Positions 1-64,000 of a stretch of DNA of 64,000 nucleotides are shown in pieces. The notes beneath the pieces are model-generated. The model worked only from the letters and a program-made list of their open reading frames with translations, was not told the origin of the DNA and searched no databases. Position numbers and translations under genes: made by a program. Position 1 is the stretch's first letter. The number at the start of each line of letters is the position of its first letter. This stretch comes from Daucus carota subsp. sativus (Eukaryota > Streptophyta > Magnoliopsida > Apiales > Apiaceae): contig NC_030381.2 of assembly GCF_001625215.2 (NCBI RefSeq), forward strand, positions 35,896,689 through 35,960,688, in the 5' to 3' direction.

Positions 1-97
1 CGCAGATATTATTATTTCTCTCAAGTTTATTAGCAGCAGGGTCATACAAAATGGTGTTATTTCATGGATGGAACACCCATTTTCCTAAAATATATGG
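1..97 (-). repeat. Remnant of PMEI gene 3' end
   Basis: This stretch closely matches 6418-6508, the last nine codons and 3' flank of the PMEI gene at 6479-7102, read on the minus strand. The rest of the PMEI gene is absent: at about 92-98 the sequence switches to exon 2 of a DABB gene on the plus strand. A third copy of the 3' flank lies at 2939-2993. It is best read as a breakpoint scar of tandem duplication. Confidence 0.8.
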
Positions 98-500
98 GTT
101 CACCCATATATTTGAGTCGACCTTCGACAGCACAGAAGGCATTGCAGCATATGTTGCTCATTCTGACCACGTTGCGCACTACAAGAATTTCCAGTACTAC
201 CGACATAAATTACCAACAAAAACTAATCCGTTGACTGTTACTAACGAATTACCAATGGAATGGAATATTTTGTTGGCGAAATAGGCGGGAAAAGTGCCCG
301 CCAAAACTTACCAACGGAAATGCTAAAGGATTTTCTATCGGAACGTGACCTACAAAATAGTAATGGAATAGCAACCGATTAGTAACGAATTACCAAGTAC
401 CAACGACCTAGTAATGGTTACAACAAATTTTAAAAACGCGCGTTTGCAAATAATTTTTTCCTAAATTGGAGAAAGTAATCACTGTGGATTACAAACCAAC
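98..500 (+). pseudogene. DABB (stress-response A/B barrel) exon 2 fragment
   Basis: From 98 the plus strand encodes the GFTHIFESTFDS stretch typical of DABB proteins and continues to about 176. Homology is then interrupted by a ~263-bp insert and resumes at 440 through the end of the exon, where the family's usual TGA follows. Exon 1 is missing and the 5' side is fused to the PMEI tail. The open frame at 51-284 is therefore an accident of the fusion and not a gene. The closest relative in the window is exon 2 of the pseudogene at 4136-4324. Confidence 0.8.
177..439. mobile_element. CACTA-like insertion (one recognisable end)
   Basis: The sequence begins CACTACAAGAA, the classic terminus of plant CACTA (En/Spm) transposons. 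It is flanked by GCG at 174-176 and 440-442, matching the 3-bp target duplication of that superfamily. The uninterrupted version of the site is present in the paralogue near 4240-4250. The right end does not show the matching inverted terminus, so this is probably a truncated or deletion derivative. No coding capacity is seen. Confidence 0.55.
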
Positions 501-648
501 TGCTGTTTTTCTTTGAGCGTGCTGAATTCATACACAAGCATGAAAGCACAACAGCTGCAGTGAGTGTATGGCACTCACCATGTGTTACCACATCTGTACA
601 TCTGCGATTCCTTACTTATTTGGCAAACAAAAACTGTCTCAATGCACG

Positions 649-990
649 GCATCTCCAATAGGGGGCTAACTAAAGTTGCTTAAAATAACAAATCTTTAAA
701 AATATTACTATTTTATTTTCTCTCTCTTTGGGCAACTTTTACATAAAAATTTGCTCCAATGGTTGGCACCCAAAGTTGCCACATATTTGTACAAGTATAA
801 TTATAACAAGATATGAAACTAAATGACTTTAGGGTGATTTATACACTTTTTTCTATTTTAGGAGGGTACCAAAAGCTGGCAACTTTGCTTGGCACTCCTT
901 CCACTCCAATGGAGAGCCAACAAGAGTGCCATGCCACATCATGACACATGGCACTTTAGCACTCTTTTTGACACCCTCATTGGAGTTGCT
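649..990. mobile_element. Non-autonomous inverted-repeat element (MITE)
   Basis: The ends are imperfect inverted repeats: CATCTCCAATAGGGG on the left and AGCAACTCCAATGAGGG on the right when reverse-complemented. The related block at 4289-4540 aligns on both sides (481-648 and 991 onward) but lacks this stretch, giving an empty site. No coding sequence is supported. The superfamily is not clear. Confidence 0.6.
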
Positions 991-1413
991 CATAACCAAC
1001 AAGGTCAGCCCACTTGTAGGGTTGCAGTCCTGGTCCAGGGAGCCTGGCAAAGAATTAGATTGCCTGGAATTCGATATTTGTTGGAAGCCGTTCTATCCAT
1101 TCACGATGACTATTTTTTCGCGCTTAATAAATGCAAAAAGTATGTTACAACATATGTTGATATATAACGCTAAATTATATAATGTAATTTAGTCTTCAGA
1201 GAATTTTCTCTCTCTCATTACATACAAAGTTCAAAAAAAATTGGAGACATATATTAGAGATTTTCATGAAGCCCAAAAATGAGATTGAGTGAGGAGGAAC
1301 ATTAGAATACAATATGACTGGGGTAAACCCTCCTCCTAACATCTGAGGTTTTGGAGAACCGGTCACTTAACATACAAAACGAATATAAAAGAATGACATG
1401 GGAGGTTTTCAGG
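991..1413. repeat. Duplicated upstream region of the DABB gene
   Basis: This non-coding stretch is closely repeated at about 4460-4880, upstream of the second DABB gene. It is the 5' part of the tandem duplication unit and presumably holds the promoter. No independent gene is seen. Confidence 0.75.
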
Positions 1414-1422
1414 TATAAATAA
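1414..1422 (+). promoter_or_regulatory. Likely TATA box of DABB copy A
   Basis: TATAAATAA lies about 50 bases before the ATG at 1465. The same motif sits at the same spacing before the DABB copy at 4932 (4881-4889), and also upstream of the pseudogene (3719-3727). Confidence 0.6.
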
Positions 1423-1464
1423 GAGAGGGTGGTTTCATCAGATAACAAGCAAGTCCAAAGGAAG

Positions 1465-2277
1465 ATGGAAAACCAAAGTACAGAGGAGAAAAAGGGTGGG
1501 AAATGTGGAGGAGATTATAAACACTTGGTGCTAGGAAAGTTTACACAAGAAACAACTCAACAAGAGATTGATGATCTCATCAAGGGTTTTGCCAATCTCG
1601 TCTCTCTCGTCCCTCCCATGATATCATTTCGCTGGTACATTATTACACACCATCTCTTCTTAGTTCTTTCCCTTCATTTTACTGTTTTTTATGACCACCG
1701 CGATTATATTAAGCACAATGTGAAGTACATTATCTATAATTTCTCAGAGTTTATTTTATCTTGAAGCTGAAATCTCTCGTATTCGTTCTTGTAGTTACCA
1801 AATGATAAAAAAAAAAAAAAAATCTATAAATTCTTGTAGTTCTACAGGAGGTTCTGCTGAAAGTTCTTGGATACCTATTATTTAGCAATGGCCTGGTTTT
1901 TAAGAAACAATTCTAATGTTTCTTTCGCTCCAATATGTAAAGGCGAGATAATTTAATTAGTATTTCTACATTGTAGGGGCAAGGATGTGAGCCAGGAGAA
2001 TTTGAACCAAGGTTATACCCATATTTTCGAGTCGACCTTTGACAGCACAGAAGATATTGCAGAATATCTGGCTCATCCTGCTCATGTCGAATATGCAAAT
2101 AAATTACTCCCTAAATTGGAGAAAGTCCTCGTCGTCGATTACAAACCCGTTGCTGTTCATCCCTCAGCTGAATGCAGGACAGAAATTGATTATTATTTCA
2201 CTCCTGTTCTTGTATTTTCATTTATGTGTGAACCAGACTGTTTGCCTCAGCAACTTAATAAGCTGCAGCTGGATTGA
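1465..2277 (+). CDS. Stress-response A/B barrel (DABB) protein, copy A, with C-terminal extension
   Basis: There are two exons, 1465-1634 and 1977-2277, joined by a GT-AG intron. The predicted protein is 156 aa. Residues ~18-110 form a DABB domain: YKHLVLGKF at the start, then FESTFDSTE and the HPAHVEYAN segment near the end, as in plant HS1/Pop3-type proteins. These are small dimeric ferredoxin-like-fold proteins often induced by stress; the biochemical role is mostly unknown. I chose the ATG at 1465 because it matches the other copy and follows a TATA box. The paralogue ends at codon 119 with TGA, while here that codon is TCA (2164-2166), adding 37 residues that match no family feature. Splicing looks intact. 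The gene may be functional with an extended tail or recently damaged. Confidence 0.75.
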
Positions 2278-2995
2278 ATAATGCACTTTGTGGCTCACTT
2301 GCTTTACCCCATCTACTATGCAGATTATGTTTTTATTTTACTCATGAATCTTGATCTCTTAAAATTTCTTACAAAGAATATATAGTTCTAGTTATTTGAA
2401 TGATCCTAAAAACAATTATGCTAAGCTGGCCGGATAAGAATTACCAGTCGTTGCTAGGTCAGGTGACCAGTGACATATTCATATTACTTTTCTCGGTTAT
2501 TAAAAGGTGCGAGTTACAGATAACTTCCTGAGTGAGTCCTGATCAGATGGTATCACTCTCACTTTGCTCGAATCGAGTTAAATTTGATGAACATCAACTT
2601 ACTGCCATACTTGGACATTCGAATGTGAACAAAGACTTAAAAAATCATTTAACAGAAAAATGGAAATCGAAAAATCTTTGATTAATCTTTCAAATATATT
2701 TTAACGATTTATAGATCACACTCCGATTTGACTAAAACTTCATGATTTATCGAAAAAATCTCTGATAAATCTTAAATCTTATTAGATTAATCAATTAATT
2801 CCGATTTCTGATTTCTACGATCATAGAAAAACCCTGTTTTGCTTGATGATCGAAGACTGCTTCACATAAATTAAGGATAAAAAGAGAGGGAATAAAAAAA
2901 GTAAAAACCAATTTCCGATACAACTCTCTAAAACCAGGAACACGCAGATATATTATTTCTCTCAATTTTATTAGCAGCAGGGTCATACAAAATCA
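2278..2995. repeat. Duplicated downstream block
   Basis: This non-coding block matches about 5725-6475, the region between DABB copy B and the PMEI gene. It ends with the PMEI 3' flank (2939-2993), after which homology stops abruptly and the PMEI coding part is missing. No gene is supported inside. Confidence 0.75.
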
Positions 2996-3006
2996 AGATC
3001 CTGAGA

Positions 3007-3145
3007 AGTGAGACGTGACTTATCTGACTGACATGAAGAAAAAAGGTGTGACCTTGGTGCCAATCTCAGAGCTAAAATCATACAACTCAATAGCATCAAG
3101 AAAATCATCAAGAGTGAAAGAAACACCATCCATGGGGTGACTATG
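3007..3145 (-). pseudogene. Possible exon fragment of an unidentified gene
   Basis: Reading minus from about 3145, an acceptor-like TATCAG is followed by an open frame including [16 protein letters not shown] and [11 protein letters not shown], ending in a stop at about 3024. The 'YDF.SE.G.KV' pattern faintly recalls the linker before an S1 RNA-binding domain in plastid ribosomal-protein-like genes, but this is a weak resemblance. No other exons are nearby, so it would be an orphan fragment. Confidence 0.3.
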
Positions 3146-3186
3146 ACACCTCTGATACGCATTTAAAATCAAAAAAAAAAAAAAAA

Positions 3187-3526
3187 CATTTCTTTAAGTT
3201 TTAATCTTTCTCTTGTCTGGGCATTACTTGTGATTGCCACTGCTGCTGCTGCTACAACAACAAGTGTTCTTGAACTATACTTACAAGCGTTATTTTGTGT
3301 AATAACTTTAACTTTTCTGGAGAGATGTGAAATTTGGAGAGATGGGTTTTTTAGACCCCCAATTTGGTGGGCTAGAGAAGCCATTGATGTGGTGTTTGGA
3401 TTGTTTCTGATCATTTCTTTGATGAATATGTGTTATGCTAGAGATTTTGTTTTAATTGGTTATATATCACTGGTTATAAATTCGGAAATCAATTTTAAGT
3501 ATATGTATTGTGAGTACTTTCTTTAA
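3187..3526 (+). other. Unassigned hydrophobic open frame
   Basis: An open frame runs from about 3187 to 3526 with two hydrophobic stretches flanking a polar loop containing RPPIWWAREAID. I do not recognise the family. There is no convincing ATG near the start, so it could be a stray exon of a membrane protein or chance. Confidence 0.2.
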
Positions 3527-3762
3527 TAATTAAACGCACTCATGACAAGGTTTGAACCTGAACATCTCGTGGAGCGAGAGATATACCGTTGAATCAAAAA
3601 ACGTTAGCCTCAAAGATTTGAGGTTAGTTTGAGGAAAAAAAATGCATGGCAGCAGTGCTGTAACAAATAAAGTATGGAAACATGGCCTGTAAGTTGTGAC
3701 ATACAGGCAGTATAAGTGTATAAATAAGAGAACCTGGTTGCATCAGAAATAACAAAACTAAC

Positions 3763-4324
3763 ATGGCGCACACTGAACACTTCATATAGAACAGAGGGAG
3801 AAAAAGGAAGAACCGAAGAAAAACAAGAGGAAATAGAGGGTGGGAAATGTCGAGGAGACTATAAGCACTTGTTGCTTGCGAAATTCAGACAAGACATAAT
3901 TTAACAAGAGATAGATGATCTTATTAGGGTTTATGCTAGTCTGTTTTTTTCGTCCCTTCCCTCAGATCTTTTCGTTGGTAAATTAAGGCACTCTCCTCCT
4001 TTTTTCGCATTTTTATCTCATGAAGATACAATTAGTATGTGTTGTTAGATCATAATAAGTTGTTATCCATACTGTCACTGTGTGACTCGTATATGTAGAA
4101 GGCGGATAACAAGAATCTGCATTTTTATGTTGCAGGGGCGTTGATGTGAGCAGGGAGAAGTTGAACCAAGGGTTCACCCATATATTTGAGTCGAGCTTCG
4201 AAAGCACAGAAGGCATTGCAGCATGTGTAGCTCATCCTGACCACGTCGCGTTTGCAAATAATTTCTTCCTAAATTGGAGAAAGTAATCATTGTGGATTAC
4301 AAACCAACTGCTGTTTTTCTTTGA
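3763..4324 (+). pseudogene. DABB pseudogene, copy C
   Basis: Exon 1 homology covers about 3790-3975 and exon 2 covers 4136-4324, with an intron bounded by GT and AG between them. The ATG matching the other copies is absent; the upstream ATG at 3763 reaches a stop after eight codons. An in-frame TAA (3902-3904) lies in the middle of exon 1. Exon 2 keeps the family's TGA. Exon 2 is nearest to the fragment at 98-500, suggesting these two descend from one older copy. Confidence 0.85.
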
Positions 4325-4880
4325 GCGTGCTGAATTAATACACAAGCATGAAAGCACAACAGCTGCAGTATGAGTGTCTGGCACTCACCATGTGTTACCA
4401 CATCTGTACATCTGCCATTCCTTCCTTATTTGGAAAACAAAAACTGTCACAGTGCACCCTAAAACTTGATGAATAACCAACATGGTCGGCCCACTTGTAG
4501 GGTTGCTGTCCTGGTCCAGGGAGCTTGGCAAAGAATTAGATTGCTCTGGAATTTGATATTTGTTGGAAGCCGTTCTATCCATTCACGATGACTATTTTTT
4601 CGTGCATAATAAATAAAAAATATATATTACAACATATGCTGATATATAATAATTTAGTCTCCAGAAAATTTTCCCTCTCATTACGTACAAAGTTCAAAAA
4701 AAATTGTAGACATATTAGAGATTTTCCTAAAGCCCAAAAATGGACTTTCGAGTGAGGAGGAACGTTAGAGTACAATATGACCCTGATAATCCTCCTCCTC
4801 CTAACACCTTGAGGTTTTAGGAAAACTTGTCACTTAACATAGAAAAAGGATATAAAAGAATGACCTGGGAGGTTTTCAAC
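4325..4880. repeat. Duplicated spacer upstream of DABB copy B
   Basis: Non-coding. It matches about 515-648 and 991-1413 of the first unit but lacks the MITE present there. No gene is seen. Confidence 0.75.
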
Positions 4881-4889
4881 TATAAATAA
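4881..4889 (+). promoter_or_regulatory. Likely TATA box of DABB copy B
   Basis: TATAAATAA is found about 50 bases before the ATG at 4932, in the same context as copy A. Confidence 0.6.
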
Positions 4890-4931
4890 GAGAGGGTGGT
4901 TTCATCAGATAACAAGCAAGTCCAAAGGAAG

Positions 4932-5624
4932 ATGGAAAACCAAAGTACAGAGGAGAAAAAGGGTGGGAAATGTGGAGGAGATTATAAACACTTGGTGCTA
5001 GGAAAGTTTACACAAGAAACGACTCAACAAGAGATAGATGATCTCATCAAGGGTTATGCCAATCTCGTCTCTCTCGTCCCTCCCATGATATCATTTCGCT
5101 GGCACTTTACACACCATCTCTTCTTACTTCTTTCCCTTCATTCTACTGTTTTTTATGACCATCACGATCATAGCAAGTGATGAGAAGATTATTGGAGTTC
5201 CATCTTATTAAGCACAATGTGAAGTACATTATCTATAATTTCTCAGACTTTATTTTATCTTGAAGCTGAAATCTCTCGTATTTTCTATAAATTCTTGTAG
5301 TTCTACAGGAGGTTTTGCTGAAAGTTCTTGGATACCTATTATATAGCAATGGCCTGGTTTCTAAACAATTCTAATGTTTCTTTCACTCCAATATGTAAAG
5401 GCAAGAAAATTTAATTAGTATTTCTACATTGTAGGGGCAAGGATGTGAGCCAGGAGAATTTGAACCAAGGTTATACCCATATCTTCGAGTCGACCTTTGA
5501 CAGCACAGAAGATATTGCAGAATATGTAGCTCATCCTGCTCATGTCGAATATGCAAATAAATTACTCCCTAAATTGGAGAAAGTGATCATCGTCGATTAC
5601 AAACCCGTTGCTGTTCATCCCTGA
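4932..5624 (+). CDS. Stress-response A/B barrel (DABB) protein, copy B, with altered splice donor
   Basis: Exon 1 is 4932-5101 and exon 2 is 5435-5624, predicting 119 aa with the usual length and TGA stop of the family. Residues 1-56 are nearly identical to copy A, and exon 2 is also almost the same. The intron donor, GT in copy A, is GC here (5102-5103, context CTG|GCACTT), which is a poor match even for GC-AG introns. If the intron is retained, translation runs on and stops at 5178-5180, giving a 82-aa protein that lacks the second half of the domain. The gene may therefore be functional only if the GC donor is used. Confidence 0.6.
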
Positions 5625-6478
5625 GCTGAATGCAGGACAGAAATCAATTATCTTTCCACTCCCGTTCTTGTATTTTCATTTATGTGTGAACCAGACTGTT
5701 TGCCCTAGCAACTTAATAAGCTGCAGCTGGATTGAATAATGCACTTTGTGGCTCACTTGTTTTAACCCATCTACTATGCAGATTATGTTTTTATTTTACT
5801 GATGAATCTTGATCTCTTATAATTTCTTACAAAGTATATATATATATTTCTAGTTATTTCAATGATCTTAAAAACAATTATGCTAAGCTGGCCGGATAAG
5901 AATTAACAGTTGTTGCTAGGTCAGGTGACCATGACATATTCATATTACTTTTCTCGGTTATTAAAAGGTGCGAGTTACCGATAACATCCTGAGTCCTGAT
6001 GATCAGATGGTATCACTCTCGCTCCGCTTGAATCGGGTTAAATTTGATGAACATCCAACTTACTTCCATACTTGGACATTTGAATGTGAACGAAGTTTTA
6101 AGAAATCATTTCACAGAAAAACTGTGTTTCAAAAATTCCCGATTTACTGAAAAATCTCTGGTTAATCCTTCAAATATATTTTAACAGTTTATCGATTACA
6201 CTCCGATTTGACTGAAAATTCCTAATTTATCGAAAAAGTCTCCGATGAATCCTAAATCCTAAATTATTAGATTAATCAATTAATTTCGTCTACGACCATA
6301 GAAAAACCCTGTTTTACTTGATGATGGAAGACTGCTTCACATAATTTAAGGATAAAAAGAGAGGAAATAAAAAAAAGTTAAAACCAATTTCTGTTACAAC
6401 TTTCTAAAACCAGGACCACGCAGATATATTATTTCTCTCAAGTTTATTAGCACCAGGGTCATACAAAATTGTGTTATT
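5625..6478. repeat. Duplicated block leading into PMEI
   Basis: Non-coding spacer repeating 2167-2993. It includes the 3' flank of the minus-strand PMEI gene (6418-6478), so both genes' 3' ends converge here. Confidence 0.75.
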
Positions 6479-7102
6479 TCATGGATGGAACACCCATTTT
6501 CCTAAAATTGACTGCAAACTATAGTAGAACGGTTTCTTGGTTTCCTGGGCAGCCTTGAGACTCAAGTCAACAGCTGGTTTTACAAATGAAGTGATGAACT
6601 CAAAGTCCTTGGCCTTCTTTAATAATGTATATGGTGTATTAACTTTAGGAAAGTCAGCAATGCACTCACTAGAATCCTCAATCGCATATGCAGCTAGATC
6701 TTCGATACTTTCGTATTTCTTCTGCTCCAGATACCTTTTGCTAGCGTCAAGTCTTTCGAGGGCCTCTGAGTAATGCTTAGAACACTGAAGGTAGCGGATT
6801 CTGTATGCCTGATCTGATTCATTCTTGGCATGGAAATTCAGCCAATGTAAGAGCCTTTTGCATCTTGAATCTGCCAAGTCGATTGTTATCTCAGCCAGTT
6901 GCTTGTAATCTGCAGTTGAGCTACGAGGATCGGACTTGTAAAACTCATAGCACCTTGGTTGGTTCTGTTGTTCTGTGGTGTTACAAATATTTTTAACACG
7001 ATCAGAAACTTCGGTCTGCAAATTTATCTCAGCAAGACTTGTGGATAAAGATACAAAAACAACAGAAACAAATAAGATGCAGCTAATAGAGCAGGAGGCC
7101 AT
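6479..7102 (-). CDS. Pectin methylesterase/invertase inhibitor (PMEI)-domain protein
   Basis: A single-exon, 207-aa secreted protein. Residues 1-24 form a hydrophobic signal peptide ending near SLAE. The rest has the features of a PMEI/invertase-inhibitor domain: an early cysteine pair (NICNTT and PRCYEF), a second pair further on (SRCKR, LQCSK), and a late SSECI segment in the helical bundle. Family members inhibit pectin methylesterases or acid invertases in the cell wall or vacuole; which one cannot be told from sequence. The ATG at 7102 starts directly at the signal peptide and a TATA box lies ~55 bases upstream. The 3' end has been duplicated twice upstream (1-97 and 2939-2993). Confidence 0.8.
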   Translation of the reverse strand: MASCSISCILFVSVVFVSLSTSLAEINLQTEVSDRVKNICNTTEQQNQPRCYEFYKSDPRSSTADYKQLAEITIDLADSRCKRLLHWLNFHAKNESDQAYRIRYLQCSKHYSEALERLDASKRYLEQKKYESIEDLAAYAIEDSSECIADFPKVNTPYTLLKKAKDFEFITSFVKPAVDLSLKAAQETKKPFYYSLQSILGKWVFHP

Positions 7103-7155
7103 TGTTGTTCTTAACTTCTATGGGCTCTGTTGTAGTGTTGTGTACTGGAAATGCT

Positions 7156-7163
7156 TATTTATA
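7156..7163 (-). promoter_or_regulatory. Likely TATA box of the PMEI gene
   Basis: TATAAATA on the minus strand, about 55 bases before the ATG at 7102. Confidence 0.6.
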
Positions 7164-7645
7164 CATAGTGATGCGGTCTTAAAGTGCAGAGAGAAGGTTA
7201 CAAAAAGTAATGCAGGAAAAGAGTTATAAAATTAAATAATTAAGTAATGCGATTAAAGACAGAAAAATTAAGAAGAATTAAAGCCTAACAAATGTTGTTA
7301 AGAAGAATAACACTAACAGAAACTGACCTTTCAGAAGAATTAAACTTGTAGGAAAGTAATTTATTGAGAACGAATTTAAAATGCAATTGTTTCACAATTG
7401 TAATTAAGAAATGGAACCAAACTGCATTATACATCAACAGGAGATACAAATCTGCTGCTGTTATTAAGCATTTCACATACACTAAGATACAGCAGACCTA
7501 ATATAATTTCAATTAGAAGAGAAAATATAGAACTTTATAGCTCAATTAGTATACTCCATGCTTACACAATCACAGTGCATGCTGCTTGGCTATGTTATTC
7601 CAAAATTTGCAACACATTATGGTATGAAAAGTGTGTACCCGGTCC
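7164..7645. other. Intergenic spacer
   Basis: AT-rich, with no supported gene. The right part is presumably the 3' UTR of the dihydrolipoyl dehydrogenase gene. Confidence 0.6.
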
Positions 7646-11387
<3,742 letters not shown>

Positions 11388-13048
11388 TCAGTTCCCTTGT
11401 AGAAGACTCCTTAACTTACTCAGCGACTCCTCAGATAGGCTGCAGCACCTCAACTTGGGTCGCTCAGAACAGACAGTATCTCTGAGATCAGTAGGGGCAG
11501 AGAAGCACACTACGATTGCAGTGAGATTATCAAATGCATCCAGCCTCAAAGCTTGATCTACAAGAGCCACGGCACACTTCTGCGGATCGTCATTTTGTCT
11601 AAGCTGGCGTCGAACAAGACTGACAGCTTCTTGATTTGACATTACATCCCAAATTCCATCACAGCCCATGATCAAAAATTCGTCATCCTCTGTCAAAAGA
11701 ACATGTTGAACATCTGGCTCTGCCGTGAGCGGTGACAGGTCCCCAGAGGGCAATTTCATGTACCAGTCACCAAGGGCTCTTGTCACAGATAATTCACCAT
11801 TAAGGTATCCATACTCAATGTAGCCACCCAAATCCTCGATCCTTTTTTGTTCTGGTAGATAACTTGGCCTATGATCTTGTGAGATTGGAACAGCAACCCC
11901 TTTCCTGCAAAGAACTGCACGCGAGTCGCCAGCGTTTGCTACTTGTAGATGCCTTCCTAGGACTACAGCAGTCAGGGCAGTGGTTCCACAAGAGTCACGG
12001 ACGCTACATTCATTAGCCAATGCTTGGTCAGCCAACAAAAATGCTTTCTGATGAGAAATCTTCATGTCTTCTAAAAATTTATCGTCATTATCAGATAATT
12101 CGGGCAAATCAGCATCTTCCAAGAATAGTTTAATAGCATTATTCTTGACATAAGATGATGCATCAGAGCCTCCGTGACCATCAAAAACAGCATAGAAGGA
12201 ACTAGGCTGCGGCCACCTACAATCGGTGCCTAACAAAGCAGACAAATCATCAATACTAATGTGCTCATCCTCATTGGAGCTGCGAGGACCTATATCCGTG
12301 TGACTGCCAGAACGAATTTTCGGAGCATATTTTGAGGCAGTAGATATAAGGGAAGTCGCTTGAATACTAGTTGAACACCCAAAAACCTATCACAACGAAA
12401 GCAAACTAGGTTATACTTGAACTCAAGTACTCAACTATATATCAAAATCGCACAACCTAAAAGAAAAGGATAAAACAACTGTGAAAACAATTGAAATAAG
12501 AAAATTATTTTCACTTCTTCCCCTCTGATCATTCACTTATACCACTTATACCTATGTCTTTGTTACCAAATCATAATCATCTTTCGATGCTCCTAAAAGC
12601 AAGTCTTAGCTATTAATTATTATAGTTACTAAGAAAATTACAACTGCCTACATGTTTAATCTATGAAACCAAATCATCTCCTAAAAAATTGAAATTTCAA
12701 CAAATCATTAAATCACCCGCCGAAATAACTTCGTTCCATCCATTTTTACCCACAATTTCATATACTATTAAACTTCGGTATACGAAGGCCTACCTATGCA
12801 ACAACCCACCACAGGTAGGTCCAAAAGAGCACGACTATTCATTAGTTGTTGACTCGTGTTCATAACATAAACGAAATTAAAACTATAAAGACATGTATAA
12901 AGGCATAAACTAACAGGAGGATGAGAAAAGTTCGTACCGATTGAGAGAATTCGATAGAAACAGAAGTTGTGTACTGAACAGAAACATCAGCTGTTGTTGT
13001 TGCTGCTGCTTCTGGAACCATCTCTTTGTTCTTCTTATCAACAATCAT
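11388..13048 (-). CDS. Protein phosphatase 2C (PP2C)
   Basis: Exons 12938-13048 and 11388-12386 give 369 aa. This is a Mg/Mn-dependent Ser/Thr phosphatase. After a variable N-terminus (~1-60) the catalytic domain has RSGSHTDIGPR and the metal-binding NEDEH, then FDGHGGSDA, DSCGTTALTA, VANAGDSRAV, SVTRALGDW, the FLIMGCDGIWDV metal site and DNLTAIVV. All key aspartates are present. The arrangement resembles the plant subgroup with SGSxxDIGP...EDEHICIDDL (group G/DBP1-like), but no ABA co-receptor features are seen. The ATG at 13048 is followed by a short first exon, and the frame joins exactly at the splice. The second exon carries nearly all of the catalytic domain. Confidence 0.9.
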
Positions 13049-13175
13049 TAACACAGACAGAATCAATAACCAAACCCTAACTTGTCAATTTCTTTGAAGT
13101 AGTTGTTGTTCAGTGGATGATTTATATTGATGAATCTGATGAAAGTAAATTAGGAAATTGCGGGAAGTGTGTGGG

Positions 13176-13183
13176 TATATATA
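13176..13183 (-). promoter_or_regulatory. Possible TATA box of the PP2C gene
   Basis: TATATATA about 130 bases upstream of the ATG at 13048, preceding a plausible leader. Confidence 0.45.
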
Positions 13184-13847
13184 GGGTTGAGATTGTGTGT
13201 ATAGGAGGATTAGGATTCAAAAGACGCGTCGGATGGATTTTTAGATCGGGAAGTTGACGTGTCGTCACCAGTGACTACTGATTAGGATCGGGGGAAGTAT
13301 TTATATTTATGTTGGGTTTGGTTTGGCGGATGAAATTGGATTATTGAAATAAATAAAAATAATAGAGATAGGATAAAAATTCTGAAAACAAATAGAGATC
13401 TAGTAGATTGTTATGATGAATTTAAAGAGAATATTGAGTTTATATATTATATTTTGAAATTATTTTTAAACACACATAATAATAAAAAAACATGTATTTA
13501 GATTAAGCTTTTGAAAATCTATTTAAATTTAGCATTTTATAGCAGAATCTTAAGATTCCAAATTTCTATTTTAAGGATCGGTGAGCGCGACCCTATGATT
13601 CTATAAGTGCAAATTTCATTATATTTCTTCCATATTAATTCATCACAATCAAACACAAAATTGTATTTTTATATATCAGTTATAGGTGTGATTGTGAAAA
13701 TCAGAAATTAGATTTGATCGGCCGACTTATTGATTCATGATTTTTTTAATAATAAATTCGTAAAATATTGTAGAAATTAATTAGAATTTTTTTAATAAAT
13801 TGAAAATCTTTAAAATCCTGTTATAAGTATATATTCTATTGTTATTA

Positions 13848-13882
<35 letters not shown>

Positions 13883-15105
13883 TATTTTGTTCATTACGTT
13901 TGTAATATTCACATTTTCTCTAATAAGAAGATTCTTATTTCATATTTATAAGATAATACGAATATTGAACTTTCTATATAAATATAATATAACGAAAATA
14001 ATTTAATCTTAGAATCCTGCCTTATATTCTAATTTTAAAAAGAAACCATGTTGTGTTTCAAAAAAAAAAAAAAAAAAAAAAAGAAACCATGTTAACATCA
14101 AGTACCTTGTGGCTTGTTGTGATATGACTGATAAAGACATCGGCGGCTAACTGATATCGAAGAATCCTGTAATTTTGGTCTTCATCCCACCTCCGTATTA
14201 TTGTTTTTTTTTTTTTTTCCCAAGTATCAATTTTCATATCATAACTTATGAATCCTATCTGCTTGACTACTTGCATTTACATTGTTGAATTATAATAGTA
14301 CAGAGAATCCTTGGTAGATAGATATAAGATAATGATGATACTTTTACAAAGCTAATTGATGTGCTTGATGGTGTCACACTATCCACTGCAAGTAGTATTA
14401 TAACAATCTTTTACCAAAATAATAGTATAAAAAAGTATTGTTCTCTTCTTATATATATAAAAATCAATTCATTAATTAAAATTCATACAACATCTATAAA
14501 TTAAATCAAAATTGATAAATATCGTTGTTAAATCCTTTCTTCTTGGGAGGCAACTAAACGATTTGAAGATGACTTGAAAATATATACTTGTTTTTGAAAC
14601 GGAAGAAAACTATTAATAAGGGATCGACTAAAAGTATAAACTAGTGGAGTGCGAGTTCTTGAGAAATTATGTATGTTTTTTTATTTTTGATATGTTAACT
14701 ATTTTTTTAAGCAAAGGTATTCATAAGGTTGGTATTTTAACAATTATATGAGTTATATGGCTGAGGGCTTTCTTTCTCATGAACATTATTGGGATTGAGT
14801 AGCTTTTAAATTGCAAATGCTGTGTCTAATATCTTCAATGCTTCATGCTTTGGAACTTAGTGTCCACTAATATGCAACTAGGAACCCAAAAAGTGGCACA
14901 CTCAAGTTGACAAGAAGTCTAAAGAGACTGCTTTCATAGATGTTAGTATAACTTTTAAAGATAATATAAATGTCACTATAACAGAATCATATGACAGAGT
15001 TGTACAACAAACAATCAAAACGGTACACATCTAATGCCTAAGTTAAAGTACATTTGCATACAACTTAAACTCAGGTGTCATTGTTGTCGATTACGTCCGT
15101 TTAAG
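13184..15105. other. AT-rich intergenic region
   Basis: No gene supported over 1.9 kb. It contains a TTA/TTATTA microsatellite (about 13842-13880), an A-run at 14060-14081 and a T-run near 14204-14217. The end is the 3' flank of the galactosyltransferase gene. Confidence 0.65.
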
Positions 15106-18100
15106 TCATTCACAGCAGTCGGGCTTATGTTCTTTCTGCAGCTTCTCCCACAGGCATAAGACCATTCGCGGATTTTGGTAGTGCGCGAGGATGTAATTAG
15201 GCTCGCATCCCGCATTATAAAACCGTTCATCACTAATGTACTGCACTTCGTGACCACGTTCTTTGAATTTTTCGATCCATATTCCCATGGATACATCTTC
15301 TAATTTGAAAAGCTATAAATGCAGCAATTGAGCAATAAATTTCAAATTGAGAAGTATATTTAACTCATGAAAGCTGAATGACTTGACAATAAGATTTACT
15401 TGATTATGCACAAAGTACAAAATCTGTAATACACTACCTCATCTCTTAGTATTGTTCTTAGATTGCACTGGAAATTTTATTAGAGCAAGAGAAAATATTT
15501 TAAGCATTTTTAACAAACTCTACAAATAAAATTATAGGCCTTATAATTAATAATAAAATAACAGGGAAATACTTCCAGAAACCAAAGCAAATCTATCATT
15601 GAGCAAGGGGAAAACCATTAGGCAATGTACAGACTGAGAATGAATTTCTTACCTTGAGCTCTCTTTTTTGGTGCGCTTGCACAATAAATTTCGCAATATC
15701 TCTGGATATTATATAACCTGGACCATGAGCCCATGGCGGGTAGCTCTCATGTGGCCATTCCTGCCAAAGAAATCACAATCGTCCTTCATTCGAAGGTATT
15801 TTGCCAAACTTTCAATGATGGTAAGTTTGACAAAGACTAATACCTCGGTACTAATAAACCATTTGTTTTCCGCGTCTCTCTGGGGCTTTGACTCAAAAGA
15901 TATTAGACCATATAAGAGGCCATCAGAAGCCTTTTGCTTGAGACTAGACAGAACTTCATCTATCCTCACAAAAGCGTCATCGTCTGTCTTCATTATATAT
16001 TTAGCTGGGAGGATTTTGGTCTGCAGATATATTTATATATAATGTATTAGCAAATTCTTGCACCAAGTCAACTAGCCACTTCAATCTGTGCTTGAGAAGA
16101 GGTTAATTGATGAAAATATACGACTTAACATCTGATCTAAGGACCAATTATAAGCATGTCGTGATTATGAAAACGACAACAAATTTTAAACATAGTTAGC
16201 ATTCAAAGAAAAGATGATTAAATCACTTTCATAAATACAAGATCAACCAAAATAATACTTTCAATCAGCATGATGCAGGACAGCTTTAAGCCATCACAGC
16301 CCTTGCTATTTATTGCATGTACATCTACACAGCTATATCAGTGCATTTTACATTAAAATCATTTCGGGAAAAGGCTATCATTGTATGCCTCGTTAAGATG
16401 ACTGGTAGTAACCAAGTGTTTCATATCTGGTTTCTTTGATATGTTGGAACTGGATGCTTGTACCTAATTTATTTGCGCTAGTTATAGCTCCAGGGCAGTA
16501 GATCTGCAGGCCCTAAGACACCATTACCTTTCTGTAGATTAGTTCTCACAATTTCATATTTTGCCATAACCATTTATTATCATTTGTATTCAGTTTCATT
16601 GGTTTGTTGGAACAGGATGGTCATACCTAATTTACTTGCACAAGTTAGTTATAGCTCCAGGCAGTAGATCTGCAAAACTAAGTAAGAAGTAGTAATTACC
16701 TTCCATAATTTTAGTTCTCACCCTTTCAGATTTTGCCATATCATATACATTCATTTTAATTTGTCCTCCCTATAATATATCCCACCATTACATAATCCAT
16801 TATATTGTAAGCTATCAGTCATTTCCGCTAGCAGTTCATCAGCCTATATTACAACTAAGAATACAATTTTATGCAGATGTGAGGTTCTAGCATACTTAAC
16901 TAGAGGTAAGAGTTTGTTGTCCATACCTGATTTACAGATAAAGCAAAAACAATGATAAACATATACGTAAAATTACCCTGACTTACGAGCGCCAAAATAA
17001 AATAAAAGGCGAGATTCGAGAAAGTATATATCAAACTATACAACCTATCCTTTTGTGTCGCTGGTGGATCTTATGCAGTGTTAGTTATATTCATAATTAA
17101 GTTTGGAACTAGAGAGTAAATTCTAATGTAATAAGGATCACAATGGCAAACATGATGCTCGCATAGAACAAATATCAAGAGTTTTGGAAAAGGTAAACAT
17201 ACACATTTTTAAAACTACGTACCCCCATAGTGCATATTGCAATCGTTTTCAAACTGATCAGACTGTAGTAATCAACAAAAGGCATAAGCTGCATATCTCC
17301 ATAAGCTTGAGATTCTTTCCACAGCTGAAAGTTGACTTGAATATTCTTGTGCTGCAGGCATATAACATAAAGCGTGACCAAGCAAAGTCTAGCTATTTTT
17401 AAACATTTTCTGGTTATAGCAGCATATTGTTGGTAAAAGTAGATGATAACTTGAAAAATTAAAATCAATGCAAACGAAGTAGTTCATATAAATGTGAGAG
17501 GTTGCCTAATTAAAAAATATCTTTGAACAGTTAAACAGTTTATATATGAGAAGTACTCCTAACCCGAATACCATAACAGAGTAGAATGGAAAGATGGGCC
17601 AAGTACTTCTGTCTAGACGACCTTGGAACTTATCTGTATAATATATCTTGCGCCCCTAAGCCAGTTGCATTTTAGTTAAAAAATCAAAACTAAGGCTGGG
17701 ACCATATCTAGTGCCAAAAAAGTTGCAAGGCACAAGTTGCATGAAGAAGGGAGCTATCACATGCAAGCTTTCCAGATTAAATCTGGGGTACACAAAAGAA
17801 TATATTTGAATATTTAATATATTCCTCCTGTTTTTGATGCTCACTTACAAGGCCAGTGAAAAACCGAACTGCCACTTCCCCGGAACGTACAGCATCGTAC
17901 TGCATCCAGGATCTCCTTAATGCCATACGCCGATTAAAATTATTGCAAGAAGAGAATACCCCAATTAACAGTACAAGCCTTTTCTTGGCAGTTACTGGAG
18001 CTTTAAGGTGCTCAACATCTACAATCAAATCCAAATCTTCAGAAACAGGCAAACCTTTAGCAATGGCAGACACAGGTTCCACGTCACCCAATAGTCTAAC

Positions 18101-19811
18101 TCCATTAATCAACCATGGTTCAAGTTTCTGCATAAGCATATAGTTTGAGAGTAACTATCCCCTTTAACTTACAAATAAAATAGGATCACACAAACTCCAC
18201 TTCAACTGTGTGATTGCTAACAGAGGATACCGTACCTCCCTATACTCGAAAGATGTTTCATGCCGTCCATTCACACTCATGTGGAATCCCTCCACACCAG
18301 TCCACAAGGTGGCAGTGAATGGGCTACCTTCAGAAAATGGAAAATTGGCACTGACATGAGCACTCCCACTGGAAACATTTGATGATTGGTTGACACTAAG
18401 ATTACTAGCATGAGCAATTTCTTCTTCAGCACTTGTGGCGACTTCTTCGTTACATTTTGCCAGTCCATCAACTGATAGAGACTAAAAATATGTCAAATAG
18501 TAGTCGAACAACAAAATCTCATTTATTGACAGAACGAAGAAGAAAAAAAAAGACAAAATTTTACTACAAAAAAAACTACTAATAGCTCAATTTCAAGTAC
18601 AGTGATAAGCAATTACCCTTGCAGATATATACTTAAAAAATTCAAAGCTGATTTAGAAGTTGAGAAAAAAAAAGAAGGAAAACCAGTTTTCGAAGCCATC
18701 AAAAAGGAAACAAAAGCTATCTTAGCTTAAATCATGTGCTATCAACAATATCAAATAGGTGAAACTTATTTCTAGTTCTCCTATTTTGATAAATAAAATA
18801 AGGTCTGATATCATATTGGTATTGCTCTACCACCACTAACTAAGAGGGTCAAGCACCAAGTACAAGCTTCATGTTCAGGTGTGTAAACATGCAAGTACAA
18901 ACTTCTTCTGCACATAATAACATGTAATACTGCTATCCGTATAAGCCAAGATTTATTATGATAAATATACACAACATTGTTGCATAGATTGAGCTACAGC
19001 TACAAGCATTGACTATAAAACGAAAGAAAATATACTAAATACCGTTCGTGGTGTTAATGGAATGATGATTAGGACACCTTTCTTCCTTCCCCCAACCAGT
19101 CTCATTGGTCCATGTATTCTGAACTATAATGGGCTCCTTTGTCAAATTTTCTCCAGGTAAAAATACATTAAAATGCAAAACTATTGGAGGATTTTGTTCT
19201 TCCGGAAATTTTGAGGCTACAAGTTCGATTGTAAAGTTTCCCTGTCCCCTATTGGGAATTCCTATTAACGTGACCGACGAATCCTCAACTAAACCACAAG
19301 GAATTTCAAGAATGTATCCACTACCAGATGTTGATGTATTCAAACCACTCGGCATGCCAACATAGTAAGGGCATTTCTTGTCATTCTGGATGTTATCATT
19401 CAACTGGGAGGATTTATCTTTCTCAATCAATGACAATAACTCTTTCCATGACACAGCAGCCTCTTTAATGCCTTGAAATGTTTCAGGTAAAGCATCTGAC
19501 CTTGAAAGAAGCATACGCATCTGAGACCAAACAAGCAAAACCTTTGACTCTTCTTCAGACATATTCCTAAAAGCATAGAGGTCATCAAGTCCTTCGACGT
19601 CAACAAAGTGGGGCCTTTTCTCAGGATTTTGGACAGTTTCAGTTTTCACTGTATTAGAACTATCTCCACTCTCAGTAGAATCTTTAGACAAATGGCTATT
19701 AAAAAAATCATAAGCTGACTGCTTATGCGGCTGTTTTCCTACAAAGCTGTACCGAAGAAGTAAAATCAAACCAAGTCCTACTATCAACACTCCTCCAGAC
19801 CAATTCTTCAT
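15106..19811 (-). CDS. GT31 beta-1,3-galactosyltransferase with galectin domain (hydroxyproline O-galactosyltransferase-like)
   Basis: Seven exons: 19043-19811, 18236-18471, 17849-18127, 17223-17351, 15844-16020, 15653-15760 and 15106-15312. All introns are GT-AG and phases close exactly to 634 aa. A type II Golgi anchor lies at residues ~5-22. A galectin domain covers about 160-335 ([11 protein letters not shown] ... [23 protein letters not shown]). The GT31 domain follows: [26 protein letters not shown]-like [20 protein letters not shown], the donor/metal motif KTDDDAFVR, and [23 protein letters not shown]. Plant relatives (GALT1-6) add galactose to arabinogalactan-protein hydroxyprolines or to N-glycans. 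The N-terminus looks closest to GALT3-type proteins, by eye only. A leader donor near 20394 suggests a 5' UTR intron. Confidence 0.93.
16440..16770. repeat. Direct repeat within galactosyltransferase intron 4
   Basis: A segment beginning GTTGGAACTGGATG at about 16443 and containing CAGTAGATCTGCA is repeated in diverged form from about 16608. The two copies of roughly 165 bp share the same order of landmarks, including TTAGTTCTCAC and TTTTGCCATA. Non-coding. Confidence 0.6.
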
Positions 19812-21940
19812 CCCCACTAACTCTCAAACTTAAACATACAATCGCTCCACATACATATAACTGAACTCAAAGGACCCTTGTATTGAAATTCGATACTAGC
19901 CCTGTTCCCAAAAATCAATTTCTACGATTCTAACAAATTCTCACAAAAACAATAGCTTCACGCAATATTAACCACCAATCCTGAAAAATCGCATCGCCAC
20001 GTATCGAACTTCATCCTAATGTACCAACCTTCCCCTTATCTCCATACCCTGCACCAAACTTCAATCATTACGCCATCCCAACAACTACTTCTTGCAAACA
20101 GTGCTCACAAATCAGGATCATACAGCAAGAATATGCAAAATGGAATCTAACAACACTATAACAATAGACTCAAAAATACAAACTTGAGTTATGTTGTAAC
20201 ATAAAAATGAAAGTAATGACAATTAACCAAGCTAAAAAGTCAAAAAAGCTAAAAATAATGAGTGTAGTTAAGAAAGATGGGAACTTTATAACATTGCAAG
20301 AAAATCAATACTGAACAAGTTCAAGAACAAAGAAAATAAAAAAAAAATGAAAAAGATGTTAAAGTCTGCTAACTAAAAAGAATGAGAGAGATACCTGTGA
20401 TGGGTATTTCAAATACTTGTTGATTTTTGCAACATGGATCTTTAGACTTTGAGCTGGGGAGCTGCCTTGTCACTTCTTCATGTTTTGCTGTTTGTGCTCG
20501 GACACGACGTCGTTTTCGTAGTTTCTCCACTTCTCACCGCTTCCAGTTTTGTCCTTGCTCTTACAATTTTGTACCAGCTCTTTTGACATTTGTTTTAAAT
20601 ATTTATTTTTAAATAAAAATGAGTTGTGTTAGGATCGCAGTCGTTTTCGATTGACATAATTTTTTGAATAATTAATTTTAATAATTAAAATAAATATTAA
20701 TAAGTAGATCTTTAAAGAAATTTATAAATAAAATGACTGAAACTATGTTTAGATCAAAATATGTGATATATACTTGTAAAATATGACGAATTAAAAAACA
20801 CTCATATAATATATTGATTGACACAACAAAACTCTCTCAGATTTAGTCTCTATAAAGTTTAGTGTAAAACTAGTGTATTGTACTGGTCAATTTTAGTATT
20901 ATATAAATCTATATCGAGTTATTATTATGTATAAATCTATCAGATTTTTAATAAAATATAAAACCAGATCTTGATCAAGATAATAAAATAACATGATATC
21001 AATGGTTAGTTTATTTTGAATATATTTAATTCTAAACAAAATTATAATAAAGTGATGATATTTGGTATTGTTTAAATATTGAAATAAAATAATTTATATT
21101 TAATTTTTACACGTTATTAACAAGGCTTGAACTTGAATTGATATATAGTATCCTAATTACTAAATACAAAATATTTCTCAGTATAAAACAACTTAACGAT
21201 TTTAATCTATTCAAAAGATCAAAATTTGATCAGAAATAACTGAATATTAGTTTTGACTTTTAAATGATCATAGGAGATTCATTTTCTCTCATTTAAAAAT
21301 ATTAAATTTTGACAGAATGATTGGCATTTTTTAGCTAAATTTTTAGCGAAATCCATTCTTTTGTCCACATGGTACCTCAGAGACGAGAGAAAATGAGAAA
21401 TGTTCTTTTAGGGTTGCTCTGAATTCATGCATGGAAGAATTTTGACGATCATTGTCGTTCTCTGGAAGAAGAAAAAAAAAACACTATATATGTCCTTCAC
21501 TCTCTTACAATTACAATGTATTTCAAATTTTTTGATCGAAGAAAAGAAGAAGATAAAACGAGAGAAGAGAAAATTTTGATAAAAAGTGACAAGAGTGAGA
21601 GCTTCTCTTCAAATCATTTCATTTTTAGAGAGAAGATTTCGAAAGAAACTTGAAAGAATTTTCTTCTCTCGTATTTTCAACTCAGGAGCAAGTGTCATTG
21701 TTTGGTCCGATTTACACAATCTTATTGCTAGAAGCCACGGATTTAATCGAAACTATTTTCAAAGACAGTCTGTGATGCACAAGACCTTGAAACCAAGATG
21801 CATAAGCTTAAGATGTCTGTTAAGTGCCAAGACACTCAAAGCAAATAAAATACCATACTCCAGGTTTATCAGGCCAAAGAAAACTAAATACCATGCAGAC
21901 TAATAGACATAAAATTCACGACAAAACACCCGAGTTCTGA
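19812..21940. other. Galactosyltransferase leader and AT-rich intergenic DNA
   Basis: Positions 19812-20394 look like the 5' leader with a possible intron (donor ACAG|GTATCT on minus at about 20394). From 20600 to 21500 the sequence is very AT-rich with no gene. A purine-rich stretch spans 21535-21600. A 105-codon frame at 21586-21903 shows no family features. Confidence 0.5.
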
Positions 21941-22009
21941 TTTAGTCACACATAATAATAACTAGTTCTTGATCCATCCTCCAGAGTCCCGCCAAATGAC
22001 TTGCTTTTC
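21900..22009 (-). other. Probable 3' UTR exon of hAT-derived gene 1
   Basis: An acceptor CAG precedes 22009 on the minus strand, followed by GAAAAGCAAGTCATTTGG. The same landmark follows an acceptor in the matching place of copies 2 (26882) and 3 (32417). This would be spliced to the donor at 23191. Exact 3' end not determined. Confidence 0.5.
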
Positions 22010-23209
22010 CTGAAATATTATATACATATATGCAAAACGTAAGAACGGAAAATAAGCCACAGCAGCAAGAAGAAAGAAAGGCAGTGCAACTAGAAGATAT
22101 ATCAATATGGCTTATGATCCAGAAGCTCACTAGCTCAGAGCAGAAGACACTATGATACTGGAAGGAATTTCACAAGGAGACTTGCTTCTGTGATTCGAAC
22201 CCATAACAGATACGCAAGTAGGCATTTGACCATCACAGTATCACACCACACGACTTTCAAGAAGATATGAAACTACAGTAGTACACCCCTTGCAAATTTG
22301 TTGGTTGCTTGGGGAAATATATGAGAATGAAAGAGTTGGGTGCCTGACAGGCTTCAAAACTTCTGCTGTCATGGCACGGAACTTTTAGACTTGTAAATTT
22401 TTTCTCGTAACATATAAACTCTGGTGTAAAATGAGAAGAAAAAAGGTATTTCCAGTTTTCCACTGCTTAAATATATATCTCTCATTACCTCTATCCTTCT
22501 TTCATCATCTTTTCAAAATTATGAAACCCATAATAGCTAATAACAGATGCTTACACAGATTTCTCTTAAAGCAGTCCCTTGACTACCAACTTTAAAATGC
22601 CAACAACAAATAGTATGCTTATGTATAATAATTCGTGAAACTTAACAACACTTGTAAGAATGGGCTTAGTTTAGCCATAGAGAATCCACCCACAAAAGAA
22701 ATTAGGCAAAACTGATAAGGAAACAGATTTTATGCAGTCAAATTTGTCCACAGACCTATTTCCACCCACCCCGTGATTTATACATGGAAATATTAACTTT
22801 TTTATGAAAGAATAACATAAAAGATGACAAGGTTAAACTTAGTACTAGAGACTGCATAATTTCTGCCAAGTAAAAGGTGAAAACTGATAGTTGGCACTGA
22901 ATGCGTTCATGCATGAATGCTTAAATTTAATGTAGCCCTTCAGTAAATACTAAGTTTTGACACGTAAAAAAGCTATTGGCACAAGTTATTGAAGATTTTC
23001 TAAGAAACTAGATACATAATTATTCTGCAGAAAACAAGGATTAAAAAATAATTTATTTATGTGTAAGTAATATATATTATGGTTGATGACCTAAATATGG
23101 GCAGCTATAGCCCAGTAAAAGTAAAAACAGAACAATTAGGATATAATTTGGCGAAGGACATTATCTATACGAAGGTTCATGTAAGCTCACCTCACTAAGT
23201 CAACAGATC

Positions 23210-24904
23210 TCAGTACTTTGGAGAATAGCTCCGAGTGCACGCCAAGGCATTAATTAGAACTGGTCCTAACGAATCAAGAGATTTATCAGCCATTCGATAA
23301 TCCTGGTAAACAAAAGCTTCATATGAACTGGCTACAGAGAATGGTATTGCTAAAAGGTCGCGCGCCATCTTGGACAGTACAGGATACTTGGGGCTTTCGG
23401 TTCTCCACCAACTCATTAAGTCGAAATCCTTCGTCCATGGCAAGACAGGCTCATCAAAGTACCATTCCAGTTCAGACTTTGGGGGTTGATCACCTGGTTT
23501 AATAAACTCATTATACTCATCCATACAATTAAACCCAAAGTTGCAGTTTTTTAGTCTCTCAAGTGTATGCATAGGGAGATCTTCTTCTTCTTCTTCCAAA
23601 GTTTCTTCTTCAGAATCTCGATCAGGGGGCTTTAACTCAGAAGGCTTTGATTCAGAAAGTTTCGAAGATTTCAGTGCTTCAGTACTATGCATCTTATAAT
23701 CATCATATATCCCCCGAATGGCCTCCAGAATAGTTGTGACTTTTGAGTTTCCGGAGTTATCATCATACTTCAAAAAGGAAAATTCTATATATTTCATCTT
23801 ACAGCGCGGATCCATCACAGTAGCGATAGCCAATAACAAAAACATGTCATTCCAGTACTCATCAAACTTCTGTAGCAGATCTGTAGCTAGATCCAACCTG
23901 TCAGTACTCATAGATTCTTTCCTCAAGCTTGCCTGAAGCTGATGCAGATTATGAAGATATAGGCTGGCTGTAGGATTTTTTGTGAAGAACAATACTTCTG
24001 CTGCATTATATATGTATGCCACCAGTCTACAAACATATCTAAGTTTCTTCCATTCTTTCTCATCGGGTAAGTCCTCATGCTCGGAATGATATTGCTCCAA
24101 AAATTTTCCTTTAGCCTCCAAATCTATTGCTTCTTGTAGACTGCTTAATGTAATATGCCAATGAGAGGAACGTACTGACAATCTATCAATGATATCTTCA
24201 ATTTCTTCAAAAGCCACTTCCACCATTTGACATAAAAGATTCGAACAACAATATATTCCAAATTGCTGGCACTTAATTTGTAGCTTTTTCTTCTCATTAG
24301 GGAGATTCTTCAAAGTCTCGATCATGTCATCATATTCAGATCTGTCTCTGGGTGTTATGGTGGATATCTTTTTCTCAATGTGAAAATCTGAAAGGCATTT
24401 CAAAATGGTCTTCTCAGCGCCATTTTTAAAGATGTGGTCTGTATCAATATAACAAATAACCCATGACTTTGGTTCCCAGTTATCATCAATAAAGTGAGCT
24501 CTTAAGCACAAATAGTCAAAAACTGTTCGTCCTTCAGGAAGCTCAAGACTATAATAATCATAAGTGTCTCGCCTGAGTATGTCCATCGACAGGGCAATCA
24601 ACCCGTCCAATTTTTCCATAGTCTGCACAACTTTTGCTTTCTCTTCTTGATAAACCTTCAAGCAACTACGTTTTAGTTCAAGATAACTAAAAGGAAAGCT
24701 TGGGTTCATCATCATTGTCAACTTTTTTATAGATGAAAAAGAAATTTCTGCTGAGCAAACAAACCTTCCCATTGATTCATAAACTCCCTCCACATTGATA
24801 CCAGACTCATTATTGGAAGCAGGATTGGCTTGTTGCTTGTCAGCTCTAGAAAAGTATCTAGTAATACGATTGCTTTCTTCAAATTTACGTTTACCCTTAT
24901 CCAT
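23210..24904 (-). CDS. hAT transposase-derived protein, copy 1 (564 aa)
   Basis: Intronless coding region; the ATG at 24904 lies two bases after an acceptor (CAG before 24906). Residues ~47-110 follow the hAT pattern SFSSIKKLTMMMNPSFPFS...CLKVY...LIALSMDIL. Then LRAHFIDDNWEPKSW (134-148), the DUF4413/RNase-H-like FFTKNPTASLYLHNL...FDEYWND...LAIATVMDPRCKMKYIEF, and the C-terminal dimerisation region SWWRTESPKYPVLSKMARDL. No BED zinc finger is present. By eye, the second catalytic Asp is replaced (R186) and the Glu of the ASE motif by Tyr528, while D108 is kept. A Ser/Pro/Glu-rich linker lies at ~430-460. It resembles RICESLEEPER/DAYSLEEPER-type domesticated transposases, although those usually keep the zinc finger. 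Function unknown. Confidence 0.8.
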   Translation of the reverse strand: MDKGKRKFEESNRITRYFSRADKQQANPASNNESGINVEGVYESMGRFVCSAEISFSSIKKLTMMMNPSFPFSYLELKRSCLKVYQEEKAKVVQTMEKLDGLIALSMDILRRDTYDYYSLELPEGRTVFDYLCLRAHFIDDNWEPKSWVICYIDTDHIFKNGAEKTILKCLSDFHIEKKISTITPRDRSEYDDMIETLKNLPNEKKKLQIKCQQFGIYCCSNLLCQMVEVAFEEIEDIIDRLSVRSSHWHITLSSLQEAIDLEAKGKFLEQYHSEHEDLPDEKEWKKLRYVCRLVAYIYNAAEVLFFTKNPTASLYLHNLHQLQASLRKESMSTDRLDLATDLLQKFDEYWNDMFLLLAIATVMDPRCKMKYIEFSFLKYDDNSGNSKVTTILEAIRGIYDDYKMHSTEALKSSKLSESKPSELKPPDRDSEEETLEEEEEDLPMHTLERLKNCNFGFNCMDEYNEFIKPGDQPPKSELEWYFDEPVLPWTKDFDLMSWWRTESPKYPVLSKMARDLLAIPFSVASSYEAFVYQDYRMADKSLDSLGPVLINALACTRSYSPKY

Positions 24905-24924
24905 ATCTGAAAAACACAATGCGA

Positions 24925-25190
24925 GTGTAAAGAACAATTGTGTATGCCACAAGCCAACATCAACATAAAATATAGCCGAAGTCTTCCACATATATATATT
25001 CTACCGTGTTTGTGTTTATACCTCCTTATCACTCGCTTCGCTGTTTAAAAGTGTGTGTAAAAGAACAATTGTGTATGCCACAAGCCAACATCAACATAAA
25101 ATATAGCCGAAGTCTTCCACATATATATATTCTACCGTGTTTGTGTTTATACATCCTTTTCACTCGCTTCGCTGTTTAAAAGTGTGTTTA
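24925..25190. repeat. Tandem duplication of ~131 bp in the leader intron
   Basis: Two adjacent near-identical copies (about 24925-25055 and 25056-25190) lie inside the intron before the ATG of hAT-derived gene 1. Copies 2 and 3 have nothing equivalent. Confidence 0.85.
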
Positions 25191-25716
25191 GAAGCTGTTC
25201 GATATTTAGCCTCATCCAAATCCTTATTAATGAATTGCACATTGTATGAGAATTGAGGTATTTAATAATCACATCTAGGCTTCCAACTCCATTTTTTTAT
25301 AATTAACGCAATCCAACCAAATGCAGTCATACCTTCTGTTTCTACTACAAGTTCAATACTGAATCAATTTTATCATAACAATTACAAACAACAAAATGAA
25401 TGGGGACAGATCCCTAACGATATATAAAGAAATATGCTATCAATTTCTGATGAAAAATAAAGCAATCACAAAAACCCTAGTACAAACCCTTAACCTAAAA
25501 AATTATTTTTATTTCCGAAATAATACATTTTTGGCGGGAAAATTACTTTCTTTATTCAAACACACTACATAGAGATGGACAAAAAAGAACCCTAGAAACC
25601 AACTTCATTGCAATACATTATGCATATTCAGTTTAATGGATCTCATATATAACATTAGCAACCAAATGCATATGAATTTTCATGTAGATTAATTTGATTA
25701 AACAGATAGAAGATAC

Positions 25717-25770
25717 CTTAAGTCGAGGAAGAAAGACAGGGAGAGCCAAAAGCCACAGAGCGTGTAGTCG
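25717..25770 (-). other. Probable 5' UTR exon of hAT-derived gene 1
   Basis: A good donor (TAAG|GTATCT, exon end 25717) faces the acceptor at 24906, implying an 810-bp leader intron. Copies 2 and 3 have donors in matching places (30810, 35998). The transcription start is not resolved. Confidence 0.5.
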
Positions 25771-26599
25771 TATAAGAGTCTTATGTTTGACAAATTTATA
25801 GTGGGTGTTGATGGGCTTACGAAGTTTTACAGGCCCAATACATATGTTAGGTGTTGATTCAGTTTACTGGTCAGAAGACTCAGAACTCAGATCTGTTGGA
25901 CATGAAAATGTTTTTTTTTTTTTGGGCAGTTATTTGGGACATATAATTCCGCCCAAACCTTTAGCCGAAAAGTTGAAATTATGAAAAAGATTGTAGAGTA
26001 ATTTCTGATTTAATATAAATTATATTTGTCTACAAATTTGATTATCATTTGATATTTGATTATATTTATCTAATAAAGATTATTTTCATATATTTTTCGT
26101 TTAATTAATTGTATTATCTTTAATATTGATTCATATATTATCAAGACTTTCTCGTGAACTTAACCTTATCTCTGTATAGATAATTATCGGGAATTTGTTT
26201 GATTATCATTTTTTTACTAACATTGCATTATAAATGATCTTGAAATTTTACATAAAATAGATGATGAAGATGGAGTCCTACTCAAGTCCTTGCTAGTTGC
26301 TACCATTTTATTCGTTTCAGAATGGGTATTAAAATTTAAATATGACAAACCCTGCTCAAATCCCTTGCTATTTGCTAGCTTTAAAAAAAATATTAAAACT
26401 AAACAAAGTTTTTATTATCGTACAAGACTGAAGAAACTTATGGCTAATGATCGATGAAGTCAGTTGTCTAGAATTTGTTTATGTTTTCTTGAAATAAAGA
26501 ATAATTATCTGTAGTAACCTTGCAATTTTTTCTAACACATACAAATTATCTTTTATCAAAAGAAAATTTAATTAATGGCTGATACGCAAATAGGAAAGT
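25771..26599. other. Spacer between hAT-derived genes 1 and 2
   Basis: AT-rich, no gene. About 26150-26580 is related to pieces of 31080-32170, so the tandem unit includes this spacer. Transposon termini bracketing the units were looked for and not found. Confidence 0.55.
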
Positions 26600-26882
26600 A
26601 ATAGAAAGCATTGTAATGTCTACTAAAATACTTCAAACAAATCGCACAATACTAGAAGTTAGCGTTTTCTGCCAAAAGGAAACTAGATCTAATGCAATGC
26701 AAACACATAATACTTGAAGTCAGCGTTTTCTGCCAAAAGGAAACTAGATCTAATGCAATGCAAACTACTCACGAACGAAGCCAACAAACAAAATCCATGA
26801 CAAAACCACCAATGCTTTGATCCGATGATGCAGGATCCACGCCTCCTGATTCCTGAACCCCTTCCAGATGACTTGCTATTCC
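26600..26882 (-). other. Probable 3' UTR exon of hAT-derived gene 2
   Basis: Begins after an acceptor CAG (exon start 26882) with GGAATAGCAAGTCATCTGG, matching 32417 downward in copy 3. A 60-bp segment is duplicated in tandem within it at about 26645-26765. Would be spliced to the donor at 28818. Confidence 0.5.
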
Positions 26883-27463
26883 CTGACAAATATATGCAGA
26901 AATCAGGCAAGTCATGTCCACTGCAACAGCAATAAGACATTAAGTAAAAGATATTTCGGTGAGACTTAATAATGAGCTACATCACACAGAAAACATAAAC
27001 TAGAAGATGGCAAGACTTGTGAGCTACACATCACAACAGCCTGAAACCAGAACATATATTTATTATTAATTGAACCCATTAACAAACGTATATGCATAAT
27101 GCATGTATATAATTTTACCATCACATCACGCATGATTCTTATGTAAACCCAGCAAATCAATTGCTTATTTGCATAGACATATGAGAATTAAACAAGAGTA
27201 GAGTACCTGAACTGACCCAGCTTTACATTTTTACTTGGGGTACCACAAAACTTCCTGACTCTTGAACTTTTTCCCAAAGAAGAAAAAGATAATTGTGTGA
27301 AAATGATATGGCATTTCTAAATGGATCCAAAAGATAAAAAAATGATACACAATGAATATACATACATACATATATATATATATATCCTTCTCTCTCAGAA
27401 CTTTTTCCAAAAAAAAAGAAAAGAAATAAATTGCGTGAAGATTATATAGCATTTCTAAATGGA

Positions 27464-28061
27464 GGCTCCCTTACAAAAATGACCAGTTTGAACTCGTTCT
27501 TTTAAAAAACAACCAGTTTCGTTTCGACTTTTCAAAACTAACCAGTCTAATTCAACTGAATTTGGGCGACCTATATAGGAACCTGGAGGACGCAAGGGTC
27601 GCCCCTGACATGGGCGACCTACACCTCACTTGTTTTAAGCTTGGGTCGCCCTGTACACGGGCGACCCTATGTACTTATCCAATCTTAAATCAGGTGTGAT
27701 TTACTGGTGTTCATTTTGTTTACTCAAAAGAGCCAAGCAAGTGGCAATCATGAATTGGAAAGATACAGTTTTGCATGAGTTGCCACTTGCTTGGCTCTTT
27801 TGAGTAAACGAAATGAACACCATTAAATCACACTTGTTTTAGGATTGGATAAGTATATAGGGTCGCCCTTGTACAGGGCGACCCATGTCGGAAAAAAAAT
27901 TAACTGAGGTCGCCCATGGCAGGGGCAACCCCTTCCTCAAAATCTTTTCAGCTTGGGTCGCCTAAGTTCCAATTAAATAGACTAGTTAGTTTTAAAAAGT
28001 CAAAACGAAACTGGTTGTTTTTGAAAAGGCGTTTCAAACTGGTTAGTTTGGTAAGGGAGCC
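27464..28061. mobile_element. 598-bp long-hairpin transposon with 10-bp target duplication
   Basis: Almost the whole element is one inverted repeat centred near 27758: ends GGCTCCCTTAC and GTAAGGGAGCC, inner arms include GAGCCAAGCAAGTGGCAA and its complement. Flanks are TCTAAATGGA (27454-27463) and TCTGAATGGA (28062-28071), a 10-bp duplication with one mismatch, suggesting a Mutator-like MITE. GTCGCCC/GGGCGAC motifs recur along both arms. The matching place in copy 3 (about 32871-32890) is empty. It sits in the 3' UTR intron of hAT-derived gene 2. No protein coding. Confidence 0.85.
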
Positions 28062-28836
28062 TCTGAATGGATTTGAAGGACAAAGATATGATATACAATG
28101 CTCATGTAATATCTATAAATCCTTCCCACATCATCTTTATAAATCAATAAACTCAAATAACTACTTCTCTGGAGTACCAACTACTAATCAATATACCGGC
28201 TATGTTTTCAAATCCGCCAAACTTCATAATGCATATAAGCTTAGTGAAACCAATAAACATGTAGAATACACCCTTAAAACCATGTATTTTAAATTTATAT
28301 ACATTTTTCAACATTATCGTCAATTCAAATGATCAAAAATTAAAAAGTACAACGAAGTCAAAATTAAAACAACTAACCAACAAAATTTGCTCAGGGACTT
28401 GACTCTCTCCAATCCTGTAAAGGGTTTCAAAAAATATTTTCTTAAAATAATACAATATATAATCAAAAGTGAAACCTAATATTAATAAGAGAATGCATGA
28501 ACTAATACTTCAGAAAAGAAAGAAGATAGTATGCAATGAATGTGTTCATGCATTTATATAATGTAGAACTGTAGATCCTAACAACTCTTGAAACTTCAAA
28601 AGAAGTAGCAGCACTACTTACTCAATATTTTTTACAAAAACGAGATGACAATCATTCTAAGAAATGAAAATTTTGAAGGAATACGTTACTAAAAGTAAAA
28701 TAATATTTCCTGGGCTTACACTCCTCAGTCCTCATGAAAATATGGGATACAGCCTTCTTGACGTGATAAAGAACTTTAACATGCAATTTCGCAAAGGAAA
28801 AGGGATAATTACCATACCTAAATACGATGAAGAACT

Positions 28837-30369
28837 TCAGTCCTCTTTAAAATAGCTCCGACTGCACACCAATGCATTAACTAAATCTCGTCCCAGAAAA
28901 GCAAGACTTTTATCAGCCGCTCGAGAATCTCTGTAATAATAAGCTTCATATGAACTGACTAGTGAAAATGGTATTGCCAAAAAGTCGCGGGCCATCTTGG
29001 ATAATATAGGATATTTGGGGCTTTCAGTTCTCCACCAACTCACTAAGTCAAAATCCTTGCTCCATGGCATGACAGGCTCATCAAAGTACAACTCCAATTC
29101 AGATTTTGGGGGTCCATTGCTTGGTTTAAGAAACTCATTATACTCATCTAAACAATTAAACCCAAAGTTACAATTTTCGAGTCTCTCTAGTGTATGCTTT
29201 GGAATTCCTTTGCAGTCAGAACAAAGTTCATCCCCGTCCGAGTCTGAATCTGATTTAGAAGGTTTTAAACCAGAGGGCTTTGGATCAGAAGGCTTGGAAG
29301 TCTGTGATTCAAGACTATGCATCTTATAATCATCATATATCCCCCGAATTGCCTCAAGAACAGATATGACTTGCGTGTTTCCTGAATTATCCTCATACTT
29401 CAGAGATGAAAATTCTATATACTTCATCTTGCAGCGTGGATCCAGCACAGTAGCAATAGCCAGCACCAAGAACATGTCATTCCAGTACTCATCAAACTTC
29501 TTTAGAAGATCTGTGACTATAGTTAACCTGTCAGGACTGATAGACTCTTTCCTCAAGCTTGCCTGAAGCTCCAGAAGATTATGAAGATATAGGCTAGCAG
29601 TAGGATTTTTTGTGAAGTACAGTATCTCTGCTGCATTATATATGTAATCCACCAGTCTGCAAACATATTTAAGTTTAGTCCATTCTTCCTCAGTAGGTGG
29701 ATCAAAATAATCACAACCAAACAGCTCTGAAAATTCTCCATCAGCCTCCGCCTTCATCGCATTTTGTAGTGTACTGAATGTAAGGTGCCAGTACATAAAA
29801 TTTTTTTGTGTTATTTTCAAGATAATGTCAGAAATGTCCTTAAAAGCTGCTTCCACCATTCTGCCTAAAAGGTTAGCACAACAATATATTTTAAATGGCT
29901 GGCAATTTGATTGCAGTGTTTTCTTCTCCTTAGCCTGGTTTTCTACAACCTCAATCAGTTCAAAATACATATTATCATATGCACGTGTCACAGTGAATAT
30001 CTTATTCTCAATGCGCATATCCAAAATACATTTCAGAATTGTCTTCTCATAGCCAGTTTCCATAATGTGGTCTGCATCAACATAGTAAAGAACCCACGAC
30101 TTTGGTTTCCAATTATCATCAATAAAATGAGCTCTGACACACAAATAGTCAATAATCTCTGGCTCATCACAATCTTTGGGACGAGGAAGACCATAAGTGT
30201 CCAGCCTCAATAACTCAATCGAGAGGGCAATCTGTCCATCTAAATTTTCCAAAATCTTAATAACTTTTGCTACCCCTTCCTGATAAACTTTTAAGCAACT
30301 GCCTTTAAATTCACCATAACTAAAAGAAAAGCCCGGGTTCACTCCCGGATTACGTTTACCCTTATCCAT
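28837..30369 (-). CDS. hAT transposase-derived protein, copy 2 (510 aa)
   Basis: Intronless coding region starting at ATG 30369, two bases after an acceptor. Collinear with copy 1 from the NPGFSFSY region onward but lacks the ~60-residue N-terminal stretch; MDKGKR joins straight to NPGVNPGF. Conserved blocks include LCVRAHFIDDNWKPKSW, FFTKNPTASLYLHNLL-like (here YFTKNP), KFDEYWNDMFLVLAIATVLDPRCKMKYIEF and SWWRTESPKYPILSKMARDFL. The first catalytic Asp position is Glu (E52, ALSIELL), the second Asp region reads TVTRAYD, and the ASE Glu is Tyr. The linker carries SKPSDPKPS and an acidic run. More similar to copy 3 than to copy 1. It has no frameshift or stop, so translation appears maintained. 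Confidence 0.8.
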   Translation of the reverse strand: MDKGKRNPGVNPGFSFSYGEFKGSCLKVYQEGVAKVIKILENLDGQIALSIELLRLDTYGLPRPKDCDEPEIIDYLCVRAHFIDDNWKPKSWVLYYVDADHIMETGYEKTILKCILDMRIENKIFTVTRAYDNMYFELIEVVENQAKEKKTLQSNCQPFKIYCCANLLGRMVEAAFKDISDIILKITQKNFMYWHLTFSTLQNAMKAEADGEFSELFGCDYFDPPTEEEWTKLKYVCRLVDYIYNAAEILYFTKNPTASLYLHNLLELQASLRKESISPDRLTIVTDLLKKFDEYWNDMFLVLAIATVLDPRCKMKYIEFSSLKYEDNSGNTQVISVLEAIRGIYDDYKMHSLESQTSKPSDPKPSGLKPSKSDSDSDGDELCSDCKGIPKHTLERLENCNFGFNCLDEYNEFLKPSNGPPKSELELYFDEPVMPWSKDFDLVSWWRTESPKYPILSKMARDFLAIPFSLVSSYEAYYYRDSRAADKSLAFLGRDLVNALVCSRSYFKED

Positions 30370-30809
30370 GTCTGAAAATCGCAATGCATAAAAAAGATCC
30401 GATAAGTACAATCAACTAAAATATCACAATATATAACAGAGAATCAGTAAGTTTCAACCAAATAAACCCCTCAACAAAACACTACATAATCACATGAATT
30501 AAACGCCTTGTAGTATATATAACATATTGCATCCTCTAAAACCCTAATCTAAACCCTAGTTTATTTAACTGAACTAACATGTTTACATTCATATGGTGGT
30601 GAAAAAGTGACTATATCATCATTCAAACACAACAGATTACATGAATATAACCGCAAAGAACCCCAGTAACAAATTAAATACAGACAGTAAAACATCTAAT
30701 AAAAAAAATATCAAAGTAACAAACTAAATAAGGATCAAACACTATAAAAATATAGAAATGCAGATCAAAAACACATGTGTTGAGTTGATTGGAGCAAAGA
30801 GAAGAACAC

Positions 30810-30860
30810 CTGATTAGAAGACGAAACGACGGAGAATGCGAAAAGACTCTAGGGTAAAAT
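30810..30860 (-). other. Probable 5' UTR exon of hAT-derived gene 2
   Basis: Donor AATCAG|GTGTTC (exon end 30810) faces the acceptor at 30372-30373, giving a leader intron of about 440 bp. The equivalent donor in copy 3 is at 35998. Confidence 0.5.
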
Positions 30861-31296
30861 GAGTCTAAAGAGACTGTAGTCTACTGGTTTATATAATGGG
30901 TAAATTTGTCTTACCATTTTAACCCCTCAACGCCCCAAATTTATTGTAATTTAATTGGAAAATGTATGTTATGCATTTAAAGATTGTTTCTAAGATTGTG
31001 CTCCTAAATTTTTTTTTGGGATACAAAATAAATGAATGTGAGTGAAAATTCTCATTTTCAGAGTGAAAGTTTTGGGGTTAACTGGCCGATCTCTATATGG
31101 ATAATTGTCAGGAATTTATATGATTACTAGTATTTTTTTATTAAACATAATACTGCATTATAAATGACATTTAGATTTTAAACAAAATAGTTGATCAAAT
31201 AAGTCCCGGTGTTCTTGCTAGTTGCTACCGCATTATAAATGATTTGTGAATTTTAAACAAAATAGATGATCAAAGTAGTCCTCGAGTTCTTGGTAG
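30861..31296. other. Spacer downstream of hAT-derived gene 3
   Basis: AT-rich, no gene. Part of it is related to 26150-26340 and shows an internal repeat around CATTATAAATGA near 31145 and 31230. Confidence 0.5.
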
Positions 31297-31680
31297 TTGT
31301 GAAAAATGACCCATATCTTATAAATTTTGGAAGCAATCTTCGGAATAACACTGTTTAACGCTATGATAATCTAGCGTTTCAATTTGGGAAGAAAATATTA
31401 TATCGTGTAATATTTTGATGTTTTAACATCATCAAAACGCTACACGATATAGCGTCTTGATGTTTTAACCCCATCAAAACGATACACAATGTAGCGTTCT
31501 ATTAGGTTAACCTAACATAACGCTGCATAAACTAGCATTCTGTTTTTTTTTTTTCAAAGTCCCAGCATTCTGTTCTTAATCCGTTTAATCCTAACAGAAT
31601 GCTACACGATGTAGCGTTACTAAATGTTATTTGGAGCCATTTTTTCGAATCCTGATATTGATATTTAGACCATTAATCAT
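31297..31680. repeat. Dispersed repeat with multiple short palindromes
   Basis: Contains about five imperfect palindromes of the type ACGCTACACGATGTAGCGT spaced through 300 bp. A relative lies reversed at about 63190-63420, sharing the flank AGTTGTGAAAAATG. It interrupts the spacer relative to the unit at 26150-26580. Class unknown. Confidence 0.6.
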
Positions 31681-32169
31681 TAATATGATGATAGTGAGGG
31701 CCAACACCGAAGAATTCCGTGTATATAATCATATTACTTTATTGATAATTCGGAGAACCTGATCATATTATTTTATTGACAATTTGAAGAATCTATTCTT
31801 AGAATGGAGAAGACTAAAATCGATTGCTACCCTCTTATTCGTTTTAAAATGACTCTGAAATTTAAACTTGGCTGTCCCTGCTCAAATCCCTTGCTAGTCA
31901 CTACCTTTGCAAAAAAATATTAAAACTAAACAAAAGTTTTTAAAAATATTGAAACTAAACAAAAGTTTTTATGACCAAAGAAGACTGAAGCAACTTATGG
32001 CTAATGATCGTTTTAGTCGGTTGTCTAGAATTTGTTTTTGTTTTCCTTAAAATAAAAAAATTTGTTTGCAAATGCTTTCCGTGTACAATCCCCTAGTCCA
32101 GGTATTAACCGTAAACCGATAGCTATCTCTTGTAACCTTGCATTTAATTTCTAACATTGATCAAAAGAA

Positions 32170-32417
32170 AAATTAAATAATGGCTGATACGCAAATAGGA
32201 ATTTAATAGAAAGCATTGTATTGTCTACTCAAATACTTCAAACAAATCCCATAATACTTGAAGTCAGCGTTTTCTTCCAAAAGGAAACTAGATCTATTGC
32301 AAGGCAAGCTACTCATGAACGAACCCAACAAACAAAATCCACGACATAACCACCAAAGCTTTGATCTGATGATGCACAATCCACGCTCCTGAACCCCTGC
32401 CAGATGACTTGCTATTC
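32170..32417 (-). other. Probable 3' UTR exon of hAT-derived gene 3
   Basis: Begins at 32417 after an acceptor CAG, with GAATAGCAAGTCATCTGG. Homologous to 26600-26882. Would be joined to the donor at 33618. Confidence 0.5.
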
Positions 32418-33636
32418 CTGACAAATATACAGCAATATGACATTAAGTAAAAGATATTTAGGTCAGACTTAATTATGAGCTACATCACAAAGAAGACGTA
32501 AACTAGAAGATAAGGCAAGACTATGAGCTACAAGTCAGAACAGGGAGAAGCTATGAGACCAGAACATAAACTTGTTATTATTAATAGAACCCATTAACAA
32601 ACTTATATGCATGTATATAATTTTACCAATACACCACGCACGCTTTTTACACAGATATAAAACTACACCCCCTGCAAATAAATTGCTTACTTAAACAGAC
32701 ATATGAGAATTAAACAGGAGTAGATAATTGCATGAAAGTGATATGGCATTTCCAAATGGATCCAGAGGACAGAAATATGACATGCAATGCATACATAGAT
32801 ATCTATATATCCTTCTCTTTCATAACTTTTTCCCCAAAAAAGAAGAAGATAATTGCGTGAAAATGATATGGCATTTCTAAATTGATCCCGAGGACAAAAA
32901 TATAATATACAATGCTCACATATATATCAATATATCCTTCTCTAATCATCTTTATAAGTCAATAAACTCAAACGACTACTTCTCTTGGAGCAGTCCCAAA
33001 TGCCAACTACTAATCAATATACCGGCTATGTTTTGAATCCGCCAAACTTCTTAATGCATATAAGCTTACTGAACCCAATAAACATATAAAATGCACCCTT
33101 AAAGGCCATTTGTTTTCAATTTATAAACACTTTCCAAAATTATAGTCAATTCAAGTGGAATAATAATCAAAATTTAAAAGGTAATACGAAGTCATAATTA
33201 AAACAATTAACCAACAAAGTTTGCTCAGGGACTTGAATCTCTCCAATCCTGTAGAGAGTTTTAAAAAATATTTTCTTCTTAAGAAAATAGAATAAATAAC
33301 TAAAAGCGGAACCTAATAATAAAGAATGCATGAACTAATACGTCAGGAAAGAAAGAAAATAGTATGCAATGAATGTGTTCAACTGTTCATCCATTTATAT
33401 AATGTAGATCTGTAGATCCTAACTCTTGAAACTTCAAAAGAAGCTGCAGCCCCACTTATTCAATATTTTATACAAAAACGAGATGACCAGTCATTCTAGA
33501 AATTTTAAATTTTGAAGGAATACGTTATTAAAAGTAAAATAATATTTCATGGGCTCACATACCTCATGAAGATATGGGATATAGCCTTCTTGATGTGAAA
33601 AGAGAGAATTATCATACCTAAATACGACAAAGAACT

Positions 33637-35142
33637 TCAATCCTCTTTAATATAGCTCCTAGTGCACACCAATGCATTAACGAGATCACGTCCCAGGAAA
33701 GCAAGACTTTTACTGGCCGCTCGAGAATCTCTGTAGTAATAAGCTTCATTTGAACTGACAAGTGCAAATGGTATTGCCAAAAAGTCATGGGCCATCTTGG
33801 ATAGTATAGGATATTTGGGGCTTTCAGTTCTCCACCAACTCACCAAGTCAAAATCCTTGCTCCATGGCATGACAGGCTCATCAAAGTACAACTCCAATTC
33901 AGACTTTGGGGGTCCATTGCTTGGTTTAAGAAACTCATTATACTCATCTAGACAATTAAACCCAAAGTTGCAATTTTGGAGTCTCTCGAGTGTATGCTTT
34001 GGAATTTCTTCGCAATCAGAAAAAATTTCCCAGTCTGAGTTTGAGTCTGATTCAGAAGCTTCTAAATCAGAGGACTTCGAATCAGAAGGCTTGGAAGTCT
34101 TCGGTTCAAGACTATGCATCTTATAACCATCATATATCCCACGAATTGCCTCCAGAACAGATGTGACTTGCATGTTTCCCAAATTACCCTCATACTTCAG
34201 ATATGAAAATTCTATATACTTCATCTTACAGCGTGGATCCAGCACAGTAGCAATAGCCAACACCAAGAACATGTCATTCCAGTACTCATCAAACTTCTTT
34301 AGCAGATCTGTGACTATAGTTAACCTGTCAGGACTGATAGACTCTTTCTTCAAGCTTGCCTGAAGCTCCCGAAGATTATGAAGATACAGGCTAGCAGTAG
34401 GATTTTTTGTGAAGAACAGTATCTCTGCCGCATTATACATGTAATCCACCAGTCTACAAACATATTTAAGTTTAGTCCATTCTTCCTCAGTAGGTGGATC
34501 AAAATAATCACAACCAAACAGCTCTGAAAATTTTCCATCAGCCTCCGCCTTTATCGCCTCTTGTAGTGTACTGAATGTAAGGTGCCAGTACATATAATTT
34601 TTTTGCGATATTTTCCAGATTACATCAGAAATGTCCTCAAAAGCTGCTTCCACCATTCTGCCTAAAAGGTTAGCACAACAATATATTTTAAATGGCTGGC
34701 ACTTTGATTGAAGTGTTTTCTTCTCCTTGGCCTGGTTTTCTACGACCTTAATCAGTTCAGAATACATAATATCATACGCACGAGTTACAGTGAATATCTT
34801 ATTCTCAATGCGCATATCCGAAATACATTTCAGAATTGTCTTCTCGTAGCCAGTTTTCATGATGTGGAGTGCATCAACATAGTAAAGAACCCACGACTTT
34901 GGTTTCCAATTATCATCAATAAAATGAGCCCTGACACACAAATAGTCAATAATCTCTGGCTCATCACAATCTTTGGGACGAGGAAGGCCATAAGTGTCCA
35001 GCCTCAACAAGTCAATCGAGAGGGCAACCCGTCCATCTAACTTTTCAAAAATCTTAATAACTTTTGCTCTCTCTTCCTGATAAATTTCTAAGCAACTACC
35101 TTTAAGTTCATCAGAACTAAAAGAAAAGCCACCCTTATCCAT
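33637..35142 (-). CDS. hAT transposase-derived protein, copy 3 (501 aa)
   Basis: Intronless coding region from ATG 35142, again two bases after an acceptor. Collinear with copy 2, with an even shorter N-terminus (MDKGGFSFSS). First catalytic Asp is retained (D44, ALSIDLL), but the second region reads TVTRAYD and the final motif is SSNEAY instead of an ASE-type motif. The RNase-H-like and dimerisation blocks are intact. The linker between ~375 and 405 is Ser/acid-rich and differs from the sister copies more than flanking domains. No frameshifts. As in the others, a donor lies 19 nt after the stop. Likely a domesticated, non-transposing protein; biochemical role unknown. Confidence 0.8.
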   Translation of the reverse strand: MDKGGFSFSSDELKGSCLEIYQEERAKVIKIFEKLDGRVALSIDLLRLDTYGLPRPKDCDEPEIIDYLCVRAHFIDDNWKPKSWVLYYVDALHIMKTGYEKTILKCISDMRIENKIFTVTRAYDIMYSELIKVVENQAKEKKTLQSKCQPFKIYCCANLLGRMVEAAFEDISDVIWKISQKNYMYWHLTFSTLQEAIKAEADGKFSELFGCDYFDPPTEEEWTKLKYVCRLVDYMYNAAEILFFTKNPTASLYLHNLRELQASLKKESISPDRLTIVTDLLKKFDEYWNDMFLVLAIATVLDPRCKMKYIEFSYLKYEGNLGNMQVTSVLEAIRGIYDGYKMHSLEPKTSKPSDSKSSDLEASESDSNSDWEIFSDCEEIPKHTLERLQNCNFGFNCLDEYNEFLKPSNGPPKSELELYFDEPVMPWSKDFDLVSWWRTESPKYPILSKMAHDFLAIPFALVSSNEAYYYRDSRAASKSLAFLGRDLVNALVCTRSYIKED

Positions 35143-35301
35143 ATCTGAAAATCGCAATGCATAAACAAATATCCAATAAGTACAATCAACTAAGACATCG
35201 CAATATATAACAGAGAACCAAATAAACCCCTCAACAAAACACTACGAGATCACAAGAATCAAACGCCTTGTAGTTTCACTTAAAAGAATATGTATAACAT
35301 A

Positions 35302-35702
35302 GAGTAAAAATTCAGTTTGGTAGCTAAAGTTTTCAAAATGTTGACCAATGTTCTAAAATAATAAAATTGTGGCCGGACTTTTCCTCCGGTTTTAAAAAAA
35401 GTGGTTTTTGTGAATTCCCATTAACAATACACCCTTAAGGATTAACAATTAAAGAATAAAATTCAAGATAATGGCTAAAGTTTTTACATTTTCACAAAAT
35501 ATTGGCTCATTGATACAAACTTTAGCCACCATCTTCAAAATACTCCTTAATTTTAAATCTTTAACAGTGTATCATTAATGAGAGTTAGCAACCACTTTTT
35601 TGATAAGGAAGAAAAATCCAGCCAACATTTTGCTATTCAGAGAAATAAACCAACATTTCATGAAAATCCGAAAATTTTAACCACTATCTTGAAATTTACT
35701 CT
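35302..35702. mobile_element. ~400-bp inverted-repeat insertion in the leader intron of hAT-derived gene 3
   Basis: Ends are imperfect inverted repeats beginning AGAGTAAA, continuing as (A/T)TTCA...GTAGCTAAAGTTTT on the left. Copy 2 runs straight through the matching place (about 30515-30530, ACATATTGCATCC), so the site there is empty. Flanks TATAACATA and TGTAATATA may be a diverged target duplication. Confidence 0.65.
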
Positions 35703-35997
35703 GTAATATATTGCATCCTCTAAAGCCCTAATCTAAACCCTGGTTTATTTAACTAAACTAACATGTGTATATTCATATGGTGGTGAAAAAGTTATTATAT
35801 TATCACTCAAACACGACAGATCACATGAATATAACCGCAACGAACCCCAGTAATAAATTAAATGCAGACTGTAAAACATCAATTAAAACAAATAATCTCC
35901 ATGATAACAAACTAAAGAAGGATCAAACACTATAAAATACAGGAATGCAGGATCAAAAACACATGTGTTGAGTTGATTGAAGCAAAGAGAAGAAAAC

Positions 35998-36050
35998 CTG
36001 ATCGGAGACGAAACGACAGGGAATGCGAAAAGACTCTAGGGTAAAATGAG
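35998..36050 (-). other. Probable 5' UTR exon of hAT-derived gene 3
   Basis: Donor GATCAG|GTTTTC (exon end 35998), matching that of copy 2 in surrounding sequence. The leader intron would be ~850 bp, including the ~400-bp insertion. Confidence 0.5.
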
Positions 36051-36288
36051 TCCAAAGAGAGTCTCGGCTACTTGTTGCTTATATAATGGGGTAAAATTAT
36101 CTTACCATTTCTGACCCCCTCAACGCCAAATTTTTTTTGTTGTGCTTTAGTTGGAAAATGCTGAGTACGAAGTATCCAAAAATTGTTTTCAAAGTTATTT
36201 AGAAAATTATTCTCAGTTTTTTTCTTCTAAATTTCAGTTCGTAATATTTGATTGGTTATATTTACACTTAGATAATAATAGTTTAGAA

Positions 36289-36303
36289 GCCGCGCGTTGC
36301 GGC
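36289..36303 (-). other. Possible Helitron 3'-type hairpin
   Basis: GCCGCGCGTTGCGGC can form a short stem; read on the minus strand it is followed by TTCTAA, resembling the hairpin plus CTRR end of plant Helitrons. No matching 5' end was found to the right, so this is tentative. Confidence 0.3.
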
Positions 36304-37000
36304 GATCCATAAAAATTATATTAATGATTCAATATTAATATTTGTAGAATAAAATAATTTTATGGTTGTCTATAAAAAGTATATTAATGTTTCAAAGTTA
36401 ATATTTGTAGGATAAAATAAATTTATATCATAAAAATCTTGATGTAATACCAATACTAATATATAAAATTGCAAAATTATACTATAATTTATGGTGAAAA
36501 AATGAAAATAAATTTATACACGTAATTAACAATTTAAAGCATGACGAATCTTAATTTTATTTGTTTTTTTAAAGTAATCATGTTCTTATATTGTCACCTT
36601 CCTCCAATTTTTTTGGATTGATTGTGCACAAAAACATCTAACTTAAATATAACTACCCTCTTAAAAGTTGCTTGAACGGAGCAAACAGATAATGCATGAA
36701 TAGTTTTTTCATGTATACAAAGTAAATAATATAAAAATTAACAACAACAAACATGTCCGATGAACAAAACAAATATTATAAAAGAATAACCAACAAACAT
36801 ACATCACTAATAATTAATTTATTGACATCAACAATCAATATCATGTCAAGAATATATTCTTTTCCCATATTTGGATTTGTCGACTCCAATATAACGGTTT
36901 ATAACGACATTTGCTTGCAATAATCTTTAATGTATAAACAACCTTCACTTATCAGAAGAACGAAACCTCCGAGTTAGAAATCGAGCAAGAGAAAGGTATT
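36304..37000. other. AT-rich intergenic DNA
   Basis: No gene or clear element seen, apart from a diverged internal repeat at 36305-36425 (ATTAATGATTCAATATTAATATTTGTAG and relatives). Confidence 0.5.
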
Positions 37001-37006
37001 TCTAAG

Positions 37007-37848
37007 TTTTGATATTTTTCATCCAAAAATTTCAGAAAAATAGAACGGAGCGATGTGAGAGGCGTCACCTACACGCCCCTCGCTTCTCCTTTAAAAATCG
37101 AGTAAGAGAACTATCAGGTAGGTTTGTGGTATTGAGAGAGGAGGTTGTGTTTAGATGATCCAAAACCCTACGATCTATACAGGTATTTATAGGTGCAGGG
37201 AAACTTGTTTGCTACTCTTTCCCATAATTAAATAATCTGAACAAAATCAGATTAAAATTTTCAAGTTACTATATTCCATAAATAATCTGTCTTTCCCATA
37301 ATTAAATAATTTAAAACAAAATCAGATTAAAACTTTCAAGCTACTATATTCCATAAATAATCTGAAACAAAATCAGATTCTGAAACTTGCTTCTAATATA
37401 CCCGAAACTAAAAAAGATAGTTCTAATAACAAAATCAGATTAAAACTTTCAAGCTACTATATTCCATAAATAATCTGAAACAAAATCAGATTCTGAAACT
37501 TGCTTCTAATATACCTGAAACTAAAAAAGGTAGTTCTAATAACAAAATCAGATTAAAATTTTCAATCTAATATATTCCATAAATAATCTGAAACAAAATC
37601 AGATTCTGAAACTTACTTCTAATATATCTGAAACTAAAAAAGGTAGTTCTAATTTTTGATATTTTTCATCCAAAAATTTCAGAAAATTAGAAAAACAGAA
37701 CGAAGCGATATGAGAGGCGCCACCTACACGCCCCTCGCTTCTCCTTTATTTAAGTTTCATCCAAAAATTTCAGAAAATTAGAAAAACAGAACGAAGCGAT
37801 ATGAGAGGCGCCACCTACACGCCCCTCGCTTCTCCTTTATTTAAGTAT
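37007..37848. repeat. Complex tandem repeats
   Basis: Two repeat types. A ~95-bp unit with GAGAGGCGCCACCTACACGC occurs at about 37007-37105, 37653-37752 and 37753-37848. Between these, 37219-37650 holds about three copies of a ~125-bp unit with ACAAAATCAGATTCTGAAAC. No coding evidence. Confidence 0.75.
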
Positions 37849-38882
37849 ATTGATTATTACGATCCCTCCTGTATGCACATATATCACCCAAAAATTGTTC
37901 ACGGATTTATCACGTTATTTAGAAGAAAAAAAAAGAAATATAATTCGAGATACATAACATTACTTTTTTCTCAAATCTTAATTGACAATATATTATTGTT
38001 TTTCATTATACTAATAATAATGGGTGTTAATCTCTTTTATCACAATTTCAAGCAATAATGTCTCAAATGTTATATTCGCAAATAATAATCTCAAATATCA
38101 CTTTATAATATTACATCGTTTATTTATAATTTTTTCAAACCAAAAAATAAATGCTACATGATGGCGTTTATCCTCTATTTTCCGATTCCATAAAAACACT
38201 ACAACCCCTGACGGTAGATAGTGTAATGTTATGGAATAATGTTACATTATCTAACATTTAAAACCAGATCAATTTAACATATCACTTAAACTCTACACTG
38301 TGGGTCATTTTATTCTTACAAACTTAGCGGAGCATGGTGCGGTGTTTTAACATGGTATTCATATTCAACGTATTTCAACTCTATTTTTTGATATTTGAAA
38401 TCTTTTTAACGGATCTTGTACATATACCTCTAAATTAAGATGAATCATATGTCTGTCATTTTATTTGGTAAAAAAAAGTTGTAACCAAATTTAAGTTTTT
38501 ACCATTACTCAGTTCAGGTCTGGGTGCCTCTGATGATCGATTCTAACTGGTATTATTTAATCATTAATCACTAAAATCATTAAAGTACGTCTCAATTTTT
38601 TTTAAGATTACATGATTAATAAATAACTGATTCTAATTAAATTGATTTATGCATATAAAAGCATTATTATTAATATTAAAATCAATAATCGATATTTAAG
38701 ATTTTGAAAGAAAAAAAAAAGAAAAAGAAAAGAGAGAACGATGCGGAATCAGATAGAGGCCGGGGCCATCCCAGCCCGAGCACCCCATAGGCCATAAGTG
38801 ATGTTTCGTAATATATTTTCTTTTGGTAATTGATGGGGTTCCGTTGTTGATAACATAATAATAGCTCCTACTCAACACAGCC
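37849..38882. other. Intergenic region and TilS-like 5' leader
   Basis: AT-rich with no supported gene. Around 38150-38280 it contains ATGCTACATGATGGCG, faintly like the palindromic repeat at 31297-31680. The last ~100 bases are the leader of the TilS-like gene. Confidence 0.5.
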
Positions 38883-41800
38883 ATGGCGCGTGGATTGATA
38901 CTCTATACTCCAGCCAACACCTCTTCCCAAATAATCCTAACCTCTATTTCTCGAACAACATTCAAATTTACAAACACCCCTCGAATTACACGGCGGCCCA
39001 TTACCTTAAACTGCAGTTGCACCGATGACCCAGTTGACATTTCGAGCTACACACAAGTGTTTGCCAAGAGGATGGCCATGGCTGGCCTCCACCCTCATCA
39101 TCGTATAGCTCTGGGTGTCTCTGGTGGGCCAGACAGTATGGCTCTGTGTGTATTGGCTGCTCATTGGAAAAAACAAGGCCTTGAAAATCAAGGCCTTGGT
39201 TCTGGTATCCCAGAGCTGATTGATGGAATTTTGGGAATTATTGTTGACCATGGATTGCGCAGTGAGAGTGGAACTGAGGCTAAACTCGTGCAACGTCGGC
39301 TTGTTAAAATGGGTATCACTGCTTTCTTGTTGAAATTCTGTTTTTTGGAATGCTCTTGTAGCTACACTTGTTTGGGATGTTAATTTAAAATTCTGAATTT
39401 GGACTAGTGGAATGTTTCGGTAATCGAAAGAATTGAATTTAATATAACGACTCAATTCGTGTCATTTGAAATGAAGTGCGTGTTGCCAAACACAATCTTA
39501 TGTTTCCGTAGTCTATTTTAAATTTTATTTGATAATGGATGGTTAATTAGGCTTTTTGTAGGAATCAGCTGCGAAATTGCTTGTGTTGATTGGGCAAATG
39601 GGAAGCCTAAACAGGGACATGTGCAAGAAGCAGCTCGTGCTGTGAGGTGATATTTCAAGTCCAGGACCCTTCTCCCTAAAATACGTGTCTTAGTTCTCGG
39701 TTTTCTCCCTTAATGTATTCTTTATATCAGGTACCAGCAACTTCAAAGAATTTGTAACCAGTACCAGATGAGCGCGTTACTAGTTGCACATCATGCAGAT
39801 GATCAGGTCTGATGCCATGAATATCTTGATGCTTTCCTTGTTTGTAACTATTATTATCTATTTACATATCGTCGGGCAATAAGAATATATCACAGAAGGA
39901 TGCTGTAATAAAATCAGTTAAAAAGCTTTTCGGCAAGTCATATTTGCTTCCTTTATTAATAAGATTCATTCATATGTTGTAGAGTATAAGTTTTATTTAG
40001 TGTTGCCAACCACTGTTTTTTCACCACAGAACTAGGCTCACATTATGAAGTCGGTGAGTTGAGTTGTAACAATGCGAACATATTTAATAACGTCCATGTT
40101 GATCAATGATGCAGGCAGAGTTGTTTATTCTTAGGCTATCTCGTAATAGTGGTGTCCTTGGACTTGCTGGAATGGCATTTACATCTCAGGTGTTTAACAC
40201 AAATTCGAATTGCATAATTGGAGATTCGAATAGCATATTATTGGTTAGGCCATTGCTGAATTTTACGAAAGATGACATGTACAAGGTAATTACTTCTCAT
40301 GATTCCTGAAACTTTAAATATTTAAGCTTGTGATAGAAGCTCTCAACTGTATTCCCTTTTTTTTTTTGAACGTGAATTATGAAATTTAAAAATGCTTTTT
40401 GAAACTTAATGTTGGGCCTCATTGCTACAAGTACTAACCATCCATATTTTTTATTAAGAAAAATAGGAAGGGAAACTGTAGTGCTGTTGTAATGTTGTCT
40501 TGTACTTACCGGAAGTTATAATACATGATTAGGCTTGTATCGCAGATATGCCAGGGGGATAATCAGGAATGGGTGGAAGATCCAACAAACCAAAGTCAAG
40601 TATATGTCCGTAATCGGATCCGAAAGTCATTGACAGATATTTCATCATGTGAGTTGCATGAAAGATCACAAAGCATGATAAACTGAAATTTGTTCATCTT
40701 TCATGTGTGTGTGTGTGTGTGTATTATTTGTTAAGCCCATATATATAAAACGATGAACAGGAGTACCTAAACATTGTATAGAATGGATCCCTCATATGAC
40801 AAACCCTTGCAAAGTGGAACCACATACATACACAAAACCTAAGAAAACCCATGACAAAGCAGCACCACATTTCGGGAACTAAAGAAGCAGACAATAATAT
40901 GAGAAACAACCATACAAATTCCTTAAAAACTCCTCCCTCCTGCAGTTCATCTTCAAAATAAAAGTTAAATCATTTATCTTGCCCATCTGCTGAACACCAC
41001 CCAGTACTTCTCCATATTGACCACCCCTATGCACCAAGCCACCTGCTTCAAGCCCTCCTCTATCTGTGCAAAGACCTCTACAGGGTCTACATCATCCTCT
41101 TGAATATCCACTTCAATGAAGATAGGATTTCGAGGACCATAGACAATGTCCAACTTCAAAATCTCATTCAGGATCCCCACTGGTCGGGGCGGACAAGAAC
41201 ATTTTGTTTAGTGTCTGTACGCCAAGTCTTCGCGAGGCAAGTTGCAGCCTTCTTTTTTGTCAGAAACACATAGGGAATGACACAATGCCCGCGTCTGTCT
41301 TTCCATCGCTTGAAAAATTGCTGAACCACTCTCCTATAGTGGCTGAGCATAGTGAAAGCTAGTGATTTAACGAGACCTACAGCAGATGACCATCTGCAAC
41401 ATCACAACACCTAAACAATTTTTGTTTCCATTAGGCACCAGATTCCTTCTTAAATCCCCGTTATATATATATATATATGTATGTAAAATTTTCCAGAACC
41501 GCACATTGTAGTACTTTTTTAAATTTAATCTATTTCAGAATATCCATTTGCTAAACTAGTTTGATTTATCTTATTTCTTGTTGGTATATCGTCAATGATC
41601 CCATGACATAAAGTGAACCACCATGATTTTAAGCTTGACATGCTAACTCCATTTCATTATAAACAGCTATCTTAAAGCGTGAACTTCAGATGGTAATTTC
41701 TGCCTGTGGACAAACGCGTATGTATGTGGACCAGTTTTGTCATTATCTGATAATGCAGACTGTGACAATAACAACAGTAAGTATTTTCCCAACTGTTTAA

Positions 41801-44800
41801 GACTAATTATTCACAATACGTGATTTTATTTATTTTTTGTTTTGTGGAGTTTATGCTGTACATCTCAAAAAACTACTCTATACAACTATCAAAGTCATAC
41901 TTAGAGAATGTTTATAGGTAAAAATATAGCAACTTGGACAATGCTAGATACTGTGTTTTACGTAGTCAAGATATACATCCCTGCAATGTTCCTGCTGGCA
42001 ATAATAAACTTTTTTTTACAGTGTAGTCTTCATATTACAGGGTACTTCAAATTCTGGTTATTGCACTTAAATGCCTATTATACGGCATGTTTGAGAACTC
42101 TATTATTTTAATTAAATGTTAAATGTACATTACTTTCTCCATTCTTGTACGCACATTAACCAAACCAACTTGTGCTATTATATTTTTTGACCTCGGGGAC
42201 ACCTACTGTACTTTTTTATGCCGTTTACAGGACAGAGGTACTAAATTTTGTGTGTGCAACATTGTGAATATCATTTACTGTTTAATAAGTTGTTTATAAA
42301 TTCATTAGCTGTATGGGTTCTGTATTTGCATTACTCTTGGGATATAATTTAATCAATATCATTATAACATCGAAGTTGTACATATTAATAAAAAGAAATA
42401 CCAATTACTGTCTAAACATTTCTCTAAACCTTTTTCTTTCCTATTTGCCCTCTCTCTATGGTTGTAGCACGGGTATGCTGTTGTTGATTTAGAGATCCTC
42501 AATTCGATGGAAATCAGTTATCTGTGCCTTTCGAAGTTTGTAACGTTGCTGTTGAAGGTACTACTTAGTGGTTGTGCATTAAATAATTGTTAAAAAGAAA
42601 GCATGTTTAGCCAATTTTTGTGAATTGACATGTTCTACTTGTTAGTTCATATCCCAAAGCCACAGACCAGTTCGAGGAAGTGCATTGAAACAAGTGATGG
42701 ACTATGTTCGAACTTACCCCTGCAAGGTGCATCCATTTTCGGGTTTTTATTTACTTTGTGCATCATAATTTGCATATTTAAATTTCTGCATTCTATTGAA
42801 ATGCATTAACCTAAAAGTACTGTAAGGTCTAGGGAAATTGGCCAAACAGAGGTGATGATGATAGTTAATTTACTTAACTTCGTAAGATTGATAATCAGTC
42901 CTTTGCTAAAATGATTATATATCGTTTTTATTTTTGCTAAAATGTTAGTTACAGCACTTAATTTTCTCACCCTTTTGCTTTGTGTCTCAGATTTATTTTC
43001 TGTTTAGCCTTTAGATTACAACTTCTTCTAAGCTTCACTTGTCTTAAGGTCCGAGGTTCTCCTTTTGTTTAGTACAGAAGTAAACTTGGAGGAGTTAGAA
43101 GTGCACTGGAGGATCCCTTTTATAGCTGATAATTTGAAAATTAGCAGTTATTAATTTAAGTGCACAATGATCTGGGATCCTCAACTATTAGTAATTTGTT
43201 GGTGCCACAAAAGAGTCAGTTATACTACATTTGAAGAATATTATGCACTAAATCTTTTTCTTTTACGCAGAGATAGGATTTAGTGAGTTTGAATCCTGTA
43301 TTTGCATCTCTTTCATTCAGCAATTTTAGTTAAATTTAATTGTAAATATTTGTTCTTGCAGACTTCATTCACTGCAGCTGGTTGTTATCTTTGTGCAGCT
43401 CCAGGGTCTAAAGGAACCAAAGTCCTGGTTTGTTTATCAAAGAATAGTGCTTTGCCTTTAAAGATGCAGTTGCTGTACAGGGATTCCTGTGAAGGAAAAA
43501 AATTTCATACCTTCAGTGAGGTTGAAAAACATGTGGAACATGTAGAGTCTTATTCTGATAAGATGATTTTAAATGCCTCAGATGTACACTTTTTGGATAC
43601 AACATCATCTACATCATTGCTGAATGAAGCGAAGAAACTCAGCTTGCTTTCTGAGTCAACACATACAACAATTATTTCTTTGCGAGATGATGAAATAGAA
43701 AAATTCGTGTCTAAGACTTCTAAAGTGCCTAAAATTGAATCAGAAACAGAAGCTCTACACACTGCATCAACTTCCTTCGGGAACTCACTTCCCTCTAATA
43801 CAATTGGTTACTACATGAACAGATTTTTGCTTGAATGGAAACTGACAAAGGATATTTCAAATAATGCATATTCTGCGGACAAGGACCGTCAAGGACAGGG
43901 TTCGGGGGAGACAGTTCATCAATATTATTGCAAGTGTTGTCTAGTTAAGTTTGATATGGAACTTGAAGTTCGCTGCATGATTGATGCTGATTGGTTGTAT
44001 CTTGCTGATTTAGTAAAGTGCTGCGATGTGAATGATTTTCTTAATAAGCAACTACTAGATATGGGAATGTCCAAGGAAGCAGAGTCAGTGGAAACATATT
44101 CAGAATTTTCAAGATCATCAGCAGAAAGAGCTCTCTTGTCACTGAAATCTATCCCAGTTGCTGCAAGAAGAGGCCTGCCTGTGCTAGTCCATCCTCAAGG
44201 ACTACTACTCAGCATTCCGGTATGCTGAATCCTGGACTCCTGGTTATCTCTCTAATTCATTTCAATAATATTCTACATAATATAAATATATAAATATAAT
44301 CTATACTATATTACTAAAACTAAAAATTTGGTCGTTGGTTTGTAGTTTGTAGTGTGGTAAAGTGCATTATAACCGTTAGATCACTTAAAAATCAAATTGA
44401 TTAGAATCGTCAGATTGAATTTATATATTTTATCACTTAAATCAAATTGATTAGAATCGTTAGATTGAACTTTTTATATATCACTATCTAAAACACTGCT
44501 AAAAGTCTAGGGTTCGAATCCTGTCAAAAACACTGCTAGTCTCCACCCTCATCATCGTATAGCTACAGGCGTCTCTGGTGGGCCAGACAATATGGCTCTA
44601 TGTGTTTTGGCTGCTCATAAAAAAAAAGGCCTTAATCGATTGATGGAATGTTGGCAATTATTCTTGATCATGGACTACATACTGAGAGCGAAATTAAGGC
44701 TAAACTTGTGCAATGTCTTCTTGTCAATAATATATTATATTTTTTAATTAAATCAAATTTAATATATAATAATATACTTTATTTTTATTTCTAGAATTAA

Positions 44801-46366
44801 ATGATATATATAATTTTAATTTGTTGTTTACAGGATTCGAACTTTATTTATCAGTATTTTTTTGATATTATATTATTATAATATTTTAATATGTGACTGA
44901 CAAGATTCGAACCTTACATCACTAGCTTATTTTACTCAGACTCGGGTACGAAGTGTCGGACACGACACATATCCGAGTGTCGGACTCGAAAAATCTGAAA
45001 ATTGAGGACACGGGGACATTGTTCTATTTTTAGACACGGGCACATGGACATGACATAATACATTAATAAACAAGCATGGCATAATACATTAATAAACAAG
45101 CATGAGAAATAAATACCTTAATATAAAGTAACAACCAAAATTAGATTAAACACAAATTTGTAAAGAATTTTGCAAATGAGTGATTTTTTATGCTTGTTCT
45201 TTTGTTTTGATTCCTTCTTTCTGCTCATTTTTCTTGTTTGCGTTGTATATTCAACTTATATGTGGTTTTGAAGTTGGTCAAAGTGTCCACATTTTAGCCA
45301 AAGAATCCGATACAGAATAAGTGTCGTGTTTGAGTGTCCAAGTCCTGGACACAGGTTCAGATACCCAAATAGAAGAGTCCGAGTAACATAACCTTTAGGA
45401 GTTTTTTAAATAGTGAAATATAAAATATTCAATTTAACGGTTCTAGTCAATTTGATTTAAGTGATATAATAAAAAATTTAATCTAATTGTTCTGATCAAC
45501 TCTAAGTGATCTGTAATTATAATGCACTATACCAGACTACAAGCCAACTACCAAACTTTTGCATGTTTAGCTTTAATAATATGGTATAGATTTCTATAGA
45601 TATTTCATAAAGTCGAATATGGTAATAGATGTTTAGACATAAAGGTATAACTGATAATATTGTATGGTAATCTTCACAAATATTCTCTACCCTTTTGATG
45701 ACTGCAACTGTTAAATTAGCAGAGCAGGGGAATGAGTCCAATTGTTCATGAGCTATTCGAGCTCGGCTTGTAAAATAGTTGAATTATGGTTCGAAGATAA
45801 TTAAGAGCCTAAGCTCAAGCTTGAGCTGTTCTAGAATTTTACCAAGCCTGGCTCACGAGCTTAAATTTATACATATTACATTTGAGCTTTTGTTAGTATT
45901 TAGTAGAATAGATTCAAATATCGAACTGAGCTTAAACATATTGAACTTTTGTCTATCTGAGTATCGAGCTTGAATGGCTCGGTCTAGCTTGATCCCAAAC
46001 AATTTAGTCAATCTAGAGCGTGGTAGTGTTCGACTCGTCTCAGTTCGTTGACACCCCTGTAAAGGAGTCAAATCTAATACCATTTCTTTTGTTTCTATTT
46101 TTTTGCTTCTCTGTATTGATAATACGTTTAAGTCCACTGATGCCTTATGTGATTCTTTTGGTTAGTGACGTCCACATTTTCTCCAAGTATTGTATATGTA
46201 CAAAGATAGATATTAATGTATTATATGTTTTTTAGATAATATTTTGACAATTTATATTTTTTTTGTTCACCAGAGTGTTGACTTCAAGCACTGCCCTGGC
46301 TTGGAGGTATCTGCGATATGGAAACCTAGAGCACCTCTTGAAGGAGGTCAATGTTCCTATATATAG
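38883..46366 (+). CDS. tRNA(Ile)-lysidine synthase, plastid type (TilS-like)
   Basis: Ten exons: 38883-39312, 39562-39646, 39731-39806, 40115-40285, 40546-40648, 41667-41776, 42468-42557, 42646-42726, 43362-44219, 46274-46366. All are GT-AG and phases close to 698 aa. TilS converts the wobble C of tRNA-Ile(CAU) to lysidine, letting it read AUA; plants have one in plastids. Residues ~1-45 look like a transit peptide (Ser/Thr-rich, few acids). The ATP-pyrophosphatase motif is GVSGGPDSMAL (~78-88). VDHGLRSES and AHHADDQAELFILRLSRNSG are further family hallmarks, as is VRNRIRKS. The large exon 9 is a plant-specific C-terminal region. Introns 5 and 9 have taken in foreign DNA (see 40974-41350 and 44299-45600). 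Similar to Arabidopsis RSY3 in plan. Confidence 0.9.
40704..40723. repeat. TG microsatellite
   Basis: Simple TG run in intron 5 of the TilS-like gene. Confidence 0.9.
40974..41350 (-). pseudogene. Unrecognised antisense gene fragment in TilS-like intron 5
   Basis: Two overlapping minus-strand frames (41168-41350 and 40974-41180) could be one frame broken by a frameshift near 41170-41180. The first includes FFKRWKDRRGHCVIPYVFL, the second GPRNPIFIEVDIQEDDVDP and MEKYWVVFSRWAR. The sequence composition looks coding, but I cannot assign a family. It may be a captured or retroposed fragment. Confidence 0.3.
44541..44730 (+). pseudogene. Decayed copy of TilS-like exon 1
   Basis: Matches about 39087-39308 of the host gene, including the ATP-motif region (GTCTCTGGTGGGCCAGACA). 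It has several deletions and base changes, and no start. It could not be spliced as a normal exon without a frame break. Confidence 0.85.
44932..45385. mobile_element. Nested inverted-repeat element rich in GTGTCGGACACG-type motifs
   Basis: Left end TTACTCAGACTCGGGTACG and right end TTACTCGGACTCTTC (reverse-complemented) match; internal motifs GTGTC...GGACAC recur near both ends. About 450 bp. No coding capacity. It seems to have inserted into the larger element. Confidence 0.6.
45735..46062. repeat. Degenerate dispersed repeat
   Basis: Recurrent GAGCT/CGAGC motifs and a terminal GACACCCCTGTAAA resemble a common plant MITE type ending in GGGGTGTCAACGA. It lies in intron 9 of the TilS-like gene, right of the long-TIR element. 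No clear left end. Confidence 0.35.
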
Positions 46367-49300
46367 TCTTTGCTAGGTGGCTAGGTGGCTTGCAGAGTTG
46401 CAGTAATGAATACATTGGGACTGAAAAATGGTATCCGCATCTTTGCTAAACTGTGTCTGTCTGTCCCTTTGTAAGATACTTCCCTGCAAATTGTATTTCT
46501 ATAGAAGCATGTAGCAGAGTTCAAGTTCTCAACCAGTTCATAAGATTAATTTACTGATGTAATATGAAGGTGACAAGGTAAAATTTTGTCTAGGCCTATA
46601 TGTAGCTATGTGATTTTTGCAGACTTGGCCAATTTTGTCTATGGCATTCACAATATTATGGAAGAGGGTTTCTTGAATGCAAGGGGTGCACTGTTACTTG
46701 GAAACTCCTGAAGCTTGATTCTTCAACTTTGAGTCATATCCCTGTGGAAATGTATCAACTTTAGAGTGTGCCTTCTATTCTCTTGGATAAGTATTAAAAT
46801 ATATCCTGGCGTTACTGAATGTTAATGGCAGCAAATTATAGTGTGTTTTTCTTTTGGGGCAGGGTTAAGAAGGATGAACTCTATAGTTTTGTGCAACTTG
46901 GTAGTATACAACTCGAAGTTATTTCCCCCCCTGAGGTTGGATATTACAAGCAAGGGCTTCTGATAGGTTTTCGCCCCTGCGCAGAAGCTACATATTGTGC
47001 CTTGCTGCTGTAGTAGAGGCGTTCGATCTTATTCTTGTTTTAACTTTCATCTTTAAGGTGGCTATGACATTTACAGCGGGATTCTGAAGGGTGTTTCTGC
47101 TGTGCTGTGTATTTCCTCTGCAAGCTACTGTTACATTCTTGTTGCATTATATTTTTGAATCCATTTTTACCCGGAAGAAACTTTATGAGGCTGTTGTATT
47201 ATAGTGAATGTTGTTTAAAATTGTCAGAATAAATTACCAGGGACACCCCCAAACTCAGAAGCCTGCTCTGTGCCAAATCAAAATTGTCAGCAAGAACACA
47301 ACTTGCAACTTAAAGACGCATGCATGCAATTCTTGAATGACTTATAAGTTATAAGTTATAAATCAAATGAAAACACTTGAAGTGCATTCACGGTTGAACA
47401 AAGACTATCTGACACATTTTCTTTGGTAAAAGAATTACTATATATTAATTTTGTTTTTCTCGTGTGTTTTTGTTGTAACCTACCACATGCGAGAGAGCCT
47501 TAATTTGAAACCCAAAAGCACTCCCAGCCACACACAGAGACATATATTCATGAGATGTAAAGGTGCATCACATACCTTTTATCTTAAACAATCATGTTTA
47601 ATCCTGAATAAACACAGATTAAAGCTGCACCCCGAATTAATTATATCAACATCCACGACAGAATCATATCACACACAATAATTAAATGATTATAATTGTA
47701 CGTTCGTGTTTGTCATATATATCCTCTGTCTATTAATTCCACACCATAATCCTGTGATTATAAGGAATAATTCGTGATTAGCAAAAGCATAACTTATACG
47801 TGAAATTATACAACCATCATGTATCTATCCGTGACAATGATAAAGGTAAGTTAGATGCACCCGTGAAAAACATAGATGCATGTAGAAGGTGACGCGTGGC
47901 CTCTTGAAGTCTGTCCACCAACACACTTACTAACACATGCGAGTGTGTGTGGGGCATCACATCACCCGAATGCAGGATCATCCTAAGAAGAAAACAACTT
48001 CATTACACAACACCAGCATGTGAATGTTGAATCCGTAGTTTTTTTGCCATCCATCTATGTGACGTTTAACGAGGTTATTTTCGACCCGAGCTGAATTTGA
48101 ACCGGGTTCTAAAAATTATCCGACAAGAATGCTCAACTTTCTTGTGTTATCTGCGGACAATATTAATGTTTAAAATTTTGTTAGTGTCTGTCTATGTTAG
48201 CAAATAAATAAACTTTTCATATTTTTCTAAAAATAAATTTATTTGAATTGTGTTTTGTTGAATTTAAAATAAATATATTTTTAAAATAAATAACTTAATT
48301 CTGAAAATTAAGGAAATACAAACAACACCACAAGCCCGTTTGCCTGTGTTTAAAGCTCCAGTTTTATTTTGATATTAAGCTGAAAAATATCTATTTGTGT
48401 AATGAGTTAGAAGTCGACTTAAAGTTAAAATTAAATTAGAAATTGACTTGAAACCAAAAGTTAGTCTGAGATATTTTTTTCCCGTGATTTAGTTTTTTAT
48501 ATAAAAGCTACCAATAATTTATAAATCACCCATACTTTTATTTTTATTATTTTTTAATAAAATCATTAATAATTCAAAAGAATCCAAATCTATATTTTAT
48601 ACTCTCATCTTACCATCTTAAGTCGTCTTCGATCATAAATCATAATCTTCAAACAGACTCCATGATACATTAACGATAATTTTTAACTGAAAAACGGGTT
48701 GGGACTTGGGATTAAAAAAATGTAAGAGACACTGAAGTTTAGATTGCAAGGTGTGTTCACGCCAAAGTTAAAGATTACTTTGTCGCCCTCCTGGATTATA
48801 CTCTCTTTTTGGATTTAACAGTGGTTTGATTTTTTTTATTTTCACGCATAGCTCTGACCGCACACATAAAATTATTATTTTTAAATTTTTTTTTTTGTGA
48901 ATAAAAGTATATCACTAATATTTTTATTCACAAAAAAAAAAAATAATTTAGTTGTGCATGCGTGCAAAAAAGTCAAGAGACTAATATATCCCAACAGAGG
49001 GAATATATGTTTGGGAGCAAGGACTCGCCACATTTTAAGTCTCATAAAGTTAAATTATTTTAATTTTCTTTTCTCCTTCATCAAAATTTAATGTCTAAAT
49101 TTTTATCATTAAATTTTTATTTATAAATTAAATAAAAAAATAAGTTATAAATATATTAAATTACATGTCCAATAATATAAAAATGAGTACGACGGATATA
49201 GCTTAAATTATAATTAACTTTCTTAAAATATTGTCGGTCAAGAATGCTCAACTTTCTGGTGTTATTTTCGAAGTTCTTTAAAACTTTGTTTAGCGACTAT

Positions 49301-50702
49301 ATTTGTAGATATCCCAATCATATATAGATTTTTAGGCTTTGACGATACCCCGAAATCTCAGAATCTACAGATTTATGTCAAATTTTATATTCAGAGAGAC
49401 AGGGGAGAGAGTCTCGAAACTTCCCCGCCGCCCCACAAGATAATCAGCCGAAAGTAATTTTAATATAAAAACACCGAAGAAAATTTCCAACAATAAACTA
49501 CAAATTACATGCATGTGCAATTTATTTTCCCTTAAAATAACATTTACTGTCACTCACCAAGTCTATATGTTTTAATGTTTTTTTGGACAGAACTGAGTAT
49601 TACTCTGTATATGGGTATGAATGTGAAATGAGTATGTGTTTTGGAAATAATGTGTGGAAAAAAGATGCATCAACCCGTGAATGGTTTAATTCTATTGTCG
49701 TGAACCTACTTTATTGTATATGCTTCAAACTTCCATGGCCACAACAAAAAAGAAGCTAAACTACAAAATATATTCACGAGACTCCTCTCAACATATAAGT
49801 GCATCCACATACATTTACGTATAAACCATTTTACATAACAGTACTCTTCTTGCCTTCTTTTCACATCAAAACCACATTCACTCATGCAGATGATCCGGAT
49901 AAGAAAGCTTTTCTCTGACACCTTATGATTTAAGAAAAACGGTTTACTTAACATTATTTCAGTATAATATCCAGTTTCTATATTTATTCGGTTTATAAAT
50001 ATTAACTAACGAATCACGATCGAGTCTATGACGAACTCGTGCATTCGAATTATTTACGAATTTGACTTGACCCAATTTTAAAAAAAACTCGGAATTTGAC
50101 CACGTTCTGTAAGAATAGCTAGATTAATAGTAAAATGATAAGCAAGATTTGAGTGAAGTGTGTTTTTCCGGTCTAGGCACACTTTCCAAGAAAGCCAGGG
50201 CCTCAAAACTGAAGAAGAGCCAAGAGGTCACAAGTTCTTGTAAAATCCAACCTCATAGATGGATAGACATGACTCTTCTCTAGTAAATTGGAAAGAAAAT
50301 TCTAGCAAGTTTTGCAGAAGGAACAGTCCTCTTCAAACTACAAAACAAGCAGTCAAACAAAGATACACTATTTCATCTAGTACAACCAAATTGAAAAGGT
50401 AACATGCAGACTAGATCTCAGAAAAATAAATAAATTCATGTAACTTAGAAGTTCCCGAACAAAACATATCCCGTATGTCCCGCTCATAAAATTTACGACG
50501 CTTTTATGTAGTAAAAATGTTGTTACCGGGCTGGAGTCTGGAGAAAAACAGAGAAGAGACCAGTCTACCTAATTGCAACAGAGAACTAATCTCCCCTAGC
50601 ATATAATAATGTCCAACATGAGCTTTACACGTGTCAGTCTGGTGCATGAAGATTTTGTCCTGAAGAACCTTTTCTCAGTACTTAAAATCCATACATTTTA
50701 GT
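46367..50702. other. TilS-like 3' flank and long intergenic region
   Basis: The first ~800 bases probably contain 3' UTR. Then 3.5 kb with no supported gene. A hairpin with A/T-rich arms (GTGAATAAAA and complement) sits at about 48885-48948. A short sequence with AGAATGCTCAACTTTC occurs twice, near 48127 and 49239. Confidence 0.55.
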
Positions 50703-50709
50703 TATATAA
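50703..50709 (+). promoter_or_regulatory. Likely TATA box of the polygalacturonase gene
   Basis: TATATAA about 120 bases before the ATG at 50829. Confidence 0.55.
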
Positions 50710-50828
50710 CAACAGCTCCAACTTCAAATGGTCCATCCCACTAGCTCTCTCAACTGTTAACTCCCTCTCTTGTTCTCACATTCCTCTTATTCTGCACTTG
50801 AAAATCTTAAAAGTACTATTTACTTTGA

Positions 50829-52932
50829 ATGGATTTCTTTCGTGGGAATTTATGTTTTTTCATTGTGATTCTATTGTTCTTGAATTCAAACAATGTACAA
50901 GGAAGATATCATTATCACAAGAAGCAAAAGCCCAAGAAATCCCCTGTTTCACCCTCCCCTGTTTTACCAAGCCCTGAGCCCCCTGTTTCTCAGTCTCCTT
51001 CATATCCTCCTCCAGTTCCTTCAGACCCAAACACTGATCCTCCCCCAGTTTCTGATGACCCTGGAAGCTCCACAGGCTGCGTGTTCGATGTCACGTCTTT
51101 CGGGGCAGTGGGAGATGGCACCACTGATGATACTGCAGCATTCAGGGATGCCTGGAAAGCAGCCTGTGCTGTAGAGTCAGCTGTTGTTTTAGCTCCTTCA
51201 GATTATACTTTTATGATCACTTCAACTGTCTTTTATGGTCCTTGTAAACCAGGCCTCATCTTTCAAGTAAGAACATAACTTTTTTTGTTATTGTCCATAA
51301 AAATGTAACTTTTGCTCAGAGGTGAAATTTTTTCATGTCATGTAGGTCGACGGAGTCCTAATGCCGCCTAATGGTCCAGATTGCTGGCCTGAAAAGGACA
51401 GCAACAAGCAATGGCTTGTGTTTTACAGATTAGATGATATGACATTCACTGGAATAGGCACCATTGAAGGAAATGGTGAGCAATGGTGGGAACTTCCTTG
51501 CAAACCTCACAGGGTATTTTCTCCAGACACTTGAAATACATAAAATTAATTGAGACATTTGCAAAAATATCCATATTCTCGAACTTATTTTCAAAAATAT
51601 GATGAAAATTGCAACTGAGGTTGCAACACAGTTGATTTCCAGGTTACTGGCGTTTGCAAACGAGGTTGCGCCGTATTTTTGATAATAATTTCTGCAACTC
51701 GGATATTTTTGAAAATAGCCCAATTAATTGTACTAGTACATGCATTTATGTTCAGTGTACTAAATGAATCAAGAAATGCAATTTCAGGGTCCTAATGGAT
51801 CAACTTTGCCTGGACCATGTGACAGCCCTGCTGTGAGTTGAACAATCCTAAACTTGATTACAGCTTAATTATATTAGTAATGTACAGATTACAAATTATG
51901 TTAACTGAACAACTGTACAATTCTTTTTATGTTTTCAGCTAATCCGATTCTTCATGAGCTCGAATATAGTGGTGAGCGGTCTCAGAATCAAGAACAGTCC
52001 AATGTTTCACATGAAATTCGACGGTTGTGAAGGGGTGTTGATTGAGAAATTGTCCATTTCTTCGCCTAAGCTTAGCCCCAACACTGATGGGATTCACATT
52101 GAAAACACAAAATTTGTTGGCATATATGACTCAGTAATTGGAAATGGTACCACTGCTAACCTATGCTCCACAGAGATTCTTGCAGATTTTGTATTTGGCT
52201 CGTGAACTTAATGTTAAGAAGTGTGCCCTGCTGTTTATTTTGACAGGAGATGATTGCATTTCTATTGGACCTGGGTGTGCTAATGTCAACATTGAAGGTG
52301 TCACGTGTGGCCCTAGTCATGGTATAAGGTATGTAATTTTATTCGGGATTCATTGATAGCCTAGTGACGTCGTATGGTATTCGACCTTTTACACTGTTCT
52401 GAGCTTTCAACTTTTTGTGAATTTTAGTATTGGAAGCCTAGGAGTTCACAATTCTCAGGCATGTGTGTCGAACATTACTGTCCGGAATGCTATAATAAAG
52501 GATTCGGACAACGGGGTGAGGATCAAGACGTGGCAAGGCGGGGCGGGGTCAGTAACAGACATATCATTTGAAAACATTCAGATGGAAAATGTGAGAAACT
52601 GCGTGATCATAGACCAGTACTACTGCTCAAACAAGGCCTGCTTAAACCAGACTTCAGCTGTATACGTGAGAGACATATCATTCAGGAACATTAAGGGAAC
52701 TTACGATGTCCGGAGCCCTCCAATCCATTTTGCCTGCAGCGACACTGTGCCTTGCACGAACATAACCATGTCAGAAGTAGAGCTGCTTCCAGAAGAAGGG
52801 GAACTGGTGGATGATCCTTTCTGTTGGAATACATATGGAAATCAAGAAACACTGACAATTCCCCCTATCGATTGTTTACTCGACGGAGAGCCTGCCTCAG
52901 AAGTGGAGAACTACAGACTGCAGTGTTCTTGA
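50829..52932 (+). CDS. Polygalacturonase (GH28, pectin lyase-fold), secreted
   Basis: Six exons (50829-51266, 51346-51513, 51788-51832, 51939-52146, 52247-52328, 52428-52932) give 481 aa. The enzyme hydrolyses alpha-1,4-galacturonan in cell-wall pectin. Residues 1-25 form a signal peptide. A basic then Pro/Ser-rich stretch spans ~27-80 ([15 protein letters not shown]). The GH28 domain starts at [17 protein letters not shown] (~85-101). All four hallmark motifs occur: [26 protein letters not shown] and RIKTWQGG. Motif III has Ser where GxGHG is most usual. Cys pairs near the end match the family. The Pro-rich N-terminus is like a subset of Arabidopsis genes including At1g48100 (PGX3), by my recollection. 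Intron 2 carries a MITE. Confidence 0.93.
51553..51721. mobile_element. 169-bp MITE with 9-bp target duplication in polygalacturonase intron 2
   Basis: Flanked by perfect AATTAATTG at 51544-51552 and 51722-51730. Ends are AGACATTTGCAAAAATATCC and, reverse-complemented, GGGCTATTTTCAAAAATATCC. A 9-bp duplication points to the Mutator superfamily. Confidence 0.8.
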
Positions 52933-53595
52933 GAGCTATACAATGTGTCAGCAATCTGCAATCTGCATAGATAGTTATATATGGATTAATACTGCATATA
53001 TAGATATGGATTGTAAAATAGAGATCCATAAGTTAGAAGTATTAGAATTCAACATGGATCTTGGCTGATTGTTGGTCACAGAAGATCCATCCCTTTGGGA
53101 TTTCTTTCCCATACTGAGTGATGTGAATTTTGGCCTACTATCTACTATGTAGTATGTAACTACTGGATGTGACATAATATATTAGTGTATATCTATATCT
53201 ATAAGGATTGGTGTTATTGCTTCTGCAATGTCTGAAATTCTTCTTGAATATTACCAGGTTTTGATCTCCACTGCTCCAGCTCTTAAGGCAATAAGAATTC
53301 ATACTTCTTCTTTCATATTGATCAAGAGTTCCTCATGCTACATGGATACAAGAACTGTGGAAGAATGTTGACAAATGTTTGCAGAACATAACATTTACAG
53401 AGCCTATACATGGATATGGAACTCATTTGCTCCATTCATGGAGTTCTACAGAAGCTGAACATTTTCAAGAATTGTAGCATGTTATAGAGGCGGCGAGCCA
53501 ATGTTTGTTGCAAGCTATCTGTTAAACTCTTTTTTTTCCTGAATAATCTAGCAATGAATTAAATTTTGACAAAGACTTGAATCTTTCCTAGACTA
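52933..53595. other. Spacer between converging genes
   Basis: 3' flanks of the polygalacturonase (+) and boron-transporter (-) genes. No additional gene is seen. Confidence 0.65.
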
Positions 53596-56500
53596 TCAGA
53601 TTTGTTTTCCTAAAAGTGAAGGTTTTCCTTCCACCCTGGGACTAAATGGCCCTCTGCCTCCAAACCGAGGACTTAGATCTCCTCTGAGTTCACTTAATCG
53701 AGGACTATATCCTTTATCAGAGAAACTCTTAACAAAACTTTTCCGTGGTTTCTCACTGCATCCTGTCAACTTCACACTGCACATTCGTCTGATCTCTCCC
53801 CGGCCTCTGGTAATCACATCATCAAAAATCTCTCTGTCATCAGCAAATGAAGCACTAGAACCTAGCTCTGTGTCCTGCAAGTAGACACATGAAGAAATAA
53901 GAATAGAAGCAGAGATAAAGTTGATTAAAAGAATGAGACAACCCAAGTATAAGACAACCATCGACTCTAAATATAATGCAGATAACATAAACTTGATGAC
54001 ATTTGTGGTCCTCCCTTTTGAGAAAATAGATTTGATCTTAAATTAGTAATAAAAGAATTGTTTTCTAGAATTGTCATTGGATTTTCATTAGATATTATAA
54101 GAAAATAAAACAAACCATCAACAGGAGAGCAAGGCATTTTTCATAATCATGGAAAAAGATTCATTTTACTTAAATATACAATACACAATTTACGCTATAG
54201 AAAGACCAAAAGAGAGAATGTAGAAGGTATAACTGCATTAGTTTATATCATTGGAAGAACAAAAATCTTACCATTGCAAGGTTATATGGTAAAGCCGATG
54301 CCTCTTCATACTCAGCTGCATCTAAATCCTGGAGGTGTCCCTCCTTGAAAAACTTGGGCAAAATGTATTGTCTGATAGGAACCAGAAGCATGATTATCAA
54401 AGGGAACAAAACCCCAGCAAGAGGAATCCAGGTAATTCCAAAAGTGATTAATAAGTAAGCAGTCTGGAAAATTGTGAAAAAGGCGATTGTCTTGAAAGGT
54501 ACAGTTTCCACAAAAGTTGCGTGGTTATCCTCCAGTATTCTGAAAACAGATGCATTAGGTTAGTTGCAGAAATTCAGTTATAAGCACACGAGATAACTGA
54601 ATTTAAAAATATAGTTTGGATCTATAGGTAGCTAGCATTTGGTTAGTTGCAGAAATTCAGTTATAAGTACACGAGATAACTGAATTTATAAATATAGTTT
54701 AGATCTGTTGGTAGTTACTTGTATCTTCTACTCGGAGATGTGAATAGCAGGAGGATCCGTTCCCAAAACTGGTTTCCTGGCAAGCTTTCGACAGCCATGT
54801 ATGCAAAGTATCCCCAGAGTACTGATGTCGGAATCTTTTTGAGAAGAGGCATGGCTGCAACACATCCTCCCACCATTAAAGATTGAATTAAATTACTGAC
54901 CCGCTGTTCTTTCACCTCAACAGGTATCAAATCATCAATCTCTTTCTCAACATCAAATATCGACTCATCAACTGGAGCATTAATATTTTCTATGATTGAA
55001 GCTGATTTAATAGTAGACTCTTTCAATTCATTTAATCTCTGTGCCAAGAATAAAGTTTGAACAATGCATGTATTAGTATGTAGTTCTTAAAGTAGAATAG
55101 ATATGAAAGAAAACTATCTTATATGGATGTATTGACAAAGTCATGAAAGCACCCTACTCGAGCTGATGGCTCTTGGTAAATTAGAGGACTCTGCATCTCT
55201 TGATAGGCTTCTTGCAACTTTCCATATACTTGAACCAAACTGGCATTCTTACCCAAACATTCACGTGCTGTTTTTACCAATCGATTTCGAAGAAGCTGAA
55301 TGCAAGAGGACAAATCAGCAACGAATATGCTTAGCTCTGTGAATATACATGTGATAAACTGAATGTATATTGTGCAAGATGATGCAGTTATATGGAGGTA
55401 AATGTTTTTCTTTTTAGTGAAGACAACATGATAATCAGCTTCAATCAAAATATTTCGCCACAAGGTAAAGTTTTTGTCAGTAATATATAGAAACCTGATG
55501 CTTAAGTGTAGCCAAACTCTTAGTATGCATTGGAGATTGCGGAATGACACCATTTGATGGTGGGATCCCAGTAAGACCACAGAATATGACCTGCAACATT
55601 AGAACAAGTCACTAAATTACAGTGGTGATTGTATTAATTATAGAAAACAGCTTATCAGGAAGATAAGAAACATTTATCTTTACCATAAATCCTAACAAAA
55701 ATAAATCATAATGAAATGAAGGTGGCTTTCGCAAGTTGAATTCACTCTGCTGAGCAAGTTGAGATGCTACACTGTGGTCAAAATAATACAGAACTGCAAT
55801 CATAGTGGCTGGAATAAAAGCTCCTATTATGTAGAGGACTGGCACTTGTATCATATCCTAAAAGTCAGAAATCACATACATATATGTTACGAAATTAGTT
55901 CAAGAGAGGAAAGAAGCTACATAAACTGCTTCTGCATCAAGAAAAAAACATGCCTTCATGACTGTCCAGTTGCTGTATGCACCTGGAGACCATGGATTTG
56001 GGCTGAGAAGCCGCCTTGGAATTCCCTCTGGAACATTCCCGGATGGTATATAAGAGGCAGCGGTCCAGACAACAACCAACAATGGAACACCATAATCCGC
56101 TATAAGGCCTCGAAGCCAACCTGTGTAAGTAGACACGGATAAAAGTCTCAGAAGAGGGGAACATGATTCATGCACCTCAAGCTACCTAAAGGAAGTACAC
56201 AACTATTTCTTTTTATCCCAGAGGACGATCCGAATTCCTTGTGACACTAAATGCTGGTCAGGCCATTTACCATCATCAATATTGTTCAGTACTATCCAGG
56301 TACTTTCCTTTCTTTAAAGGAGACGGGGTCGAGGATGCACATAATTGAAGTTTCATTTGATCCCATATCATCTAAAAATATTGTGAGGATGCTTACCAGA
56401 GCCATAACGCCAAGACCTTGCTCTTCTACTTTTCAATGCGGTGAGCAGAAGGCCAAATGACATAACCAGGGCAAACATCCCATTGGCAAACCTCCATGAA

Positions 56501-57704
56501 GGAAGGTATTCAGTCGAATTGCGATTTTCTCTGTTCGGTACACGAAATTCATCGATAAGTCCCTACATCCATCAAGTAATTTAGTAATCACAGAGACATG
56601 GTTACACATGAATACTCAAAAAGACAAGTAGTCCCGCAAAAATCATGTCCAAAAGAATACAATGCTTCTTAGTGCCAATGAGCTGAAACACATTATAGCC
56701 ACTTTTTATGGGTAACCATAAAAACTACTAACCCCTAACCAAGAAACAGACAATTTTTTGTCACCCATATGTTCTGTTGCTCGAAAAACCACCATATTTT
56801 GTTTCCGGTATATCAAATCTGAATACCAACTGATGAAACCTTTAAAAGATTGCCACTTACTTTTATGGCTTCCTGCATAAAGAGCATTGCAATAAGCAAT
56901 CCAAACAATTCTCCCGCCAGACGAGTGAACCTATTAATGATTGAACATGCTCCTAGAATAGCCAGAAGGAACAACAGAATTGCAGTCCAAATACATACCC
57001 TGCAAAACCAAATTCCATGTAGGCACTACCATTAGAAAGAAACTTAAACAATTTTCTACACTGACTTCATGTTTCAACAGAATAAATGTTAAACTGCAAA
57101 TGTGCAACATCTCTTTATAATATAAGCAGAACTAATATACCATCCAGTCCAAGCTAGAAAGAGATTTGGTCCCAGCTCTGGTCTATCCTTTGCAAAGTTG
57201 TACATAAATGTGTACATAAGTACAGTAGGTTCAGCAACTCCAAGAATAAGCAAAGGTTGACCGCCCAATATAGAGTGTATAATACCACATATTGCAGTAG
57301 AAGCTAAAGTTTGCACTGCTGTGAGTTTACCATCTGTTGATCCAAGGCACGTTTTAAATGCAAAATTGCATGAGAATGGTGAAACAGGATAATGATGAAT
57401 AAGAATTTCTATTTTTTCACATACCTGTACTTCGTTCCAGTTGTTCACCAAATGATATCACAGGAATTGCTGAAGCAAAAAATATATATGTTGTAGGGGC
57501 CAAAATCCTGAAAAGACAAATATGTTGGAGATCCAGATTATCGGCAAATGTCCATTTCCATATAAATCCTCGAACTTATGATTGCATAATGTAAACATAC
57601 CTTACACCCGATTTAAAACCACTGGTCCAATCTTGTTTATAGCACATCAACCTCCCTTTAACATCATTCTTGATCCCCCGAAACGGAACAAAACTCTCTT
57701 CCAT
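53596..57704 (-). CDS. BOR-type boron (borate) exporter
   Basis: Twelve exons: 57601-57704, 57425-57507, 57141-57333, 56861-56999, 56397-56562, 55954-56120, 55684-55857, 55495-55590, 55158-55295, 54719-55038, 54272-54539 and 53596-53874. Phases close to 708 aa, near Arabidopsis BOR1 (704). This SLC4-family membrane protein exports borate, loading xylem or clearing excess. Hydrophobic segments run from ~40 to ~640. Recognised stretches include [64 protein letters not shown] and [11 protein letters not shown]. Tyrosine sorting-type motifs YGKL and YQEM lie in the cytosolic loop. The intron after exon 6 starts with GC rather than GT (55952-55953). A leader intron is likely (donor at 58230). Confidence 0.95.
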
Positions 57705-58345
57705 GTTTTCTTCCTTTTTTCAAGAAACACAAGCAAGTAAACAGCAATAGCTTCTACTACCCCAAGATTTTCTTGATATATTCTATCAAATCATAGATAC
57801 AGTAACATAGACTTGTTCAACTGATTCAAGATCACAAGAAACAAAACAAGTTACAATTACAAAGTGGACCAATATAATATACATGTATAAAGCACAACAA
57901 CACAAACCTTTTGCATTCTTGTTTCCAAATCCTAAAGGGAATATACATGTAAATACCAACAGAAATGTGAACAAAAATTCCAAATGAATAAAGCTCAAAA
58001 AGGGTTGTAAAAAAGGATACTAAAGACACCTACAATGTGGGTCTAAAAGAACTTCACTGACAGATGCTCAACAACACAAGCCCAAATCTAAAATCTTTAC
58101 ACACTCAAATCTTACAAAGTAAAACAAATGGGCACTTAAAAACAAGACCAATCAAGCAAAACATCAAGACAAATTTAAAAACTTTGTACATCTAAAAGTG
58201 GCTAAACGTAAATGTCACTATATTACTTACCAAATCACAGGCAGGATAGAAAAGTTGGGTGTGAAGAGGTAGAAAAAAATGGGCTTGACAGAAGATGAAC
58301 AGCTGGCTAGTAGCAAGTATCCCAGCAGCTTCTCGTGTGACCCAT
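57705..58345 (-). other. Boron-transporter 5' leader with intron
   Basis: A strong donor (GATTTG|GTAAGTAA, exon end 58231) suggests a first non-coding exon of about 100 bases, spliced to an acceptor shortly before the ATG at 57704. The exact acceptor is not fixed. Confidence 0.5.
58307..58345 (-). CDS. Possible upstream ORF of the boron transporter
   Basis: A 12-codon frame beginning ATGGGTCACACG and ending TAG lies in the predicted first leader exon. BOR1 in Arabidopsis is known to be translationally controlled by uORFs. Whether this ATG is in the mRNA depends on a start site near or upstream of 58345, which I cannot confirm. Confidence 0.3.
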   Translation of the reverse strand: MGHTRSCWDTCY

Positions 58346-58366
58346 GCCAACTCTTTGGTTCAACAA

Positions 58367-58375
58367 ATATATAAG
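58367..58375 (-). promoter_or_regulatory. Possible TATA box of the boron-transporter gene
   Basis: CTTATATAT on the minus strand ~25-30 bases upstream of the putative leader. Confidence 0.4.
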
Positions 58376-58617
58376 CATCGTTTCTTGTTTCTTTTTTACT
58401 GTGTGTGTGACACTGGTTAGTCTATAGTAGGAAGTTTTATCTTTCTTGGGAAACGGATAAACACTATTGTAGCATCTTTGTCTTGAACTGATGGTGTGCA
58501 GAAATTAGAATAAATTAACGGGGATGTGCAGAATATTTAAAGCACCGTATACACCAATTTTTTTTTTTTATCGGTTTCCCGGTGCCTGGCTGCCTGCCCA
58601 TGCTTAGTACTAAAAAC

Positions 58618-58930
58618 TACTATTTCCGTGTCATTTTATGTGATCTCTATTCTTTTTAGGTACGTCATAAAAAGAATGAATCCATCATAATTAATATTTT
58701 TGAACACTAATTTTCATTATTACACTCTCTACTTCTCTATTTTATACTTCTTTTTATTAAACAAACACTATTACACCAACTACCTTTCTCTACTATCTCA
58801 AATCCATTATTAAAATATTGATAGGTCCTACCATTTTACCCACTTTTCAACTAAACTTACCTCTTTTACTACTTTTTTCTTAATTACCATGAAAGTCAAA
58901 CAATGTCACTCAATATGGGACGGGGGAGTA
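58618..58930. mobile_element. Stowaway-type MITE
   Basis: Left end TACTATTTCCGTGTCATTTT and right end, reverse-complemented, TACTCCCCCGTCCCATATTG match the CTCCCTCCGTCCCA termini of mariner-derived MITEs with TA at each edge. Non-coding. Confidence 0.75.
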
Positions 58931-59123
58931 TAAGTTTGACTTATTTTGACTGGTTCTTGTTTTTTAATAATGATGGACCTCTGCAAATACAACAACATAG
59001 ATAGAATTCAGTACTTAGCATGTGTTCATGGCACACACTTAGACAAACTTTTTTTTTATTTAGCGACAGATTTTTGTTGACTGTTACGTAAATGTCACCG
59101 TTATTTAGGATTAAATATTAATG

Positions 59124-59344
59124 TACTCCTTCCGTTCTCTCGATAATATACATCGGGGGACGGGGACACGACACTCCGATAAAGTACAGTAGTGTAATTT
59201 ATTTTTAACATTTTTCTAATACGAATTAAAGTTTGAATGTCATATTTTTATTCAGAAAAGAAATCCTAAAAATAAGTTACAGAGTATATTTTATAAGAGT
59301 ATTGAAATGCGTGACGTATAAAATTAAATGGGACAGAGGGAGTA
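59124..59344. mobile_element. Stowaway-type MITE (second)
   Basis: Left TACTCCTTCCGTTC and right (reverse-complemented) TACTCCCTCTGTCCCATTT with flanking TA. About 220 bp. Confidence 0.75.
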
Positions 59345-59347
59345 TAT

Positions 59348-59689
59348 AGGCCTTATTTGGAAGTTAGAAGTTTGGGGCAAAATTAGAGGTTTGAGGTGTT
59401 TTAGAGATTTGACCATTAGAATCCGTTAAAATTTGTGTTTGGTAGTTAGCGGATTGAAATAGAGGTTTGAATGCAAAAAGTTAATTTTGAAAAAACTACT
59501 TTGAGTAGTTTTTTGGGTTAGAGGTTTTGGTTTGTGTCAGATTAAACTAATCAATCAACTATTTACCAAACAGTTTTACGAGAAACAGCTAATTCAATCT
59601 GCTAGTCAAAACATCTACTTCAATCAGCTAGTCAAAACTGTCAAAACATCTACTTCAATCCGCTAACCGCTAATTTTCAAACCAGACCT
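59348..59689. mobile_element. MITE with AGGYCTKRTTTGG ends
   Basis: Left AGGCCTTATTTGG and right (reverse-complemented) AGGTCTGGTTTGA. Repeated TTAGCGG/CCGCTAA motifs lie near both ends. It directly follows the previous MITE. Superfamily (hAT or Harbinger) not settled. Confidence 0.6.
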
Positions 59690-59926
59690 ATATCATTTTA
59701 TTCATCAATTCTAGTGAGTATTATTTATAGAGAAATTACCACATGTACAGTATTTTAACCCATTAATTGCAAAACTACAATATCCCTTGTACCCGTGCAA
59801 GTTTACGGTTTTTGGAAATAACATCTGAGAGGTTTGGAAATATATGTTACTAACTAACGGATCAACATCTCTTCTCTCCCTTCCTCAATCACAGCATCTT
59901 ATTTAGCATTTTATTTAGACAGGTCA

Positions 59927-60657
59927 GAGGTGTATTCAATTGAGATATTAATGGATTATTTTTAGTTAATGGATTTTAATGGATTCTATGTGATTTTAAT
60001 TTTGTGCGGATTCTTGATGAAATATCGTAGAGTTGACGGGATTTAAGCACAATGCTTCAAAATCTCATGGATTTTGGTGGGATTTCAAAAAACTTAAAAT
60101 ACACTGAAGAATGCCACAAAATCCATAATTTTATGAAATCCAAAAAAAATCCATCAGTATTTGAATACCACCAGATTTTAATGGATTTTAAACAATCCCA
60201 ATTGAATAATATCAGATTTTAATGGATTGTAAACAATCCTAATTGAATACCACCAGATTTTGTAGCATAATTTAAAATCCCAATTGAATACCTCAAGATT
60301 TTAATGGAGAGACAAAAGAGAGTGTATTCGATTGGGATATTATAGCATTTTTTTTTCATTCATGCTATCCGAGGGTATTCGATTGAGATTGTTTGAAATC
60401 CATTAAAATTGGATGGTATTCAAATGCTAATGGATTTTTTTTGAATTTCAAAAAATGATGGATTTTGTGGCATTCTTCAGTGTATTTTAAGTTTTTTGAA
60501 ATCCCACCAAAATCCATGGTATTTTGAAGCATTGTACTTAAATCCTATCAACTCTGCGACATTTTATCAAGAATCCGCACAAAATCAAAATAACATACAA
60601 TCCATTAAAATCCATAAACTAAAAACAATCCATTAAAATCTCAATTGAATACACCCC
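59927..60657. mobile_element. ~730-bp element with long inverted arms
   Basis: Ends GGTGTATTCAATTGAGAT on both sides in inverted orientation; arms extend over 200 bases (TGTGCGGATTCTTGAT and complement are shared). The centre holds two to three short direct repeats around TTGAATACCACCAGATTTT at 60160-60300. Likely a foldback/MITE element, non-coding. Confidence 0.75.
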
Positions 60658-60659
60658 CT

Positions 60660-60780
60660 TTAGTCTCTCCTTTTGCTTCTCTCTTTTACTTCCCGTGCTA
60701 ATCTCTCTCCCCCTCTCGTCTCTATCTATCTCTCTCTTTCTCGCGCTTCCATCCTCTCTTTATTTCTCTACTAGATCTCT
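60660..60780. repeat. CT-rich tract
   Basis: Low-complexity TCTCTC-rich sequence. It might be a leader of an unseen gene, but no coding frame follows. Confidence 0.7.
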
Positions 60781-61975
60781 TCGTTCCTCTCTCATCAAAA
60801 TCGAAAACTGAATAAGGCTCGATTAAAGGTATCATATAGGTGTATGTATATAACTATGTGTATATGATTGTATTTGTGATTACGCTGGTGGTTGATTAAG
60901 AGTATTGATTGTGCTCATAATTTTTGATTTTGATTTTTGTAGTTGCTTTCGTAATATTAGTATTGGCTCCGCAGAGGTACTTATATTCGTCATTTGTAAC
61001 CACCTGCAACTCATTATGCAATTAGATATAATTTTTAATAGAATTTTAAAGTTGCATTTGTGTTGCATATATGGTTGTTAGCGGTTTCAGATATGGTTGC
61101 ATATTCAACCACCGTTTTTTTGCAAATATTTTTTGAAATATAGTATTTTTGCAATTTGTTTTAAGAAGTTACAGTATTTTTGCAATAATTCTTTTTGACT
61201 TTAGAATTTATCAGAAAAGCCCTTATTTTTATTGTAGAGATAATGTTTGTTGAGCTTTAAATATTTTTCTTCAATATTATCGCAATCAAATAAAGTTGTG
61301 AATTCTAATACTTTAGATAATATATTTATATTTTAAAAAATTTAGTTATTATTTATTTTTTGATTAAAACAAAGAAAATAATTAAAATTAAAAATAAATA
61401 GTATATAAATTTTTTAAAATCTGGATATATTATCTAAACTATTAGAATTCACAATATTTATTTGGTTGTGATTCAAGAAAATGTGTAAAATTTTATAAAT
61501 ATTTTCTTTTTACCTCTCATTTTTTATATATTTTTTAACTATTTGATATGTATTTTAAGGTGCATATAAAATATAATTTTACAAATTTTATATTATAGTA
61601 AAAATTTAAACATTAATATTTGAATGAGGTACTGGTTGATGTTTATTATAACTTTAATAATTCATGTCGTACACCTGAGAAATCATAAGAATCGATATTT
61701 AAAAAATGTAAGACTATTGGCTCCTTTGCAAGATTTTGAAGAACTATTTTGATGGATCGATTTCAATTTCGACCCCTTTCTAAACCAATTTATTTGACAG
61801 TTCTCTAATTCTTAATATTCATGTCGGCAGGCCGTATCTATCGACTCCTTTAAGAGTCATATGTTGCATGATCATATTGTAATTAGGATCTAGGGATTAA
61901 TTTCTTATTTCTATGTTGCAAAGGATAGCAATGTATCCTATTATGTATAGAACACGGATACAATAATAACTGTGC
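60781..61975. other. Intergenic DNA before the F-box gene, including an inverted repeat
   Basis: No gene. An inverted repeat at about 61280-61470 has arms containing TGTGAATTCTAATA and TTAGATAATATAT, probably a small MITE. The rest is AT-rich. Confidence 0.6.
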
Positions 61976-61984
61976 TATATATAT
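61976..61984 (+). promoter_or_regulatory. Possible TATA box of the F-box gene
   Basis: TATATATAT about 55 bases before the ATG at 62037. Confidence 0.5.
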
Positions 61985-62036
61985 TGCACAGGGCTTTTCA
62001 ACAAAAACCCTGTAATTAAACTCGTTGCACTTGACC

Positions 62037-63113
62037 ATGAAAAATCACCCAGACAAACGTTCCAGAAGAACTACCATGTCTGACGTGAATACCATGAGCG
62101 ATTTCTGGTCCAAACTTCCTCAAGATCTTCTTCGTTTGTTGGTCGATAGGTACGTGGTTAGTGAGAAGGACTTTCTATGTCTTAGATCAGTATGCAGAGA
62201 CTGGCGTTCTGCTCTTCCCAAAAGCTGCTGGAAACGGACTCCTTGGCTTTTGGCTAGGAGGTACCAGACCCCGAATGTGGTTATAAAAGGCCTGGATAGT
62301 CTATGTTCAGGTCATGGGAGTCTAAGTTCATTGTTCGTGACAGATTTGTCTTGGCGTTATTGGGGGTCCTTCACTGGCTGGATCCTAGGCCAAAATCACT
62401 CTGATTATACGTTGAAATTGATAAATCCGCTTACAAAAGCTGTTATTGATCTCCCTGAGCTTCATCACTATTTAGGAAAGGGCGTGGTCTATCATGCTCC
62501 TGGCTCTGATCCTCGTAATCCCGTTATAGGCGTTATGGCAGTTTCTCATAGCTTCAGTGGGATTGCAATGATCGACAATGAGTGCAAAGAGTGGACGTTT
62601 TTGAAAGACAAGAGATACGTCTCCAATAGTGATTTTAAGGACTTGATTTGGTATAAAGATAATGTTGCTGCAGTACGTGGTGATGGGGAAATCGTGTTTT
62701 TTGATGAAAAAAGAGTGGTTCGTTCGTTCAATCCAAAAAGGACATTAGTTAGGGAATATTATGATCATTATTTGGTTGAATCATCAGGGGACTTGTTAAT
62801 AGTAGCCAATGTAGAGCATCGTTATGAAGTCTACAGGCTCAGTCTCAAAACTGGAGGCTGGACACGTGTTTGGGACTTGGGTAGACACTCTCTGTTTGTC
62901 GGGAAGAGTTATTCGATGTCTCATTGGATATCTGCAGACACGACAGGAGACAGTTGGAGACCGAGTTGCATCTACGATGCAACCTACAGTCCAACTGGAT
63001 CTTGTTACAACATAGCGAAGAAGCAGCAGGAGTGTCACGACGTTAGTTCTTTTGATGGCCTCAATAAGTGTTTTGATTTTATTTGGTATATGCCTGCTGT
63101 TGGCTCTAACTGA
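62037..63113 (+). CDS. F-box protein with DUF295 domain
   Basis: Single exon, 358 aa. The F-box spans ~22-60: WSKLPQDLLRLLVDRYV ... DFLCLRSVCRDWRSAL. These bind SKP1 in SCF ubiquitin ligases. The rest follows the DUF295/KIB1-like beta-propeller pattern (LKLINPLTKAVIDLPEL ~ 126-142, then WTFLKDKRY, FFDEKRVV and a final DSWRPSCIYDATYSP stretch, in place of the usual GxxxNSIYFT). I chose the ATG at 62037 as the first true ATG after the TATA box; the in-frame ATGs at codons 14 and 20 (MSDVN, MSDFW) are alternatives. Large, fast-evolving plant family; target unknown. Confidence 0.85.
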   Translation: MKNHPDKRSRRTTMSDVNTMSDFWSKLPQDLLRLLVDRYVVSEKDFLCLRSVCRDWRSALPKSCWKRTPWLLARRYQTPNVVIKGLDSLCSGHGSLSSLFVTDLSWRYWGSFTGWILGQNHSDYTLKLINPLTKAVIDLPELHHYLGKGVVYHAPGSDPRNPVIGVMAVSHSFSGIAMIDNECKEWTFLKDKRYVSNSDFKDLIWYKDNVAAVRGDGEIVFFDEKRVVRSFNPKRTLVREYYDHYLVESSGDLLIVANVEHRYEVYRLSLKTGGWTRVWDLGRHSLFVGKSYSMSHWISADTTGDSWRPSCIYDATYSPTGSCYNIAKKQQECHDVSSFDGLNKCFDFIWYMPAVGSN

Positions 63114-63189
63114 GCAGATAGGAGTTTTTAGATTTGTTGATGATTTTTCGGTTCATGTTATTAAATCTTGTGGATGTCTATGTTAAAAG

Positions 63190-63420
63190 CGTCATAGATT
63201 TATTATTATTATCTAACGGTACAACATGTTCCAAATAGAGATCATGTAGCGTTCTGAAGCCCGAAACGTTATTTCATATAACGTTTCTAAAATACCAAAT
63301 CGTGTTAAATTTTGTATTGATTTTTAGACCTGACCATCACACGATGTAGCAATTTTTTTCTAAGAATCGAAATGTTAAACGTTGCATTATCCGGCGTTAA
63401 TAAGTCATATTGTAGGCCAT
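63190..63420. repeat. Second copy of the palindromic repeat
   Basis: Reverse-oriented relative of 31297-31680, sharing CATTTTTCACAACTTG at its right end, and with CATGTAGCGTTC and ACGATGTAGC motifs. Located just 3' of the F-box gene. Confidence 0.55.
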
Positions 63421-63586
63421 TTTTCACAACTTGTCAATTTCGGTATTTTTGATATTATTTGAAGAAATTGTGATATATGAAACCTTTTTTCATGTTGAAT
63501 CGGAAAAGGATTTCGATCAATAATAACTTTCGAGAGTTTTTTTACTTAAATATTAAAGAAAACAGAGTTCGTTGAACCTAAGAATA

Positions 63587-64000
63587 CTAAGCCCAAATTG
63601 CCATAACAGACATCCCTCCAGCACCTAATACAACTGCAACATAACACAATGCTTGAAGTTTCAGATGTGCTTGTAATTTTGCACCCATGAAATCAGGTGC
63701 TAAGAGATCGACCAATGCCATATAATTCAGTAATCCTGCTGAAGCCGCGTCTAATAGCCCCTCCACGATCAGTGCTGCCGGACTATTGTCACTGTACACG
63801 TTCGACAAAACAAGTCCAAGTATGATTCCAAACGGAGTTGTGGCCGAGAAGAAGAACACCATGATTGCATTCGTCTTGGCACGATAATTAGCCTGATGAT
63901 AAAAGCAATTTAAGCAAGCATGAGAATACGAGATTGAGTAAACTACACAATGATCTGATCCCGTGACTCACCTGAAGTATGCATCCTCCTAGTCCCATTC
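63587..64000 (-). CDS. ZIP family metal transporter (3' part, cut by window edge)
   Basis: Exons 63972-64000 (cut by the edge) and 63587-63892, joined by a GT-AG intron. The visible part is the C-terminal ~112 residues: MGLGGCILQ|ANYRAKT, then TM segments TPFGIILGL and NSPAALIVEGLLDAASAGLLNYMALVDLL, ending CYVAVVLGAGGMSVMAIWA. This matches plant ZIP (ZRT/IRT-like) Zn/Fe transporters; the subgroup cannot be told without the N-terminus and His-rich loop. Confidence 0.9.

Follow-up and report, generated by a model that had tools for sequence, protein, structure and literature searches.

Three adjacent minus-strand genes in a 64,000-nucleotide window of Daucus carota subsp. sativus DNA (NC_030381.2, positions 35,896,689 to 35,960,688) encode proteins related to hAT transposases, raising the question of whether they are mobile elements, decaying remnants or a host gene built from transposase sequence. 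Our analysis indicates that the array is probably a single plant gene of hAT-transposase descent, present in three tandem copies. A preliminary description of the window had proposed three genes open throughout (564, 510 and 501 codons) with the same leader and trailer intron layout. The coding coordinates and the MDKG start common to copies 1, 2 and 3 bear out the open frames, and GT and AG dinucleotides occur at homologous places in all three units, in keeping with introns that are predicted from sequence only. The features are listed below in window coordinates, with a slash at each predicted splice boundary.

23210..24904, minus strand: copy 1 coding exon, 564 codons, with about 60 N-terminal residues absent from copies 2 and 3
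28837..30369, minus strand: copy 2 coding exon, 510 codons, with Glu at the first catalytic Asp
33637..35142, minus strand: copy 3 coding exon, 501 codons
24907..25716, minus strand: copy 1 predicted leader intron, AAG/GTATCT ... TTTTTCAG/ATATGG
30372..30809, minus strand: copy 2 predicted leader intron, CAG/GTGTTC ... TTTTCAG/ACATGG
35145..35997, minus strand: copy 3 predicted leader intron, CAG/GTTTTC ... TTTTCAG/ATATGG
22010..23190, minus strand: copy 1 predicted trailer intron, donor 19 nt past the stop, acceptor TTTCAG/GAAAAGCAAGTCAT
26883..28817, minus strand: copy 2 predicted trailer intron, donor 19 nt past the stop, acceptor GTCAG/GGAATAGCAAGTCAT
32418..33617, minus strand: copy 3 predicted trailer intron, donor 19 nt past the stop, acceptor GTCAG/GAATAGCAAGTCAT
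25792..25801, minus strand: copy 1 TATA-like box, CTATAAATTT
30886..30896, minus strand: copy 2 TATA-like box, TTATATAAACC
36076..36086, minus strand: copy 3 TATA-like box, TTATATAAGCA

The repeated units, each with a TATA-like box, predicted introns and a coding exon, agree with the proposed local amplification of a gene, and comparison of the copies shows that each duplicated unit took in upstream sequence as well as the stretches where the introns are predicted. The units extend slightly beyond the previously given span of 21900..36050, with the copy 3 TATA-like box at 36076..36086. In all three units the predicted leader intron acceptor lies directly upstream of the ATG. An insertion of about 430 bp lies inside the predicted leader intron of copy 3, and a foldback element of about 600 bp inside the predicted trailer intron of copy 2. 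Nonsense-mediated decay via the trailer intron was considered and rejected, because the donor lies just 19 nt past the stop, inside the distance of about 50 nt on which the decay rule turns.

The frames are evidently maintained by selection. Pairwise dN/dS values between the copies were 0.39 (bootstrap 95% 0.30-0.51), 0.36 (0.28-0.46) and 0.34 (0.22-0.54) by NG86, and 0.40-0.50 by LWL85, YN00 and maximum likelihood; the overall range of 0.34-0.50 is not near 1, the value that the preliminary description had named as contradicting it. With copy 1 as outgroup and 21 ambiguous sites dropped, the copy 2 branch carried 13 synonymous and 22 nonsynonymous changes (p=0.016) and the copy 3 branch 23 and 26 (p=2.6e-5); copies 2 and 3 have thus each been constrained since their split, copy 2 at p=0.016 only. 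Between copies 2 and 3, dN/dS was 0.14 in the dimerisation region (columns 460-560; 11 synonymous, 7 nonsynonymous) and 0.79 in columns 60-160 (5 and 16). Only for this pair, and on the basis of 18 changes, does the dimerisation region show the strongest constraint; against copy 1, lower values were found elsewhere, at 0.31 in columns 360-460 for copy 2 and 0.24 in columns 160-260 for copy 3. In a neutral simulation of substitutions only, with 4000 runs per copy, 1.5% of runs left the copy 2 frame open and 1.7% the copy 3 frame at 0.065 changes per site, and 0 of 4000 did so for copy 1 at 0.30 changes per site. Sequence comparison among the copies thus shows the array frames to be under purifying selection, and their domestication is well supported.

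What is maintained is only part of a transposase. Pfam detected hAT-like_RNase-H (E 4e-23 to 3e-21) and Dimer_Tnp_hAT (E 1e-19 to 2e-18; 66.5-70.5 bits against a cut-off of 21.4) in all three copies, and the proteins therefore belong to the hAT transposase superfamily as defined by RNase-H-like and dimerisation domains. No zf-BED match was found in copies 1-3 at E<=1, in a search that plant BED fingers can escape (zf-BED at E<=0.001 in only 6 of 10 relatives scanned). The conserved CLxxYQE block is preceded by 80 residues in copy 1, 24 in copy 2 and 16 in copy 3, and a BED finger cannot fit into the 24 and 16 residues of copies 2 and 3. A tblastn search of 21.0-37.5 kb with 8 BED queries found no convincing BED stretch; its best match (E 0.036, 15 residues, 36013-36057, in the predicted leader exon of copy 3) is taken as chance, and a finger in an upstream exon was accordingly rejected. 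A BED remnant in the copy 1 N-terminus was likewise rejected, since its first 66 residues did not outscore shuffled sequences when compared with the N-terminal parts of 8 relatives (p 0.07-0.97). Domain searches, tblastn and N-terminal lengths thus concur with the earlier reading of a hAT core and C-terminal dimerisation region kept without a BED finger. By eye, copy 1 has a short KGKRK start. Elsewhere in the same genome, a SLEEPER-like paralogue has its finger split across two frames, which could be a second finger loss in progress.

Catalytic positions were read from a 29-row alignment (26 hAT rows and the three array copies). In copies 1/2/3 the first Asp position reads D/E/D, the second R/A/A and the ASE-type Glu Y/Y/N, which confirms that the second Asp and the Glu are substituted in every copy and that copy 2 carries Glu in place of the first Asp; a Glu stands one position past the lost ASE-type Glu in all three. 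Beyond what had been described, every copy has N for the His of CxxH and L for the Trp two positions after the first Asp, with 12-13 residues inserted there, and lacks 32-33 core residues including the LDxxTR segment. A profile alignment to Hermes covered its catalytic first Asp and Glu but missed the second Asp by two columns, so the call at that position rests on the plant alignment; an AlphaFold model built from the three copies was unusable (mean pLDDT 36). The array thus lacks the Asp-Asp-Glu triad of hAT transposases and, as in SLEEPER genes, residues needed for transposition. All three copies share the core deletion and the substitutions at the second Asp, Glu, His and Trp, and these changes are therefore probably older than the array.

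A scan for terminal inverted repeats (TIRs) with 8-bp target duplications (TSDs), the hallmarks of a hAT transposon, returned 0 matches for the three copies and for the whole array, and recovered such ends for 4 of the 5 other hAT elements scanned in this genome (one weakly). This agrees with the claim that no transposon termini bracket the units; the flanking repeats that would have spoken against domestication were sought and are absent from 3/3 copies, and SLEEPER genes are likewise said to have no flanking hAT repeats. An array forming one large transposon was rejected, as the outer TIRs and TSD are absent. Genome-wide (441 Mb), three full copies and one 404-bp fragment were found in a genome with at least 150 hAT dimerisation-domain matches; queries A1 and A2 retrieved no relatives outside this genome from viral_contigs. 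With catalytic residues, core segment and finger missing and no transposon ends, the array very probably does not contain a working transposase gene.

For the trees, frames of at least 450 aa were sampled; 17 of 53 loci stayed out as short, repeated or window loci, and of the 38 frames found 12 were removed, five as second retrievals of the same gene, two as second frames of a locus, four as near-copies at >=96% and one as a 73% relative of L049. This left 26 rows plus the array, with clade labels (SLEEPER-like, group B, Ac-like, Tip100-like) assigned in this analysis. The first tree, which contained no named SLEEPER sequence, joined the array with five SLEEPER-like and three group-B genes against 18 other hATs (97/98), and a trimmed 24-row set joined it with SLEEPER-like/B against 13 other hATs (98/99). 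The array branch measures about 2 changes per column, and AU tests rejected neither a placement of the array beyond the SLEEPER-like plus B group (p 0.43) nor any of five groupings with other hAT sets (p 0.14-0.27). Global hhalign profile scores were 332 for group B, 304 for Ac-like, 289 for SLEEPER-like, 283 for Tip100-like and 374 for SLEEPER-like plus B. A Glu-Pro motif in the dimerisation region occurs in 3/3 array copies, 6/8 SLEEPER-like/B genes and 0/16 others covering the region; the CxxH His is lost in 3/3, 7/8 and 0/18, respectively, a loss that can arise in parallel. The leader intron was set aside as evidence of kinship, because inspection by eye shows an AG acceptor shortly before the ATG not only in SLEEPER-like and B rows but in other rows too. 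SLEEPER-like/B genes have zf-BED by Pfam in 5/8 and keep the second Asp in 5/8 and the Glu in 3/8, which makes the array losses further steps. The suggested SLEEPER-like precedent is thereby refined: in the trees the nearest relatives within this genome are these eight genes and not the other hATs, so the array seems to stem from a family that had been domesticated before and not from a fresh domestication; the AU tests leave room for other placements. We infer, with moderate confidence, that the array descends from a BED-bearing SLEEPER-like host gene, not from a live transposon, and that loss of the finger preceded formation of the array.

These data also bear on other origins. That the copies are still mobile or mobilisable hAT elements in tandem is suggested by their hAT domains and is extremely improbable: TIRs and TSDs are absent for each copy and the whole array in a scan that works at 4 of 5 controls, catalytic residues and the finger are lost, and just three full copies were found in 441 Mb. 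The frames could instead be leftovers of a recently dead gene whose low dN/dS predates the array. Two introns carry insertions and a truncated copy lies elsewhere in the genome, both of which fit such decay; we nevertheless consider it quite unlikely, given the constraint on both branches after the copy 2/3 split (p 0.016 and 2.6e-5), the rarity of neutral frames staying open (1.5-1.7% per copy at 0.065 changes per site), and the retention of a TATA-like box and the predicted splice sites by 3/3 units. An independent domestication, in which the transposase of a mobile hAT element lost its ends, was captured and later became a tandem array through duplication, is less easily dismissed, though still rather unlikely. 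The AU tests allow it, copy 1 scores 175 bits with the best SLEEPER-like row and 171 and 167 bits with the Ac-like rows L028 and L027, and the Ac-like profile scores above the SLEEPER-like one; against it stand both trees, the shared Glu-Pro motif and CxxH loss, and group B as the best single profile.

If the parent was indeed SLEEPER-like, it would have lost its BED finger before tandem duplication made the array. The array proteins might act by pairing through the kept hAT C-terminal dimerisation domain. Because this domain is kept without a finger, they would be expected to pair with one another, giving finger-less dimers, or with BED-bearing SLEEPER-like proteins, and in such mixed dimers they would weaken or redirect the DNA binding of their partners. 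MicroProteins act on transcription factors in like manner. By analogy, we tentatively suggest, while regarding it as improbable, that the array encodes dimerisation-only regulators holding finger-bearing SLEEPER-like proteins off DNA through mixed dimers, a transposase-derived counterpart of microProteins. Of the proposed new role in DNA or protein binding, the DNA-binding part is less well supported because no finger is left. A DNA- or chromatin-binding host protein using the remaining core instead of the finger is likewise an improbable reading. In Hermes, the hAT core contacts transposon DNA. Consistent with such a role, no BED domains are described as bound at the Hermes right end (PMC10368747); against it, the LDxxTR core segment and active-site motifs are gone, and the strongest constraint between copies 2 and 3 lies in the dimerisation region. 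DAYSLEEPER is reported to homodimerise via hAT blocks D-F, and without residues 1-142 it is cytoplasmic, its N-terminus being essential (PMC4029315); the array therefore cannot simply do DAYSLEEPER's job.

SLEEPER genes (DAYSLEEPER, RICESLEEPER, VINESLEEPER, CYTOSLEEPER) are described as hAT-derived angiosperm host genes that are said to lack transposition residues and hAT repeats and to keep the dimerisation domain, with a BED finger stated for all, SLEEPERmotifs 1-3 and a K/R-rich NLS beside the finger (PMC3499209). The array resembles them in its missing transposition residues, the absence of flanking hAT repeats and the kept dimerisation domain, and its dN/dS of 0.34-0.50 compares with reported Ka/Ks of 0.28 for DAYSLEEPER and 0.29 for CYTOSLEEPER (PMC3499209); it differs in having no C2H2 BED finger, in being about 32 core residues short and in forming a tandem triplet. 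The word 'tandem' is absent from the main text of that paper, and no finger-less tandem SLEEPER-like array is reported among the literature matches listed. Vertebrate ZBED genes are likewise described as hAT-derived regulatory host genes with one expanded clade (PMC3606216), but belong to another lineage and take their name from the finger that the array lacks. CGGBP genes, described as repeated domestications of part of a hAT transposase (PMC8097297), are a mirror image, keeping DNA-binding domains where the array keeps core and dimerisation regions. Kat1 of Kluyveromyces lactis is also presented as a domesticated hAT transposase but makes hairpin-capped DNA breaks (PMC4763223), whereas the array has lost its catalytic residues. 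On balance, the array is best read as a relative of SLEEPER-type host genes that is catalytically dead and lacks the finger, has been duplicated in tandem and perhaps acts through dimerisation. A selected, finger-less and amplified SLEEPER relative would mean that a host can dispense with the DNA-binding portion of the hAT transposase it retains. The formation of mixed dimers between SLEEPER-like proteins has been raised as a theoretical possibility (PMC3499209), and three specific genes are now named in which it may be tested.

Three tandem minus-strand genes derived from hAT transposases form the array, and all three frames share the start MDKG. The window and the frames are as follows:

G000:C1:35896689-35960688, the window, within a 441-Mb genome of 11 contigs
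23210-24904, minus strand, copy 1 frame, 564 codons
28837-30369, minus strand, copy 2 frame, 510 codons
33637-35142, minus strand, copy 3 frame, 501 codons

All three frames matched hAT-like_RNase-H and Dimer_Tnp_hAT in Pfam, with protein identities of 87% between copies 2 and 3 and 63-64% between copy 1 and the other two. The repetition extends to non-coding DNA, with coding and flanking blocks aligning unit to unit. Each unit carries a TATA-like box, a leader exon with GT at its homologous end, a TTTTCAG acceptor immediately 5' of the ATG, and a trailer with GT 19 nt past the stop and an acceptor followed by AGCAAGTCAT; splicing of leader and trailer is predicted in all three. Because the box and the predicted splice sites occupy homologous places, the alignments indicate that whole units, upstream regions included, were duplicated. 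The open frames, common layout of predicted introns and local amplification proposed in the preliminary description are well founded.

Several other repeats were observed. The copy 2 trailer intron holds a ~600-bp foldback element (27462-28064) that resembles a Mutator-type MITE; its inverted ends read GGCTCCCTTAC, and the 9-10 bp on either side of it, TCTAAATGGA/TCTGAATGGA, are nearly identical. The copy 3 leader intron holds a ~430-bp insertion (35274-35704; internal inverted repeat 35357-35637) that copy 2 lacks, and a 131-bp tandem duplication (24925-25194) lies at the 3' end of the copy 1 leader intron. Direct tandem repeats with 113-bp and 91-bp units (37240-37845) lie immediately upstream of the array. 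Elsewhere, a ~2-kb direct duplication near the window start (992-2993 and 4473-6469) is 86.5% identical, and a ~730-bp self-complementary stretch (59929-60655, 82%) is likely a foldback element.

Copies 1 and 3 served as queries against the genome, and 77/286 and 86/272 candidates were scored, a coverage at which weaker relatives may be missing. No further full copy was found among the candidates scored; other long matches were roughly 20-35% identical, and identity reached 49% in short stretches of the dimerisation region. One fragment was present on contig C5 (G000:C5:25036243-25036645; L029:4744-5146), matching 403 bp at the 3' end of copy 1 with 94% DNA identity. This stray truncated copy has a local block of tandem repeats about 560 bp away. 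Since the two split, the fragment has acquired three synonymous and five amino-acid changes and copy 1 one and none (two ambiguous), which is the expected direction, on few events.

A scan for transposon ends, run at four settings, looked for 12-bp TIRs accompanied by 8-bp duplications no more than 4 kb away. No match was found for any array copy at any setting (shuffle means 0-0.1), nor around the array as a whole, in agreement with the absence of termini noted previously. Of five other hAT elements put through the same scan, four yielded ends, which were clear at L058, L059 and L060 and weaker at L061, where the TIRs had two mismatches and the duplication was a TA repeat; L062 yielded none. 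L059, L060 and L061 also gave chance-like matches with one mismatch per side. Four SLEEPER-like genes, scanned over shorter flanks of 2.05-3.9 kb, showed no exact duplication, and their three matches at the one-mismatch setting, although above the 0.1 per copy in array shuffles, are taken as chance.

Between copies, dN/dS was 0.34-0.39 by NG86 (upper bootstrap limits up to 0.54); three further methods gave 0.40-0.50. These figures lie below the value near 1 that would argue against the domestication proposed earlier. Since mobile elements may likewise show dN/dS below 1, changes after the copy 2/3 split are the more telling: with 21 ambiguous sites dropped, amino-acid changes were deficient on both branches (p 0.016 and 2.6e-5), which points to branch-specific constraint in copies 2 and 3. 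In neutral simulations (4000 runs per copy, substitutions without indels), the open frames of copies 2 and 3 survived 0.065 changes/site in 1.5-1.7% of runs, and that of copy 1 survived 0.30 changes/site in 0/4000. By region, dN/dS between copies 2 and 3 ranged from 0.14 (18 changes) in the dimerisation region, the lowest value, to 0.79 in the N-terminal 100 columns, the highest. The minima against copy 1 fall elsewhere (0.31 at columns 360-460 with copy 2; 0.24 at columns 160-260 with copy 3), so that strongest constraint on the dimerisation region is a hint rather than proof.

Catalytic positions were compared over 29 hAT rows from this genome. The 18 rows outside the array and its eight nearest relatives (five SLEEPER-like and three group B genes) keep the second Asp (18/18), the CxxH His (18/18) and the Glu (15/18, the remaining three being truncated or unaligned there). 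The eight relatives are intermediate (5/8, 1/8 and 3/8, respectively). Copies 1, 2 and 3 have R/A/A at the second Asp, N/N/N at the CxxH His, Y/Y/N at the catalytic Glu and D/E/D at the first Asp, confirming the Asp and Glu substitutions previously read by eye. All three have Leu for the Trp two positions after the first Asp and lack 32-33 residues around LDxxTR; 12-13 residues are inserted near the first Asp. Most of these differences occur in every copy and so probably arose before the array did. A Glu one position past the lost one, present in every copy, could conceivably, though improbably, have taken over a displaced role. No zf-BED was detected in the array frames by Pfam, by itself a weak test that found the domain in 6 of 10 relatives scanned, and a BED-query search around the array was likewise negative. 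Only 24 and 16 residues precede the core block in copies 2 and 3, consistent with the finger-less state described before.

The array joins the eight SLEEPER-like and group B genes against 18 other hATs with support 97/98, and a trimmed set with 13 others gives 98/99; group B ranks first in profile scores. The array branch is very long, its tie within that clade is unsupported (67/51), five other placements are not rejected by AU tests (p 0.14-0.27), and two Ac-like rows come close to the SLEEPER-like genes in BLAST score. A SLEEPER-like ancestry is, on these sequence comparisons, likely. The SLEEPER-like label itself rests on one NLS, KRRKKKS ahead of a finger-like segment in L042, and otherwise on a resemblance to SLEEPERs that we presume. 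The DAYSLEEPER NLS is given as KRRKKKK (PMC4029315). Pfam places a BED finger in five of the eight relatives; L017 and L042 have one by eye only. At L012 the finger is split over two frames (L030:2002-2296, G000:C5), possibly a second loss in this genome, or alternatively an unmodelled intron or assembly error. In the published account, every SLEEPER is stated to have a BED finger (PMC3499209). The array, which has none, is by that description not a SLEEPER but a finger-less relative.

Overall, the features in the preliminary description are real and mostly well read; it is extended by the low copy number found across the genome, the controlled TIR test, branch-specific constraint, the loss of CxxH and of a core segment in all copies, and a likely relationship to SLEEPER-like host genes. 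In DAYSLEEPER, hAT blocks D-F mediate pairing, and a version of the protein that lacks residues 1-142 is cytoplasmic (PMC4029315). Because the array proteins keep the pairing domain and have neither finger nor active site, they are best explained as pairing partners, a reading drawn from which parts stay; they would pair with themselves or with finger-bearing SLEEPER-like proteins.
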